Below, piece by piece: positions 1 through 64,000 of a stretch of DNA of 64,000 nucleotides (positions within the stretch are counted from its first letter, which is position 1; each line of letters opens with the position of its first letter). This DNA comes from Planctomycetaceae bacterium (GTDB taxonomy: Bacteria; Planctomycetota; Planctomycetia; Pirellulales; UBA7805), in the NCBI GenBank assembly GCA_902630355.1, contig CACOUL010000008.1, positions 1 to 64,000 of the forward strand. Direction: 5' to 3'. The position numbers were made by a program, and so were the translations under genes. The notes beneath the pieces are model-generated. The model saw only the letters and a program-made list of their open reading frames with translations, had not been told where the DNA came from and ran no database searches.

Positions 1-2178
1 TGCCGATACCCATTTACGTCCGCTCTTCTGCAAACCGAGGGATCGCAATTTGTCTTCGGCCAGAAATCGTAGCGCCGGTTGCCATGGCCCCAAGTCTTTT
101 TTGCTCAACGGTTTGACTTCTACCCCTAATTCATTTGCTGCCTTCAGTATCTCATCGTTGAGTTTATCGGTCGGCTTTTTTTTGTCTTTCTTGTTGTCGG
201 TGTCCTCATTTTTTCGAAGTGCATTGGCATACATCTGCTGTTCTTCAAGAATTGCGCGAGCTGCCATCGTCAGTGGGTCGAGCAGTGAATTACGGTCTTC
301 CTTCAGTTTATTCAGTTCTTCGCCCAGCTTCTCGCTTTGCGCATTGAGGGGAACGACCTGCTGCTGTGCTCGCTTAATGTCGGCCTCGCCCTTTGCCGCA
401 GCAAGCGTGTTTTGGATCATCTCATCAACCTGACGTTTATTTTTTTCGAGCTCTGGGATTTTGGCCCAGTTGCCTTTCTTTGCTGCCTTGTCGTAGTTTT
501 TCTTTGCTTGGTTAAAGTCCGCAGGAAGTTTTGGGTTCGTTTGAAAGGTCCACACCGGCTTTGTCTCTTCGCTCTTCCGGGGTTCTGCTCCTTCAAAGCC
601 CTGGTTCCGCAGGTAAGCGGCCGGGTCACTCTCGGCAGTGGGGATAATCGGCTGTGGCGGTAGTTCTGGTGAACTGGCGGATGGCTCTTCGCTTGCGGAT
701 GTGTTGTCCGCTGCGCCGGTTGATTGCGAATTGTTGTTTGTTAGTGGCGTCGAGGAGCCTTGCGTGGTGTCGTCGCTTTCGGGCGATGCGTCTTTAGGTG
801 CTGAAGAATTTGCCGCATTGCGGGGTTTCGCTTCTTCGAGTTTGCGGAGAATGAAATTTGCTTTTTCCCAGCTGAGTTCCTCGTCGGTGAGATCAATGTC
901 TCTGGTGCCGGGACGGAAGGTCGCCGGCGAAAATTGCTCGCCGTTCGGGTGGGTCGCAGCGAGTTTTGGCATGTCGGCCTTGAAAAACGGTATCTTCAAT
1001 CGGTAATTTCCCTCACTGTCGGTGAGGATCTTCGGCTCCTTGGGACTATGCTTTTCATCGCCATCGCGGTCGATGAATACGGTGATACCCTCATTCGATT
1101 CGCCCTCGGGTAAAACCTGTACCGTGCCAGTGATCGTGATTTTCTTTCGCGTCAGTTCCAACGGGATGTCAATCTCTTGGTCTTCTGCCGTCTCGATGTC
1201 GATGTCCACTGGTTTGACTCGTTGGTAGATGCCACTTCGTGGGAAGGAGACGATGAGTAACGGTACATCTTTCAAGCTAGCGGGAAACCGTACCTCGCGA
1301 AAACTGAATTTTCCACTCTCGTTGGCCGTCTGCTGTGGTTCGGTGCTTTGGGCCACTTCATCGGCGTTCAGGTCGATATGTACGCTGGCAGAGACTCCCT
1401 CTGCTTTCCCCTTTTGATCCTTGCCGAAGATGCGGCCTACGATTGCAAATTTTGGTTTTTCGCTGAGGTGAATTTCAACCGTGGGTCCCCAGATCGAAAA
1501 CCGACCGACGGTGACCGTCTCGGGTATCGCCCTGACAAAGTCGTATTTCGTCCCTTCTGTTACAGGTCGAATGTCCTTGCTTCCGGCCGGTAGAGTGAAT
1601 GCAACCGATCCATCGGCGCTGGTGGCAAACCCTTCGACATTCATCTCCGGGATCCCCTCCCCTTTATCGTAGATTCCGTTTCCATTTTTGTCTTCATACA
1701 CCCGCACGGTTGTCGGTTTTTCGCGGATCGCCAGCGCCGCAAGAATCACGATCAGGCCAATCAAGAGAAATATGACGGGGCGGATTATCTTCCCCAGCCA
1801 CGCCCCAGATTTTTCTTCGATCACCGGTACGCGCGAAGTTTCTGCGGGTGCGACCACGGTGGGTTGGCGGCCTGAGGCTGTGGGTGCCGCTTCCTGCTGC
1901 GCGCGGAGCTTTTTGTCGTACGCCTTTTTCTTTTCCTGATTGAGTAGAACCACGCGAGCCCGAGATATTTGCCCGAGCAGTTTTTGCGCTGCCTCGATGT
2001 GGTCGTCGCCTGAGGAGAGTTCCTGCAGATAGGCCATCTGCCGGTTGGCGGCGGCCTCAATGACTTGTCGATTGCTCTCGAAGAGTTCGATGCCCAGAAG
2101 ACGGTAGGCGTGCGCCGGTTGATCCCGCTTGGGGATTCCGAGCCATGTGTGGTAAGGATCGAACTTTTCTTCTGGCAT
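1..2178 (-). CDS. J-domain-like N-terminal membrane protein, paralogue 1 (partial; runs off the left edge); contains SdrD/Cna-B-like segments and a coiled coil
   Basis: Open minus-strand frame from ATG at 2178 to window position 1 (absent from ORF track because it has no stop in the window). N-terminus reads MPEEKFDPYHTWLGIPKRDQPAHAYRLLGIELFESNRQVIEAAANRQMAYLQELSSGDDHIEAAQKLLGQISRARVVLLNQEKKKAYDKKL; then hydrophobic VIFLLIGLIVILAAL; then YEDKNGNGIYDKGEG and FIDRDGDEKHSPKEP, SdrD-B-like loops. Confidence 0.85.
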   Translation of the reverse strand, partial: MPEEKFDPYHTWLGIPKRDQPAHAYRLLGIELFESNRQVIEAAANRQMAYLQELSSGDDHIEAAQKLLGQISRARVVLLNQEKKKAYDKKLRAQQEAAPTASGRQPTVVAPAETSRVPVIEEKSGAWLGKIIRPVIFLLIGLIVILAALAIREKPTTVRVYEDKNGNGIYDKGEGIPEMNVEGFATSADGSVAFTLPAGSKDIRPVTEGTKYDFVRAIPETVTVGRFSIWGPTVEIHLSEKPKFAIVGRIFGKDQKGKAEGVSASVHIDLNADEVAQSTEPQQTANESGKFSFREVRFPASLKDVPLLIVSFPRSGIYQRVKPVDIDIETAEDQEIDIPLELTRKKITITGTVQVLPEGESNEGITVFIDRDGDEKHSPKEPKILTDSEGNYRLKIPFFKADMPKLAATHPNGEQFSPATFRPGTRDIDLTDEELSWEKANFILRKLEEAKPRNAANSSAPKDASPESDDTTQGSSTPLTNNNSQSTGAADNTSASEEPSASSPELPPQPIIPTAESDPAAYLRNQGFEGAEPRKSEETKPVWTFQTNPKLPADFNQAKKNYDKAAKKGNWAKIPELEKNKRQVDEMIQNTLAAAKGEADIKRAQQQVVPLNAQSEKLGEELNKLKEDRNSLLDPLTMAARAILEEQQMYANALRKNEDTDNKKDKKKPTDKLNDEILKAANELGVEVKPLSKKDLGPWQPALRFLAEDKLRSLGLQKSGRKWVSA

Positions 2179-2289
2179 CTTTGCGCGCTCTCCTCTTCTC
2201 TGCCCATTTGATTCTAAATGATCGGACGGAAATGGAACACCGAATTCTGGCCAAATTCATTGCAAAAATCGCAGGACCATTGCCTTTAC

Positions 2290-3777
2290 TTATTTTATCG
2301 CTTCCAGGCTTCTCTGAACCTCTCTTGTCTTTTTTAGCAACTTGTCAGCTTTAACCATTTCTCGTTTGAGTTTTTCCGGAGATGTAGCGACTGCGAGTTG
2401 AAGACCGTTTGCCTTCACGAATCGATGTGTGTAGGGATGGTCAAGCAATGACGTGATTTTCTTGTTTTGCGTGCGGCACGCCTGGATATCGCCGTGAAAT
2501 GCTCGCAGTTGGATCACAATTTCATTTCTTTTCACCTTAAGAATCTTGCTGTTGGCATCGATGTTGCTTTGCGCCGAAGAAAGGTCTCTCTCAATTTTTT
2601 TGATCCGCTGCAACCGCGATGTGGCAGCCTCTTTTTTCGGCTTGAAATCTTTTTTCGCTTTTTCGGCGTTACGGAGTGTTTTGGTAAGCTTCTCCCGGGC
2701 ACGTAACAAAGATTGCGATTGCAGCAGGCTCTTCGCAAGCTTATTTTTTGACTTTTTAAGGTCTTCAATGCGCTTTTGCAGGTCGTCATGGATGCGGGGC
2801 GTCCAGCCGGTTTTTGTTTGCTCAAAATTACGCTGAAACCAATCGCGGAGATATTTCTCTTCGTTTGCTTTACGTTCTGCTTCTTGCCTAGTTCGCCGCT
2901 CAGACTCCCTTTTTATCTGCCGCTCGGTCTCCGCTTCGGCGATTCGCCTTGCCACTTCTTTTGCTCTTTGCTCCGCTTTTTCTTTCGCAATGCGTTCTGC
3001 TTCTGCTTTTTCTTTGGCTTTGCGTTCTGCTTCTGCTTTTTCTTTCGCTATGCGTTCTGCCTCGACTCGCGCTATTTCTGCTTCTGCCTTACGAGAATCT
3101 TCTTCTTTTACCGTATCGCGTTTATCAGTCTCGGATTGGCCGCGATCATCGATCGGCACCGACGTGGTGGGGCCGACCGAACCGACCTCACGCTTGGTGA
3201 TTTTGCCTTGATCGCGGCCAACACCCGCGATTAGCACCGTCAAAAAGAGCAGGATCGTGAAACTTGCCAGGAATAAAAGGAGGAATACCCTCGCTTTTGT
3301 TTTACGACCAACGGTTGTTGAAGCGATTTGCGCTCTTTCTTTTGCCGATTTGTTCTTCGGTTTCCAGTCGGGTAAATCGCTCTCTGCGGTCGATTCGGTT
3401 TTGATGACAGGTGCGCTTTTAGGAGCGGTAAACTCAAGGGTGGCAGCCAGACTGTCGGAGGGTGTTTCAGCGGCAGGTGTCGGTGTTTTCTGATCCGCGA
3501 TCTGCTGCTTCAGTTCCGCATCGTAGTTGGCTTTCTTCGCTGCATCGAGCAGGCAGACCCGTGCGGCGGCCACCTCATTGAGTAACTGCTGCGAGGTCTT
3601 GGCCCGTTCACCAGACTGCAGGGTGCGGAGATACTGCATCCGCTGATCGGCGGCCCCGGTGATCACATCGGGATCCTCTTCGAAGCGTTCGACTCCCAGC
3701 AACCGATAAAGATCAGCCGGTTGGTCTTTGAGTGGAATGCCCAGCCACTTGTGATAGGGGTTAAATTCGTCGCCCAT
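2290..3777 (-). CDS. J-domain-like N-terminal membrane protein, paralogue 2, with a long charged TolA-like helix
   Basis: ORF 2290..3798; start MGDEFNPYHKWLGIP at 3777 preferred by homology to the other paralogues. YRLLGVERFEEDPDVITGAADQRMQYL...YDAEL, TM VFLLLFLASFTILLFLTVLIAGV, then AEAERKAKEKAEAERIAKEKAE repeats. Confidence 0.85.
   Translation of the reverse strand: MGDEFNPYHKWLGIPLKDQPADLYRLLGVERFEEDPDVITGAADQRMQYLRTLQSGERAKTSQQLLNEVAAARVCLLDAAKKANYDAELKQQIADQKTPTPAAETPSDSLAATLEFTAPKSAPVIKTESTAESDLPDWKPKNKSAKERAQIASTTVGRKTKARVFLLLFLASFTILLFLTVLIAGVGRDQGKITKREVGSVGPTTSVPIDDRGQSETDKRDTVKEEDSRKAEAEIARVEAERIAKEKAEAERKAKEKAEAERIAKEKAEQRAKEVARRIAEAETERQIKRESERRTRQEAERKANEEKYLRDWFQRNFEQTKTGWTPRIHDDLQKRIEDLKKSKNKLAKSLLQSQSLLRAREKLTKTLRNAEKAKKDFKPKKEAATSRLQRIKKIERDLSSAQSNIDANSKILKVKRNEIVIQLRAFHGDIQACRTQNKKITSLLDHPYTHRFVKANGLQLAVATSPEKLKREMVKADKLLKKTREVQRSLEAIK
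3029..3107. repeat. 79-nt block identical to 4783-4861 (paralogue 2 vs paralogue 3)
   Basis: gcttctgctttttctttcgctatgcgttctgcctcgactcgcgctatttctgcttctgccttacgagaatcttcttctt read at both locations. Confidence 0.85.
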
Positions 3778-3800
3778 GGAGTTGCCCCTCGACACCAAGG

Positions 3801-5426
3801 TTATTTATTCTTTTTTTGATCTGGTTGATAAGCGTCTAATTTTTTTCTGGCTGCGGTAATCGCTGCCTGGCTGTGGCCGACTTTGGCCGGTTGAAGTTGT
3901 TCGAAAAAAAGTTGCCAGGCTTTCTCGCCGATTTTTCCCCGATAAGTCTGTTCCGCATTCCAGGGCACGCCTGCCGCCTCGTCATTTGTGGGGATGAAGT
4001 AAGCTTTCAGACGGGTCTGCTTTAAACCGAGCCTCATGTTTTCGACAGTTGTCTCAATAAGTGGTAATGAATATCCGGGATCGAGTACTTTTTGTCCCCC
4101 ATGTGCTATCGGCAAATTAGCTCTCCGCTGAGATTCTCTTGGCAATATGAAAAGGTCAGGAGCATCCCCCGACGCCATAGTTGCCTTGTCTACATGTACG
4201 ATCACGCTTTCCTTTTCGTTGATGATCAAAGCGGCGTAAAAATGTCCGGCCTTTTCACCCGGGATAACAGGTAGTTTTTTGGGGATCTCTTTTCTTAATT
4301 TCGAATCGGGTTTTTGAAGTGCTTTGACCGATTTATTGAGCTCGGTTGTCTTGACGTTGAATTTGCCCAGGGCGGCAGCAACATCAGGGTCTTCCAGCGC
4401 GGCCAATAAGTCTTCACGCACCGCCAATCGCATCGCACGGTTTTCAAAGCTCGCAAGCAGAAGCCTGTTGTATTCTTCAAGTTGTTGCTTGATTTGCACA
4501 TCATTTTGAGGGCGATTCTTTTGCCATAGCTTCCAAGAACTGATAAGTTCTTTTGTGACTAATTTGAGTTTCCATTCTTTGGCAAAGACCCACTTTTTCC
4601 CTTTTCGCTCAAAGCCCTTGCTTTCGAGTAGTTTTTCGGGATTGTCACGGAGTTCTTGCGCCTTGCGTGCTTCTTCTTCTTTGGCTTTGGCTTCTGCTTT
4701 TTCTTTCGCAATGCGTGCTTCTTCTTTGGCTTTGGCTTCTGCTTTTTCTTTCGCAATGCGTGCTTCTTCTTCTTTGGCTTTGGCTTCTGCTTTTTCTTTC
4801 GCTATGCGTTCTGCCTCGACTCGCGCTATTTCTGCTTCTGCCTTACGAGAATCTTCTTCTTGGGCCGTTTGGTCGTCGATAAATTGTAATGCCGCAAAAA
4901 TAGAGAGCGCCACGATTACGATCGCTGGCAGCACGATCCACAAGATGGATTGGCGTTTTTTTGTTTTCGTGCGACTGCCTGCGGGCGACCTGCCTTGCTG
5001 TGGCTTTGGCTTTGTTGCGACAGGCGAATCGTCACCGGTGGCAGGCCGGTTCGGAGTCGTTTTACCGATTTGCGGGGGCATGAGCGGGGCACTGCTGGCC
5101 GCCGGTTTCGGGGCTTGCGTCTCAGGGACCGGGGCCAGTGAGTCAAAGCCGGCCCGCAGCTTTTTGTCGTACGCCTTTTTCTTTTCCTGGTTCAGCAAAC
5201 AGACCCGCGCCCGAGAAAGCTCGCCCAAAAGCTGCTGGGCCTTATCGACATGGTCGTCGCCAGCCGAGAGTTCCTGCAGATACGCCATCTGCCGGTTGGC
5301 CGCCCCCTCGATCACCTCAAGGTTCGCCTCGAAAAGTTCGATGCCCAGCAGCCGGTAATGATGCGGCGGCTGATCCTCGGGGGGGATGCCGAGCCAGATA
5401 TAATAGGGATCAAACGAGTCGCTCAT
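3801..5426 (-). CDS. J-domain-like N-terminal membrane protein, paralogue 3, with charged-helix repeats
   Basis: ORF 541 aa; MSDSFDPYYIWLGIPPEDQPPHHYRLLGIELFEANLEVIEGAANRQMAYLQELSAGDDHVDKAQQLLGELSRARVCLLNQEKKKAYDKKL; TM ILWIVLPAIVIVALSIFAAL; AKEKAEAKAKEEEARI repeats. Confidence 0.87.
   Translation of the reverse strand: MSDSFDPYYIWLGIPPEDQPPHHYRLLGIELFEANLEVIEGAANRQMAYLQELSAGDDHVDKAQQLLGELSRARVCLLNQEKKKAYDKKLRAGFDSLAPVPETQAPKPAASSAPLMPPQIGKTTPNRPATGDDSPVATKPKPQQGRSPAGSRTKTKKRQSILWIVLPAIVIVALSIFAALQFIDDQTAQEEDSRKAEAEIARVEAERIAKEKAEAKAKEEEARIAKEKAEAKAKEEARIAKEKAEAKAKEEEARKAQELRDNPEKLLESKGFERKGKKWVFAKEWKLKLVTKELISSWKLWQKNRPQNDVQIKQQLEEYNRLLLASFENRAMRLAVREDLLAALEDPDVAAALGKFNVKTTELNKSVKALQKPDSKLRKEIPKKLPVIPGEKAGHFYAALIINEKESVIVHVDKATMASGDAPDLFILPRESQRRANLPIAHGGQKVLDPGYSLPLIETTVENMRLGLKQTRLKAYFIPTNDEAAGVPWNAEQTYRGKIGEKAWQLFFEQLQPAKVGHSQAAITAARKKLDAYQPDQKKNK
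4672..4800. repeat. Imperfect in-frame tandem repeat (ctttggctttggcttctgctttttctttcgcaatgcgtgcttctt units) encoding charged helix AKEKAEAKAKEEEARI
   Basis: About three successive near-identical units visible in the sequence and in the translation. Confidence 0.75.
4783..4861. repeat. 79-nt block identical to 3029-3107
   Basis: Same string as above, by eye. Confidence 0.85.
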
Positions 5427-5542
5427 CGCACGCAGACCCTAAAAATTTCCCAAAAAAGGAGTGCCCTCAGTCTAACGCAATCGGGCCATTCTGCAAAGCA
5501 ACAGCGGGCGGCCGAGTAGCGAGAACCGATAGTGGTTGCCCT

Positions 5543-7543
5543 CTATTGGGCGAGACGGGCTGTTTGGGTGTCGAATGCCTTGCGGTATCCAGCAATCTTT
5601 TTGCCGATCGCCTTGATGCTTGCGGCATCTTTCTTGTGCTCTTCTTCTGAATACTCCGGTTTTTCGGTTGCCTGTTGAAACGTCGTTTCGAGCCGTTTGA
5701 GGCTTTCGGACAACACTTTTGTTTCCGGCCAGCTATCGGGCCTGGGGCGTGAAGCGAGCTCTTTTTGTTTTTGTTTTAGTGGGTTCGACAGTTGTTTTTC
5801 GATTTCCTTGCCAAATGCTATTTTCTGCTCCCCTTCCTGCATCGAATCCAAGCGTGTGGTTGCCTGAAGGAGCGTTCTTTCCAGGTTTTTGATCTCCTTG
5901 GAAAGTGTTTTTTTCGCTTTGCTGTATGCTTTGGCCTTCTTGTTAAACCTGCCGAGTGATTTCTTGGTCTCTTTTTCCTGTTCGGTGAGCTTCTCCTTGA
6001 GCTGGGCGAAGCTCAAGGTGGGCTGGGGCTTGGCCGGTTTTTTGGGCTTATCGCCACCTTTGCTCTCCTCCGAAGGATCGCCCTGAGGGTCGGCGTCATC
6101 TACGGAATCAGTGGGAGGCGAATCGGTAGAGGCGAACTGCGTCGACTCAGACCCGGTCGATTCGGGTAGTGGGGGCGGCTCGGCTAGCTTGCCGCCGGCC
6201 TTTTCGAGCAGGCCTGTTACTTCCGGGTCGGCAGCCAGTTCGGCGTAACGCGCACGAATATCCTTGACGAGTCCCACCTCCGCCGGGTTGGCCGTTGCCG
6301 GCTCGCGAGAGGCGAATTCCTGCTCTACCTGCGTTCTAATGCTAGTGATTTCGGGGATGCTGTCTTTTACTCTCATATGTGCTGGGTTATAGGGAAAAAA
6401 AATTTTTCCTTGCAGCTGGTTGTACTCTTTATCTAGTGCATTGCTTACACCCGCTGGCTGATTACGGACATACTTCCACCGTTCGAGAATCTCGTTCTTC
6501 TTTGCATCCACGCGTCGCTTTAGCTCGGCTTCAAACTCGGCGCCTCCTGCGGTGCCGCTCGACCCCGATGTCCGTACTGCTTCGAGATTCCGCGTCTGGT
6601 CGTTGGCGAGGTGCCAGGTATGCTCGAAGGCATCTTCCTCGAGCTCGTACTGGTTTTGCAGACGCTCGCGAGCGTTCTCTTCCTCAGACAATTCTGGTTC
6701 TGAATCAGGCGGCACCGTCTCCAGCGAGGCTGAGGTATCCGGTTTTTTCTGCGCCGGTTCCTGCGTAGAAGCCGTTTGCGGATTTTCAGATTTTTTTACC
6801 TCTTCCCTTACGGGTGCCTCGGGCGTTTTGTCTGGTTTCTTTTTGTTCTGCGGTGGCTCTTTCCCGATATCGGGTATTTCAACCGAGCTTGCGTCGCGAT
6901 TGTTTGCCGAAGTTTTTCGGGATTTCGCGGTCGTTTTACCGCCCTTCTCCCCGCTGGGGATGAGCAGTACGAGGATGATCAATAGAACGAGTGCCCCTGC
7001 AGCGATGGGCAGCCAGATTTTTAAGGCCGGATTGGAGGCCGCCTTGGCCGATTCGCCATCCGAAGCGGTCCGTGCTTTCCTCGCGGTTCCCTTTCGTCGC
7101 CCCGCACTGCGACGACGTGTCGTTGTTTTTTTCGGGCCGCTACTCGCTCCTCCCGTTGCCCCGGTACCAAAATTGGGAAGATCCCCGGCCGCCTCTTCGT
7201 CATTCCCTGTCCCGAAATCTTGAGGCAAGAAGCCCTGCGGTTCGTCGTCCTCGTCTTCCGCTTCGATTTCTTCTTTGAGCTTTGAGTCGTACCTCGCCTT
7301 ACTCTCGGCTGCCAGCAGACACACCCGCGCCTTGGCGACCTCACCGAGCAGTCGCTGGGCCTGATCGACATGGTCGTCGCCGGCCGAGAGTTCCTGCAGA
7401 TACGCCATCTGCCGGTTGGCCGCCCCCTCGATCACCTCCCTGTTCTCTTCAAAGAGCTCGACGGCGAGTAACCGGTAGTGATGGGGCGGTTGATCCTTCG
7501 GAGGAATGCCCAGCCACGTGTAATAAGGATCGAAATCGGCCAT
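5543..7543 (-). CDS. J-domain-like N-terminal membrane protein, paralogue 4, with coiled-coil C-terminus
   Basis: ORF 5543..7627; start MADFDPYYTWLGIPPKDQPPHHYRLLAVELFEENREVIEGAANRQMAYLQELSAGDDHVDQAQ at 7543 matches paralogue N-termini; TM IWLPIAAGALVLLIILVLLIP. Confidence 0.85.
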   Translation of the reverse strand: MADFDPYYTWLGIPPKDQPPHHYRLLAVELFEENREVIEGAANRQMAYLQELSAGDDHVDQAQRLLGEVAKARVCLLAAESKARYDSKLKEEIEAEDEDDEPQGFLPQDFGTGNDEEAAGDLPNFGTGATGGASSGPKKTTTRRRSAGRRKGTARKARTASDGESAKAASNPALKIWLPIAAGALVLLIILVLLIPSGEKGGKTTAKSRKTSANNRDASSVEIPDIGKEPPQNKKKPDKTPEAPVREEVKKSENPQTASTQEPAQKKPDTSASLETVPPDSEPELSEEENARERLQNQYELEEDAFEHTWHLANDQTRNLEAVRTSGSSGTAGGAEFEAELKRRVDAKKNEILERWKYVRNQPAGVSNALDKEYNQLQGKIFFPYNPAHMRVKDSIPEITSIRTQVEQEFASREPATANPAEVGLVKDIRARYAELAADPEVTGLLEKAGGKLAEPPPLPESTGSESTQFASTDSPPTDSVDDADPQGDPSEESKGGDKPKKPAKPQPTLSFAQLKEKLTEQEKETKKSLGRFNKKAKAYSKAKKTLSKEIKNLERTLLQATTRLDSMQEGEQKIAFGKEIEKQLSNPLKQKQKELASRPRPDSWPETKVLSESLKRLETTFQQATEKPEYSEEEHKKDAASIKAIGKKIAGYRKAFDTQTARLAQ

Positions 7544-7660
7544 GGATGCTTCACGTGTTCCGTTGCCCAGGAGACTTGCGTTTATCCTACATTTTGCCCG
7601 CCCTCCTCGCAAATAAGTCGGGAGCATAAAAACTGGTTAAACTTGCCCAAACGGGGCAAC

Positions 7661-9364
7661 TTAGCCCAGGATTTCGCGTTTGCGCTCCAAATAGTCCCAG
7701 ACCACGAACCGGTCGAGGTCACTTCCGGCAGTAAAGAACACGCGGCCCTCGGTCGATTCGGCCACGCGGTAGGCGAAGCGGATATCTTCCTCGGATTGCG
7801 ACCAGCTCGGAATGAGGAAAAAGTTGATCGTGATCCCCTCCTGTTTACAGAGCAACGCCTCGCGAAGCGTCGCTTCTTCGGTCAGTACATCGGGGGGATA
7901 GAGCAGGTAGAGCCACTCCTGGTCGTAATGGGCTGTTGGCAGTCCATCGGTGATCAGCACAATCTGCCGGTTCGGCGTATCGCGGCCCGCCAGATTCATG
8001 CGGGCGAGTTGCAGCGCGTGCTGGATGTTGGTGAAGTGGGGCGGGAGTTGCACCTCACTCACCTCAGGCCGCGACATATCGATCCGGTACCGGACCACCG
8101 GATCGGTGATCGTTACCGGTTTGGGCATCAGGTCAATGATTTGATTGGCTCGGCAGGGCGCAGCGTGGGTGAACATCTCGAAAAAGCCGAGCCAATCGCC
8201 CGGATACTCGCGCGTGATCAGCCCCTGCAGCGCAAGGGCCATTTTTTTCACGTTGATGTATTGTCCCTCGTAGCGCATGCTGCCGCTCATGTCCATGATC
8301 ACCGCCGTGGCGCACTTGGGCGTGTTGCGGGTCCGGTGCACCACAATGTCATCCGCCGTAAGCCGCAGCGGCTCATTCCGCGATTGGGATCGCAGAATTG
8401 CGTTGGTAAACGACTGGGGGATGTCCATCTGGGTGATGCTGTCGCCAAAGGTGTAAGGGCCGGTGCTTTGCAGCTCGACACTCCCTTCTCCGGCTACCTC
8501 GGTTTGATGGCGACCGGTTCGTGAGGGATCGAGTTTGGCAAAAATCCGCTCAAGCAGTTTGCCCTGAAAAATACGATACGCCTCCGGTCCCAACTCGATC
8601 TTTCCCTCGGCGCTCAATAGCCCCTGCTCTTCGGCCATCTGTTTCAAGTATTCGCCGACCTGCTGCTGAAGATTTTCCAGTTCCGTAAGGTCGGCGTCTT
8701 CCACAAACTCGGCGAGCGCTTCGGTGTCGATCACGTAAATCTGTCCGTTTTGCTCCGCCTCCTCGAGTTGTTTGAGCAATTCGTCGATTCGCTCGAGTTC
8801 CGCTTTGATTTCCAGGGCACGCTCTGCTGTGACCCGCTCGGTGCCGGTGAACGCATAGCGGGATACCAGTTCCTCGAGCTGATACAGCACGCCCAACGAC
8901 TCGATCAGCCCGACCAGACGACCCGCCGCCGGGTGCGTTTGGCGATCGAGGCGATACCAGAGTCGCTCGAGGTCATAGAGTTGACGCTCCTGCATCGAGT
9001 TTTCAAAAAATCGGTGCTCCTTGGCCGGCAGCCGTACCCCCTCGGCCTCCCGATCGCAGCTTTCGTTCGTCTCCCGCAGCGCCGTTTCAACTTCGTAGGT
9101 AGCTAAGATTTTTGCCTTCCGCTCCTCAAGCAAGCGGCGGAGTGCCTCAAGGCTCGGGCCCATTCCGGCAATTTGACTCGGATCAATGCGGATCGCTCGG
9201 GCCAGTTCCTCTTCCGAGAGTCGGCGGCGGTTGCCCCAGGCAAGCATGTGCTCAAACGCGCCCGAAACCATATCGGGTGGCGGGCTGGTGGGACTCGGGA
9301 AGCGACCGGGATCGTACCGCTGGTACGTGTGAATCACGCCTCCGGGACCGCGACGCCGTTTCAT
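7661..9364 (-). CDS. VWA-domain protein, partner of upstream MoxR-type ATPase
   Basis: ORF 567 aa; MIDAS motif [15 protein letters not shown]; overlaps upstream ATPase stop by 4 nt (ATGA). Confidence 0.85.
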
Positions 9365-10797
9365 GGGGTTTCCTCATCACCGATCTGATAGGCGATCCGG
9401 CCGTGCTGCTGATGGCGGGAAATTTTGTCCATGGCGTAGAGACCGGCCAGCACAAATTCAACGCAACTCGCCCGTACCGCATCGCTCCGGGCCGCGTTGA
9501 CTTCGAACGCTTTTTCCCAGATCGGCGGCACTCGGGTCAATCGCTCGGCGTACACGCTTGAAGGCAACATGTCGCCGACTTCGATCCGCACGCCCCGAGA
9601 GAAGATTTCGGCAATTTCACCTAGGCCGTGCGCCTCGACGTATTCTTCAAAAACCGTAGCGATGGCGGTTGCCAGAATGTGCTCGAGTACCTGCTCTTCG
9701 CTCATCTGCTGGCTTCCCATCAGGTCGAGTTCCAATTTTCCCAGGCCGCTGCTCTCGAGGTGGGCAAGATCGCTGATCCGCGGTATGGCCGGCGATTCGC
9801 CATGCAGGATGGATCGCCGGCGGGCACTGGCGATCATCGTGCGATAGTTGGCCAACGAAAATCGTACGCTCACCCCCGATTGCTGATCGACGTACTTGCT
9901 CCGGCGGGCCTCGAGCGTGATCTGCTCGATCAATTCACGCATGAAGCGAGGGACCTCAACCGGATGCGCATCTTCGCGCGAGTCCGCCGTTTCCTCGGCG
10001 GTGATTTCGATGGCCAGTTCCCGATCGCGCGGATAATGAGTGCGAATTAGCGAACCGATCCGATCCTTCAATTGGGGAATCACCTTGCCGCTACGGTTGT
10101 ACGTTGCAGGATTGGCAGAAAAGAGAACGCACACGTCAATGTCGAAGCGAATCGGGTAGCCGCGGATTTGAACATCGCGCTCTTCTAAAATGTTGAACAG
10201 CCCGACCTGCACTAACTCGTCGAGTTCAGGAAGCTCGTTCATCGCAAAGATGCCGCGATGCATGCGAGGGATCAAACCGAAGTGCAGGGCATCCTCCGCA
10301 CCCATCGTGACCCCCGCAACGAGTTTTGCCGGATCAATTTCACCGATCACATCCGCAAATTTGGTTCCCGGGGCGAGTCGCTCGGTGTAGCGGTCCTCCC
10401 GCGGCCACCACGCGATTGGAACTTCGCTCTCATCGCGCCCCGCAAGCCACGCCTTCGCCATTTGGGTGATCGGTGCATAGGGATCTTCGTGAAGCGGGCA
10501 TCCCGGAATCTCAAGATAGGGGATCTCAGGATCGAGAAAGCGGACGAGACTTCGCATAATCCGGCTTTTCGCCTGCCCCTTCTCTCCGAGAAACAACATG
10601 TCGTGACCGGCAAGCATCGCCAGAATCACTTCAGGAATCACCGTCTCCTCATAGCCGACGATGCCGGGGAAGAGTTCTTCGCCCCCCTCGAGCGCACGGA
10701 TCATCCCCTGACGGAGTTCCTCCTTGACGGTGCGCGATTGCCAGGGAGTGTCTCGTAGTTCTGCGAGCGTTTGCGGTCGTGTTGCAGTCGCCATCAA
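9361..10797 (-). CDS. MoxR / Mg-chelatase-type AAA+ ATPase
   Basis: ORF 478 aa; Walker A-like [16 protein letters not shown]; Walker B-like [40 protein letters not shown]. Confidence 0.85.
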
Positions 10798-10870
10798 ATC
10801 ACCTTGTTTCCTGTTTTTCGAGCTTTATCTTCCGATAATTTGTCACCGGTGGCAAATCTTATGCGAAAAG

Positions 10871-11878
10871 TTACTTCACTTCGTCGATGATTCGTTCTGC
10901 CAGGGCGAGTCCGCTGAGGAATGCCCCTTCGACTCGCGGTCCACCGCACCAGTCACCGCAGGCCGCGAGTCGCTGCTGTGGATCGAGGACATAAGGCGCC
11001 GGGTAGACCGCCTCACAAAGCGCATAACGCCAACGATGCGCTGAGGAGAACAGGGGCTCACCACCCGGCACTCCGAGCAGTTCACACCAAGAATGCCAAA
11101 GAGCATCAGCAATCGACCCTGGCGAGTCATCCCAGTGGGCCTCACTCCATTCGGGACTCGCGTGCAGTACCCACGTCTCGCAGTTCGCGTCGCGACCCGG
11201 TTTGCTGCTGTTGCGGGCGACCCAGCGGAGGGGACCCTCGTTGATGAAGGCACCGTCCGGTTTCACCGCAGAGAGCGGATTCCCCGGAGCAATCATCGCG
11301 GCCCAGCAAGGGAGCATCTCAGCGCGTGAGGTCGCTTGGAGAATCGGTTGCGACTCGGGCATCAGGGCGGCAGTCTGCTCGGCCGGTGCGGTACTCACCA
11401 CCCAGTCGGCTGTGCCGAGTGACGCGCCCTCTTGCGACCGCAGTTCCCACCCTCCCTTTTGCAATTTGACCTCGGCCACCTGCACGCCTGTCTGCAAAGG
11501 CACGCCTGCCGCCAAATGTTTGCAGAGCGCATTCATGCCCGGTACCGCGACCCATCTCTCGTCGTTCGTTTTGTCGATCAGACCTTCGGGGGCGAACTCG
11601 ACAATCGTGCCCTCCCACTTGGCGATCAGCCCCGTCTGAACCCAGCGCTCCGCCGCAACGCTGAACTTGGGATCACGAATCGTAAAGTACTGTGCGCCAT
11701 GATCAAACCGAAGGGAGGACTCACTTCTCCGCGTCGCCATCCGCCCGCCCGCTCCTCTGCTCTTTTCGCACATAGTGCAGGCGAGCCCCGCGTCGGTCAA
11801 TCGGCGGGCAAGCGCGGTGCCGGAGAGCCCTGCCCCGATGATTGCGATTGTTGTTTTATGGCTTGGCATCACTTGCAT
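10871..11878 (-). CDS. NAD(P)/FAD-dependent oxidoreductase (COG3380/renalase-like)
   Basis: N-terminal Rossmann AIIGAGLSGTALARRLTDAGLACTMCEKSRGAGGRMATRR; length and C-terminus fit the family. Confidence 0.82.
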   Translation of the reverse strand: MQVMPSHKTTIAIIGAGLSGTALARRLTDAGLACTMCEKSRGAGGRMATRRSESSLRFDHGAQYFTIRDPKFSVAAERWVQTGLIAKWEGTIVEFAPEGLIDKTNDERWVAVPGMNALCKHLAAGVPLQTGVQVAEVKLQKGGWELRSQEGASLGTADWVVSTAPAEQTAALMPESQPILQATSRAEMLPCWAAMIAPGNPLSAVKPDGAFINEGPLRWVARNSSKPGRDANCETWVLHASPEWSEAHWDDSPGSIADALWHSWCELLGVPGGEPLFSSAHRWRYALCEAVYPAPYVLDPQQRLAACGDWCGGPRVEGAFLSGLALAERIIDEVK

Positions 11879-12117
11879 GCCCTTATTTGTGTTTTGGTTT
11901 GCCCGCCGCAGTATAGGATTCCGCCGGGAGAAGGGAACGCGGCTGATTCGTCGAGGGGCCGAAAAAATAAAGGAATCGTGGAAGCATCCTCAGAGACCCG
12001 TCTTGCCTGAATTTCTGGCCATCTTCGCCTAAATCTCCCTAAATTTACCGGTCGTTGACTTGTCATTTGGTCGGCTCGGTATAAAGAGACGAGGAAAGAT
12101 TAGTGAAGGAGAACACC

Positions 12118-12813
12118 ATGTCAATCGCGGAAATAACGATGAGTAATAATTCTCAGGCCGTGCGACCCCTCAATGAGGCCGAAAGCCAAAACGGAAACGG
12201 AGTGGATCGCCCGCCTAAACACGCGACATCGCAGCAAAATCGCGAATCGAACGAAGTCGATCTCCGGGCGATTGAGTCGGCGGTCAAAACGATTTTGAAG
12301 GCCGTCGGGGAAGACCCGGAACGCGACGGTTTATTAGACACTCCGGCGCGCGTCGCTCGGATGTACGCGGAAATGTTCTCAGGTCTGAGGGCAAATCCGG
12401 GTCGGCATTTGCAGGTTACGTTTCCTGAGGAGTACAACGAGGTCGTTCTCGTGCGTGATATTGAGTTTTGCAGCATGTGTGAGCATCACCTGCTTCCCTT
12501 TCGCGGTAAAGCACACGTCGCTTACATTCCGGAGGGACGCGTCACAGGACTAAGTAAGCTGGCCCGCGTTGTAGAAGAGGTAGCGCGACGGCCGCAAGTT
12601 CAGGAGCGAATGACCCAAACGATTGCCGACCTGATCGAAGGCGAACTCGGCGCAACGGCGGTTGCAGTCGTCGTCGAAGCGGAGCACAGTTGCATGTCGA
12701 TTCGCGGGATTCGAAAGGCCGGTAGTTCCACCATCACCAGTGCGATGCGTGGCGGCTTCCGTCACAATGTTTCGAGTCGCGCCGAAATCTTGTCACTCAT
12801 CCACGGCCATTAA
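12118..12813 (+). CDS. folE: GTP cyclohydrolase I
   Basis: ORF 12103..12813; aaggag RBS before ATG at 12118; [37 protein letters not shown] signature. Confidence 0.95.
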
Positions 12814-12829
12814 TCGAAGGTCCGGATCC

Positions 12830-13354
12830 ATGATTATCTCCAAACAGTTCAAGTTTTATGCCGCTCACCGCAACGAAGAAATCGGTGGCAAATGCGCAAA
12901 TCTGCACGGTCATCGCTATGGGATCACCTGCAAGTTCGAGGTCCGGCGGGTCAACTCGATTTCGACACTGTTCTCCGAGTTCGACGACCGGGTCGGGCGG
13001 TTGATCGCCGAGCAGTACGACCATGGGATGTTGATTCACCGTGGCGATACACTCTTCACGACACTACGCCGGCATGAGCGGGAGTACGGAGAGACACTCA
13101 AGATGAAGGTTCTCGAGGGTCCGACGAGTGTCGAAAATCTGGCGTACACCCTCTTCTCTGAAATTTCAGCACTGGGGTTTCGCTTGCTGAATTTGGAGGT
13201 GAAGGAAACCGATACCTCTACGGTCGAATACTCCCTTGAGGATTGGAAGCGAGATCGCTCCCGATTCGGTTGGAGTCGCGAACCGGTGTCGGGCTCGATG
13301 GAGAGTCTGTCCTCCGAATCGGCCGCCGGACCGATGATGGCGGTGACCGATTAA
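12830..13354 (+). CDS. 6-carboxy/6-pyruvoyl-tetrahydropterin synthase family protein (QueD/PTPS-like)
   Basis: ATG 12830 within ORF 12662..13354; MIISKQFKFYAAHRNEEIGGKCANLHGHRYG, PTSVENLA motif. Confidence 0.9.
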   Translation: MIISKQFKFYAAHRNEEIGGKCANLHGHRYGITCKFEVRRVNSISTLFSEFDDRVGRLIAEQYDHGMLIHRGDTLFTTLRRHEREYGETLKMKVLEGPTSVENLAYTLFSEISALGFRLLNLEVKETDTSTVEYSLEDWKRDRSRFGWSREPVSGSMESLSSESAAGPMMAVTD

Positions 13355-13390
13355 CGGTGGTGGCCCGCTCTGCGAGCGTGACTAGGACCT

Positions 13391-14947
13391 TTGCCCGGCG
13401 GGGAGATGTTGATGGCCGCTACGCAGATCTTGCTTGTCTTTCCGCATCAACTCTTTGATCCGCATCCCGGGCTGGAAAGAAATCCCGACCGCGTCGCTCT
13501 CGTCGAAGACAGTCTGTTTTTTGGCGATCCTCTACTCGGAATGCAAATGCACAAGCAGAAGCTCTGGTTGCATCGAGCGTCGATGCAGCGGTACGAGCAA
13601 ACGCTGCGACAGAGAGGGTTGCAGGTCGACTATGTGAACCACCAGACCGGTGCCAACGCGTTCGAGCAGTATCTCGGCAACCTCGCTCATGCCTCCACGC
13701 TCGTGCTTGCCGAGCCGCACGATGACCTTTTGGTTCGGCGACTTCGCCGCTACTGCAAGCGGTGGTCTCTTGCGATCGAATTCACCGCGACGCCGATGTT
13801 CTTGAATTCTGTGGATGAAAACCGCGCGTTTCGCGCATCGCATAAGCGGTGGACGATGTCCGAGTTCTACAAGCACCAGCGCCGCCGTCTCGACATTTTG
13901 ATGGAGGGAGACGACCCGGTGGGCGGAAAGTGGAACTTCGATCAAGAGAATCGAAAAAAGGTTCCTAAGGCGATGCTGGGCAGCCTCCCGGCACTACCGC
14001 TTCCTGAATACGATGCAATCGATCGGGCCGCCCGGGAACACATCTTAGCCCATTATCGCGACCATCCGGGGAGCTTGGATGCGCTCTATTTCCCCACCTC
14101 CCACAAGCAGGCGATCGGGTGGCTCGATGACTTTCTCGAGAATCGGTTCTTGCTTTTCGGCGACTATGAGGATGCGATGGTCGAGGGGCAGAATTGGCTC
14201 TGGCACAGCGTACTCACACCGATGCTCAACACGGGGCTTCTCACTCCACGGCTGATTCTCGATCGTGCGCTTCAATATGCGGACCGCACGGAGTTGCCAC
14301 TCAATGCCTTGGAGGGTTTTATTCGGCAAGTGATCGGGTGGCGGGAGTTCATGCGGGCAACCTACGATGATTTGGGCGTCTCAATGCGGACCACCAATCA
14401 CTGGGGGCACCGGCGGCGGTTACCCGAAAGTTTTTACGAAGGTGCGACCGGGGTGCTACCGGTCGATAATGTGATCGAGCGGGTCCGCGCAAGCGGTTAC
14501 TGTCACCACATCGAACGACTGATGGTTCTCGGCGGCTTCATGTTCCTCTGCGAGATTGATCCCGACGAGATTTACCGGTGGTTCATGGAGATGTTCGTCG
14601 ATAGCTACGATTGGGTGATGGTGCCGAACGTATATGCCATGAGTCAGCATGCCGATGGTGGACAGATCACTACAAAACCCTATTTTTCCGGATCATCGTA
14701 CATTCGGAAAATGAGCAACTACCCGCGTGGTGAGTGGTCGGAAACATGGGATGGCTTGTATTGGCGATGGATTTGGAAGCATCGCGAAAAGCTGGCTAAA
14801 AATCCGCGGTGGGCGATGATGTGCGCGATGGTCCGCAAAATGGACCGCGCAAAGCGAACGGCCCACCTGCAGCGGGCCGAAAAGTATCTTCAGCGGCTCG
14901 ACGCATCGCTCCCTTGCGATGCCGATGCCACAGTCGAGCAACTGTAA
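13391..14947 (+). CDS. Cryptochrome/photolyase family protein (COG3046, prokaryotic (6-4)/FeS-BCP-like) apparently lacking the Fe-S cysteine loop
   Basis: ORF 518 aa; QILLVFPHQLFDPHP, FIRQVIGWREFMR, YCHHIERLMVLGGF, KPYFSGSSYIRKMSNYPRGEWSETWDGLYWRWI. Confidence 0.88.
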   Translation: MPGGEMLMAATQILLVFPHQLFDPHPGLERNPDRVALVEDSLFFGDPLLGMQMHKQKLWLHRASMQRYEQTLRQRGLQVDYVNHQTGANAFEQYLGNLAHASTLVLAEPHDDLLVRRLRRYCKRWSLAIEFTATPMFLNSVDENRAFRASHKRWTMSEFYKHQRRRLDILMEGDDPVGGKWNFDQENRKKVPKAMLGSLPALPLPEYDAIDRAAREHILAHYRDHPGSLDALYFPTSHKQAIGWLDDFLENRFLLFGDYEDAMVEGQNWLWHSVLTPMLNTGLLTPRLILDRALQYADRTELPLNALEGFIRQVIGWREFMRATYDDLGVSMRTTNHWGHRRRLPESFYEGATGVLPVDNVIERVRASGYCHHIERLMVLGGFMFLCEIDPDEIYRWFMEMFVDSYDWVMVPNVYAMSQHADGGQITTKPYFSGSSYIRKMSNYPRGEWSETWDGLYWRWIWKHREKLAKNPRWAMMCAMVRKMDRAKRTAHLQRAEKYLQRLDASLPCDADATVEQL

Positions 14948-15029
14948 ACCGGCGCGTTATGGTGGAGTGAGAAGACAGAAAAACAACGGAGCGCTGCTGC
15001 TCCTGCGCGTCCAAAACGCCTGGACTTGC

Positions 15030-15872
15030 TTAGCGGCGTCGTCGCACGGCGAGCAGGCCGATGCAGCCGAGTCCCAGAAGAAGCATCGTTGCCGGCTCAG
15101 GCACTACTGCACCGCCACCGAGGGAACTGAGCGGAGTCATAATCCGCAGCGTCGTGCCGTTGGTGGTCGAACTGGTCGTCCAGCTTTCCAGCAAAACGTT
15201 GGGATCGTAGACCGAGCGGGCCCAGAAACCGACGCCCAGGTGCGATTCGTACACGGCCATCATCTCGCCGTCGATCATCTGCGCGGTGAAGGGCACGTTT
15301 TCAAATACATCGCTTTTCACGTCGAACGAAAAGCTTGTGAGAATGCTGTTCTCGTAGATGTAGGCATACGGGTGATAGGCCCCGATGTAGATGCCGAAGT
15401 TTGAGAGTGTCCGCCAGGTAGCCGACCCGGAGGTCGTGTCCCGCGATTGCTCCCAGGCGCTCATGTTGTGATGACCGTAGTTGGCATTGCCGAGCAGCCA
15501 GTAGAGGTGATCGCTGTAGATCGAAACGCTCGCGCCCTGCCCGTTGAGTCCAGTGTAGCCCGGGTTGTTGTCCCAGTTGAACGTGTTACCGTCGACCGCG
15601 TTGGGATCCCAGTCGGCCTCGATGTGGTAACCCACGGTGGGCACCCAGTTGCCGTGCGAATGGCCATAGTTGCCATTGTTGTTGTTGATCATCGCAAAGA
15701 CTTGCACCGAGTCGCCGGGCGATGCCGTGACGAGAGTGCTGGAGAGATCCGAACCGGACCAGAGGATAATGTTGTTCGGATTGGAATCGTCGAAACCGCC
15801 TCGGGCGATCGACGCAAAGAGAAGCAGTGCAAAGGACACTGCAAGCAAGCGAACAGGTCGTAAATGATTCAT
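15030..15872 (-). CDS. PEP-CTERM sorting domain protein
   Basis: Signal peptide LRPVRLLAVSFALLLFASIARG and C-terminal VVPEPATMLLLGLGCIGLLAVRRRR. Confidence 0.9.
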   Translation of the reverse strand: MNHLRPVRLLAVSFALLLFASIARGGFDDSNPNNIILWSGSDLSSTLVTASPGDSVQVFAMINNNNGNYGHSHGNWVPTVGYHIEADWDPNAVDGNTFNWDNNPGYTGLNGQGASVSIYSDHLYWLLGNANYGHHNMSAWEQSRDTTSGSATWRTLSNFGIYIGAYHPYAYIYENSILTSFSFDVKSDVFENVPFTAQMIDGEMMAVYESHLGVGFWARSVYDPNVLLESWTTSSTTNGTTLRIMTPLSSLGGGAVVPEPATMLLLGLGCIGLLAVRRRR

Positions 15873-16163
15873 TGGCTCAATCCGGAATTGCCCTGGTTTC
15901 CCCCACTTCCGAGCTACCCCCTTATGATAATTTTTCCTACGCGGGCGTCAACGATTATTTTCTGTTTTTCCTGCTTTTTTAAACGAATCACTGAAATCGA
16001 GATAACGTGACGAGGGATCGACGTAAGTCGAAAAATAGCAGGCGAAAACGTCATGTGACGCGTGCCGCTGTGACGCCCCGTCGCGACCCCGGATGGGGGT
16101 CAGCCACCATATGTGGCCTTTAGCGCAAAGCGGCCTGACTGAAGATTTCAGTACCCTCGGGAG

Positions 16164-16237
16164 TGGGCGACACTGGATTCGAACCAGTGACCTCTGCGGT
16201 GTGAACACAGCGCTCTAACCAACTGAGCTAGCCGCCC
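16164..16237 (-). tRNA. tRNA-Val(CAC)
   Basis: Reverse complement GGGCGGCTAGCTCAGTTGGTTAGAGCGCTGTGTTCACACCGCAGAGGTCACTGGTTCGAATCCAGTGTCGCCCA folds as cloverleaf; anticodon loop TTCACAC. Confidence 0.93.
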
Positions 16238-16318
16238 GGCAAAACGTTAGGGACCAGAACATCGGACCAATTCTCCCTCGGTCCGTCAAGCATCGTCCCC
16301 GGCCCCGTTTGAGGCAGC

Positions 16319-16612
16319 CTAAGAGGTGGAATGGCTCGTCGCCTCTTCACTCGGGGGACCGCTCGGCGGTTCGAATTTGGGCACCGACGGTTCCTGGTAG
16401 TCATCGGCCATCTCTTCGTAGGAGGACTGGCTCGCCGCATAGTCCACCGCCGACCGTGCGCCATCGATCTCCGACTCGATGCCCTGCATGCCACGCTTGA
16501 ATTCCATCAAGCTTTTGCCGACGGAACGACCGACTTCCGGGAGTCGTTTTCCGAATAGTAGCACCCCGATCACCCCGATGATAATCATCTCTGGCACGCC
16601 GATACCGAACAT
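16319..16612 (-). CDS. tatA: Twin-arginine translocase TatA/TatE-like subunit
   Basis: MFGIGVPEMIIIGVIGVLLFGKRLPEVGRSVGKSLMEFKRGMQGIESE. Confidence 0.88.
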   Translation of the reverse strand: MFGIGVPEMIIIGVIGVLLFGKRLPEVGRSVGKSLMEFKRGMQGIESEIDGARSAVDYAASQSSYEEMADDYQEPSVPKFEPPSGPPSEEATSHSTS

Positions 16613-16671
16613 CCTGTTTGCTCCTTGGCCCACACGGCTCGCGATGAAATTTCGCTTACCTTATTTTATTT

Positions 16672-16902
16672 TTATTTGGATTCGCCTGCCTGCACGGTAT
16701 CTTCGGTCACCGTCTTCGGGTCGCTGGAGGCACCCTCGGATTTATCCTCAATTCCCTGGACGCCCTTTTTAAACTCAACGATTCCGCGGCCCATCGATCG
16801 CATCACGCCGGGGAGGCGGTTGCCGAAAAGAAGGAGGACCACCCCCGCGATGATGAGAATTTCCCAGTGTCCGGTTAAGCCAAAAGCAAACAGAGGGGAC
16901 AT
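16672..16902 (-). CDS. tatA: Second TatA/TatE-like subunit
   Basis: MSPLFAFGLTGHWEILIIAGVVLLLFGNRLPGVMRSMGRGIVEFKKGVQGIED. Confidence 0.87.
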   Translation of the reverse strand: MSPLFAFGLTGHWEILIIAGVVLLLFGNRLPGVMRSMGRGIVEFKKGVQGIEDKSEGASSDPKTVTEDTVQAGESK

Positions 16903-17224
16903 GCGATCTATCTCCGAAAGAGGTCAGGACCTCGGTACTCGGGAAACTCAGCGTTGGGCTGCAAAGCTCCCGATTGCCAGCCGCCCGAATGAAAGGGGGC
17001 CGCTCAGCCGCGAGCGCACCGGTTAACCCCTTACTACCCTATATTTTACCCGACCCTGGGGACGTGTCAAACGCGACTGATTTTCCCGCCCATGGCTCGG
17101 AGGCTGACTCGGAAGCTGAAAAATGCGGTTAGAGAGCCCTTGGCACGAGATTTCGCCGCTTCGGAAACACTTCGGGAAGACGCCCGACGAGAAACGGCGA
17201 GAGTGAAAAAGCGGCATTAAGGCG

Positions 17225-19150
17225 CTATCGCGTCCCTTTCTCGGTTTGATCCGCTTGGCTCGCGGTCCTGCCTCCGTAAATCGGTAGGAACCGGTAGTAA
17301 ACTTCCAGGCAGAGGGTGGCCATGGCCGTGGAATAAACGCGGCCCCCGTGCGGTCCCCACTCGGTATCGGGCGACCAACTGCCCCTTAGCGGACCGCTCT
17401 GCTGCTGCGTTGCCAGGAGTGTCGTCTGCAGCGCCTGGTTCCACTCCTCCCAGAGCACGTCCTGTCGCTGATAGAGTGCGAGGGTTGCGTAGTACCAGGC
17501 GTACAAATTCATCCGTCCGCTCGCACTGGCCCGCGGCGGATCGGCAAGCAAGTAAGCAGCCGCTTCATTGGCCGCCGGATCGGTGGGTCTGGTGCCGGTG
17601 AAGAGGCGGCAGAAAAGTGCTTCGGCCGTCATTGCCGGGCTCGGGGGTTTGCCCGGCCGGTAAGTGGCGATCCCGCCCGCCTCGCCCGAGGAGACGTAGG
17701 AGAGGAATCGTGTAACGCCCTGCTTTGCCCGCAGCGGCACCGGGATTCCCGCCAACTCGGCGCTTTTAAGTGCCATCACCTGCCAGCCCAACTGACTCGT
17801 ATCGCCCGTGTCGCTCGGTCGATACCGCCAACCGCCCGTCTGTCGATTCTGGCTCTGGAGGGTGAAGGCAATGGCCCGCTCGGCGTAGGGTCGTAGCCGC
17901 ACGTCGCCCGTCATGCCGTACGCTTCGCAGAGGGCAAAACTCGCCATACCGTGGCAGTACATCGCTGCAAACAGGGTGGAGTCCCCAGCGAGCGATCCAT
18001 TTTTGCGTTGATGCGAGGCAAGGTATTCCAGTCCTCGCTTCACGTGGTCTTGATAAGGCCCCGGTTTCATATGGGTGTGTCCGCTGCCGAGAAACGCCAG
18101 CAGCGCCAAGGCCGAGACCCCGGTCTGCGCTCGCATCCCGGCGCGGCGGCGGTGGTGATCGCTCGAGGGTCGGTCGCGTCCGCCCTGCCACCGCGAGGGG
18201 TCCCAACTGCCGTCTTGTCCTTGTGCCGATGCGAGCCAGGCAAGGCCGGACTCGACCGCCTCCTCCGCTTCCGGGCTTCCACCAAAGCGGCCCGCTTGCC
18301 GAGCGCGGTCCTCTGCGCTGCGCAGGCGATACAACTCGGGAAGCTGATGTCCTCCCGGCGTCTGCGCCGCCGGCACACCTTCCCCGGCCGGTGGACGTTC
18401 GATCTTCACCAGTTTAGGCCGGTCATCTTCAGGGGCGGGAGCCTCGGGCTTTGCGTCGGGGAGTTGGGCGAGTTGCAGTGGGGCTGCGGCGGGAATTGCG
18501 CTCGGCTTCAAACGGGCCACAAGCGGCGGACGCTCTGCCACAGGGGCCTCCTCCGCATCCTTCAGCGCAATGGATTCGGGCGGTTGCTCGGCGATCCGTT
18601 CGGGCCCGTCGATCGCCGTCGGTCGTGGGCGCGACGGGGTCGCGGCGAGGGGGCGACCGGTCTGCGGCGCGGCGGCAGCCACCGGTGCGGCCGCCTGCAG
18701 GTTAGCGGGCACGAGCGGCCGCTCGGCAGAGTTTTGTTCGGGAGCGGCGGGCACATAATCGGTTTCAGGTACCTCTGCCTCATCCATCCGTGGGACCGCC
18801 AGGGGCGGAATTTCGCCCGCCGTTCCCGGAAACTGCTGCCACGGTTTGTCGGGCCGGGCCGGTTCGATCGTGCCGAGAAACGCATCGCCCAGGGCCACCT
18901 CGACCACCTCACCCTCCAAGCCGGTTGCGTTTCCGGCAATCCGAATCGTGGCGGCATAGCCGGCCAACAGCAGGTGCGCGATGAGTGAAAGGATCACGCA
19001 GATCCGCATCGGTCGGCTGCGACCCCAGCGGGTCAGCAGCAGCCCGATGAGGGCCGCGATCGAGCCGAGCAGGAGCACGAGCCAAAGGACGACCCAGGCG
19101 GCGTGGATCGAGCCGACAGGAAGTGCTGCGATGAAAAACAACGGGTTCAT
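17225..19150 (-). CDS. Membrane-anchored prenyltransferase/squalene-oxidase-repeat protein
   Basis: N-terminal TM segments, Pro/Ala-rich linker, then ESGLAWLASAQGQDGSWDPSRWQG, GLEYLASHQRKNGSLAGDSTLFAAMYCHGMASFALCEAYG repeats. Confidence 0.82.
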   Translation of the reverse strand: MNPLFFIAALPVGSIHAAWVVLWLVLLLGSIAALIGLLLTRWGRSRPMRICVILSLIAHLLLAGYAATIRIAGNATGLEGEVVEVALGDAFLGTIEPARPDKPWQQFPGTAGEIPPLAVPRMDEAEVPETDYVPAAPEQNSAERPLVPANLQAAAPVAAAAPQTGRPLAATPSRPRPTAIDGPERIAEQPPESIALKDAEEAPVAERPPLVARLKPSAIPAAAPLQLAQLPDAKPEAPAPEDDRPKLVKIERPPAGEGVPAAQTPGGHQLPELYRLRSAEDRARQAGRFGGSPEAEEAVESGLAWLASAQGQDGSWDPSRWQGGRDRPSSDHHRRRAGMRAQTGVSALALLAFLGSGHTHMKPGPYQDHVKRGLEYLASHQRKNGSLAGDSTLFAAMYCHGMASFALCEAYGMTGDVRLRPYAERAIAFTLQSQNRQTGGWRYRPSDTGDTSQLGWQVMALKSAELAGIPVPLRAKQGVTRFLSYVSSGEAGGIATYRPGKPPSPAMTAEALFCRLFTGTRPTDPAANEAAAYLLADPPRASASGRMNLYAWYYATLALYQRQDVLWEEWNQALQTTLLATQQQSGPLRGSWSPDTEWGPHGGRVYSTAMATLCLEVYYRFLPIYGGRTASQADQTEKGTR

Positions 19151-19171
19151 CCGAGTGATCCTGGGAAGTCG

Positions 19172-19609
19172 TTACCTGCGTACGGCGGGTGACTGGGCTG
19201 CGCTGCTGATTCTTACCGAGACCCCCATCTTGCGTACCCCGGCCTTGCTGCACGCGGCCAGCACGCTGGCCACACTCTGATAGCGACCATTCGCGTCGCC
19301 CCGTACCAGGACCCCCAGGGCCGGGTACTGGGCCGTTGCGGCCGATAGTTCGGTCACCAACTCGTCGATCGATACCGGACGGTTGTCCAGTTCGATGCGG
19401 CCATCCCGAAAAACGTTCACCGTTTTTGCTTCGGGCGCTGCAGAAAGAGCACCGGAATCGTTGACCTGTGGCGGTTGCAATCCAATCTTCCGCTCGAGTT
19501 CCGAAAACTTGGTACCGACCATGAAAAAGATGATCAAGAGAAACACGATGTCGATCATCGGGGTGAGGTTGAGCGTCGGTTGCTCATCGGTGTGCGTTTT
19601 GAGTGCCAT
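19172..19609 (-). CDS. exbD: ExbD/TolR biopolymer transport protein
   Basis: LNLTPMIDIVFLLIIFFMVGTKFSELER. Confidence 0.9.
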   Translation of the reverse strand: MALKTHTDEQPTLNLTPMIDIVFLLIIFFMVGTKFSELERKIGLQPPQVNDSGALSAAPEAKTVNVFRDGRIELDNRPVSIDELVTELSAATAQYPALGVLVRGDANGRYQSVASVLAACSKAGVRKMGVSVRISSAAQSPAVRR

Positions 19610-19653
19610 CCGATTTTCTCCGGTCTTCTATGAGTCGCGGTTGCGGGTGGGAC

Positions 19654-20508
19654 TCAGGCGGCCTTGGTGCGAGTGGTCTTTTTCGGCCGATTGCCCGCCT
19701 CGGCCGAAATCTCGGCCACGACATCCTGTGCCACCGAATCGATGTCCATGATCAGTCGATCGACGCGGGAGAGAAAAAACATGTAGGCGATCAGCGCCGG
19801 AATTGCGACCGTCAGGCCGCTCGCGGTCGTGATCAGTGCCTGGCCGATGCCTGCGGCCAACAGTTCCGGTTTGCCCATCGCGTCGGCCGTTGCAATATCA
19901 TTGAAAGCCTGAATCATCCCTACGACGGTGCCGAGCAGACCGAGCAGTGGTGTGACAGTGGCGATTCCATTGATCAGCCGCAGGTATCGACGAAGTCCGC
20001 TCGTGACGCGTTCACCTGAATCGATGATCGCCTGTTCCACTTCCACGGCCGGGCGTCCCCACTTCTGCACCGCTCCCGCAAATACCTCGGCAACAGGGCT
20101 GCCGTTTTTACGGCACATCGCGAGCGCCTGCTGCTGGTCGATTTCGCGCTCCCGCAATTGGTGCAGGAACTGTCGCACGAAAGGCCTGGGAATCACGCGG
20201 CGGCGACGGAGGCTGATGAGCCGTTCGAAGACGAACAGGCAGAGGATGAATGATGCGGCGAGAATTGGATACAGCAGCAGACCACCCTGCTGAACGATGA
20301 CAAAGAGATTCTGCTCGGCGATCTCACCCGAAAGAAGCGAGTCACTTTCGGCGGCGGTCTCACTCGTGGTGCTGCTCGGGTCCGCCGAGGAGGTTGTGCT
20401 GCTCGTGGGGTCCGCTGCAAGGAGGAGTGCCGGAATGAGAAGCACCAGGCCAAGGGCTATCAGGTTCCGCCGCATGAACGGTCCGGAGTTTGTTTTGCGT
20501 ATCGACAT
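19654..20508 (-). CDS. exbB: MotA/TolQ/ExbB proton channel family protein
   Basis: [31 protein letters not shown] start at 20508; [25 protein letters not shown]. Confidence 0.9.
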
Positions 20509-20521
20509 CGGTAGTGATCCT

Positions 20522-22828
20522 TTAGGATGAAGTTCCGCTGTTGCCTCGCAAGATGGCTTGCAGCTTCTCGCGGGCCGGTGAGATAAATTCACTTTCCGGG
20601 TATTCCCGAATGATTTGACGGTACAGTTTTTCCGCATCCCTCTGTTGATTGCGCCGCTCGTAGCATTGCGCGGCTTGGAGGAGTGCCGCTGCTTGCCAGC
20701 GCGGGTAGGGATAGAGAGAGACGACCCGGAAGTATTCGGCGGCCGCCTCGGCGTATCGCTTTTGATGCATAAAGGTTTCGCCAATCATCCACTGTGCCAT
20801 CGCCGAAGTTTCACTTTTCTCGGCCCGGTCACGTTGAGCGGCTCGCAAGAACGCGGTGCGTGCCCCCTGGATATCGGCGGCCGCCATCCGGCAGCGGCCG
20901 AGCAGATAGTAGAGTTCATCTGCGGAAACCTCGGCCGATTCCTCGGACAACAGCGGGGAGATGGCGTTGCGGGTCGCCTGCCAGTCGCCCGCCCTCGCAT
21001 AAAGTTGGCCTCTCCGCAGGGCCACCTGGGCGGCCCTTTCGGTCGGTAGCGATGTGGTGGTCAGTTTTTCGAAATAATCTGCCGCCTGTGGGTAGTCGCC
21101 TGCCTGGAAGGTTGCCTCCGCCCGCCAGTAGGCAGCCGACGGGGCGAGCGGTGAGTCGGGGAACCGGGAGATCAGCCCCGATAAGGGCTGTTGCGCGCCG
21201 GCCCAGTCGCCTCCCTCCACGGCCACGCGGCCGGCAAGATACAGGGCATGGGGAGCAAGTTCCCCGTCACCCGCTCGGTCGAGAAGATTCGTAAGGAGCG
21301 ATTGCGCATCTTCATGATTGCCCTGCCCGAATTCATTTTCCGCAAGGCGATAGGTCGCATCGGCCCAAAACGCGGACTCAGGATGATTTTGATGCAGCGT
21401 CTTGAATGCTTCGTGTGCTTCTTGCGGTTTGCCGGCATCCTCAAGCGCCCACCCGTGGCGATAGATTGCCTCGGCTCGGGCAGTGTCGTTGAGTTTCAGT
21501 CGGCGGAGTTGTCCAAAAATCTCGGCGGCCCGCACGTAATCTTTCTCTTCGATCACCAGAACGGCCGCGTGCCGCAGCGCGGTGGCCGCCGCAGGTGTCT
21601 CGGGCCAACGCTCTGCGACCTGCAAATAGGTGCCGATGCTCTTGGATGATTGATCCAATTGCCGATAGACTTCGGCGAGCTGAAGGCCGGCCACAGCCAG
21701 TGCGGCCGATTGTTCCGGGCCATCCCAGGCTTTTCGCAGCGTTTCGGCCGCCTCCTCCAACCGACCCGCTTCGACCTGAGCAGCCGCGAGTCGTTGGATG
21801 GCTGCGAGCGTTTTGGTCTCGTTGTCGGCAGCCAACTGGGCATACAACTCCAGCGACCAATCGGTGGCCTCCGCCTCTGAGGCCAGACGGGCGAGATGGC
21901 GAAGTTGGGCCGCGGAGGGTCGGCCCTCCGGTGCGGCCTGCCAACGGGCGAGACTCTTGCGGGCCTCCGGGATCTGATCGGCCTGCAGGTGGGCGGCGGT
22001 GGTCGGCCCGTAGACCTCGCGGGCCCACGCCGAGTCGGGCCACTTCTCGATGAGCGTTTCCCAGGTTTCCACTGCACGAAGCGGTTCCCCCGACGCGGCC
22101 GCGAGTCGGCCGAGGTAGTAGTGCGCCTGCGCGGCAAGTGTCGGTTGCGGACTCTCGAGCAGTTTGAGATATGCCGTGGCGGCAAGGCTTGTTTTCCCGT
22201 GCAGGTCGAGACAACGGGCCCTGCCGAATTGTGCGGTGGCGCGGACCTGCTCGCCCGCAGGGTCATCGATGACCGATTCAAAAAGTTCGATCGCGCGGGT
22301 GAGCGGCGACTCGGTAGCCGCCGCTGCCTCATCGGTGGACGTGTCGGCCTGCAGGACTCGTTTCTCTTCGGTTGCCAGGATTGCTCCGGCCAGATAGACC
22401 CTGGCCTGCAGATGATGGGGGCCTGCGGGAGAGGTTGCGAGAAGCGCCTCGAATTGTTCGATCGATTCGGGATATTGCTCGGCGAGATACGCGACTTCGC
22501 CACTGCGGAAACGAGCGAGTTGAGTTCGAGAATCTTCGGCAAACTCATCGCGGAATATCCGGTAGAGTTCACCGGCCTCGAGAAAGCGACTCATCTGCAA
22601 AAGACATTCGGCGCGGTAGAAGATCGCATCGGCCCGCAGCGGTGCGTCGGGATCTTTTTCCAGCAGCGCCTCGAACGACGCAGCGGCCAACTCCCAGCGG
22701 CCGGCAGCGTAATGGTCGGCTGCCAGGACCATTAGGTCATCTTCTTCGGCAGCAAACACCCGCTCGGAGGTCGATCCCCCGATGGCCGCCAGTGCCCAGA
22801 GCACCAGGATCATCCCTCTCCGCATCAC
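20522..22828 (-). CDS. TPR-repeat protein (YbgF/outer-membrane-assembly-like), signal peptide
   Basis: ORF 768 aa; [25 protein letters not shown]; many TPR units ([25 protein letters not shown]..., [54 protein letters not shown]). Confidence 0.85.
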
Positions 22829-22900
22829 CTTTGCCTCCCCTTCCTGCTACGGGCGGATTGTGGGGCTCCGCAGGTTGAACCCCTCCTTATAGACCCGAAA

Positions 22901-22953
22901 GCCCAGGGAGCGACTTGGTCCTTGGTGCAAGACCGCGTCAGCACTCCCTGGGC
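22901..22953. terminator. Inverted repeat / possible terminator-like hairpin downstream of the 22995..23570 gene
   Basis: gcccagggag ... ctccctgggc, perfect 10-bp arms, with inner ggtc/gacc; no clear U tract. Confidence 0.5.
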
Positions 22954-22994
22954 ATGGTGTGGTTTCTGTGCAATCGCTCAGACTGCTGATGTGT

Positions 22995-23570
22995 TTAGTA
23001 AAGCGAATCGGCTCCCGTGTTGACGTTGCCGACCATGTGGAAGTGGTCCTTATCGATGTAAATCACCTCCGCTGCATCGTCGTCCCGGAGCGTGTAGGGA
23101 ATCGGCCAACCGACGCGTACCTTTTCGCTGTAGTGCACCGTGCACTTGTAGTGCACGTGGTGCAGTTGGGCCGGCCCGATCAGAGGAATCTGGCGCGGCG
23201 GATCGATGTAATCTGCAATTTTTTCCTTGATGATCCGTACGTCGTTGACCTGGATCGTATAGAGCATGGGCCAGTTTCCTTGGATCTCCTTAATCTCCAT
23301 AAACTTGCGAAAGACTTCATCGTCGCTCGGCGGGTCCATCCCGATGTCGGGCGTATCGGCCGTCAGGGGGCCGAGGATCGGAGCGCGACCATAACGTTCG
23401 TGGAACCAGTGCTCATCTTCTTTTCCCTTTTGCCAATAGGGCGAGACCGGGATCGGGATGCCCGCATATCCGAGGAACGGGCCCTGGCTCGTGATGCAAC
23501 CGGTCAGTGCGGAGAGCAGAAATCCGCACAGCACCAAGAGGCCGGTGGCGGCAAAAAATTTGTGTCTCAT
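22995..23570 (-). CDS. Hypothetical lipoprotein
   Basis: MRHKFFAATGLLVLCGFLLSALTGCITSQ lipobox LTGC; no recognised domain. Confidence 0.75.
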   Translation of the reverse strand: MRHKFFAATGLLVLCGFLLSALTGCITSQGPFLGYAGIPIPVSPYWQKGKEDEHWFHERYGRAPILGPLTADTPDIGMDPPSDDEVFRKFMEIKEIQGNWPMLYTIQVNDVRIIKEKIADYIDPPRQIPLIGPAQLHHVHYKCTVHYSEKVRVGWPIPYTLRDDDAAEVIYIDKDHFHMVGNVNTGADSLY

Positions 23571-23804
23571 CGTTAAAATCTCCACAAAGTTGGAGTAATC
23601 ACACCATTTCGTCGGGGGCGGAAGCGATTGCTCACGCCAGGAGTATTTATCGTGTTAAGCTGGGGAGAACTTGCGGAATTTTCCGGTCCTATCAAAAAAA
23701 ACGCCGCAGCGTGGCTGCAGGCGGAGCTAGCGAGAATCTTCGCCTGGATCATGCGATCGCGTTTCCGACGACCACGGGCCAAGCTATCAATCGGTGGCAA
23801 GCGA

Positions 23805-25073
23805 TCAGAAGCTTAAAATCACGCGACATGTCATAGCGAGCACATCGCTGAGTCCCGGCTGAGCGGCCGGTTGACCGATGAAGGTGACGTTTGGCTGGAA
23901 GAAGAAGTTCTTACGGATCTGATACTGGTAGTACGCTGTGTAGATCATCTCGCGGGGCCCAAGCGTGGGAACGCTTCTCATCTGGCCATACGCAAAGGAA
24001 AACCCAAGCGAGTCTTCATCGCGATTCGGTACGGGGCCAAAGTACGTGATACCGCAGCCAAAGTAGCGTTGTGTATCGACCACCGGCGTATTGGTGGCGG
24101 CGAACTGGAAGTAACTGGTGAATCCATTGTTGGTGACACCGGGATTCTCGTTGTAAATTCGATGTGAGGCGAAAAAGTAAATGCCGTCCGCACCCTGCAC
24201 AGTGCCTCCTCCGTCAGGAACCGTGAGCCTGCCTGTCTGCCGCCAGTAGCCAAAGCCGGTTGATCCTGGCTTGTCTTCCGGGCCAACGGTCCAAGAGGCA
24301 CCTACTTCGGCCAGATGCAAGTAGTAGCCGTTGAATAGCGGCCCGGTAAGCCCTGTTTTGCGCCCAGCAGCAAGGTTGCCATCGAAAAATCCATACTCAG
24401 CGTAGATATTTTCATTGGGAAGATACTTGGCCACCACTCCCGTTGCCGAATCGTAATAACCGGGCATGATTCCCAATTGGGTGGGACTGACATAAAGCGG
24501 CGTCAGAATCGCACTTGAAATGCCTGGAATGTTGTTTGCTTCGGAGGTGAAGGGAACCGGGCGTTCAACGTTGTTGAAATCATAGGTGGGTATCGATTTC
24601 CCAATTCTTATAACGACTTTATCATTGAACATCACTTGTCGATACCAAAGCTCATAAAGCTCGACACGCGTGTTGGGTGGGGCGGCATCAAGGGAGTTGT
24701 ACCCCATGACCGTGCCGGCATCAAAGTTTACCGGTCCACCGCTGTAATATAAGAAATCAGTTCCAAAAAGCCCTCCTTCCCAGCCCACAAACTTTTCTGT
24801 ATTGATCGTCAGGTCGACGATGGTGAGGGTATCGGAGGGCCAACTCCCCGGATTGATACCACCGGTGAACTGACCATTGGAATCAGTGATTTGGATCCCT
24901 GCAAAACGCCAGCCATTGCGGTTGATACCCAGATACTCGCCAAGCCAACCGGAACCCACCACAATATTGGTTGCCGCGGGGTTACCGTCGATCCCGTCGT
25001 CCTGAGCGGCCGCTGAAAACGCCGTAAGGCATACAGAAATGCTGAGGGCGATGAGCGAGGCGCGACGAATCAT
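23805..25073 (-). CDS. OprB-like carbohydrate-selective porin family protein
   Basis: Signal peptide MIRRASLIALSISVCLTAFSAAAQ; beta-rich body GSGWLGEYLGINRNGWRFAGIQITDSNG..., C-terminal aromatic VILSF. Confidence 0.75.
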   Translation of the reverse strand: MIRRASLIALSISVCLTAFSAAAQDDGIDGNPAATNIVVGSGWLGEYLGINRNGWRFAGIQITDSNGQFTGGINPGSWPSDTLTIVDLTINTEKFVGWEGGLFGTDFLYYSGGPVNFDAGTVMGYNSLDAAPPNTRVELYELWYRQVMFNDKVVIRIGKSIPTYDFNNVERPVPFTSEANNIPGISSAILTPLYVSPTQLGIMPGYYDSATGVVAKYLPNENIYAEYGFFDGNLAAGRKTGLTGPLFNGYYLHLAEVGASWTVGPEDKPGSTGFGYWRQTGRLTVPDGGGTVQGADGIYFFASHRIYNENPGVTNNGFTSYFQFAATNTPVVDTQRYFGCGITYFGPVPNRDEDSLGFSFAYGQMRSVPTLGPREMIYTAYYQYQIRKNFFFQPNVTFIGQPAAQPGLSDVLAMTCRVILSF

Positions 25074-25247
25074 TGTCCGGCTTCCAGACGGTATCTGGGG
25101 ATACAAGGTGAGAAAAAGCCTGCTATCCCTGTTTTTATCGGACTTTCTGCTTGCTCACATAAACCGATTACCCCGATCGCCGTCTTCGTATTGGCAGTTG
25201 CATCAATGAAGCCACGCAGTAAAAACTTGGGCTTGATAGCCAAGCTG

Positions 25248-26840
25248 TCACTGCGGGGACGCGTTCTCTTCGTCCCCGGAGGCCGCTTTCGTGGTGAAGT
25301 CGGTCGTCGTCAGCGATGCGTCGCGATCATAGACTTTCTGACCAAAGACCCAAGTCTCCTCGACCGAGCGGCTGTCACCGACTGCGATGAGCGCCAGCAA
25401 TGCCGCCGCACACTCATCCTTGGTGGTCGGGAAGGGGCGACCTTGTATTTGCTTCGCGGTCGGTGGGGCACCCGGTTCACCTTGGCTAGCCATATTGGAT
25501 CGGCTCATTAACCAAGGCTGTTCAGCCGGACCGCTTTGGAAGTCGATCACCACAAAATCAGCTTCTTTCCCGACCTCAAAATTTCCCAGCCACTCATCGA
25601 GATAGAGTGCTCGGGCTCCACCAAGGGTCGCCAGATAGAAAGCGCGATAGGGTGAAACTTTGTTTCGCTCTGCCCGCTTGGGATCAAGGTCAGCCGGTGA
25701 ATGGATACCGCTATAAACGCTGTTATTCAGCATTCCCACTTTATAACAGTCATTCATCACCCGAAGCAGACTGCAGGTATTGCCTGCCCCGATATCGGTG
25801 CCGATGGCAATTCGAACAGGCCGTCTTGGATTTGTGGCATTGCCCAGTTGAAACAGGCCGCTACCGAGCCAGAGGTTGGAACAGGGGCAGAAGACAGCGC
25901 AACCACCTTTATCGTGCAACCGCTGAAATGCACTCTCTGACATCCATATCGAGTGGCCAGCAGAAAATTTGGGACCGACCAGATCATACTTTTCATACAC
26001 AGCGAGATAGTCAAGGCAATCGGGAAAGTAACGTAAGACCCCCTCTGTTTCCGCAATGGTCTCACTCATGTGGGTATTGACCCAGCAATCCGGGTGTTCT
26101 TTTTTGAGTCTTTGGCACATGGCAAGTTGGTCGCCCGAACTGCCAAAGGCAAACCGCGGGGTAATCGCATAAAGCAGCCGATCCTTGCCATGGTACCGGT
26201 CGATCATTTTTTTGCTGCGATCATAAAAGCTTTGTGGCGTGTCTCGATAATAGTCGGGCGCATTGCGATCGATTCCCGTGATTCCAGCAATGACGCGCAT
26301 ATTGTACTTCTTCGACTCCTCGAAAAGGGCGATCGTGGTGACCTCGCGTGTGGTGGTAAAGGCCTGAAAAGTCGTCGTGCCCGACGCGAGGCAGTCGCGC
26401 ACGAATTTCGTTGCACCCACACGCGCGTAATGAGGGTCAAAATAGCGAGCCTCTTCCGGGAAAATATAATCGTTCAGCCACTCGAGAAGGTGCTTGCCAT
26501 AGGCACCAATGACACGTGTTTGGGGGAAATGTGTATGTCCATCGATAAATCCGGGTGTAATTAGTCGATCCTTGATTTCCGTTATCTGAAGATCCGGATG
26601 TTGTGGAGCAACTTGGCTGAATTTGCCAAACGCTAGGATCTTGCCGTCCTCGATGACTAAAAGTCCATCGGTAATGAAACGCGCAGCAACGGCCTCATCC
26701 TCTAGATCCGCAGACTCTTCCCAGGGATTGCTGATCAAATCAAAAAACGTGCCGCGGATTCCACTCCGCTCAGCGTCAGCTGGGCGAACCGAAGCGATCG
26801 GGAGCATCAGTAGCAAAAACAGGGTCCAGAATCTTGACAT
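25248..26840 (-). CDS. Guanine deaminase-like amidohydrolase with N-terminal signal peptide
   Basis: MSRFWTLFLLLMLPIASVRPADA signal; FIDGHTHFPQTRVIGAYGKHLLEWLNDYIFPEEARY, VNTHMSET, AGHSIWMSE, AIGTDIGAGNTCSLLRVMNDCYKVGML. Confidence 0.88.
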   Translation of the reverse strand: MSRFWTLFLLLMLPIASVRPADAERSGIRGTFFDLISNPWEESADLEDEAVAARFITDGLLVIEDGKILAFGKFSQVAPQHPDLQITEIKDRLITPGFIDGHTHFPQTRVIGAYGKHLLEWLNDYIFPEEARYFDPHYARVGATKFVRDCLASGTTTFQAFTTTREVTTIALFEESKKYNMRVIAGITGIDRNAPDYYRDTPQSFYDRSKKMIDRYHGKDRLLYAITPRFAFGSSGDQLAMCQRLKKEHPDCWVNTHMSETIAETEGVLRYFPDCLDYLAVYEKYDLVGPKFSAGHSIWMSESAFQRLHDKGGCAVFCPCSNLWLGSGLFQLGNATNPRRPVRIAIGTDIGAGNTCSLLRVMNDCYKVGMLNNSVYSGIHSPADLDPKRAERNKVSPYRAFYLATLGGARALYLDEWLGNFEVGKEADFVVIDFQSGPAEQPWLMSRSNMASQGEPGAPPTAKQIQGRPFPTTKDECAAALLALIAVGDSRSVEETWVFGQKVYDRDASLTTTDFTTKAASGDEENASPQ

Positions 26841-27031
26841 CGAGAGGATTCCCTGCGGATAAAGCCTGAAGAAAGTAAGAATGAAACCGTGGCCAAACTG
26901 CCGCCGAGTATATGTTTCATTGATTTGGCTGTCAAAACCTGCCGTGCAAACGTCGGATTGTTCATCATTCGGTTGTCAGCGGCTGCATTTCGATGCTTGA
27001 TGCTTATTGGAAGCCGCCTTGCAGGAAATAT

Positions 27032-27073
27032 AAAAAAAGACCCCGCCCGCCGGAATCGGCAGGCGAGGTCTTG
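27032..27073 (-). terminator. Intrinsic terminator for the BON-domain gene
   Basis: Minus-strand AAGACCTCGCCTGCCGATTCCGGCGGGCGGGGTCTTTTTTT. Confidence 0.85.
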
Positions 27074-27118
27074 AGGAGTGACGCAGCCGCACGGAAAACG
27101 CCGCGTCGAGTACTCGCG

Positions 27119-28186
27119 TTACTTGTCCTTGAAATCGAGGAACCACCAACCGTCATCCCATTCCAGGGTGACCTTCCGCCATCCCAGCGGTACCTGGGGA
27201 TACGGGTAGAAGGGCCCGATGTAGGGCCAGGCGGTCGGTGAGTACTGCTTGGGATACGTCAGCGCCGCATAGTTCGGATACGGCGCGTAGGTCGGCCAGG
27301 CATAAGCTGGCAACTGCGGCTGATCGTATCCGACCGGAGCGACTCCCCCACCGGTTCCGGGAACGTAGGCCGGTTGTGGTCCGGGGCCCTGCATTGCACC
27401 CTGAGGTCCGCCCTGCGGTGCCATCGCGGCCAGCGGGGCGGCGACCGCGGCAAACGGTGCGGCGAGTGCTGCCATGGCCGAGCGCGATTGCTGCGGCTGC
27501 GGAGCTGCCTGACGAGGTTGCTGCGGTGGCATCATTTGGGCCATCCGCATTTGCGCCATGCGGGGATCGGCCATCGGCGGCATCTGGGGTGCCGCCGGGG
27601 GCGCGAGGGAACTCGGGCCCATCGGTACCGGACGCGAGAAGGCGGTGGCAGGGACGCTGACGACCGGGGGTGCCAGCGGCGCGGCCGCGACGGGCGGCGG
27701 CGAGACGCGGTTCGGCGGTGCCGCTTGCACTGCCGGGCCATTGGCCGGTCGATTTTGTAATGAGGCAGACACGATGCGCGGTTGCGGCGCAGCTTGCTGG
27801 CGCGACGCGACGGAACGCGGGTTCTCAGCGGCGACCGGCGAGATTCGTACCGGTCGATCGAGCGGCGGAGCCGGTTTGATCGCGACCGGTGCACCGGATG
27901 CTTTTGAGACGGCCAGCTTATTGTCCACCTTCTTCACGTGCGGCGAGGCCTGGGTGATTTCGATGGCGGTTCGCATCTGCTGCTCGCTCGTGACGGTACC
28001 CTGCAATTGAGCGGTTCCGCTCGAGTAGGTCACGAGAATATCGTAATTCTTCAGTGCCCCGGTCGCCTTCATCACGTCGGCGATTTGCTGGGCAATTTGT
28101 TTATCATCGGCCCGAGCGACATCGGGCGCGAAGGTCGCGGTCACGGTGACCGCCAGCGCGAGAAATGAGAAAATCCGTGCCATCAT
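27119..28186 (-). CDS. BON-domain protein with Pro/Ala/Met/Gln-rich linker and aromatic C-terminal tail
   Basis: Start MMARIFSFLALAVTVTATFAPDVARA after GGAGG RBS; DKQIAQQIADVMKATGALKNYDILVTYSSGTAQLQGTVTSEQQMRTAIEITQASPHVKKVDNKLAV. Confidence 0.83.
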   Translation of the reverse strand: MMARIFSFLALAVTVTATFAPDVARADDKQIAQQIADVMKATGALKNYDILVTYSSGTAQLQGTVTSEQQMRTAIEITQASPHVKKVDNKLAVSKASGAPVAIKPAPPLDRPVRISPVAAENPRSVASRQQAAPQPRIVSASLQNRPANGPAVQAAPPNRVSPPPVAAAPLAPPVVSVPATAFSRPVPMGPSSLAPPAAPQMPPMADPRMAQMRMAQMMPPQQPRQAAPQPQQSRSAMAALAAPFAAVAAPLAAMAPQGGPQGAMQGPGPQPAYVPGTGGGVAPVGYDQPQLPAYAWPTYAPYPNYAALTYPKQYSPTAWPYIGPFYPYPQVPLGWRKVTLEWDDGWWFLDFKDK

Positions 28187-28541
28187 TTTTCCTCCGTGAA
28201 ACGTGTTGGCGTTTTTTCGTGCGGCTTTTTTGCAGCCCGCCGTACGTTGTGCGTGCGACCGGCAGCGGAGATGACTGTCTGTCGTGGTGCGGCACACAAT
28301 CAACGGGTACGTGGTTGCGGATGCTGCGGAAGCGAAAGAGGCGGCGCCGTCACAAAGACGCACTGCTCAAAAACCCCCCCGCGGCACTCTGCAAGAACCG
28401 GAGTACCTGAGTACTAACTTCGGTTACCGGTTGTGCCGAATGGGAGCTTTTTTTTGAATTTAACGCGCGATTACGAGAATGCATCGCTAGCGATGGCGGT
28501 GGGGGGTGCGAAACAGAAGTGCTGTCGCTGCAGGCCGCTTG

Positions 28542-28829
28542 CTAGAGAGTCGTGGCGGGCGCGGGTCGAAAATCCCAGGTGGCACCTACGATCATCACGC
28601 CGAGCGTGATCGGCGGAAACAGGCTCAAACCGGAGGGGGCACCGATGAAGCAGACGGCCGTCAGGCCGACGGAAAGGAGGCTTGCGTAAAAGAGGAGAGT
28701 GCACAGCACGTGCCACGAGGAACCTTCACTTTTTCGCATCAAGAGAGCCGTCAACAGACCTGAGACACAGCTGAGGGCAAGAATCCAGAGAGTGAGGTCC
28801 GCTTCAAAGTGAGGCTCGAAGTTTAGCAT
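28542..28829 (-). CDS. Small membrane protein (about 3 TM)
   Basis: 95 aa; FEADLTLWILALSCVSGLLTALLM, VLCTLLFYASLLSVGLTAVCFIG, ITLGVMIVGATW. Confidence 0.6.
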   Translation of the reverse strand: MLNFEPHFEADLTLWILALSCVSGLLTALLMRKSEGSSWHVLCTLLFYASLLSVGLTAVCFIGAPSGLSLFPPITLGVMIVGATWDFRPAPATTL

Positions 28830-29003
28830 GGCAAAGTTTGCTCCTTGAGGATTCCTTTCCTGTCACGTGCACCAATGCGCGATCTCCCATCCTTGGGAAA
28901 GCGGATGCCACTCCCATCAGCAAGCAGATTGCATGCCAATCCGGTTGCAAATTAAGTGCTAGCTGCAGGGAAAGGGTTTTTTACCGGAGCGAACGCAAGA
29001 AGA

Positions 29004-29052
29004 GAAAAGAAAAAAAGAAACGAGCCCTCGCCCCACCCTCTCTACGCGAGGG
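29004..29052 (-). terminator. Probable intrinsic terminator downstream of the TlpA-like gene
   Basis: Minus-strand CCCTCGCgtagagagggtggggCGAGGGctcgtttctttttttcttttc. Confidence 0.6.
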
Positions 29053-29179
29053 TCGACGATGAAGTTTTTACAAAACGAGGGAGTCGTGGACCGCGCTCTG
29101 CTAGCATAACCGTTGCGACCGGCACGCGGCGATTGGCGTCGGTCAGGATCCGCACGGCGGTGAGCTGAGGCTGCAAAGC

Positions 29180-31105
29180 CTAACGCTTTGCGATTTGCGC
29201 CCGCTTTTTAATTTCTGTTTCCACTTCACTGATGTGGATATTTCGGCTCACCACTCTGCCCTGCTTATCGAGCAGCAGCATGGTCGGCAGCGTGAGAATA
29301 CCGAGTTCCGTGGCCGGACGACTTTCCAGGCCGCCACTCTCGTGGATTTGCGGCCAGGTGAGCCTTGCCTTTTTGATCGCATCGACCGCAAGTTGAGGGT
29401 CATTATCGACATTGATACCCACCGCATAGAATCCGCTGCGACCGTATTTGGCGACCAGGTCGCGGATGATCGCCATATCGGCCTTGCAAGGCTCACACCA
29501 ACTGGCCCAATAGTGAACCAGGACGACCCGACCGTTGAGTCGCTTGAGATCGAGCGTTTTGCCGTCGATCGTCCGGGCCTTCATCGCGAGCGGTTTGCCG
29601 GGAGAGTCGAGGCGACGAATCGCGCCGACCGCCTTGCGGGCTTGGGGGCTTTTGGCCGCACTCTTGGCAATCTGTTGGTACCATTTCTTCGCTTCCTCCT
29701 CATTGCCGGCAAATTCTTCGGCGATGGCGATCTGCAGCAGCGCTTCGGCCGCATCGGCAGAGGTCGGATAGGTTTCGACGAACGTTTTGAGATTCGCAAG
29801 CCAATCGGACTGGATCTTCGCGTAATCGGCATTCGGTTTCTGCATCGCCGTACTGTAGGCGGCCAGCAAACCGCGATACCGTACGTAGGCCAAAACGTCT
29901 TCCGGAAGCTTTTGCTCCTCCAGTGCCGCATGCAACTTTTCGAGCCGTTTGTTCCCGTCGGCCAAAGCGCCGGATTGGGTGGCGGCGGAGAGGTTGTCGG
30001 CGAGTTGCCGGAGCCAGGCGGTCTTCTGTTCGGTGGTACTTGAGGCGGCGGCCAATTGCTGAAGCAATTCGGCTTGCCTTTGGTAAAGCACGCCGCTCTC
30101 AGCCGGCTTGGCTGAGGCGAGTTGGGCCTCGAGTTTTTCGAGTTTGGCGAGCAGTTCTTGCAGTTTTGGGCTGATTCCTTCGCTTGGATTCCGCGCAGCG
30201 GCCACTGCAGGCGTTTGCTCGACGCTGAAAAAGAGGCCACTCACCGCCGAGGTCGGTTCGTCGCTGAAGCTGGGGGCGGCGATCAATCGCCAGCAGTCTC
30301 CCGCCTGCACGAGGGTGCCGACTTGCAGAAATCCTTGCTCGCCGTCGGTCTCGGTCATCGCCACCACATTTTCGTAGACCAGCAGGTCGCGTTTCGAGCC
30401 CCCGGTTCCGGCCGGAATGATCCCGGGCCGGCTGGCCGAGAAATGAAGCCAGCGGGTCTCTCGGTTGGGGGCAGCCTCTTCTTTGCACACGGCGGCAAAC
30501 GCTTTGGTGGCCTGTTTCATCTTGGTGCTCAGTTTTTGCCGGGCAGCTTGACCGAGTTGGAGCCTCTTGAGTTCTTCGTCGCTGAGCATCAACCGCTGGA
30601 AGGCCGCCTGATCGCGCGTGCCGATCGCCGCGACCAATTCGGCGGTCGCCTCCTCGGCCGAGATTCTTTTCCAGCGATCAATGGTGCCATCTTCGTTTTT
30701 GTCGATCGCCCACCTCGAACCGGCCGTACCGAGCCAGCGGTGCGCGTCGACTTTGCGGTTGAAATCAGTATCGATATCGCGGTAGACCTCAATGCCCCCC
30801 CGGTAGTAGCACCAGCGGTCGACCGCTTTATCGGCGTTGCTGTCGATAAAACAGCGGAGTCTCCGGCCGGTGGCATCGACCACGGCCCAGCCCTTTTCTT
30901 CTTCGTCGACAATCGGCACCATCCGGCAGTCCGGCCACGCTTGCTCCGCCGGGGTATCGTACTCGACCTGCTGGGTCGGTTTGAGTTTCAGAGCCGACTC
31001 CACGGTCGGCGGTTTGCCGAGTGCCGAAGTGCTGAAAAACAGCGTGAAACAACAACCGGCCGCGATCAAACGGGCCGGGAAGGCGGCGGTGGTGAAGCGG
31101 TACAT
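29180..31105 (-). CDS. TlpA-like thioredoxin-fold protein with long N-terminal region
   Basis: Start MYRFTTAAFPARLIAAGCCFTLFF; C-terminal VVLVHYWASWCEPCKADMAIIRDLVAKYG (CEPC). Confidence 0.87.
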   Translation of the reverse strand: MYRFTTAAFPARLIAAGCCFTLFFSTSALGKPPTVESALKLKPTQQVEYDTPAEQAWPDCRMVPIVDEEEKGWAVVDATGRRLRCFIDSNADKAVDRWCYYRGGIEVYRDIDTDFNRKVDAHRWLGTAGSRWAIDKNEDGTIDRWKRISAEEATAELVAAIGTRDQAAFQRLMLSDEELKRLQLGQAARQKLSTKMKQATKAFAAVCKEEAAPNRETRWLHFSASRPGIIPAGTGGSKRDLLVYENVVAMTETDGEQGFLQVGTLVQAGDCWRLIAAPSFSDEPTSAVSGLFFSVEQTPAVAAARNPSEGISPKLQELLAKLEKLEAQLASAKPAESGVLYQRQAELLQQLAAASSTTEQKTAWLRQLADNLSAATQSGALADGNKRLEKLHAALEEQKLPEDVLAYVRYRGLLAAYSTAMQKPNADYAKIQSDWLANLKTFVETYPTSADAAEALLQIAIAEEFAGNEEEAKKWYQQIAKSAAKSPQARKAVGAIRRLDSPGKPLAMKARTIDGKTLDLKRLNGRVVLVHYWASWCEPCKADMAIIRDLVAKYGRSGFYAVGINVDNDPQLAVDAIKKARLTWPQIHESGGLESRPATELGILTLPTMLLLDKQGRVVSRNIHISEVETEIKKRAQIAKR

Positions 31106-31210
31106 CGCAAGGTCCGTGGGTCTGTGTGATTTTGTATGTGTTGTGCAGTTTGGGGGTCCAGAATGCACCGCGAACTATATCTCTTTTTGCGCTCTCGGGG
31201 CTACACCGAA

Positions 31211-31238
31211 TTGACACGCGGGTGGACCGATTTAGAAT
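31211..31238 (+). promoter_or_regulatory. Sigma70-like promoter upstream of tRNA-Ile
   Basis: TTGACA-N16-TAGAAT. Confidence 0.6.
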
Positions 31239-31295
31239 GGTTGATTCGTCCCCACGACTTGGCTTTTTCCCGGTTTTGGGGCGTTTTGCGATAAA

Positions 31296-31369
31296 GGGCG
31301 TATAGCTCAGTTGGTTAGAGCGCATCCCTGATAAGGATGAGGTCCCTAGTTCGAGTCTAGGTACGCCCA
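31296..31369 (+). tRNA. tRNA-Ile(GAT)
   Basis: GGGCGTATAGCTCAGTTGGTTAGAGCGCATCCCTGATAAGGATGAGGTCCCTAGTTCGAGTCTAGGTACGCCCA. Confidence 0.95.
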
Positions 31370-31483
31370 CTAAGTAAACGTAAATGTGCGGCCGATGCGA
31401 TCCGATTGCACCGCCACGCGAGGGCCCTAGCTCCGAGACGATCTCTCGCTAGTTTGCGTTGACGCAGAAAAAAGATATTTCGG

Positions 31484-32431
31484 TTGATCGAGAAAGGAAT
31501 TCGCCCGATGCATATGACCGATGCCGAAGTGATCAGCGGGAGGGATCTGATTATTTCTGAAGATGGGCCTTGGATCGCAAATATTTCGCTTCGGCCCGGT
31601 ATGACGACCACCCCTGATGCTCCTCTTCTCGCTTCACAGCGGATGGTGAAGATTCTCGATGCCGCGATTGACATGGGAGCGAGGCCAGAAGACGGCATCC
31701 GGGTACTCGACCTGGGTACTCAGGAGGGTACGCATGGTATCGCATTTGCTCGAAGAGGAGCCAGTGTTGTTACCGTCGAAGGTCGAGAAAATAATTTTCG
31801 CAAGTTGGATTTTGCAACGAAAGCAATTGGGTTAGAGAACATTCAGAATATTCGTGCAGATATTGTTCAGTTGATACAAGACCGCGCCTTAGGCGAGTTT
31901 GATTTCATTATTTGCAGCGGGATTCTTTATCATCTGCCGATAGAAACCCAAGGTGAAATTCTTGAGTACATGTGTGCAAACTCCAAAATTGGATTTATCG
32001 TAGATTCTCACTTTTCCTTCAAAAATAATGCAAGCTTCAAATGTAATGGGCGGGAATATTTTGGAAATTTGGACTCGGAGTTTGGCAAAAATGCACAGGA
32101 TGAGGAAATCAAGGGGGCCGTATACAAGTCTATCGACGCCCGCCCGAGTTTTCAGATCAGTCGCGCGTCGTTTGTGAATTTTATGAACGATCGTGGTGTT
32201 CGGTCGGTATACGAGTTGTTTACCCCCATTCGCTCGCCCTCAGAGGAGCCTGCACTTATAAATCGATGCTGTTTTGTCTGTGTCACGGGCGATCGGGAAA
32301 CGCATGAAGGCCAAAAGCCGCCGTCTGATCGTTTTCTGGAGTCCGAACTTATTTACGTTTCGCCATCAGTTTTGAAGAAAGCTGGAAAGTGGGACCGAGT
32401 TACTCGCCTGGTTCGATTCTGGAAATCTTAG
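31484..32431 (+). CDS. Class I SAM-dependent methyltransferase (start may be 31508)
   Basis: IRVLDLGTQEGTHGIAFARRGASVVTVEGRENNFRKLDFA motif I/II; FDFIICSGILYHLP. Confidence 0.85.
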   Translation: MIEKGIRPMHMTDAEVISGRDLIISEDGPWIANISLRPGMTTTPDAPLLASQRMVKILDAAIDMGARPEDGIRVLDLGTQEGTHGIAFARRGASVVTVEGRENNFRKLDFATKAIGLENIQNIRADIVQLIQDRALGEFDFIICSGILYHLPIETQGEILEYMCANSKIGFIVDSHFSFKNNASFKCNGREYFGNLDSEFGKNAQDEEIKGAVYKSIDARPSFQISRASFVNFMNDRGVRSVYELFTPIRSPSEEPALINRCCFVCVTGDRETHEGQKPPSDRFLESELIYVSPSVLKKAGKWDRVTRLVRFWKS

Positions 32432-32656
32432 ATATTTCTAATCACCACCGTTCTGGGCCGTAATATTACGATTAAGGAACCCTGGATTTTGATATACGAA
32501 AACCCTGATCCTCAGTTCGGTCTGGAAAATATCGCACCGTCGGCGTCGTGAGGGGGAATAACGAAAAGGGGCTACGAATTCGCATGTGGATTCTTGTATG
32601 GAAAATCACTAGGAGGTTTTTAATCGGGCTATAATACAAAGCAAAACCAGTGCATC

Positions 32657-32730
32657 GGGGGACGTAGCTCAGTTGGGAGAGCATCGCGTTTGCAACGCGA
32701 GGGTCGTCGGTTCGAGTCCGATCGTCTCCA
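32657..32730 (+). tRNA. tRNA-Ala(TGC)
   Basis: GGGGACGTAGCTCAGTTGGGAGAGCATCGCGTTTGCAACGCGAGGGTCGTCGGTTCGAGTCCGATCGTCTCCA; anticodon loop TTTGCAA. Confidence 0.95.
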
Positions 32731-32875
32731 CTCGAGAAAGCTTTTTTGCTGTTTTGCTAAGCGTTTCTTCGTTTTCGCGGTCGCTTCTCGGCCCATACAA
32801 CGAACCTTCCCCGCGATTTCTACGTATGGGAAAGGCCGTGGGCGGAACTTTTTTCTCTCAAAGCGTTTAGGGGCT

Positions 32876-32903
32876 TTGACAGTTCCGGTCGTGCGGCTAT
32901 ACT
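32876..32903 (+). promoter_or_regulatory. Sigma70-like promoter upstream of 23S rRNA
   Basis: TTGACA-N16-TATACT. Confidence 0.65.
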
Positions 32904-32956
32904 CAGTCCCTTCCACGTGGCACTCTGTGTAACCGTTGTGTCGCCGGTACGAGGTT

Positions 32957-32997
32957 AGTGGCATATTTCTCAAATTATGCGGTGAGAATATGCCACT
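32957..32997. repeat. Inverted repeat in 23S leader
   Basis: AGTGGCATATT(T)CTC caaattatgcggt GAGAATATGCCACT, about 14-bp stem with one bulge. Confidence 0.8.
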
Positions 32998-33046
32998 GCC
33001 CTCGATGGTAGGTGGCGGTGGGTTCTTAAGGCCCGACTGCTGCATC

Positions 33047-33060
33047 GATCTTTGACAATT
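33047..33060 (+). promoter_or_regulatory. boxA-like antitermination element in 23S leader
   Basis: GATCTTTGACAATT, resembling boxA (TGCTCTTTAACA-type). Confidence 0.45.
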
Positions 33061-33245
33061 TGGCAATTAGCAAAAGTGGCATCTTCGTTGTGAGTTTCGA
33101 CTCACAGCGATATTGATTGCGTGAGAAATTACGCGATCTCTCTTTAGCGTTTTGGCGTGACTCGGTGCGGGACTGTTTTTTGCAGAGCGGTCCATGCAGC
33201 AGAGTCAACGTTACACCAACAGTAGTAAGAGCATTTGATTTATAT

Positions 33246-36168
<2,923 letters not shown>

Positions 36169-36284
36169 TATATATCGAACGCTTTTGCGTTCTGTTGAGT
36201 GGACGAGCCAAGGCGCGAAAAGAGAGCCACTTTTGCTGTTTGTCGGGACAAGAGCCGTCGGATTTCACCGTCTGCGGCCCTTTT

Positions 36285-36391
<107 letters not shown>

Positions 36392-36400
36392 TATTTTTTA

Positions 36401-36439
36401 CCCGCTGCGGGGCCTAGCGCCCCGTCGGCGGGTTTTTTT
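36401..36439 (+). terminator. Intrinsic terminator of 23S-5S transcript
   Basis: cccgctgcggggcctagcgccccgtcggcgggttttttt. Confidence 0.88.
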
Positions 36440-36524
36440 GCGCCTTCGGGCGTGTTGTTCCTTCCCGAGCGTTGGGCTATTCTGCCCTCCTGTCTGGCGG
36501 AGTTGTTATCCAGGAGAAACCGTA

Positions 36525-37076
36525 ATGACCGAGTGGATTCTTACCCTGATCGGTCCCGACCGCCCTGGTTTGGTCGAAGCGGTCGCCGAGCGGGTTGTGG
36601 CCCGTGGCGGCAACTGGATGGTGAGCCGGATGGCACAACTGGGTGGAAAGTTTGCGGGCATCGCTCACGTGGCGGTGCCCGAGGCAGAGGCAGAGGCGCT
36701 CGCGAAGGATCTCGCCGCGCTGGCGGCAGACGGCCTGATGGTTCACGTCGAGGCGGCCGGCGAATCTTTGAGCGATGCCGCTGCGGCATCGCCGCCACCG
36801 GCGCCCGCCCCGCACCTGCTGCAGGTGGTCGGTAGCGATCGCCCCGGGATCGTACGGGAAATTTCCGGCGTGTTGGCCGCAGCCGGCATCAACGTGGAGT
36901 CGCTTTCCACCGAGTATACGAAAGCCCCGATGAGTGGTGGTTCCATCTTTCGCGCCGATTTCCAATTTTCACTACCGTCGGCACACTCGATCGATCAGTT
37001 GCGCACCGATGTCGAAGCGGTCGCTGGTGATTTGATGGTCGAAGTTTCCCCGGTGTCGCCCCTGCAACCCGAATGA
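36525..37076 (+). CDS. ACT-domain protein (GcvR-like, two ACT repeats)
   Basis: MTEWILTLIGPDRPGLVEAVAERVVARGGNW... and LLQVVGSDRPGIVREISGVLAAAGINVESL. Confidence 0.83.
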   Translation: MTEWILTLIGPDRPGLVEAVAERVVARGGNWMVSRMAQLGGKFAGIAHVAVPEAEAEALAKDLAALAADGLMVHVEAAGESLSDAAAASPPPAPAPHLLQVVGSDRPGIVREISGVLAAAGINVESLSTEYTKAPMSGGSIFRADFQFSLPSAHSIDQLRTDVEAVAGDLMVEVSPVSPLQPE

Positions 37077-37103
37077 GCTTTCTTTTTTGTTGAGGCGTAT
37101 GCG

Positions 37104-37877
37104 ATGTTGATTCTGCTTTCTCCGTCCAAGACACTTGATCTTTCCCCGCCCGAGGTATCCGGCAAGAGTACGCTGCCGGAGTTTCTCAGCGAGGCAGCGG
37201 AGTTGGCCGCGGTGCTTCAAAAGAAAACGCGGCCACAACTTGCGAAGCTGATGGCGATCAGTCCCAAACTGGCCGAGCAGGTCGCCGGGTATTACAAGAA
37301 CTGGAAAACGCCATTCACGGCAAAAAATGCGCACCCCGCCCTGCTCACCTTCCGTGGCGATGTTTACGAAGGTCTGGCAGCCGAGGATTTCAGTGCGGCG
37401 GATCGCACGTTTGCACAAAAACATCTACGGATCCTCTCGGGACTCTACGGCATCCTTCGCCCCTTGGATCGGATGCAGCCCTATCGACTCGAGATGGGCT
37501 GCCGGTTGGTGAGCGGCGGTAAGGGCGGCTTTAAAAACCTGTATGATTTTTGGGGGGATCGGGTGCGCGAAAACTTGGAAATTGCCGCCAAACGAAAAAA
37601 ACAGCCGCTCGTGAACCTCGCTTCCGGCGAATATTTTAAGGTCGTGCGACCGGCGAAGGTCGAGTTACGGGTTGTGACCCCGACCTTCAAGGAAAAAAAA
37701 GGCTCGACCTACAAGGTGGTGAGTTTCTTTGCCAAAAAGGCCCGCGGGCAGATGGCACGGTACATCGTCAAAAATCGCCTCGAAGAACCCGAGGAGATGC
37801 AGGCCTTTGCCGAGGATGGCTACCAATTCAATAGACAGCTCTCCTCAGACGACGAACTCGTCTTTACGCGAGGCTAA
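37104..37877 (+). CDS. yaaA: YaaA family peroxide-stress protein
   Basis: MLILLSPSKTLDLSPP; LLTFRGDVYEGLAAEDFSAAD; LRILSGLYGILRPLDRMQPYRLEMG. Confidence 0.92.
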   Translation: MLILLSPSKTLDLSPPEVSGKSTLPEFLSEAAELAAVLQKKTRPQLAKLMAISPKLAEQVAGYYKNWKTPFTAKNAHPALLTFRGDVYEGLAAEDFSAADRTFAQKHLRILSGLYGILRPLDRMQPYRLEMGCRLVSGGKGGFKNLYDFWGDRVRENLEIAAKRKKQPLVNLASGEYFKVVRPAKVELRVVTPTFKEKKGSTYKVVSFFAKKARGQMARYIVKNRLEEPEEMQAFAEDGYQFNRQLSSDDELVFTRG

Positions 37878-37878
37878 G

Positions 37879-38451
37879 TTAGGCGAGCATTTTCTCAAGC
37901 AGCTCGAGCGGTAGCCCGATCACATTCGACCCGCTGCCCTCTGTAATATGGAGCCAATCGGGCCCGTCCTGATAGCCGAAGGCCCCTGCTTTGCCCTGCC
38001 AGAGGTCGGTCTCCAGATAGTCCTCCAGGGCATCCTCGCTGAGCGAGTCCATTTGCATATGGGTGATCGCCACCTCGGTCTTTGGAATGCCGGTCGCCAG
38101 TGGCCAGATGCAAAGTCCGCTGTAGACCCGGTGCGGCTGTCCGCTGAGCCGGGTGAGCATGCGGCGTGCATGGTCTCGATCGTGCGGTTTGCCGAGAATC
38201 TCCCCGCCACATTCGGCCACTGTATCGCATCCGAGCACGATTGCCGAGGTTTCATTCGTCGCAGTTTTGAGTCGCTGTACCACATCGGCCGCCTTACGCA
38301 GTGCGAGCGAGGAGACCAACTCCGCCGGGCCGCAGCCGCTGCAAATGCCCAGCGTTTCATCCACCTCGGGGTCGCGTTGCTCGAACCGGTAACCGGCCTC
38401 AGTGAGGAGTTTCTGCCGCTGCGGAGAGCGACTGGCGAGAATCAGCCGCAT
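37879..38451 (-). CDS. maf: Maf-like nucleotide pyrophosphatase
   Basis: MRLILASRSPQRQKLLTEAGYRFEQRDPEVDE; VLGCDTVAECGGEILGKPHDRDHARRML. Confidence 0.92.
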   Translation of the reverse strand: MRLILASRSPQRQKLLTEAGYRFEQRDPEVDETLGICSGCGPAELVSSLALRKAADVVQRLKTATNETSAIVLGCDTVAECGGEILGKPHDRDHARRMLTRLSGQPHRVYSGLCIWPLATGIPKTEVAITHMQMDSLSEDALEDYLETDLWQGKAGAFGYQDGPDWLHITEGSGSNVIGLPLELLEKMLA

Positions 38452-38586
38452 CGATCGATCGGGTGATGGCATGTCTTAATCGCTCGTTTGTCGTGCGTGG
38501 ACTTGATGTCGTATCTGACTGTGACTGCACCGCTGTGATACGATGGATCGCTCTCCGCCCTCCATTCCAAACATCGATCACTCGCC

Positions 38587-39258
38587 ATGGCGCAAGCCCC
38601 ATTTCCTATTCTCTACGAGGATAATCACTTACTGGTGATCGATAAACCGGCCCAACTGGCGACGATGGGTGTGCGGCCGCCCCGCGAAAGTGCGCTCGAG
38701 ATGGCTCGCGGATATATCAAGCAAAAATACCGGAAACCGGGCAAAGTATACCTGGGGGTGGTCAGTCGGCTCGATGCGCCGGCGACGGGTGTTTTAGTTT
38801 TTGCCCGCACCAGTAAAGCGGCCGCCAGGCTCACCGCACAGTATCGCAATCGCGAGGTGAACAAGATCTACCACATCCTCATCGAGGGGGAACTGAGCGA
38901 GGCGGCCGGAATGCTTGAGGACTGGGTCCGCAAAGACGAGCGGCATCGGCGGATGCATGTGGTCGCCGCCGAAGCGGAGGAGAGTCGGCAAGCCAGGCTC
39001 TCGTATCGGGTACTTCAAAGTCTGAAAAAGTGTCAGCTGGTCGAGGTGGAACTTGAAACTGGACGCAAACATCAGATTCGCTTGCAGTTTTCCAGTCGGG
39101 GGCATCCGGTGGTGGGTGACCGGAAGTACGGTGCGAGGCAAACTCTTTCCCGGGGGATCGCGCTGCATGCCAGACGACTGGAGTTGACGCACCCGGTCCG
39201 CCGCGAGAGGCTCACCTGGCAAGCGGAACTTCCCGGCGTGTGGCAACCGTATCTGTAA
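38587..39258 (+). CDS. RluA-family pseudouridine synthase
   Basis: FPILYEDNHLLVIDKPAQLATMG; GVVSRLDAPATGVLVFARTSKAA; ETGRKHQIRLQFSSRGHPVVGDRKYG. Confidence 0.9.
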   Translation: MAQAPFPILYEDNHLLVIDKPAQLATMGVRPPRESALEMARGYIKQKYRKPGKVYLGVVSRLDAPATGVLVFARTSKAAARLTAQYRNREVNKIYHILIEGELSEAAGMLEDWVRKDERHRRMHVVAAEAEESRQARLSYRVLQSLKKCQLVEVELETGRKHQIRLQFSSRGHPVVGDRKYGARQTLSRGIALHARRLELTHPVRRERLTWQAELPGVWQPYL

Positions 39259-39418
39259 AATAGCGAACGTCACACGGTCGGCATCTAATTTTTCGGTGTT
39301 AAATCGCAGGGGAAACGCTCAAACGGGATGAAAATCACCGTTTCAACTTGGCGCGTGCTCCTGGTTCGTTAAGGTGGAGTCGGTACTTTAGGCCCCGTTT
39401 TCTTCAGCAGTTCTATCG

Positions 39419-40738
39419 ATGACTAGTATCTTTTGCGCCGCCGCCTTGAAGAGCCAACTGCTCAACGAGCAGGATCTTGAGGAAGCGGTTCGCTTGCTGC
39501 GGGCCGAAGATGCGAGTCAGTCGAATACGGCGGTCAAAATCTCGGACGAAAAGCTGGCCGCGCAGTTGGTGGCCATGGGCCGCATCAGCAAATGGCAAGG
39601 AGAGCATCTTCGCCGCGGAAGAATCGACTTCAGTCTGGACGACGAATATATACTCATTGATTTCATTGGCCGGGGTGGGATGGGCAACGTATTCAAAGCA
39701 AAGCACCGGCTGATGGACCGAGTGGTTGCGGTCAAGGTCATGGACCGGGAGCGACTCGATAACCAGGAAGCGCGGGAGCGGTTTGCGGCGGAAATCAAAA
39801 ACTTCGGCGCTGTTAATCATCCCAATCTTGTGCATGCGTACGGGGCACGTGAAATCGATATCGACGGTCAGAAACAGACTGCGGTGATCATGGAGTTTTT
39901 GGACGGGCCGGAACTGAGAAAGATCGTGCGTTCGAGCGGTAAGATGAAGCAGCAAGATGCCGCAAAAGTTATTTGTGACGTGGCAGCCGGTTTGGATTAC
40001 GTGCACGAGCAAGGCTTTCTTCACCGTGATATCAAACCGGGCAACATCATGATCACGTCCAAGGGCAAAGCAAAAATGGTCGACTTCGGCCTTGCGGGCG
40101 TGATCGAGCAAAAAGACGACAAGCAATGCTTTATTCAAAATGACCCCAAACGAGGGCGGCTTGTCGGCACCGCTGATTATCTTGCCCCGGAAGTGATCGA
40201 GGGGCATACGGCGACGCCCGCAAGCGACATCTACTCGCTCGGTTGCACCCTCTATTACATGGTGACCAAGCGGGTTCCGTTCCCGGGCGGCTCGGCGGTG
40301 GAAAAGTGTCGCCGGCACCTCGACGAGCAACCGCTCGACCCCCGCAAACCACCGCTGCATGCGGAAGTAACCCAGGAATTTTTGGAAGTCCTCGGGGCGA
40401 TGATGGCGAAGGACCCCCAAAAGAGAATTCAAACGGCGACAGAGGTCATCAGACGGCTTTCTCCGTTCTGTGGCGAGCATTTGAGCCCCATGGTGTCTTC
40501 CGAAGTGGGGTCGCTCCCCGGCGGTCCGCAGAGCGATACCGACCGCTTTTTGAGCGAATCGCAAGTGACGACCCCCGTGCCCCTCGCGGGCGATCAGACA
40601 GAGGCGGGAAAGTCGCTCTGGTCACCGATCACCGATTGGGTCGGGACGATGAGCGAAGGCCAGTTTTTCTTTTTGGTTGCCGGCTTTGGCCTGTTGATCT
40701 TCGTGCTGATGCTGCTCTTGGTCGTGCTGGTATCTTGA
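39419..40738 (+). CDS. Serine/threonine protein kinase with C-terminal TM helix
   Basis: IGRGGMGNVFKAKH, VVAVKVMDRE, FLHRDIKPGNIMI, VDFGLAG, C-terminal FFFLVAGFGLLIFVLMLLLVVLVS. Confidence 0.92.
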   Translation: MTSIFCAAALKSQLLNEQDLEEAVRLLRAEDASQSNTAVKISDEKLAAQLVAMGRISKWQGEHLRRGRIDFSLDDEYILIDFIGRGGMGNVFKAKHRLMDRVVAVKVMDRERLDNQEARERFAAEIKNFGAVNHPNLVHAYGAREIDIDGQKQTAVIMEFLDGPELRKIVRSSGKMKQQDAAKVICDVAAGLDYVHEQGFLHRDIKPGNIMITSKGKAKMVDFGLAGVIEQKDDKQCFIQNDPKRGRLVGTADYLAPEVIEGHTATPASDIYSLGCTLYYMVTKRVPFPGGSAVEKCRRHLDEQPLDPRKPPLHAEVTQEFLEVLGAMMAKDPQKRIQTATEVIRRLSPFCGEHLSPMVSSEVGSLPGGPQSDTDRFLSESQVTTPVPLAGDQTEAGKSLWSPITDWVGTMSEGQFFFLVAGFGLLIFVLMLLLVVLVS

Positions 40739-40839
40739 GCACAACTCCCGGCGAGGGCAGGTTTATTGACAGACGCCGCCCTCGGCCTTTAGCATGGCAC
40801 CGTTCCTGGATCCCGGTCGCCGCCGGGCAGCCTTGGACA

Positions 40840-40912
<73 letters not shown>

Positions 40913-40921
40913 CTTCCCTTT

Positions 40922-42619
40922 ATGGCCTGCCGGGAGTGCCGCGTGTTCAAGAAAGAATTTTCGGGGCCCAATGGGGCAGAGTTTTTGGTTCGCTGTCTTG
41001 AGGCGGCAGGCATCACGCACGCGTTCGGCATTCCCGGGGCGAAGATCGATCCGGTCTTTGAAGCACTCCACGATTCTTCGATTGAACTGATCGTCTGTCG
41101 CCACGAGCAGAACGCGGGATTCATGGCGGCGGCCATGGGCCGGATGACCGAGCAGATTGCCGTCTGTATCGGTACCTCAGGTCCTGGAACCTCCAATTTC
41201 TGCACGTCGCTCATTACCGCGACGACCGAAGGCGATCCGGTGCTCTGCCTCTCGGGTGCGGTGCCGCTGAGGATGCGGCATCAGCAAACGCACCAATCGA
41301 TGGACAACGTGTCGCTCATGCGGCCAGTGACCAAGTGGGCCATGGAAGCGGCCAGCCCGGATTCGATTGGTGAGTTGGTCTCGGCGGCATGCCGTCGGGC
41401 GCAGGTGCCGCGAGGTGGTGCCGCCTATTTGAGTCTGCCCTACGACGTGATGCTTGCCGAGGCATCGGGGGATCCTCTTTGCGATGCGACTCCGCCACGA
41501 GGGCCGGCGCCGGCAGCTTTGATTTGCGAAGTTGCGGAGCGAATCAAACAGGCACACAGCCCGGTCCTCCTGGCAGGCGCCGCTTCCACTGCCACGGCTG
41601 CTGCCGAGGCCATCCGCAGTCTTTTGCGGCATCATCCACTGCCGATTGTCGGCACATGGGAGGCCGCGGGACTGATCCCCCAGGACTGCCTGGAATGTTT
41701 TTTTGGCCGCGTGGGGCTGTTCAGGAATCAACCGGGCGATCGGCTTCTCGCGGAGGCCGATCTTGTCGTGACGTTGGGTTACGAGCAAGTCGAATACGAT
41801 CCGGCGACTTGGAATGTGGGAGAGCGTGCGGAGATTGTGCACATTCACGACCGGATTGCGGATTACGATCAGGCATACCAGCCGGCGATCGAACTGGTGG
41901 GCGATTTAGGAGCGACCGTGACGGAACTGCGGGAGATGCTCGATCCATTGCCCGGTTTGGTGCAAACGCCGCAACTGGTGGCCGTGCGAAAGGCGGTAGA
42001 GGAACATCAAGAGGTGCCGCCGGTCGACGATGAGATGCCGATTCATCCACAGCATCTGGTGGCACAGGTGCAGGCGGTCGCACGTGAGGATCCGCGGACG
42101 ACGGTTGTCTGTGATGTCGGCTCGCACTACATCTGGATGGGCCGCCACTTTTATTGCTTTGAGCCGCGCCGACTCCTCTTCAGCAATGGTCAACAGACGC
42201 TAGGGGTCGCGCTGCCTTGGGCGATTGCCGCCACCCTGGCCCGCCCTGGAGAGCCGGTGATTTCCATGTCGGGGGATGGCGGATTTCTTTTCTCCGCCCA
42301 GGAGTTGGAAACGGCCGTGCGATTAGGATGCAACTTCACGCACCTGATCTGGCGGGATGGTGCCTACGACATGGTGGCGTTTCAGCAGATGGCAAAATAT
42401 GGTCGTACGACGGCCGTCGAATTTGGACCGGTCGATGCGATCGAGTACGCCGAGGCCTTTGGTGCCCATGGGCTTCGACTAAAGCAGCCTGGCCAACTCG
42501 GCGAGTTGATCCGGGAGAGCCAGAAAATTGCGGGCCCTGTTTTGATCGACGTTCCGGTCGATTATTCGCACAACGACGCCCTCATGGCATCGCTCCACGA
42601 CGACCCGCGAGCCCACTAG
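40922..42619 (+). CDS. Thiamine-pyrophosphate enzyme, acetolactate synthase-like (AlsS-type)
   Basis: AGITHAFGIPGAKIDPVFEAL, ELIVCRHEQNAGFMAAAMGR, GTSGPGTSN, SMSGDGGFLFSAQELETAVRLGCNFTHLIWRDGAYDMV; tracked ORF start at 40883 overlaps tRNA-Phe so the start is moved. Confidence 0.87.
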   Translation: MACRECRVFKKEFSGPNGAEFLVRCLEAAGITHAFGIPGAKIDPVFEALHDSSIELIVCRHEQNAGFMAAAMGRMTEQIAVCIGTSGPGTSNFCTSLITATTEGDPVLCLSGAVPLRMRHQQTHQSMDNVSLMRPVTKWAMEAASPDSIGELVSAACRRAQVPRGGAAYLSLPYDVMLAEASGDPLCDATPPRGPAPAALICEVAERIKQAHSPVLLAGAASTATAAAEAIRSLLRHHPLPIVGTWEAAGLIPQDCLECFFGRVGLFRNQPGDRLLAEADLVVTLGYEQVEYDPATWNVGERAEIVHIHDRIADYDQAYQPAIELVGDLGATVTELREMLDPLPGLVQTPQLVAVRKAVEEHQEVPPVDDEMPIHPQHLVAQVQAVAREDPRTTVVCDVGSHYIWMGRHFYCFEPRRLLFSNGQQTLGVALPWAIAATLARPGEPVISMSGDGGFLFSAQELETAVRLGCNFTHLIWRDGAYDMVAFQQMAKYGRTTAVEFGPVDAIEYAEAFGAHGLRLKQPGQLGELIRESQKIAGPVLIDVPVDYSHNDALMASLHDDPRAH

Positions 42620-42646
42620 GTTGGGCACGGGGGTGGGCACAGGCAT

Positions 42647-42710
42647 AAAAAAACCGCCCCGGCAGGTCTGCGACACCCGGCGGTACCGCAGAGGCTGCAC
42701 ATGGGCGGTT
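42647..42710 (-). terminator. Intrinsic terminator for HU gene (possibly also serving the plus strand)
   Basis: aaaaaaaccgcccc...gggcggtt with inner tctgcg/cgcaga; U tract on minus strand. Confidence 0.75.
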
Positions 42711-42758
42711 GGAAAAAGCAATTCGGACGAACCTTTCTGGCCGGCCGTTCGCTTCTCG

Positions 42759-43079
42759 TTAGACCATATCCTTGAGGTTCTTCAACGGTCGCACCTTGAT
42801 CACGTTACGTGCCGGTTTGGCCTTGAATATAGTCGGCTCCTTCGTGAAAGGATTGATTCCCTCACGCTCTTTGGTTGCCGGCTTGCGTTGCACGACGATC
42901 TTGCAGAGCCCGGGAATCGTGAAGAGTCCGGGACCTCTGGAGCCGACCGACTTGCGAATCTGATCGCTGAGTGCGTCAAAAACACCAGCAACATCTTTCT
43001 TCGTGAGTCCTGTTGCCTCCGCAATGCCATTGAACACTTCCGTCTTCGTCGGGGCCTTTTTTCCTGCGGCTTTTGCCAT
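42759..43079 (-). CDS. HU-family DNA-binding protein
   Basis: MAKAAGKKAPTKTEVFNGIAEATGLTKKDVAGVFDALSDQIRKSVGSRGPGLFTIPGLCKIVVQRKPATKEREGINPFTKEPTIFKAKPARNVIKVRPLKNLK. Confidence 0.9.
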   Translation of the reverse strand: MAKAAGKKAPTKTEVFNGIAEATGLTKKDVAGVFDALSDQIRKSVGSRGPGLFTIPGLCKIVVQRKPATKEREGINPFTKEPTIFKAKPARNVIKVRPLKNLKDMV

Positions 43080-43380
43080 AGTGCTCGGTTCCTCCTAGCA
43101 AGAGAATAAAAAAGTAAGTTCGTCCGTCCGCCCCAATCTGCTTAAAAAACAGGGTAAAACCGAGGCGAGTTGCTGATTGAAAAGCAACGGGGAGTAAAAT
43201 ACAAGCGGGATTTCGTAAAAAAGACTAAAAAAACAGCTAAAAAATAAAAAAACGAGTTGGGTCATCGGGCATTGGTTTATGGAGAACTGTTGATGGCTTC
43301 TGTCAGGTCTCGCTGGATCGCGATCCGTTTGCTCTGCGTCACTCGTCGATCCGCTGGCGACCGGGCCGCAACTCTTTTTC

Positions 43381-43409
43381 TTGTCAACGATCCGCGTCTT
43401 CCTTAAAAT
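43381..43409 (+). promoter_or_regulatory. Candidate sigma70-like promoter for the 43.5-64 kb gene train
   Basis: TTGTCA-N17-TAAAAT about 140 nt upstream of ATG 43547. Confidence 0.4.
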
Positions 43410-43546
43410 GCTTGTGAGGCAAGAGTTTACAGCGGGTCGTATTGTCCGGTCCGCGGCGGGTCCCTGGCTCGGTCCCGCAGCATGTCTTCCGGTTGCCGTC
43501 GGTTGCCATCGATGGTGTGGCGGATGGAACAGAGGGTTCAGAGGTC

Positions 43547-46500
43547 ATGATCGCGCGACTGCCTGTACTCATCATCGGTTGCCTGTTGCTCAGTGTGTCG
43601 GCGTCGACCGGTCGCGGTCAGCCGCGTCCCCCGGGCGAACCGGAGGTTGCCAAAGGCAACGATTACAGCCCACCGGTTTTTCTGCCTCCCGATCGCTCTT
43701 CATTGCGACTGCTCACAACGGCGAAAGTGCTGATCGACCAGCAGCGGTACAGCCAAGCGGTGCGACTTCTGCAAAAAGTGTTGGGGGAACAGACCGATAC
43801 GAAACAGAGTGAAGACTTCTTTTTTGCCGCCAATGGAAAGCCGGGCACATTGCTCGAGGGGGCGCAGAGTTTACGTCAGGCGGCAAGACAAATGCTGGGC
43901 AATTTGCCGGAGGTGGCCCGCGAGTCCTACGAGTTACAGTACGGTGGGCGGGCAAAAAAAGTCCTTGAGCAGGCAGTCCAGCAAGGCGATATCGACGCAG
44001 TGGCGGACGTGCAGCGCCACTATTTCCATACCGATGCCGGTTATCGCGCCATGCTTCTACTTGCCTATCATCATCTGCAGCAGGGCAATCCGCACCGTGC
44101 GGCACTCTGCTTTCATGAGGTGCGCAACTCGCCTGCCGCGACGAAATTTGAACCCGAACTTACACTCCTCTACGCCACGGCACTTTATCGTTCCGGCAGA
44201 GGCGATGAGGCCGCATTGCTCCTCGAGGACATTTCGGCATCCGGTTCCGTCGAGGGCTGGAAGATCGCCGACTCCGCGGTCCCCCTGCCCGGCCCCGACG
44301 AGTCCTGGGCGGTGTGGCTCGAGCGTTGGGCTGGCGCAACCCCGACTCCACCGCTGGCGAGCGATTGGGTGATGTTTCGCGGCAATGCGACGCGGACCGC
44401 GTCGAGTAGCCCGAGTCGGCCCTTGATGTTGCGACCTCTCTGGCGGCAACGGGTGGCGACCGACAGGCAGCGTGAAGAGTTGGTTGCGACGATGGCCAGC
44501 GATCACGCCGATCGGGGCATCGCCGCCATCCCGGCCCTGCAACCGTTGGCGATTGGAGACCTGATCTTGATGCGAACGCCCGAGCGGGTGGTGGCCGTCG
44601 ATTTTGAAAGTGGGAAAATCGTGTGGCAGGTGGAGACACGTCCGAGTGAGATTGGTTTTTCGGACAACGACTTCGGTTCACTCAACGGACAGGTGCAAGA
44701 GTCCCTGGCGAAGGCGGTCTCCCGGGCGCAACTTGCCGAGCAGGTCTGGATGGATAAAACGCTCGGTTCGATGAGTAGCGACGGGGAGCGGGTCTTCTTG
44801 CTCGAGGAGTTTAATCGCAAGGAAGAGCGGAACTTTCTCGATGCGCGGGGTCGACGCCGAATCTCCACCGGGCCGCACTATAACGTGCTACGGGCCAGAT
44901 CGGTCTCCCAGGCAGAAGGGAAATTGCTCTGGAGTGTGGGTGGTCCGCACGATCCGGACCCCAAGATGCGCGAGGCTTATTTTCTGGGGCCTCCGTTGGT
45001 GGTCGACGGAAAACTCTATCAGATTGTCGAACTCGACGGCGAAGTGCGATTGCTGGTTCTCGATGCGGCGTCGGGAAGGCGTCTCTGGCAGCAGCAACTC
45101 GCGGTCATTCGTCAGCTCTCTCAGTATGAGAGACCGCGAAGGATTGGCGGCATCAGCCCCTCCTATCACCGGGGTGTTCTGGTGTGTCCCACCGGCGCCG
45201 GTGGCCTGGTGGCAATCGATCTCACGTCGCGCAATCTCCGCTGGGGATATGCGTACGGTGAACCGGATATCCGTAACGATTCAAGGAGAGGGTTGGGGTG
45301 GCAGCAGCCCTCGTTGGCCGTATCGCCGCAGGTGGAAAAGGTATGGGCCGACGCCTGTGCCGTGTTGGCCGATGATCACGTGCTGGTGACGCCCACCGAA
45401 TCGAATCAGTTGCATTGTCTCTCGCTCGACGATGGAAAACTGTTGTGGAAGAAGGATCGTAAGGATAATGCCTTCCTCGCTTGCGTGTACGATGGGAAGG
45501 TGATCCTGGCGGGTCCGGAAGAAATAACCGCACTTGCCATCGAATCGGGTGCCGAAGTGGGGCGATGCCGACTGCCGGAGAGCGAGAATCCGAGTGGACG
45601 GGGCTACGATGCGGAGGGCCGCTATTATCTTCCGGTGCGAACCGCCGGCGGGGGCGCCGTGTTGACGATCGACCTGAAGAAAATGGAGGTGGTTGATCGA
45701 ACTGAAGTGCGCGGCGGTCAGGTTCCCGGAAACCTGGTCTGCCATCGCGATTGCGTTATTTCACAAAGCAGCGATGCACTGCAGTGTTTTTTCCAGTATC
45801 GGGCGATCGAGCAGCAAATCACGAAGGCCTTGCGCGAAAACGAGGTCGACCCCGAGGCGTTGCTTCGTCAGGGGGAAATTCTCTTCGATCGTGGTAAGGC
45901 GGCTGATGCCGTCACCCTCTTTCGACGAGCCGTGGCAGCATTTTCGGCGAGGGCGGCGGAATTTCAATCGCAAAGTGACTACGAGCGCGCGAGCGAGGCC
46001 GAGGCAACCTCACTCTATGCGAAAGGTTTACTGCGGGAAGGTTTGCTCGGTGCACTGAAGGACGACTTCGTGAGCAACGCGTCGACGATTCCCGAAATTG
46101 AATCGATCCTTGACTCGCCGCAGGACCGAATTGAGTTTTTGCGGGTCCTGGCGGCAGGCCAAGAGCGGGCCGGGAAATGGGACGAGGCCTTGGAGGCCTA
46201 TTTGAAACTGGTCAAAATTGTCGGTCGCGACGACCCGCTGCTCAAGCTCAAGATGGGGCGATCGGCGCGATTGAGCCACATTGTCCGGAGCCGGCTCGAA
46301 AAGCTCCGCCGCCAACTTTCGGCGTCGGGCCGTGCAAGAATGGCGACTTGGGTCGAGCAGGAAGCGGTCGCCGTAGGCAATTTGGATCAGGCGGATGCGA
46401 ATCGACAGAGACGCGCCTTTTTCTTTTTCTTCCCCTACGATTCTGCTTCGCTCAATCTCAAGCGGCAATGGATTACGGGCATCCCTGCCAACGTGCAATC

Positions 46501-48421
46501 GCTGCGGGTGATGCAGGAGCTTGTCAAAATGCGGCAGAGTGGCAACGAAGAGCATGCCCGCTGGGCAACAGCCGAACAGGCATTGCGGTACGACCGACTC
46601 GGGTTACATGCGCCCGCAGCGCGATGTGCCGAAGTCCTGGTGCAGCGCTGGCCCGATAGTGTCTGTTGGAATGGAAAAACCGGGCGGGCCTTCCTGGAAG
46701 AACTCTCGCCGGAGAGTCGCCCCGCGGCGGCAGCTCAAACGTGGCACGCAGGCAAGGCGATCGTCAAACGCGGCGATACAACAGCGGCCATCAAGAAACG
46801 GAGCAGCTATGAGATGCCACTGCCCGTCAGATTGCTTACGGCTGACGCCTCTGCGGAGGCAGATTCGCAGCTCTGGATTGAACAGCGACCGCAAATGCGG
46901 ATTTCCCGGACCGATGCCACGGGAGATGTGCTGTGGAGTGTCCCGCTGACGAGCGGAAAGTCCAGGCGCGTCAACCTCTCGACGACCTCTGCGCTAAATT
47001 GTGGCAGAATCCGTGGCGATGTGTTGGTGTTGGCCGTGGGGGGCGAGGTAATCGGGATTGATACGCTGCGGGCGGGCAAGAATGAGGGAGCGGCCGCCGT
47101 GCTCTGGCGAACAAGTGTGCTGCCGACCGATCCGCAGCTGCGTTCCCGCTTGCTGCACAGCATCCGCCGAGGGGGCCCGAGGCCTCGTTGGTCGGACGCC
47201 TCCCCCAATCAGTATCAGCCCATGCGTCAGGCTTCGCGACTCGGTCCCATGACGGAGGGAGGCATCACCTTTTTAAGGAATCGAGAGTTAGTCTCGGTCG
47301 ATCCGCTGACGGGAGAGGAACACTGGACGCAAAAAGGGCTGCACCCGCTTTCGGAAGTTTTTGGTGATCAAGAGCGGGTCTTCGTACTTTCTCCCGAGAA
47401 GAATCAAGTGGAGATTTTTTCCGTATTCGATGGCGTTAAATTAGGATCGCGTGAAGTGATGCCGGCGGAGGAACGTTGGACGACGGTGGGCGCACGGATT
47501 TTGTGTTGGCGAAAGAGAAAGACCGCCCCGGTCGATGGCAAGCCTTATGAGCTTGCGCTCTACGATCCTTGGAGCGATCAAGATGTCTGGGCGTACCCGG
47601 TGTCTGCCGAGGCGAAGGCCACGCGGGTCGCGGGCGGGGAGGTGGCCGTGTTTGAGAAGAGTACCGGTCGGCTGGTTTTTCTTGATCTCGAAGACGGCAG
47701 GGTCACCGTGGATCAGACGATCGATGCCGATCCGAAGGTGAACGGGATTTACGTGTTTCCCTCGGAAGATTCGTATTTGCTCGTGACCAATCGGGGTGCT
47801 GCCTACAATCTGAAAACGACGCGATTCCAACCGGTTCCCCAAGGCACGGGAAGCATCTTTTTTTCCGGCCAGATTGTGGCAATTGATAAACGAACGGGCA
47901 AGTTCAAATGGAAGCGACCGATCGAGGTTGAAAAATGGGGGCTCTCGCTCGCGCAGCCACCCGGCTTACCGATTTTGGTACTCGCACGTCGCGTAACGAA
48001 GCGGCCCGCCGGTGGTCGCACCACAAGTCACGTGGAAATGGCATTGATCGATAAGCGGACTGGCCGCGAGGTGGTCCCGCGGCAGCAGTTGTCGAATCGC
48101 GAATATTTTTTTCGCGTGGAGGGCGACCCGAAAAAGCACGAAGTCCAGTTACTGTTTCGAAACCGGCCCTCCAATTTTATCGTGCAGCTCACCGATGATG
48201 CCCTCGACCCCGATCAGTCGGTCGAACCGGCCGATCTGCGATACCAGCCCGAACCGTCGAGTGGGCTGAAGGATGCGGCCCGTGCAATACTCGGTTCGGT
48301 GGGCAATGCGGTGAAGCTGGCCAATGAAGCAGCCCTCCAAGCGGCCGAAGAAAAAAAGCGGGCCGATGACCAGCGCGAGGCAGAGGCGGCCCCGCAACAG
48401 GAAGGGGCAGGTACACCATGA
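43547..48421 (+). CDS. Large secreted PQQ-binding-like beta-propeller / TPR protein
   Basis: Signal peptide MIARLPVLIIGCLLLSVSAS; propeller-like VVAVDFESGKIVWQVET, LLVLDAASGRRLWQQQL, GLVAIDLTSRNLRWGYAYG, LVSVDPLTGEEHWTQKG, VAIDKRTGKFKWKRPI. Confidence 0.87.
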   Translation: MIARLPVLIIGCLLLSVSASTGRGQPRPPGEPEVAKGNDYSPPVFLPPDRSSLRLLTTAKVLIDQQRYSQAVRLLQKVLGEQTDTKQSEDFFFAANGKPGTLLEGAQSLRQAARQMLGNLPEVARESYELQYGGRAKKVLEQAVQQGDIDAVADVQRHYFHTDAGYRAMLLLAYHHLQQGNPHRAALCFHEVRNSPAATKFEPELTLLYATALYRSGRGDEAALLLEDISASGSVEGWKIADSAVPLPGPDESWAVWLERWAGATPTPPLASDWVMFRGNATRTASSSPSRPLMLRPLWRQRVATDRQREELVATMASDHADRGIAAIPALQPLAIGDLILMRTPERVVAVDFESGKIVWQVETRPSEIGFSDNDFGSLNGQVQESLAKAVSRAQLAEQVWMDKTLGSMSSDGERVFLLEEFNRKEERNFLDARGRRRISTGPHYNVLRARSVSQAEGKLLWSVGGPHDPDPKMREAYFLGPPLVVDGKLYQIVELDGEVRLLVLDAASGRRLWQQQLAVIRQLSQYERPRRIGGISPSYHRGVLVCPTGAGGLVAIDLTSRNLRWGYAYGEPDIRNDSRRGLGWQQPSLAVSPQVEKVWADACAVLADDHVLVTPTESNQLHCLSLDDGKLLWKKDRKDNAFLACVYDGKVILAGPEEITALAIESGAEVGRCRLPESENPSGRGYDAEGRYYLPVRTAGGGAVLTIDLKKMEVVDRTEVRGGQVPGNLVCHRDCVISQSSDALQCFFQYRAIEQQITKALRENEVDPEALLRQGEILFDRGKAADAVTLFRRAVAAFSARAAEFQSQSDYERASEAEATSLYAKGLLREGLLGALKDDFVSNASTIPEIESILDSPQDRIEFLRVLAAGQERAGKWDEALEAYLKLVKIVGRDDPLLKLKMGRSARLSHIVRSRLEKLRRQLSASGRARMATWVEQEAVAVGNLDQADANRQRRAFFFFFPYDSASLNLKRQWITGIPANVQSLRVMQELVKMRQSGNEEHARWATAEQALRYDRLGLHAPAARCAEVLVQRWPDSVCWNGKTGRAFLEELSPESRPAAAAQTWHAGKAIVKRGDTTAAIKKRSSYEMPLPVRLLTADASAEADSQLWIEQRPQMRISRTDATGDVLWSVPLTSGKSRRVNLSTTSALNCGRIRGDVLVLAVGGEVIGIDTLRAGKNEGAAAVLWRTSVLPTDPQLRSRLLHSIRRGGPRPRWSDASPNQYQPMRQASRLGPMTEGGITFLRNRELVSVDPLTGEEHWTQKGLHPLSEVFGDQERVFVLSPEKNQVEIFSVFDGVKLGSREVMPAEERWTTVGARILCWRKRKTAPVDGKPYELALYDPWSDQDVWAYPVSAEAKATRVAGGEVAVFEKSTGRLVFLDLEDGRVTVDQTIDADPKVNGIYVFPSEDSYLLVTNRGAAYNLKTTRFQPVPQGTGSIFFSGQIVAIDKRTGKFKWKRPIEVEKWGLSLAQPPGLPILVLARRVTKRPAGGRTTSHVEMALIDKRTGREVVPRQQLSNREYFFRVEGDPKKHEVQLLFRNRPSNFIVQLTDDALDPDQSVEPADLRYQPEPSSGLKDAARAILGSVGNAVKLANEAALQAAEEKKRADDQREAEAAPQQEGAGTP

Positions 48422-49476
48422 TTCGGCACAATGCCCTTCCACGGCCTTTCGGTGTGACCACCCGATCGGCAGTGTTTGTTCTCATTCTGATCTTCCCTCT
48501 GTATGCCAGCGCTGCCGATGATGTCTCCGATGCGGTCGACCGGGGTTTGCGGTGGCTCGCTGCGTCGCAGTCGCGTGTGGGACACTGGGAAGCCCGGGAC
48601 GGACGGTATCCCACGGCAATGACGGCCCTTTCGGGGATGGCGCTGCTTGCCGAGGGTTCGACTACGACTCAGGGACCCTACGCACGCAACATCCGCAAAG
48701 CAGTTGACTACCTGGTGGGACAGAGCAATCCCAATGGCTTGATCGGCGACCCTCAACGCGATGACCGCTACACCTACGGCCACGGATTCGCAATGCTCTT
48801 TCTTTCCCAGTTGCTCGGAGAGGAGGAAGATGCAGCGCGGCGGCAGCAGTTGGTCGATGTTCTGAGTCGGGCCGTGATCTTTACCGGTCGAGCGCAGACC
48901 CGCGCCGGCGGTTGGGGATACCTCAGTGCCAAAGAGGGGAACGGATTCGATGAGGGCTCGACCACCGTGACGCAGGTGCAGGGGTTGCGCGGCTGTCGCA
49001 ATGCGGGAATTGATGTGCCCAAGGAGATTATCGATAAAGCGATTGCCTACATTCACGGGTGCACCACGCAGGATGGAGGCGTACAGTACAGCAGTAAAGG
49101 CGGAGGTGGACGGCCGGCGATCACTGCCGCTGCAGTCGCCTGCTTGTTTAACGCCGGGGAGTACGATGGCGATTACGTCCCGCGGTTGCTAAAGTATTGC
49201 AGGAAAAACCTGCAGAATATCGACACGAAGAGTTTCGGTCACTGGCACTACGCGCACTACTACTACGCGCAGGTGATGTACCGCGAAGGAGGCACTGCCT
49301 GGGAGACATATCGCGATGAGCTTTACAAGAAGGTCGCAAAGCAGATGCGGTCGGCCTCAGGCGATGCGTCGATGGGTTTTTGGGATCAAGGGTTTATCGG
49401 ACCGGTCTACACGACGGCCATCAACCTCACGATTTTACAATTGGAAAATGGAACGCTTCCGATTTATCAGCGGTAG
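48418..49476 (+). CDS. Secreted prenyltransferase/squalene-oxidase-repeat protein
   Basis: ATGA overlap with previous CDS; VDRGLRWLAASQSRVGHWEARDGRYPTAMTALSGMALLAEG; RAQTRAGGWGYLSAKEG. Confidence 0.85.
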   Translation: MIRHNALPRPFGVTTRSAVFVLILIFPLYASAADDVSDAVDRGLRWLAASQSRVGHWEARDGRYPTAMTALSGMALLAEGSTTTQGPYARNIRKAVDYLVGQSNPNGLIGDPQRDDRYTYGHGFAMLFLSQLLGEEEDAARRQQLVDVLSRAVIFTGRAQTRAGGWGYLSAKEGNGFDEGSTTVTQVQGLRGCRNAGIDVPKEIIDKAIAYIHGCTTQDGGVQYSSKGGGGRPAITAAAVACLFNAGEYDGDYVPRLLKYCRKNLQNIDTKSFGHWHYAHYYYAQVMYREGGTAWETYRDELYKKVAKQMRSASGDASMGFWDQGFIGPVYTTAINLTILQLENGTLPIYQR

Positions 49477-49575
49477 CTCGTCGGATCGAGGGAGCGTGGC
49501 GGCACGTTTCCCGTCCGAGTTTATCGCCGCGAGAATCGTAAGCTTCACGGGACAAAAAAAGAGGTAACGTACTTT

Positions 49576-50616
49576 ATGAGCAGTTCGTCCGATGAAACGA
49601 TCGTTCAACTTGTATCGGCACGCGAAAAAATTCAATCGCGACTCGCCGAAAAGATTGTGGGCCAGGATGCGGTGGTCGAGGAGTTATTGATCACGCTCTT
49701 CAGTCGAGGCCACTGCCTTCTCGAGGGGGTTCCGGGGCTCGCCAAGACGCTCATGATCCGGACACTCGCCGATGCACTCGATCTCTCCTTCAATCGAATT
49801 CAATTTACGCCCGATCTGATGCCTGCCGACATCACCGGCACGGAGATCATTGAAGAAAACAAGGCATCGGGTGCGCGGGAGGTGCGTTTTTTACAGGGCC
49901 CGCTCTTCAGTCACGTGGTGTTAGCCGACGAGATCAACCGTACGCCACCCAAGACGCAGGCGGCGCTCCTTGAGGCAATGCAAGAAAGGCAAGTGTCGAT
50001 CGGTCGAGTTCAGCATCCGCTTGCCGATCCCTTTTTTGTTTTGGCAACGCAGAATCCGATTGAGCAGGAGGGGACCTATCCTCTCCCCGAGGCGCAGCAG
50101 GACCGCTTCATGTTCAAGGTTTTTGTCGACTACCCGAACTTCGAAGAGGAATTTGAAATTGCGAGAAGAACAACCGGGGATGTCGAAGCCTCGATTCAGC
50201 CCGTCCTCACGGCAGAGGAAATCCTTGAACTGCAACAGCATGTTCGTCGCGTGCCGGTTTCGGATCACGTGGTGCGATATGCCCTTTCGCTGGTACGACA
50301 AACGCGCGTCGGGGAGGTTGGCGTTCCGGAGTTTGTAGCAGATCAGGTCAGTTGGGGTGCGGGGCCTCGGGCGGTTCAGTTCTTGATTCTCGGCGGCAAA
50401 GCACGGGCACTGATGCACGGTCGCGCGCATGTGTCGACCGAGGATATTCAGGCATTGGCCCGCCCCGTGCTGCGACACCGCCTTGTCGTGAATTTTACGG
50501 CGCAAAGTGAAGGAGTCACCGAAGATGACATCATCAAGCGCCTCATCGAAGAAACGCCCGCCAAAGAGGACGAATTGACTAGCCATGCCCGATTCCAGGA
50601 AATATTTGCATCCTGA
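49576..50616 (+). CDS. MoxR family AAA+ ATPase
   Basis: [75 protein letters not shown]. Confidence 0.95.
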
Positions 50617-51487
50617 GTCGATTGCCCGGATCGCTCGCCTCGAATTGCGTGCCCATCGTGTGGTGGAGGGGTTTCTTTCGGGAATTCACCGCAGTCCACG
50701 CTTTGGTCAATCGGTCGAGTTTTTGCAGCATCGACAATACTTTCCCGGCGATGACTTGAGGCACGTCGACTGGAAAGTCTGGGCCAAGCAGGATCGCCTG
50801 TACGTCAAGCAGTTCGAAGAAGACACGAACATGCACGTGACGCTGCTGGTCGATGGCTCGGCAAGCATGCAGTACGGATCCGGTCCCCTTAATAAATACG
50901 ACTACGCTTGCACGGCGGCCGCCAGTCTGGCCTACCTTCTCCTGCGGCAGCAGGACTTGGTTGGTTGTGTGGCCTTCGACGAGCGGATGCGATCTCGCGT
51001 GCCGGCGCAGAGCAAAAAAAATCATCTCGACGCGATTGTTCAGGCGCTCGCGGCAGATGAGCCGGAAGAAAAGACCGATTTTTATCCCTTTCTGCGCCAG
51101 GTTGCAGAGGAGACACCGCGACGCGGCATGATGATCCTGTTCTCCGACCTGTTGGCCGATACGGAGGGCCTGCTCCGCGGCCTGAAACTCCTGCGGAAAC
51201 GGGGGCACGACGTGATGGTTTTTCACATTCTCGACGACGATGAAATCGATTTTCCCTTCCAGGGGCCCACGCGGTTTGAGGGACTCGAGTTGCCCGCTGC
51301 CCTCGCGTGCAATCCGCGAGCGCTGCGCAACGGATACCTCGGGGCGCTTGAGGATTTTCTCCATCGCGTGCGTCGCGGGTGTACCAGTAATGCGTGTGAT
51401 TATGAATTGATTCGAACCAGTCAGCCGCTGAGTGCGGTTTTGGCGGCATATTTACATCGGCGCACAGGGCTCCAGCGACAAACCTGA
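50585..51487 (+). CDS. DUF58 domain protein
   Basis: [63 protein letters not shown]. Confidence 0.93.
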
Positions 51488-51531
51488 GGCATCCCTCGCA
51501 CCTGCACCCCTGCACCATTACAAAGACAAAG

Positions 51532-53784
51532 ATGAATTTTACTTTTCCATCGCTGATTTCCGTTTACCTCCTGCCCTTTCTGGCAGTGGTTCTGGCGATC
51601 CATCTGATCCACCTCCTCCGGCATCGCCGGGTGCGCTGGGCAGCGATGGATTTTCTTCTGGAAAGCAAGAAGAAAAACCAGACTTCCGTTCGCCTCAAGC
51701 AACTCCTTCTGCTTCTCCTGCGACTGGCTGCGATCGCGATGATCATTTTTTTGCTCGCCGGACCGATTTTGCAGGATGCGTGGAGTCGATTGCTCGGCGG
51801 CACCAATGTGCACCATGTGATTTTGCTTGACGACAGCGCTTCGATGACCGACCGGGAAGAGAGTGCCTCGGCCTTTGAACGCGGCCAACGGGTTGCGGGG
51901 AATATTGTCGACCTGGCAGCCGGGCGAGACTCACAGCAAGCAATCACACTGATGACCTTTTCCTCTGCTGCGGATGAAAGTTCACCGGAAATTCTTCGGA
52001 AGGTCGCCTCGCGAAGAACAGCACCGCAGTGGAAAGAGCGGATCAGTCAGCAGCGTGCTACCGCGCTCGGTGTGGGTCCGCTTGAGGCTCTTGAGGGCAT
52101 CGAGAGAAAAATCGTTCCGGCACAAGATGAAAAAATGATTCTCTACGTGCTCTCCGATTTTCGCGCCCCGCAGTGGCAGGAGAGTGCGGCACTGCGTCAG
52201 CAGGCGGAGCGGCTGTCGGGGAACGATATTCAACTGGAATTGATTCAGTGTGCGAAGGGGCCCCACCAGAATCTGGCGATCACCCAACTTGTCGCAATGC
52301 CGGGGCCGCAGGTAGTCGATATTGCCGTTCGCATGCGGGTCGTGGTCACTAATTATGGAAAGACGCCACAGAGAAATGTATCGGTTCAACTGAGTCAGCA
52401 GACTGTCACCGAAGAGGGGCGCACTGCGCCCGAATCGCTCGGGGGGGTCACGCTTGAGAAAATCGATCCGGGCACGTCGGTCGAGGGTTTCTTCGATGTG
52501 ATCTTTCAAGATCCGGGGAGTCACCTGGTCCATGCCCGCATTAATCAAGATGCCGTCTCTCTCGATAATCATCGCTGGGCCGTGATCGACATTTCGCAGG
52601 GCGCACCGGTACTTGTGATCGACGATGGCGGAGAAGATGCCTCCCTTTTTCTCCGTTTGGCGCTCGATCCCAATCCTCAGGTGAGTACCGGCGCACAGGT
52701 CCAGGTCGAGCGATCAAGCTTTCTTCGCGACGCCGCCTTGGATCGTTATCACGCCATCTTTCTGCTCAACATTACGGACCTGGACGAGATCGAGGTGGAG
52801 CGACTCGATCAGTATGTCCGCCGCGGAGGCGGGATCGTCTTTTTTGCCGGCCCTCAAACCGACCGGGATTTCGTCAATCTGGAACTCTATCGGGATGGCG
52901 AGGGTTTCTTTCCGTTGCCGCTCGCTTCCCCGGCGACGCTGCTACTGGATCGAGCTGAGGCGAGTGCCGATATCGAGGTCGATGCGGAGCATCCGGTTTT
53001 TTCGCGCATTTTCGGAACGTCGATGAATAATTGGTTGCAGGCAATCGACGTTTCGCGTTATTACGCGACCGAAGCGGGTTGGAGTCCCGAGGAGAGCCCC
53101 CTGGTGAAGATCCTGGCACAGCTTCGGGACGGCGCACCGTGGATTGTTGAAAAGAGTTGGGGAGAGGGGAAAGTCCTGGCCGTTCTCTCGACTGCAGCAC
53201 CGCGGTGGCATAACTGGGGGTTGGCCGACCCGAGTTTTGTCTTGTGGACCCTCGATACGCTGGTCTATTTGGGATCGACCAAAACGCAGCAGGACAATCG
53301 AACGGCAGGTGAGAGGCTGCGCGTCGAAACACCGCCGACCGCCTTTTTGCCGTTGGTGAGTTTCACTGCACCGGGCACCGGAGCAGACGGACAACGCGAA
53401 ACGACGCAAATCGCGGCGATCGGTGAAGGACCCGATTCGACAGAGCGGGTTGCCGATTTTGGCCGCGTCGATCGGCCGGGGGTTTATGAGGTCCGGCGCA
53501 ATCAACTCGATGGCGGTGTTGTCCTCGACTGCGAGGCGTTCCATGCCCCCGAGAGCGAAAGCGATCTGGCCATTTTTGGCGAGGGCCAGATGCGAGGTTT
53601 GCTCAAACAAGTGCCCTACAACTATCGCCCTGCCGATACCTTTTTTTCTCTCCTCGCGAAACGAGGCCGGTTTTCCACTCGCGGAGCAATGGTGGATATT
53701 CCTGATTCTGGCTTTGCTATTGGTGGTCGAGCAGTGGATTGCCTACGGCGCGAGTTACCACCCTTCGATCCCGAAAAGACGTGA
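51532..53784 (+). CDS. BatA-domain / VWA membrane protein
   Basis: N-terminal MNFTFPSLISVYLLPFLAVVLAIHLIHLLRHRRVRWAAMDFLL; HHVILLDDSASMTDRE MIDAS motif. Confidence 0.87.
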   Translation: MNFTFPSLISVYLLPFLAVVLAIHLIHLLRHRRVRWAAMDFLLESKKKNQTSVRLKQLLLLLLRLAAIAMIIFLLAGPILQDAWSRLLGGTNVHHVILLDDSASMTDREESASAFERGQRVAGNIVDLAAGRDSQQAITLMTFSSAADESSPEILRKVASRRTAPQWKERISQQRATALGVGPLEALEGIERKIVPAQDEKMILYVLSDFRAPQWQESAALRQQAERLSGNDIQLELIQCAKGPHQNLAITQLVAMPGPQVVDIAVRMRVVVTNYGKTPQRNVSVQLSQQTVTEEGRTAPESLGGVTLEKIDPGTSVEGFFDVIFQDPGSHLVHARINQDAVSLDNHRWAVIDISQGAPVLVIDDGGEDASLFLRLALDPNPQVSTGAQVQVERSSFLRDAALDRYHAIFLLNITDLDEIEVERLDQYVRRGGGIVFFAGPQTDRDFVNLELYRDGEGFFPLPLASPATLLLDRAEASADIEVDAEHPVFSRIFGTSMNNWLQAIDVSRYYATEAGWSPEESPLVKILAQLRDGAPWIVEKSWGEGKVLAVLSTAAPRWHNWGLADPSFVLWTLDTLVYLGSTKTQQDNRTAGERLRVETPPTAFLPLVSFTAPGTGADGQRETTQIAAIGEGPDSTERVADFGRVDRPGVYEVRRNQLDGGVVLDCEAFHAPESESDLAIFGEGQMRGLLKQVPYNYRPADTFFSLLAKRGRFSTRGAMVDIPDSGFAIGGRAVDCLRRELPPFDPEKT

Positions 53785-53793
53785 GGGTGAGAG

Positions 53794-56352
53794 ATGATTG
53801 CAAGTTTCCTTTTGGCAACGGCGGCGGTCGAGCAGACTCACTTTGAGTTGGGCCGATCTTTTTCCGGTATTACGGAAACGGTGTTGCCCTTGGTGGTCCT
53901 CTTTTTGCTCATCTACAACACGGTGGTCATGGTGCGTCGCGACTGCCGGGAATTGGGGGGACACCGTGCGACCCTCTTGATCACACTCCGGACGCTGGCA
54001 ATCTTCGGTGTCTTTATCGTTTATCTCCAACCCCAATGGCGGAGTACCCGAGAACTGACCGATCGTTCGCAAGTTTTTGTGCTTGTCGATACGAGTCAAA
54101 GCATGAGCCGGGAGGATGTGCCGCTTGCCGAGCGGGAGAAGAGCGGCCTTGCCGCCCCCGATGAGGGTCGATTGGAGAGGATCGTGCGGGAACTCGAAGA
54201 GGGAGATCTTCTGGAGCGGATACGGCAAGTACACGATGTCGTCGTTTATCGATTCGATGAGGATGAAAACCCGGTGGCTATCGCCACCTTGCCTCGCATC
54301 CCCGCGCCGGAGGCAAACGAGGCGAATGCCGATGCGATCACCGAGGAGGCGGACCCCCGTCAGGGCGAAGCAAATGCAGCCGAACTGATCGCGTGGCGAG
54401 AGATTCTAAAAGCCAATGGTGGCGATACAAGGCTGGGCGATGCGCTGCGTGAACTTTATGCACGTTCCCGTGGTTTACCGCTTGCGGGCGTGATCATTCT
54501 GAGCGATGGATCGCAAACGGCAGGCACCGACTTGGAGACGGTGACCGACCTTTACGGCGATGCGGAGGTTCCACTCTATTCGATCGGATTGGGTCAGACG
54601 GACCGGCCTCCGGAATTATTGCTGGTCGACTTCGCCGCCCCACCCCGCGCGTACCCCCACGATCCGCTCGAAGTAACCGCTTATGTCCGTGCCCGCGGTC
54701 TGGAGGGTCGTCGGGCGACGCTTCATTTACGGCAGCTTCCCGCTAGCGAGGTGGAGAGTGCCATAGGCGATGAACCTCTGTTCGAGGATCAGATCGACAT
54801 CACGTTGGGTGACGATGCCAGCGAGGTTGTGCCGATCACCATGGAAATCGATACGCTCGATCGCGCAGGCCGCTATCTCTTTGAGTGGGATTTGCAACTT
54901 CGCGGCGCCGCGGCTTCGGCCGGACGGAACGCCGAGGCGACCGCGGAAAGCCGCCAGAATCGACGTCGCTTTGAAATTGAAGTTCAATCCAAGCCGACTC
55001 GCGTACTGTTAGTTGCCGGCGGTCCCTCCCGCGAATATCAATTTTTACGCAACATGCTTAAGCGCGATACGAAGCACATTCAGTTGGAGGTGCTTCTGCA
55101 GAGTCGTCCTGAGGCGAGTCTCAAGGACCCCTCTTACCTTCGCGCGTTTCCCGATTCCGAGGCGCTCTCGAAATACGACGTTCTTATCGCCATCGATCCC
55201 GAATGGGATCGCCTCGGTCCGCGGGTCACCAGCGCCATCGAGCGTTGGGTTGCCGACGAAGCGGGCGGATTGATTTTGGTGCCGGGCATTGTCAATGCGG
55301 GAAATCCGATACAGAGTTGGAACCACGATCCCGATTATCAACCGCTTCGGGATCTTTACCCGGTCGTTTTTGAAGACGACTTCGAAATATTCGAAGATGG
55401 CACCAACAGCACGAGTCGTCTTCGTGCGGTCCGCGCGACGCGTGATGGCCGCGATGCCGCATTCATGCAATTGGCCGATAGTCCGCTGGCGACGGAGCAG
55501 GTGTGGGATCAATTCAGGGGAGTTTACGGACCGAAGCCAGTGAAGGGGAAAAAATACGGCGCGACCGTCTATGCGCTGTTTGAGGATACGTTGGCTGATT
55601 CGTTGGGACGGGAACCGATCTATTGTGCCGGACAATTTTATGGCAAGGGCCGCGTCTTTTACCAAGCGAGTGGTGAGATGTGGAGGATACGTCGTCTCGA
55701 TACGGCGTACTTTGAAAAATGGTACACCCAGATGATCCGGCATGTTTCCGCCGGGCGACTTCATCAGGGATCTCCGCGGGGCGATGTGCTGTTGGTGGAG
55801 AAAGACACCTACCGTATGGGCGATACGATTCCGATAGCGGCCCAGTTGAAGGATGCAGCCCGCAAACCGTACTCGGCGAAGCAGGTAACGCTTTTCCTTT
55901 TTTCGGCCGCCCAGGCGACCGAAGGTGAACCGCTGACTTTGGTTGCCGATCCGGCACGCCCGGGTACGTTTCGAGGTGAATGGACAGCGCGGAAAGCGGG
56001 CACTTACCGGATGGAACTCGCAATACCCGAGAGCGACTACGATCCGCTGAGTCGGAGCGTTAAGGTGCTCGATTCGGATCGCGAGCGGGCACGACCGGAA
56101 CAAGATCGAGAGGCGCTCCAGCAACTGGCGGCCGCGACCGAGGGCCGCTACTTCACCTCGATCGAAATGGCACGGGGCGATACGGGCGAACCGCCGCTTC
56201 CCGGCATGCTGATCGATCAAACTCGGATGACGCCCCTCCAGGGAGACATCGACGCGATCTGGGCGGCCCGATTCAGTCGTTGGATGCTTCTCGGAATTTG
56301 CAGCCTGCTTTGCTTCGAGTGGTTACTAAGGCGGTTCTTCCGACTGGCTTGA
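53794..56352 (+). CDS. Membrane VWA / glutamine-amidotransferase-like protein
   Basis: TM LVVLFLLIYNTVVMV and LLITLRTLAIFGVFIVYL; VFVLVDTSQSMSREDVP; KYDVLIAIDPEWDRLGPRVTSAIERWVADEAGGLILVPG; C-terminal TM. Confidence 0.85.
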   Translation: MIASFLLATAAVEQTHFELGRSFSGITETVLPLVVLFLLIYNTVVMVRRDCRELGGHRATLLITLRTLAIFGVFIVYLQPQWRSTRELTDRSQVFVLVDTSQSMSREDVPLAEREKSGLAAPDEGRLERIVRELEEGDLLERIRQVHDVVVYRFDEDENPVAIATLPRIPAPEANEANADAITEEADPRQGEANAAELIAWREILKANGGDTRLGDALRELYARSRGLPLAGVIILSDGSQTAGTDLETVTDLYGDAEVPLYSIGLGQTDRPPELLLVDFAAPPRAYPHDPLEVTAYVRARGLEGRRATLHLRQLPASEVESAIGDEPLFEDQIDITLGDDASEVVPITMEIDTLDRAGRYLFEWDLQLRGAAASAGRNAEATAESRQNRRRFEIEVQSKPTRVLLVAGGPSREYQFLRNMLKRDTKHIQLEVLLQSRPEASLKDPSYLRAFPDSEALSKYDVLIAIDPEWDRLGPRVTSAIERWVADEAGGLILVPGIVNAGNPIQSWNHDPDYQPLRDLYPVVFEDDFEIFEDGTNSTSRLRAVRATRDGRDAAFMQLADSPLATEQVWDQFRGVYGPKPVKGKKYGATVYALFEDTLADSLGREPIYCAGQFYGKGRVFYQASGEMWRIRRLDTAYFEKWYTQMIRHVSAGRLHQGSPRGDVLLVEKDTYRMGDTIPIAAQLKDAARKPYSAKQVTLFLFSAAQATEGEPLTLVADPARPGTFRGEWTARKAGTYRMELAIPESDYDPLSRSVKVLDSDRERARPEQDREALQQLAAATEGRYFTSIEMARGDTGEPPLPGMLIDQTRMTPLQGDIDAIWAARFSRWMLLGICSLLCFEWLLRRFFRLA

Positions 56353-56376
56353 TCGATTCACTGTTTCGTTACATCT

Positions 56377-58644
56377 ATGCAATCAACCGCAACCATCGCT
56401 GAAACGAGTCAAGCAGGATCCCCCTGGGCCCTGCAGTTGGTTGCTCTGCGCCGGCGCATTCGCCTGTTGATCGTTGCCAAAGCGTTTGTCTTGCTTTTGA
56501 TGGCCCTGGCGGTGGGCTTCTGGTCGTCGCTGGCAATCGACTGGATCGGCGAACTTCCGCTCGCGGCCCGCGGACTCATTCTGATTTTCTTTTTCCCGCT
56601 GATCATCGGTGTGATGTGGAGATACTCGCTTTGCCGCTTGCGGATTCCGCTCACCGACAGCAGCATGGCGCTCTTATTGGAACGCCGTTACCCGATGCTG
56701 GAGGAAAGACTGCTGACTGTGGTCGAGTTGAGCGGGGCTGATCGAACGGATGAAGAGTGGGACCCAAGGTTGGTCGCGCAGCTTGCTGAAGAGATCGGCC
56801 CTCTTTTCCCGCTCACCGGCACGGTCCGCATTTTTAATTTGGGTCCGCTTTTCCGCAGCGGTCTGCTTGCCTTCGTCGGCATATTCTCGGTCCTTTTGTT
56901 CTGGACTTTGCAGCCTACCGCGATGCACGTTTGGGCGCAGCGTAACCTGGCAATGCAAAATGTTCCCTGGCCTCGGGCCACATCGATCAGCGTATTGGGA
57001 TTTCCGGCTTCTGCCGGGGGGCAACGGGTGGAGAAAGTTGCACGCGGAGGGCGGGCGACAGTCCGCGTGCGTGCCGACTTGGACTACGAAATTCCCCAAC
57101 GCGTCGAGTTGCATTTTGTCGCAGACGATGGAGCGGTACGCAGGGTGCCGATGACACGACTGAAGGCTGCCGTTCCGGGGCGGGATCAGCATCAGGAATA
57201 CGAATATGTGTTCACCAACCTTCGGGCGTCGACACCATTGACAATTATCGGAGAAAGCCGCGAATTATTTGCAAAATCCGCTCGCGTCGACGGTTTACGG
57301 ATCGAGGCGGTGGAGAGTCCCAATCTGATCGACATCCAGCTCAGCTACACCTATCCGGACTATTTGCAAAAGCGGCCCGAAAAAGGTTCGGTTCGGGTCA
57401 ATCCGCCGATCCCCCGGGGAACGCAGGTCAGTGCGGTGTGCCGATCGAACAAGCCGCTCGCGGCAGTCCGCTATCGCAAGGGGGTCACCGGCGAGGAGTC
57501 GGGCGACGTGGAAGTCGACCTCGATCCGCAGGACGCGCACCGCTTTCGGGTCGACATGGGGACGATGCACGATGATACGCACGTTCACTTTCAATTGACC
57601 GATGCCGATCAAATTGAGAATTCCGAACCGATACGGATCGGTTTTCGCACGATCGAGGACCGGGTGCCTGAGGTTGAAATACAACTCGATGGGATCGGTA
57701 AATCGATCACGCCTCTGGCCGTCATCCCTTTGCGGGGCTCGGTGCAGGATGATTACGGCGTTGCCGAGAGTTGGATCGCCTACAGTGTGGATGGAGCGCC
57801 CGAGTCTGCCATTCCCCTCACGCTTTCGTCTGGGGGCGAGCTCGATGGATCCTCTTCCGCCCGACTCGATATCGAGCCACTTCGGTTGCAGCCCTCGCAG
57901 CGTATCACGCTCGGGGTCTGTGCGAGCGATCATTGTGACCTTCGCGAGAGTGAGTCGCACGGTGAGAGTGCCAAGTACACTTTAAAAATTGTGACCGAGA
58001 GCCAACTGCGGGCGGAACTGGAGGCTCGAGAAAAGATTCTTCGTCGTAGAACGGAAACCATTTTGGCCGATGGGGAGCGGATGCAGGATTCGCTCAAAAG
58101 AATGCGACGCGGTGCAGATCGCTCGGAGTCCGGCGGAGAAGAATCTGCATCATCGCGTGAGGATTCAATTCGCATGGTACGCGTTGAGTCGGCGGTGAAG
58201 GCAGCGGAACGGATGCGGCATGAGACAGCCAATGTGGCGATGGAATTCGATCGGATTCTCATCGAATTGCGCAACAATCGCGTGACCCTTCTCGGTGAAC
58301 TGGAAGAGCGAATCGGCGAACGCATCGTGGCGCCTCTCGATCGCATTGCATCGGCGATGATCCCCGAACTGGAGCAGAAGCTTCAGTTCGTGCGAGATCA
58401 GCTCGCAGATGCAGAGTCGTTTGCAGGTTCCCTGTCTGTCGCCGAAAATCATTTAAGAGAAATTCTAAGGCAGATGGAGTCGGTGATCGAAAATATGCTC
58501 AAGCTACAGCGGTTCAATGAAGTTTTGGCCGATTTGCGTAAAATCATCGAGGCGCAGCAGCAAGTTTCCAACCAGACCAGCGACCAGCGGCAGAGGCTCG
58601 AAGCGGCGCTAAAAGAGCAATTGAAAAAAGATCTCCTCGATTGA
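56377..58644 (+). CDS. Large membrane protein with N-terminal TM segments and C-terminal coiled coil (DUF4175-like)
   Basis: ORF 755 aa; VAKAFVLLLMALAVGFWSSLAIDWI, GLILIFFFPLIIGVMW, SGLLAFVGIFSVLLFW; C-terminal helical region. Confidence 0.78.
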   Translation: MQSTATIAETSQAGSPWALQLVALRRRIRLLIVAKAFVLLLMALAVGFWSSLAIDWIGELPLAARGLILIFFFPLIIGVMWRYSLCRLRIPLTDSSMALLLERRYPMLEERLLTVVELSGADRTDEEWDPRLVAQLAEEIGPLFPLTGTVRIFNLGPLFRSGLLAFVGIFSVLLFWTLQPTAMHVWAQRNLAMQNVPWPRATSISVLGFPASAGGQRVEKVARGGRATVRVRADLDYEIPQRVELHFVADDGAVRRVPMTRLKAAVPGRDQHQEYEYVFTNLRASTPLTIIGESRELFAKSARVDGLRIEAVESPNLIDIQLSYTYPDYLQKRPEKGSVRVNPPIPRGTQVSAVCRSNKPLAAVRYRKGVTGEESGDVEVDLDPQDAHRFRVDMGTMHDDTHVHFQLTDADQIENSEPIRIGFRTIEDRVPEVEIQLDGIGKSITPLAVIPLRGSVQDDYGVAESWIAYSVDGAPESAIPLTLSSGGELDGSSSARLDIEPLRLQPSQRITLGVCASDHCDLRESESHGESAKYTLKIVTESQLRAELEAREKILRRRTETILADGERMQDSLKRMRRGADRSESGGEESASSREDSIRMVRVESAVKAAERMRHETANVAMEFDRILIELRNNRVTLLGELEERIGERIVAPLDRIASAMIPELEQKLQFVRDQLADAESFAGSLSVAENHLREILRQMESVIENMLKLQRFNEVLADLRKIIEAQQQVSNQTSDQRQRLEAALKEQLKKDLLD

Positions 58645-58717
58645 AGGAACGGACCGCTATAATGAATTTATCGAATGTCTCTCGACACTGTCTCTCGACA
58701 CGGAGGAGCCTGAGATC

Positions 58718-60325
58718 ATGACGGATCGGAACATGGCGTGCGCTCGGCTGGTGCTGTTGGGAATCCTGGCAGTGGCGGTGTGGCCGTTTGAGGCCGCAGC
58801 CGATTCTCCGCTGCAAGAGCGAGCTGACAAGCTGCACATCGATCAGGCGAAGGTTGCCGACCAATACGACCGCTTCAAGAAAAATATTACGGACCTTGCC
58901 GATTTCTTGCGGCAGACCGATCCGGAGCGGGCCGAGGTACTTGAAAAGGCGGTTGCCCAGATGAATCGAGGCGACACCGTCGAGCGGTTCAAAACGATTG
59001 TGGGTGTACTCGGGCAAGACGCGCTTCTCATCGCCGACTTAGACGATGTACTCGCAAGTCAGGAGTCTCTGGAGACCGAACTGCAGGCCCTGTTGACGCT
59101 CCTTCTCACGGAAAACCGGCAAAGTGAAAACCAGTCGGAAAAGCAGCGGATTGCACGCTATCTGAAAGAGATCAATCGGATGATCCGTGCGCAGAAGGGA
59201 ATCTACGCTCAGACTGATCGGATCAGTCACCCCGAAGACTTGGCACCACGCCAATCGAAACTGGGAAAACAGTGTCAGGGGCTTGTGGAAAAGATGCAGG
59301 CTGCGGGCGAGAAGACGAACCCACCTGCTTCCGGGAAGTCAGGCGAGGAGGAGCCAGGCCCCGGAGAGAATCCCACTGAAAAAGACCCCACTGAAAAATC
59401 GCCGGAAGGTGTAGAGGGAAACAAGCCGCCGCAGGAAAAAGCCCCAGGATCGCCAGGCGAGAAGCAAGGGCAGTCCGGGGAGAAGCAGTCCGGGGAAAAG
59501 CAGCAATCCGGTAAGCTCACGCCCCAGCAGGCGGTTGAGCAAGCGCAGCAAAAGATGCAGGCGGCCGCCAAACGACTTGCGGAAGCAAAAAAAGAGGAGG
59601 CAGTGGAAAAACAACAGGAGGCGATTGCGGCGCTCGAGAAAGCCAAAGCTGAATTAGCCCGCATCCTCAGGCAGCTTCGTGAAGAGGAGATCGAGCGTGT
59701 GCTCGCACTGCTCGAGGCGAGGTTCCAGAAAATACTTCGCTTGCAAAAGAAGGTCTACGAACAGACCATCGTGCTCGACCAAACGCCACAAGAAGATCGT
59801 GATCGCCGGTTTGAAATCGAATCGAGTCGTCTGGGCGAAAAGGAATCGAAGATCGTCGCCTTGGTCGATGCGACGCTCATTCTTTTTAGAAATGAAGGTT
59901 CGGCGGTTGCCCTTCCGGAAGCATCGTTGCAACTGCGCGAAGACATGGAAATGGTGATGGTAAGGCTCGATCAGGCGGAAACCGGATCGATCACACAACA
60001 ACTCATGGAAGATATCATCGAATCCCTCGAGGAAATTCTGGCGGCAATCGAACGGTCGCAGGAGAATCAACAGCAGAGGCAACAGGCAGGCCAAGCGGGT
60101 GGCTCCGGCGATGCCGAGCAGCCCCTGGTCGATATGCTGGCGGAGTTAAAAATGATTCGCTCGTTGCAGTGGCGTGTGAATCGACGAACGGCCATGTACC
60201 AGGAGGTGTTGCTGGCGGGACGCTCGCCGCGGGAGAAACTCATGCCCGAATTGCGAAAGCTTGCAGACCGGCAAGCCCGCATCGAGAGGATCGCGAGAGA
60301 CATTGTGCTGGAAAATAATCGTTGA
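58718..60325 (+). CDS. Secreted coiled-coil protein with low-complexity Pro/Gly/Glu/Lys linker
   Basis: MTDRNMACARLVLLGILAVAVWPFEAAA signal; GEKQGQSGEKQSGEKQQSGK; long helical C-terminus. Confidence 0.78.
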   Translation: MTDRNMACARLVLLGILAVAVWPFEAAADSPLQERADKLHIDQAKVADQYDRFKKNITDLADFLRQTDPERAEVLEKAVAQMNRGDTVERFKTIVGVLGQDALLIADLDDVLASQESLETELQALLTLLLTENRQSENQSEKQRIARYLKEINRMIRAQKGIYAQTDRISHPEDLAPRQSKLGKQCQGLVEKMQAAGEKTNPPASGKSGEEEPGPGENPTEKDPTEKSPEGVEGNKPPQEKAPGSPGEKQGQSGEKQSGEKQQSGKLTPQQAVEQAQQKMQAAAKRLAEAKKEEAVEKQQEAIAALEKAKAELARILRQLREEEIERVLALLEARFQKILRLQKKVYEQTIVLDQTPQEDRDRRFEIESSRLGEKESKIVALVDATLILFRNEGSAVALPEASLQLREDMEMVMVRLDQAETGSITQQLMEDIIESLEEILAAIERSQENQQQRQQAGQAGGSGDAEQPLVDMLAELKMIRSLQWRVNRRTAMYQEVLLAGRSPREKLMPELRKLADRQARIERIARDIVLENNR

Positions 60326-60358
60326 GGCCTCGTTTTCCGTCAAGAAGGACCCTTTGAG

Positions 60359-61402
60359 ATGAAGCGACTTTCCTTTTGCCTACGGCTTGCGGCCATTTTG
60401 TTGGCCGTCGCGGTACCGTGCGCCGCAGCAGACTCGGGCGAACAGCCACCGCAGGAGGAACCCGCGATTGTCACGCGGCTCCAAGCGGCTCCGAGCCAGG
60501 AAGCGATACGCGACAGGTGGTTGGCCTATATGCAGGAGCAAAACATTCCAGCACAAACGCAGGCCGAGGTTCTCGAGTTATGGGAGGCGACCGAAGAGGA
60601 AGAAAAACTCAACCGCATGGTCGCTTCGATTGCGATTCTGCATCCTGAGTGGGTGTCGATGGCGGAAGCATCGCGGCGATCGCAAGCCGATCACGCCGAC
60701 GCGGAGGCGTGGCGCGAGCAGTCCGCGGTGCCACCCTTGGTCCGCGATCCCCTGCAGTTGTGGGTGGCCTTAGGCTGGATTCAGCAGGGACGGCACGCCG
60801 AGGCGGCAGCGCTGCTCGATGGGATTGCAACCGACCGGCTCGTCGATCCGGTATCCTACGCGTTTGCCCTGAGTGTGATTCACCACCAGAGGGCCAACAA
60901 ACAGCAGGGCCTTGAGTTGCTCGAATGGCTGCGAAAAGACGCCGATGCGGTCCCGCAACGCTATCGGGTATTGGCCGAGTTGATGTACGACGATCTTCAG
61001 CAACTCGAGCCCGGTTCGCTCGACGATATTTCGCGGCGGATGAAGCAGATTCGTCAACAACTCGATTTAGGACGCACTGGCGAAGGGGTTTTGCGGACAG
61101 AGGACGAGGTCATCGAGATGCTCGACAAACTCATCGAGGAGGAGTCGAAGAAGCAAGCGAGTCAGTCCCAGTCGGCCAGTTCCGGTGGGGCACCGTCGCG
61201 GCCGGCGGAGGAGAGTCGTTTGGCCGGGGGCAAGGGAGCGGGCCAAGTGACGAAGCGACCGGTCGGAAAATCGAGCGGTTGGGGCGATTTGCCGCCGAAG
61301 GAGCGCGAGGAAGCGATGCAGGAAATCAGTCGCGAGTTCCCCGCGCATTACCGCAAGGTGATCGAAGCCTATTTCCGTGAACTGGCGCGGCAACAGCAAT
61401 GA
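60359..61402 (+). CDS. Hypothetical secreted helical protein
   Basis: Signal MKRLSFCLRLAAILLAVAVPCAAA; C-terminal WGDLPPKEREEAMQEISREFPAHYRKVIEAYFRELARQQQ. Confidence 0.78.
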   Translation: MKRLSFCLRLAAILLAVAVPCAAADSGEQPPQEEPAIVTRLQAAPSQEAIRDRWLAYMQEQNIPAQTQAEVLELWEATEEEEKLNRMVASIAILHPEWVSMAEASRRSQADHADAEAWREQSAVPPLVRDPLQLWVALGWIQQGRHAEAAALLDGIATDRLVDPVSYAFALSVIHHQRANKQQGLELLEWLRKDADAVPQRYRVLAELMYDDLQQLEPGSLDDISRRMKQIRQQLDLGRTGEGVLRTEDEVIEMLDKLIEEESKKQASQSQSASSGGAPSRPAEESRLAGGKGAGQVTKRPVGKSSGWGDLPPKEREEAMQEISREFPAHYRKVIEAYFRELARQQQ

Positions 61403-61417
61403 CAGAGTGAGAGGAAA

Positions 61418-62719
61418 ATGTTTTTTCTATTGATTGCCCTCACCACGCAGAGCATTTCCTTGAATCTCTCCGCGCCGGAGGTGACGGTGCGTGCGATTGG
61501 CGGCGAGACGGTCACGGGCAAGCTGCTCGATTGGACAGAATCCGCAATGACGGTCGAGGCCGGCGAGGGCGAGCAACAGATTGACAACGAGGCGTTGGCC
61601 TCAGTGGCCTTTGTCCCCGTGGCGGGGTCTGCGCCGGCCGATGCATCGTTAACTTCCGCAATTCAAATTGAATTTGTCGATCGCAGTGAACTGATATCGT
61701 CGAACTTCACATCACTGGATCGCGAGGCAGCCATCACCGGGGCCACCATCACCGGGGCCACCAGCAGCGAGCATCGGTTTCCGCTCGACTCGGTCCGTTC
61801 GGTACGGTTCCCGCTCACCGATCCCGGCTTGCTTCGCGCGTGGGACCGACTGCGAAAAAAACCGCGACGGGTTGACCGGCTTGCGGTCCGCAAAGGAGAA
61901 GAGATCGACTACGTCGACGGGGTCATCTCGCGTGTGACGCCCCAGCGAGTCGACTTTCTGCTCGATGGCGAACTGATACCGGTCAAACGCACCAAACTCG
62001 TCGGCCTGCTCTTCGCGGATCGGAAGGTCGCCGCGATGCGGCCGGCCAGATGTCAGCTTTCGACGCGGGATGGATCGCGTCTCGTGCTCTCGGGTTGGGA
62101 GTATCAGCCCGATCACCTGGTCGCGAAAACGCCGGCGGGATTGTTGCTCCCCCTGCCCTACGCGGAGTTGCGTGAGATCGATTTTTTACGCGAAAGGATC
62201 GTTTACCTTTCCCGGATTAAACCGCTCCGTGCGGAGTGGACTCCCTACCTGGCGGTGGGCAATTTAGGCCCCACGCTCGCCGGTTTCTACGCACCCCAGC
62301 GGGAGCGAACGGGAGAAGCGGCCGAACGAGCCTCCACTGCCGGTCGCTTCGAGATCGTGACCTTGCCCATTGAGGATCCCGCCGATGGCTCGCTACGTCC
62401 TCCTGAGGTCGAATCGTATCGAGAGGGTTTGGCGATCCATAGTCAATCACGCTTGGTGTTCGATTTGCCGCGCGATGCGCAGCGTTTTGAAACCCGGGTC
62501 GGAATCGACGCGAGGACCGCGCATCTGGGGAGTGTCGACTTGGAAATATTGGCCGACGGCGAATCGCTGTTTGCCGAGGAGATTTCAGGTGAAACCGGCC
62601 CGCGCGATGTGTCTGTCGATATCGAGGGGGCCCAACGATTGGAAATTCGTGTGGGATTCGGTAAAAATCTGGACCTGGGAGATCGAGTGAATTTCTGCAA
62701 CGCTCGGATCGTAAAGTAA
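61418..62719 (+). CDS. NPCBM/NEW2-like domain protein
   Basis: C-terminal GLAIHSQSRLVFDLPRDAQRFETRVGIDARTAHLGSVDLEILADGESLF; last in frame before protease. Confidence 0.78.
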   Translation: MFFLLIALTTQSISLNLSAPEVTVRAIGGETVTGKLLDWTESAMTVEAGEGEQQIDNEALASVAFVPVAGSAPADASLTSAIQIEFVDRSELISSNFTSLDREAAITGATITGATSSEHRFPLDSVRSVRFPLTDPGLLRAWDRLRKKPRRVDRLAVRKGEEIDYVDGVISRVTPQRVDFLLDGELIPVKRTKLVGLLFADRKVAAMRPARCQLSTRDGSRLVLSGWEYQPDHLVAKTPAGLLLPLPYAELREIDFLRERIVYLSRIKPLRAEWTPYLAVGNLGPTLAGFYAPQRERTGEAAERASTAGRFEIVTLPIEDPADGSLRPPEVESYREGLAIHSQSRLVFDLPRDAQRFETRVGIDARTAHLGSVDLEILADGESLFAEEISGETGPRDVSVDIEGAQRLEIRVGFGKNLDLGDRVNFCNARIVK

Positions 62720-62797
62720 AATCAGCCGTACCGAGCGAAACCGCACAGAGCTAAATTGCACCGACGCATCACTTCACTTGCCACAAGCTGAGTCACG

Positions 62798-64000
62798 ATG
62801 AAACAAAACACGCTTACCATTCTGCTCGCCTGCTGTGGATTGTTCACTGCCGCGCAGAGTTGGAGCGAGGTGCCGCAGGAAGTGCTCGAGGCGGAAGCGG
62901 CCCGAGTCGACGTGGTGGCTGATGCGTCGGCCAGCACGCTTGCGGTTTTCGGGCCGCAGGGTGGCGGCGGAGGATCGGGCGTGGTGATCACGCCGGATGG
63001 ATATGCGCTGACGAACTTTCATGTGACGCAACCGGTCGGCAATGCGTTGAAGTGCGGGATGAGCGATGGCGTACTCTACGACGCGGTGATCGTGGGATCG
63101 GATCCCACGGGCGATGTGGCATTGATCAAGCTTTTCGGACGCGACGACTTTCCCTCGGCGGAGTTAGGCGACAGCGATCAGGTGCGAGTCGGTGACTGGG
63201 CTCTGGTGATCGGCAATCCTTTTCTCCTGGCGACCGATTTTAAACCGACCGTGAGTTACGGGTTGATTTCGGGCGTGCATCGCTACCAGTACCCTTCGGG
63301 CACCCTGTTGGAGTATGCCGATTGTTTGCAGACAGATGCCGCGATCAACCCGGGCAATTCCGGTGGCCCGCTGTTTGATGCGGCCGGCAGGCTGATTGGG
63401 ATCAACGGTCGCGGTTCGTTCGAAAAACGCGGGCGGGTCAATGTCGGGGTCGGCTATGCGATTTCAGTGAATCAGATCAAAAACTTTCTCAGTTATCTGC
63501 AGAGTGGCCGGATCGTCGACCATGCGACGCTCGGTGCCGTGGTCAGCACCGATTCCGAAGGCCGCGTGGTGGTCGCCGATATTCTCGAGACGAGCGATGC
63601 CTATCGCCGCGGTTTGCGTATCGATGACGAGATTGTCGCCTTTGCCGGTCGGCCCGTTCGCTCGGTGAATGGATTTAAGAATATTCTCGGCACCCTGCCC
63701 CGGCTCTGGCAGGTTCCGCTCGTGTATCGTCGAGATGGCGAAACGAGTTCGATCCGCGTGCGGTTGGCTGGCGTACACAGTGCGGGTGAGTTGGCCGAGA
63801 AGTTGAAAAAACCGGTGGTCCAACCGAACCCCGAGCGACCGGGTCCCGAAGGACCCGCGCCGCAGCCACCGATGCCACAGCCGCCGGCCCCGAAAAACCG
63901 AAAGATGCCTCCGGTGGTGGCTGCACATTTTGAAGCCAAGAGCGGCTATGCCAATTACTACTACAACCGGGAGCATCAACGGCGGCTGGCCGAGGCTTTC
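62798..64000 (+). CDS. Trypsin-like (S1C/Do-type) serine protease with PDZ-like domain, partial at right edge
   Basis: Not in ORF track (no stop in window). MKQNTLTILLACCGLFTAAQS signal; GYALTNFHVT, GDVALIKLFG, INPGNSGGPLFDAAGRLIGINGRG; PDZ-like ILETSDAYRRGLRIDDEIVAFAGRPVRSVNGFKNIL. Confidence 0.88.
   Translation, partial: MKQNTLTILLACCGLFTAAQSWSEVPQEVLEAEAARVDVVADASASTLAVFGPQGGGGGSGVVITPDGYALTNFHVTQPVGNALKCGMSDGVLYDAVIVGSDPTGDVALIKLFGRDDFPSAELGDSDQVRVGDWALVIGNPFLLATDFKPTVSYGLISGVHRYQYPSGTLLEYADCLQTDAAINPGNSGGPLFDAAGRLIGINGRGSFEKRGRVNVGVGYAISVNQIKNFLSYLQSGRIVDHATLGAVVSTDSEGRVVVADILETSDAYRRGLRIDDEIVAFAGRPVRSVNGFKNILGTLPRLWQVPLVYRRDGETSSIRVRLAGVHSAGELAEKLKKPVVQPNPERPGPEGPAPQPPMPQPPAPKNRKMPPVVAAHFEAKSGYANYYYNREHQRRLAEAF

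Follow-up and report, generated by a model that had tools for sequence, protein, structure and literature searches.

In the J-domain/Hsp70 cycle, to our knowledge, both the HPD motif of J-domain proteins and the arginine with which Hsp70 reads it are taken to be universal. J folds without HPD are found in membrane-associated proteins of the Pam16/Tim16 type, and Pam16 pairs with the HPD protein Pam18 and the canonical mitochondrial Hsp70. In the DnaJ/DnaK pair, D35 of DnaJ touches R167 of DnaK (PMC8215388), the DnaJ mutation D35N is suppressed by DnaK R167H (PMC7289447, PMC5519331), and D35N function is regained with R167A (PMC13012618). Here we describe a planctomycete gene array in which the J fold has lost HPD, and a type of Hsp70, found beside its relatives, in which the reading residue has changed as well.

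The array and its J-like module

The window (the whole stretch of DNA analysed, 64,000 nucleotides; G000:C8:1-64000) contains a minus-strand run of four neighbouring paralogues, W1 to W4, as the earlier note had read it (Table 1). Each encodes an N-terminal module of ~90 aa, then one transmembrane (TM) helix, then a tail. Across the first ~95 residues of the four proteins 40 of 97 columns are invariant, and the W1–W3 modules are 48–74% identical to that of W4. A module profile gives seven matches in the same genome (E 8e-16 to 4e-54), and the likeness is therefore far above chance. W1, W2, and W4 are recent relatives of each other, whereas W3 belongs to a separate branch of the family.

The tails, previously described as unrelated, are indeed mostly different from gene to gene, but those of W2 and W3 have a common 154-bp stretch (88% identical) that codes for a charged EEDSRKAEAEIARVEAERIAKEKAEA helix. 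The SdrD-B-like character proposed for the W4 tail comes down to a partial match of 25 residues to PF17210, at 17.6 bits against a Pfam cut-off of 29.7. The 3′ end of W4 is missing because the contig start cuts the gene.

Table 1. Positions of the array features and of the genes upstream of W1 within the window
Feature	Position	Strand	Basis
W4 gene: J-like module, TM, beta-rich tail with sub-threshold SdrD-B match, coiled coil	1..2178	-	
W4 TM helix, residues 131-149	1732..1788	-	hydropathy scan
W4 J-like module	1888..2172	-	
W3 gene: other-branch J-like module, TM, charged helix shared with W2, coiled coil; 495 aa	2290..3777	-	
W3 TM helix, residues 165-183	3229..3285	-	hydropathy scan
W3 J-like module, R at position 50	3496..3777	-	
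W2 gene: J-like module, TM, TolA-like charged helix, C-terminal domain without family match; 541 aa	3801..5426	-	
W2 TM helix, residues 161-179	4890..4946	-	hydropathy scan
W2 J-like module	5142..5426	-	
W1 gene: J-like module, TM, coiled-coil/charged tail; 666 aa	5543..7543	-	
W1 TM helix, residues 176-194	6962..7018	-	hydropathy scan
W1 J-like module	7259..7543	-	AlphaFold pLDDT 95.5
W1 residues 50-54 (QELSA), stretch with the HPD equivalent, exact register uncertain	7382..7396	-	alignments, column statistics
vWA-domain protein directly upstream of W1, possible operon mate	7661..9364	-	VWA_2 E 4e-5
MoxR/ChlI-type AAA+ ATPase, overlapping the vWA gene	9361..10797	-	

AlphaFold predicts the module (pLDDT 95.5, pTM 0.85) as a four-helix J fold with the helix II/III finger. 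The top 39 PDB fold matches of this model in Foldseek are all J-domain structures (probability 1.00; 6rzy, TM-score 0.65/0.86). Profile searches agree: a PDB search with the module returns J-domains almost exclusively (best E 0.001), hhalign of the module against a J-domain profile gives E 2.3e-6, and the module profile also picks up HPD-bearing DnaJ (E 1e-5 to 1e-6). W1–W4 themselves fall below the Pfam DnaJ cut-off (PF00226), which is passed by three divergent family members, all without HPD. The motif occurs in none of the 100 sequences of the family alignment, the sole HPD tripeptides seen in the family being those in the II–III loop of the modules of one genome, G119. A conserved lead-in helix, FDPYxxWLGIPxxxQPP, is extra relative to J-domains. 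Profile comparisons and predicted structure together indicate that the module is genuinely related to J-domains and lost HPD. This bears out the earlier reading of a J-like fold lacking the motif; neither a non-J fold nor an already characterised named domain was found, and Pfam, NCBIfam, and PADLOC hold no model for the module (the NCBIfam and PADLOC matches resemble coiled-coil noise).

The module family in planctomycetes

The family is large, with 1–19 copies per planctomycete genome, and the module is N-terminal in its proteins; it is known so far from planctomycetes only, the phylum that our search covered. Tandem module arrays occur also in G126, G119, and G012, in line with the tandem expansion proposed from the window. 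A hydropathy scan places a TM helix in ~94% of family members longer than 150 aa, with a positive-inside bias of 78 to 21 around these helices. Cytosolic fusion partners (kinase, FHA, FtsK, and the c-di-GMP-binding MshEN) precede the TM helix or occur without one, and lectin-like or other domains predicted to lie outside follow it. The range of fusions thus agrees with the idea of a conserved adaptor in the cytosol to which variable partners are attached. DnaJ is not mentioned in two papers covering the proteomes and the essential genes of planctomycetes (PMC8567305, PMC10632474).

Linkage to a divergent Hsp70

In relatives, modules lie beside a divergent, lidless Hsp70 much more often than expected by chance. 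At 14 of 14 loci examined, an Hsp70 gene is followed on the same strand by a J-like/MshEN gene. Among 20 relatives, a module lies within 5 kb of all 12 cassette Hsp70s (0.16 expected) and of 7 of 35 other Hsp70s without arginine at position 167 (non-R; 0.52 expected), and of none of the 22 R167-type DnaKs. Of 80 module loci fetched blindly, 14 had an Hsp70 no farther than 6 kb away (0.53 expected, P 1e-15). This linkage was found again in distant planctomycete classes, and per-genome copy numbers of modules follow those of non-R Hsp70s (rho 0.81; R-type control 0.50). No single-ORF fusion of a J-like module and Hsp70 was found. Gene neighbourhood is a measure of association rather than of binding or activity.

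In all 39 distinct module–Hsp70 pairs less than 1.5 kb apart, residue 167 of the Hsp70 is not R (D in 35, G in 2, S in 2). Together with the 0/22 adjacency of R167-type DnaK, this means that HPD loss and R167 loss coincide. D stands at 167 in 46 of 46 sequences of this Hsp70 clade, which have polar linkers, and G or S in other classes; a tree splits R from non-R Hsp70s with 98–99 support. HscA and HscC of E. coli retain R at this position. Non-R Hsp70s keep the catalytic residues D8, G10, K70, E171, D194, and T199, and cassette Hsp70s match PF00012 at E 1e-110 to 1e-122. Their linker reads NVNSHS instead of DVxPLS and is not the hydrophobic VLLLDV type, and they have no alpha-helical lid (SBD-alpha), the cassette proteins stopping at ~520 aa. 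Among the sites compared, R and non-R planctomycete Hsp70s differ only by residue 167 and the linker. Hsp70 charges at 208, 211, and 217 were rejected as evidence for an inverted interface because R167-type planctomycete DnaKs also lack the 209–212 loop and carry R217; N481 was rejected as a distinguishing residue, being present in both groups. Planctomycetes do not figure in a survey of DnaK duplication (PMC11019930).

The working idea that the module had lost contact with Hsp70 was set aside once the linkage was found. That HPD loss entails loss of Hsp70 is not supported: family members adjoin a dedicated Hsp70 that itself lacks the HPD-reading arginine. A related alternative keeps the module off Hsp70, as a J-derived scaffold that oligomerises membrane proteins in the manner of Pam16/Pam18, with nearby Hsp70s merely folding or inserting coiled-coil proteins. 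The loss of HPD and the frequent coiled-coil tails of the family fit it, as do published HPD-less J-like proteins that partner other J-proteins. So do several genomes that have modules without a non-R Hsp70: G017, G019, and G126 (95–99% complete) carry 3, 2, and 6 modules, and G020, G057, G070, and G135 single weak ones, and only DnaK of R167 type was found in each. Yet it leaves unexplained why the HPD-reading arginine is lost in every one of the 39 neighbouring pairs and why R167-type DnaK is never adjacent, and we consider it unlikely. These genomes count against recruitment of a dedicated Hsp70, as do other observations: many D167 Hsp70s have no adjoining module, two D167 Hsp70s at G012:C249 have the gene of an HPD-bearing DnaJ as a neighbour, and the HPD-tripeptide modules of G119 nonetheless adjoin a D167 Hsp70.

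The earlier note had also suggested MoxR as a partner, and the module could anchor the adjacent AAA+/vWA pair at the membrane. The array does follow the MoxR and vWA genes in a possible operon order, but the vWA gene has J-like neighbours in only 2 of 12 vWA-bearing genomes (this one and one congener), and five modules but no vWA orthologue are present in G004 (99% complete). With such scattered adjacency the J-like genes do not qualify as the conserved third component of MoxR–vWA ternary systems (PMC7159879), and the bpMoxR match is below cut-off. Synteny in relatives thus led us to reject MoxR/vWA as a general module partner; a family-wide role of this kind is unlikely, and recruitment of the pair by the module very improbable. 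That the module is nothing more than an N-terminal membrane-targeting or insertion signal of single-pass proteins, as its position and the prevalence of TM helices would allow, is hardly credible given its folded J-like structure, the unexplained Hsp70 linkage, and its presence on proteins without a predicted TM helix (the FtsK fusion L100 and the FHA-kinase L048).

Proposed mechanism and comparison with known systems

We consider it probable that W1–W4 are J-like receptors anchored in the membrane, and that they recruit a lidless, rewired Hsp70 dedicated to this role. They would be single-pass inner-membrane proteins, N terminus inside, whose cytosolic module would dock on an Hsp70 with an altered residue 167 (R to D; rarer G, S) and linker and would make use of its ATPase cycle. 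Each membrane protein would bring one type of ATP-driven chaperone to a site of its own, the tail, or the kinase, FHA, FtsK, or c-di-GMP-binding domain in relatives, setting place or time. No Hsp70 gene lies within the window or adjoins the array, and we therefore infer the partner from relatives. That of W1, W2, and W4 is most likely the Hsp70 at G000:C10:57126 (654-aa frame, linker LLVKNVNSH), which has SBD-beta, one short helix, and a disordered acidic tail (516–633) and lacks a lid; the second-choice candidate is the one in the J-like/MshEN cassette at G000:C60.

A bolder version, which we put forward only tentatively and hold to be doubtful, is an orthogonal planctomycete Hsp70 network. 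In it the D35/R167 contact would have given way to R, K, or Q at module position 50 facing D167, canonical DnaK and DnaJ would not work with either partner, and the membrane receptors, of which a genome has up to 19, would compete for the chaperone. Position 50, which corresponds to the HPD site only approximately in structure, is R or K in 27 of 35 modules beside D167 Hsp70s and Q in 4 of 4 beside G/S167 Hsp70s (Fisher p 0.006, kinship not corrected for).

Evolution appears to have altered both HPD and R167 in a widespread bacterial lineage, building an expanded set of membrane receptors. The data suggest a second, rewired chaperone network in planctomycetes, and such an HPD-less, R167-less network seems not to have been described before. 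If the binding is real, nature would have supplied an experiment on which elements of the Hsp70 switch are indispensable, along with a supply of orthogonal chaperone pairs and a first lead on the function of a family that reaches 19 copies per genome and goes unnamed in the libraries searched.

Like Pam16/Tim16, the module is a J fold without HPD at the membrane, but in planctomycetes the reading residue of the Hsp70 is itself altered. GAP1-N2 systems (HSP70, GrpE, FNIII-DnaJ; PMC7159879) similarly join surface-protein-like architectures and a DnaJ domain to a linked HSP70; that theme is reported chiefly from actinobacteria and firmicutes, together with GTPases, and an HPD-less J/R167-less Hsp70 pairing is not described for them. 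In the PilZ-DnaK proteins CsdK1 and CsdK2 of Myxococcus xanthus (PMC10313047) an unusual Hsp70 is connected with c-di-GMP, apparently as in the J-like/MshEN cassette, although there the Hsp70 itself carries the c-di-GMP domain and here the J-like partner does. HscC with DjlB and DjlC in E. coli is also a specialised Hsp70 with dedicated J-proteins tied to membrane functions, and its D211 loop is deleted as in the non-R planctomycete clade (PMC8215388). Unlike that clade it retains R167, its partners are classed as J-domain proteins (PMC8215388), and it has no many-receptor expansion. With DnaJ/DnaK the planctomycete pair shares the J fold, the YxLLG and YD landmarks, an adjoining Hsp70 gene, the catalytic residues, and the docked-domain fold. 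It differs in a module that has an N-terminal FDPYxxWLGI helix in addition, no HPD, and a fusion to a TM helix and variable domains, and in an Hsp70 with D, G, or S for R167, NVNSHS for DVxPLS, and no lid.

Architecture of the array and its family

The tandem array described in the earlier note was borne out: W1–W4, four successive minus-strand genes separated by gaps of about 115, 23 and 110 bp, share 40 invariant columns over their first ~95 residues. Their contig (C8) is 98,693 bp long and starts at base 1 of the window, in a 2.56-Mb assembly that is 70.5% complete. In each protein, the N-terminal module is followed by a low-complexity linker, a single hydrophobic helix and a tail. The tails differ as claimed, but not entirely, as the charged helix of W2 and W3 has 154 bp in common at 88% identity. 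The W1, W2 and W4 modules are sisters, and that of W3 lies on a separate branch of the family. The window also has another MoxR/vWA cluster at 49576-56352, with a MoxR ATPase, a DUF58-like protein and two large vWA-like membrane proteins in succession, an arrangement of common type seen as ORFs only.

Coordinates of the array and adjoining genes in the window
Feature	Position	Strand	Remark
W1	5543-7543	minus	
W2	3801-5426	minus	
W3	2290-3777	minus	
W4	1-2178	minus	3' end missing
vWA gene	7661-9364	minus	upstream of W1
AAA+ gene, MoxR/ChlI type	9361-10797	minus	overlaps vWA gene

The module, N-terminal throughout the family, matched in 20/20 relatives (1–19 copies each; only a weak, degenerate match in G015), and divergent members extend into other classes of the phylum. 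Among proteins longer than 150 aa (n=111, a few loci being present twice), 97 have one predicted transmembrane helix (TM), seven have two and seven none; positive charge is higher before the TM in 78 cases and after it in 21. Presumed cytosolic domains (Ser/Thr kinase at L083 and L028, FHA-kinase at L048, FtsK motor at L100) precede the TM or occur where none is predicted, and the region after the module holds LamG/ConA-like (16/69 scanned tails), LRR, NPCBM and FGE domains. Together, these features fit a predicted N-in topology. The FtsK motor joined to the module at L100:254-2647 is complete, with alpha, motor and gamma domains, and the protein has no predicted TM. Another J-like protein of the source genome (L159:6117-7460, contig C1) has a C-terminal AMPK/CBM48-like glycogen-binding match just under the curated cut-off. 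The J-like/kinase/PEGA protein at L083 comes from sequence labelled Candidatus Nealsonbacteria; the contig is probably planctomycete and mis-binned.

A J-domain relative without HPD

No model of the module exists in Pfam or NCBIfam. The J-like fold proposed earlier was recovered by structure prediction and profile comparison. The AlphaFold2 model (pLDDT 95.5) has helices at 6-11, 22-25, 35-52, 59-77 and 79-94, and J-domain structures were its 39/39 best Foldseek matches. A 100-member profile searched against the PDB matched almost only J-domains (best E 0.001), and profile-profile comparison gave E 2.3e-6 and probability 89 against a set of 19 true J-domains, from E. coli DnaJ and planctomycete DnaJs. 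In reverse, DnaJ proteins that do carry HPD were picked up by the family profile (E 1e-5 to 1e-6). The reported lack of HPD also held, with 0/100 aligned members carrying it; three divergent members from relatives exceed the Pfam DnaJ cut-off (G013:C1:3399103, G012:C96:5720 and G017:C11:11679), all without HPD. Helix II of the module continues across the HPD region; in a simulation study, replacing P34 of HPD lengthened helix II (PMC13012618). The family has an extra conserved lead-in, FDPYxxWLGIPxxxQPP, which canonical J-domains lack. The module is thus a J-domain relative without HPD.

Linkage to a distinct Hsp70 clade

Among 80 loci fetched blindly via the module, 14 had an Hsp70 no more than 6 kb away, where 0.53 would be expected. 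A class-wide subfamily joins the module to MshEN (PF05157, E 1e-15 to 1e-19), a c-di-GMP-binding domain family, often with a C-terminal TM. In 14/14 loci examined, this gene lies 3' of a ~525-570-aa Hsp70 gene on the same strand; three of these cassette Hsp70s were scanned and match PF00012 at E 1e-111 to 1e-122. The cassette loci (L161, G000:C60:1-2651, in the source genome, and L197-L209) carry a lidless D167 Hsp70 followed by the J-like/MshEN gene, often tail-anchored; the source-genus protein has no TM, and OmpH-like, LpxC and LpxA-like genes come next.

Searching relatives with the cassette Hsp70 revealed more paralogues adjoining other J-like genes. Across the 20 relatives, a module lay within 5 kb of 12/12 cassette Hsp70s (0.16 expected), 7/35 other members of the Hsp70 clade (0.52 expected; a few placed by score, with residue 167 not read) and 0/22 R167-type Hsp70s. 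The linkage recurs in distant classes (G053, G119, G120, G134, G059, G123 and G093). Copy number of non-R167 Hsp70s correlated with module count (rho 0.81, the same after genome-size correction; R167-type control 0.50), with P values that are optimistic because the genomes are related.

Correlated loss of HPD and R167

Of the HPD residues of DnaJ, D35 bonds to R167 of DnaK and H33 to the backbone of its linker at L391, while P34 touches P419 (PMC8215388). In a laboratory DnaK, R167D disturbs domain communication and makes stimulation ineffective (PMC7289447); DnaJ D35N is suppressed by DnaK R167H (PMC7289447, PMC5519331), and DnaK R167A by DnaJ D35N (PMC13012618). In the J-like-linked clade, residue 167 was D in 46/46 sequences of a first alignment; over 94 Hsp70s it was D in 58, R in 22, G in 8, S in 1, K in 1 and unread in 4. 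A FastTree phylogeny split R from non-R Hsp70s (support 98-99), the sole K167 sequence forming a long branch close to the R side. In all 39 distinct gene pairs less than 1.5 kb apart, the Hsp70 was non-R (D 35, G 2, S 2). E. coli HscA and HscC retain R167. HPD and its Hsp70 reader R167 have been lost in a correlated way.

The clade retains the catalytic residues, has no lid, and replaces the linker VLLLDV (e.g., by MQIKNV or LLVKNV). The AlphaFold model of the Hsp70 on contig C10 has an NBD, an SBD-beta and an acidic, disordered tail, with a short helix at the terminus, and superposes on ATP-state DnaK, including J-bound 5nro (2.7 A, 541 columns). Several D167 Hsp70s (L244, L043, L046, L164) end in a disordered acidic tail with a conserved short DL..FLxxL-like motif, possibly the counterpart of the EEVD-type docking motif. 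At L098:6663-10586, a D167 Hsp70 has a C-terminal squalene-cyclase-like region in the same frame, a domain type also found in the window gene at 17225-19150.

The source assembly holds only two Hsp70s, on C60 and at C10:57126, both D167. Since the W1/W2/W4 modules are sister to a group holding those of L037 and L043, where an Hsp70 directly adjoins the module and clusters with the C10 Hsp70 (support at forks 89-94), the C10 Hsp70 is their predicted partner.

Exceptions exist. Only R167-type DnaK was found in G017, G019 and G126, despite 3, 2 and 6 modules, and in G020, G057, G070 and G135, each with a single weak module; G108 was ambiguous in this respect. At L264 (G012:C249), an HPD-bearing DnaJ gene adjoins two D167 Hsp70s, an exception to the HPD/R167 pattern, and G119 modules have an HPD tripeptide inside the II-III loop, yet the neighbouring Hsp70 is D167. 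Position 50, near the HPD equivalent, is R/K/Q in most modules, acidic in none of the 100 aligned and E in 4/215 of a wider set. Because the alignment of the module to the HPD site may be off by as many as about four residues, a 'charge swap' between position 50 and residue 167 is a hypothesis, not a result.

We propose that membrane-anchored J-like receptors quite probably recruit a dedicated, rewired Hsp70, a pair not described in the literature searched, which covered few subscription papers. Such a system would work like a J-protein/Hsp70 system, but two defining features, HPD and R167, are missing here in a correlated way.
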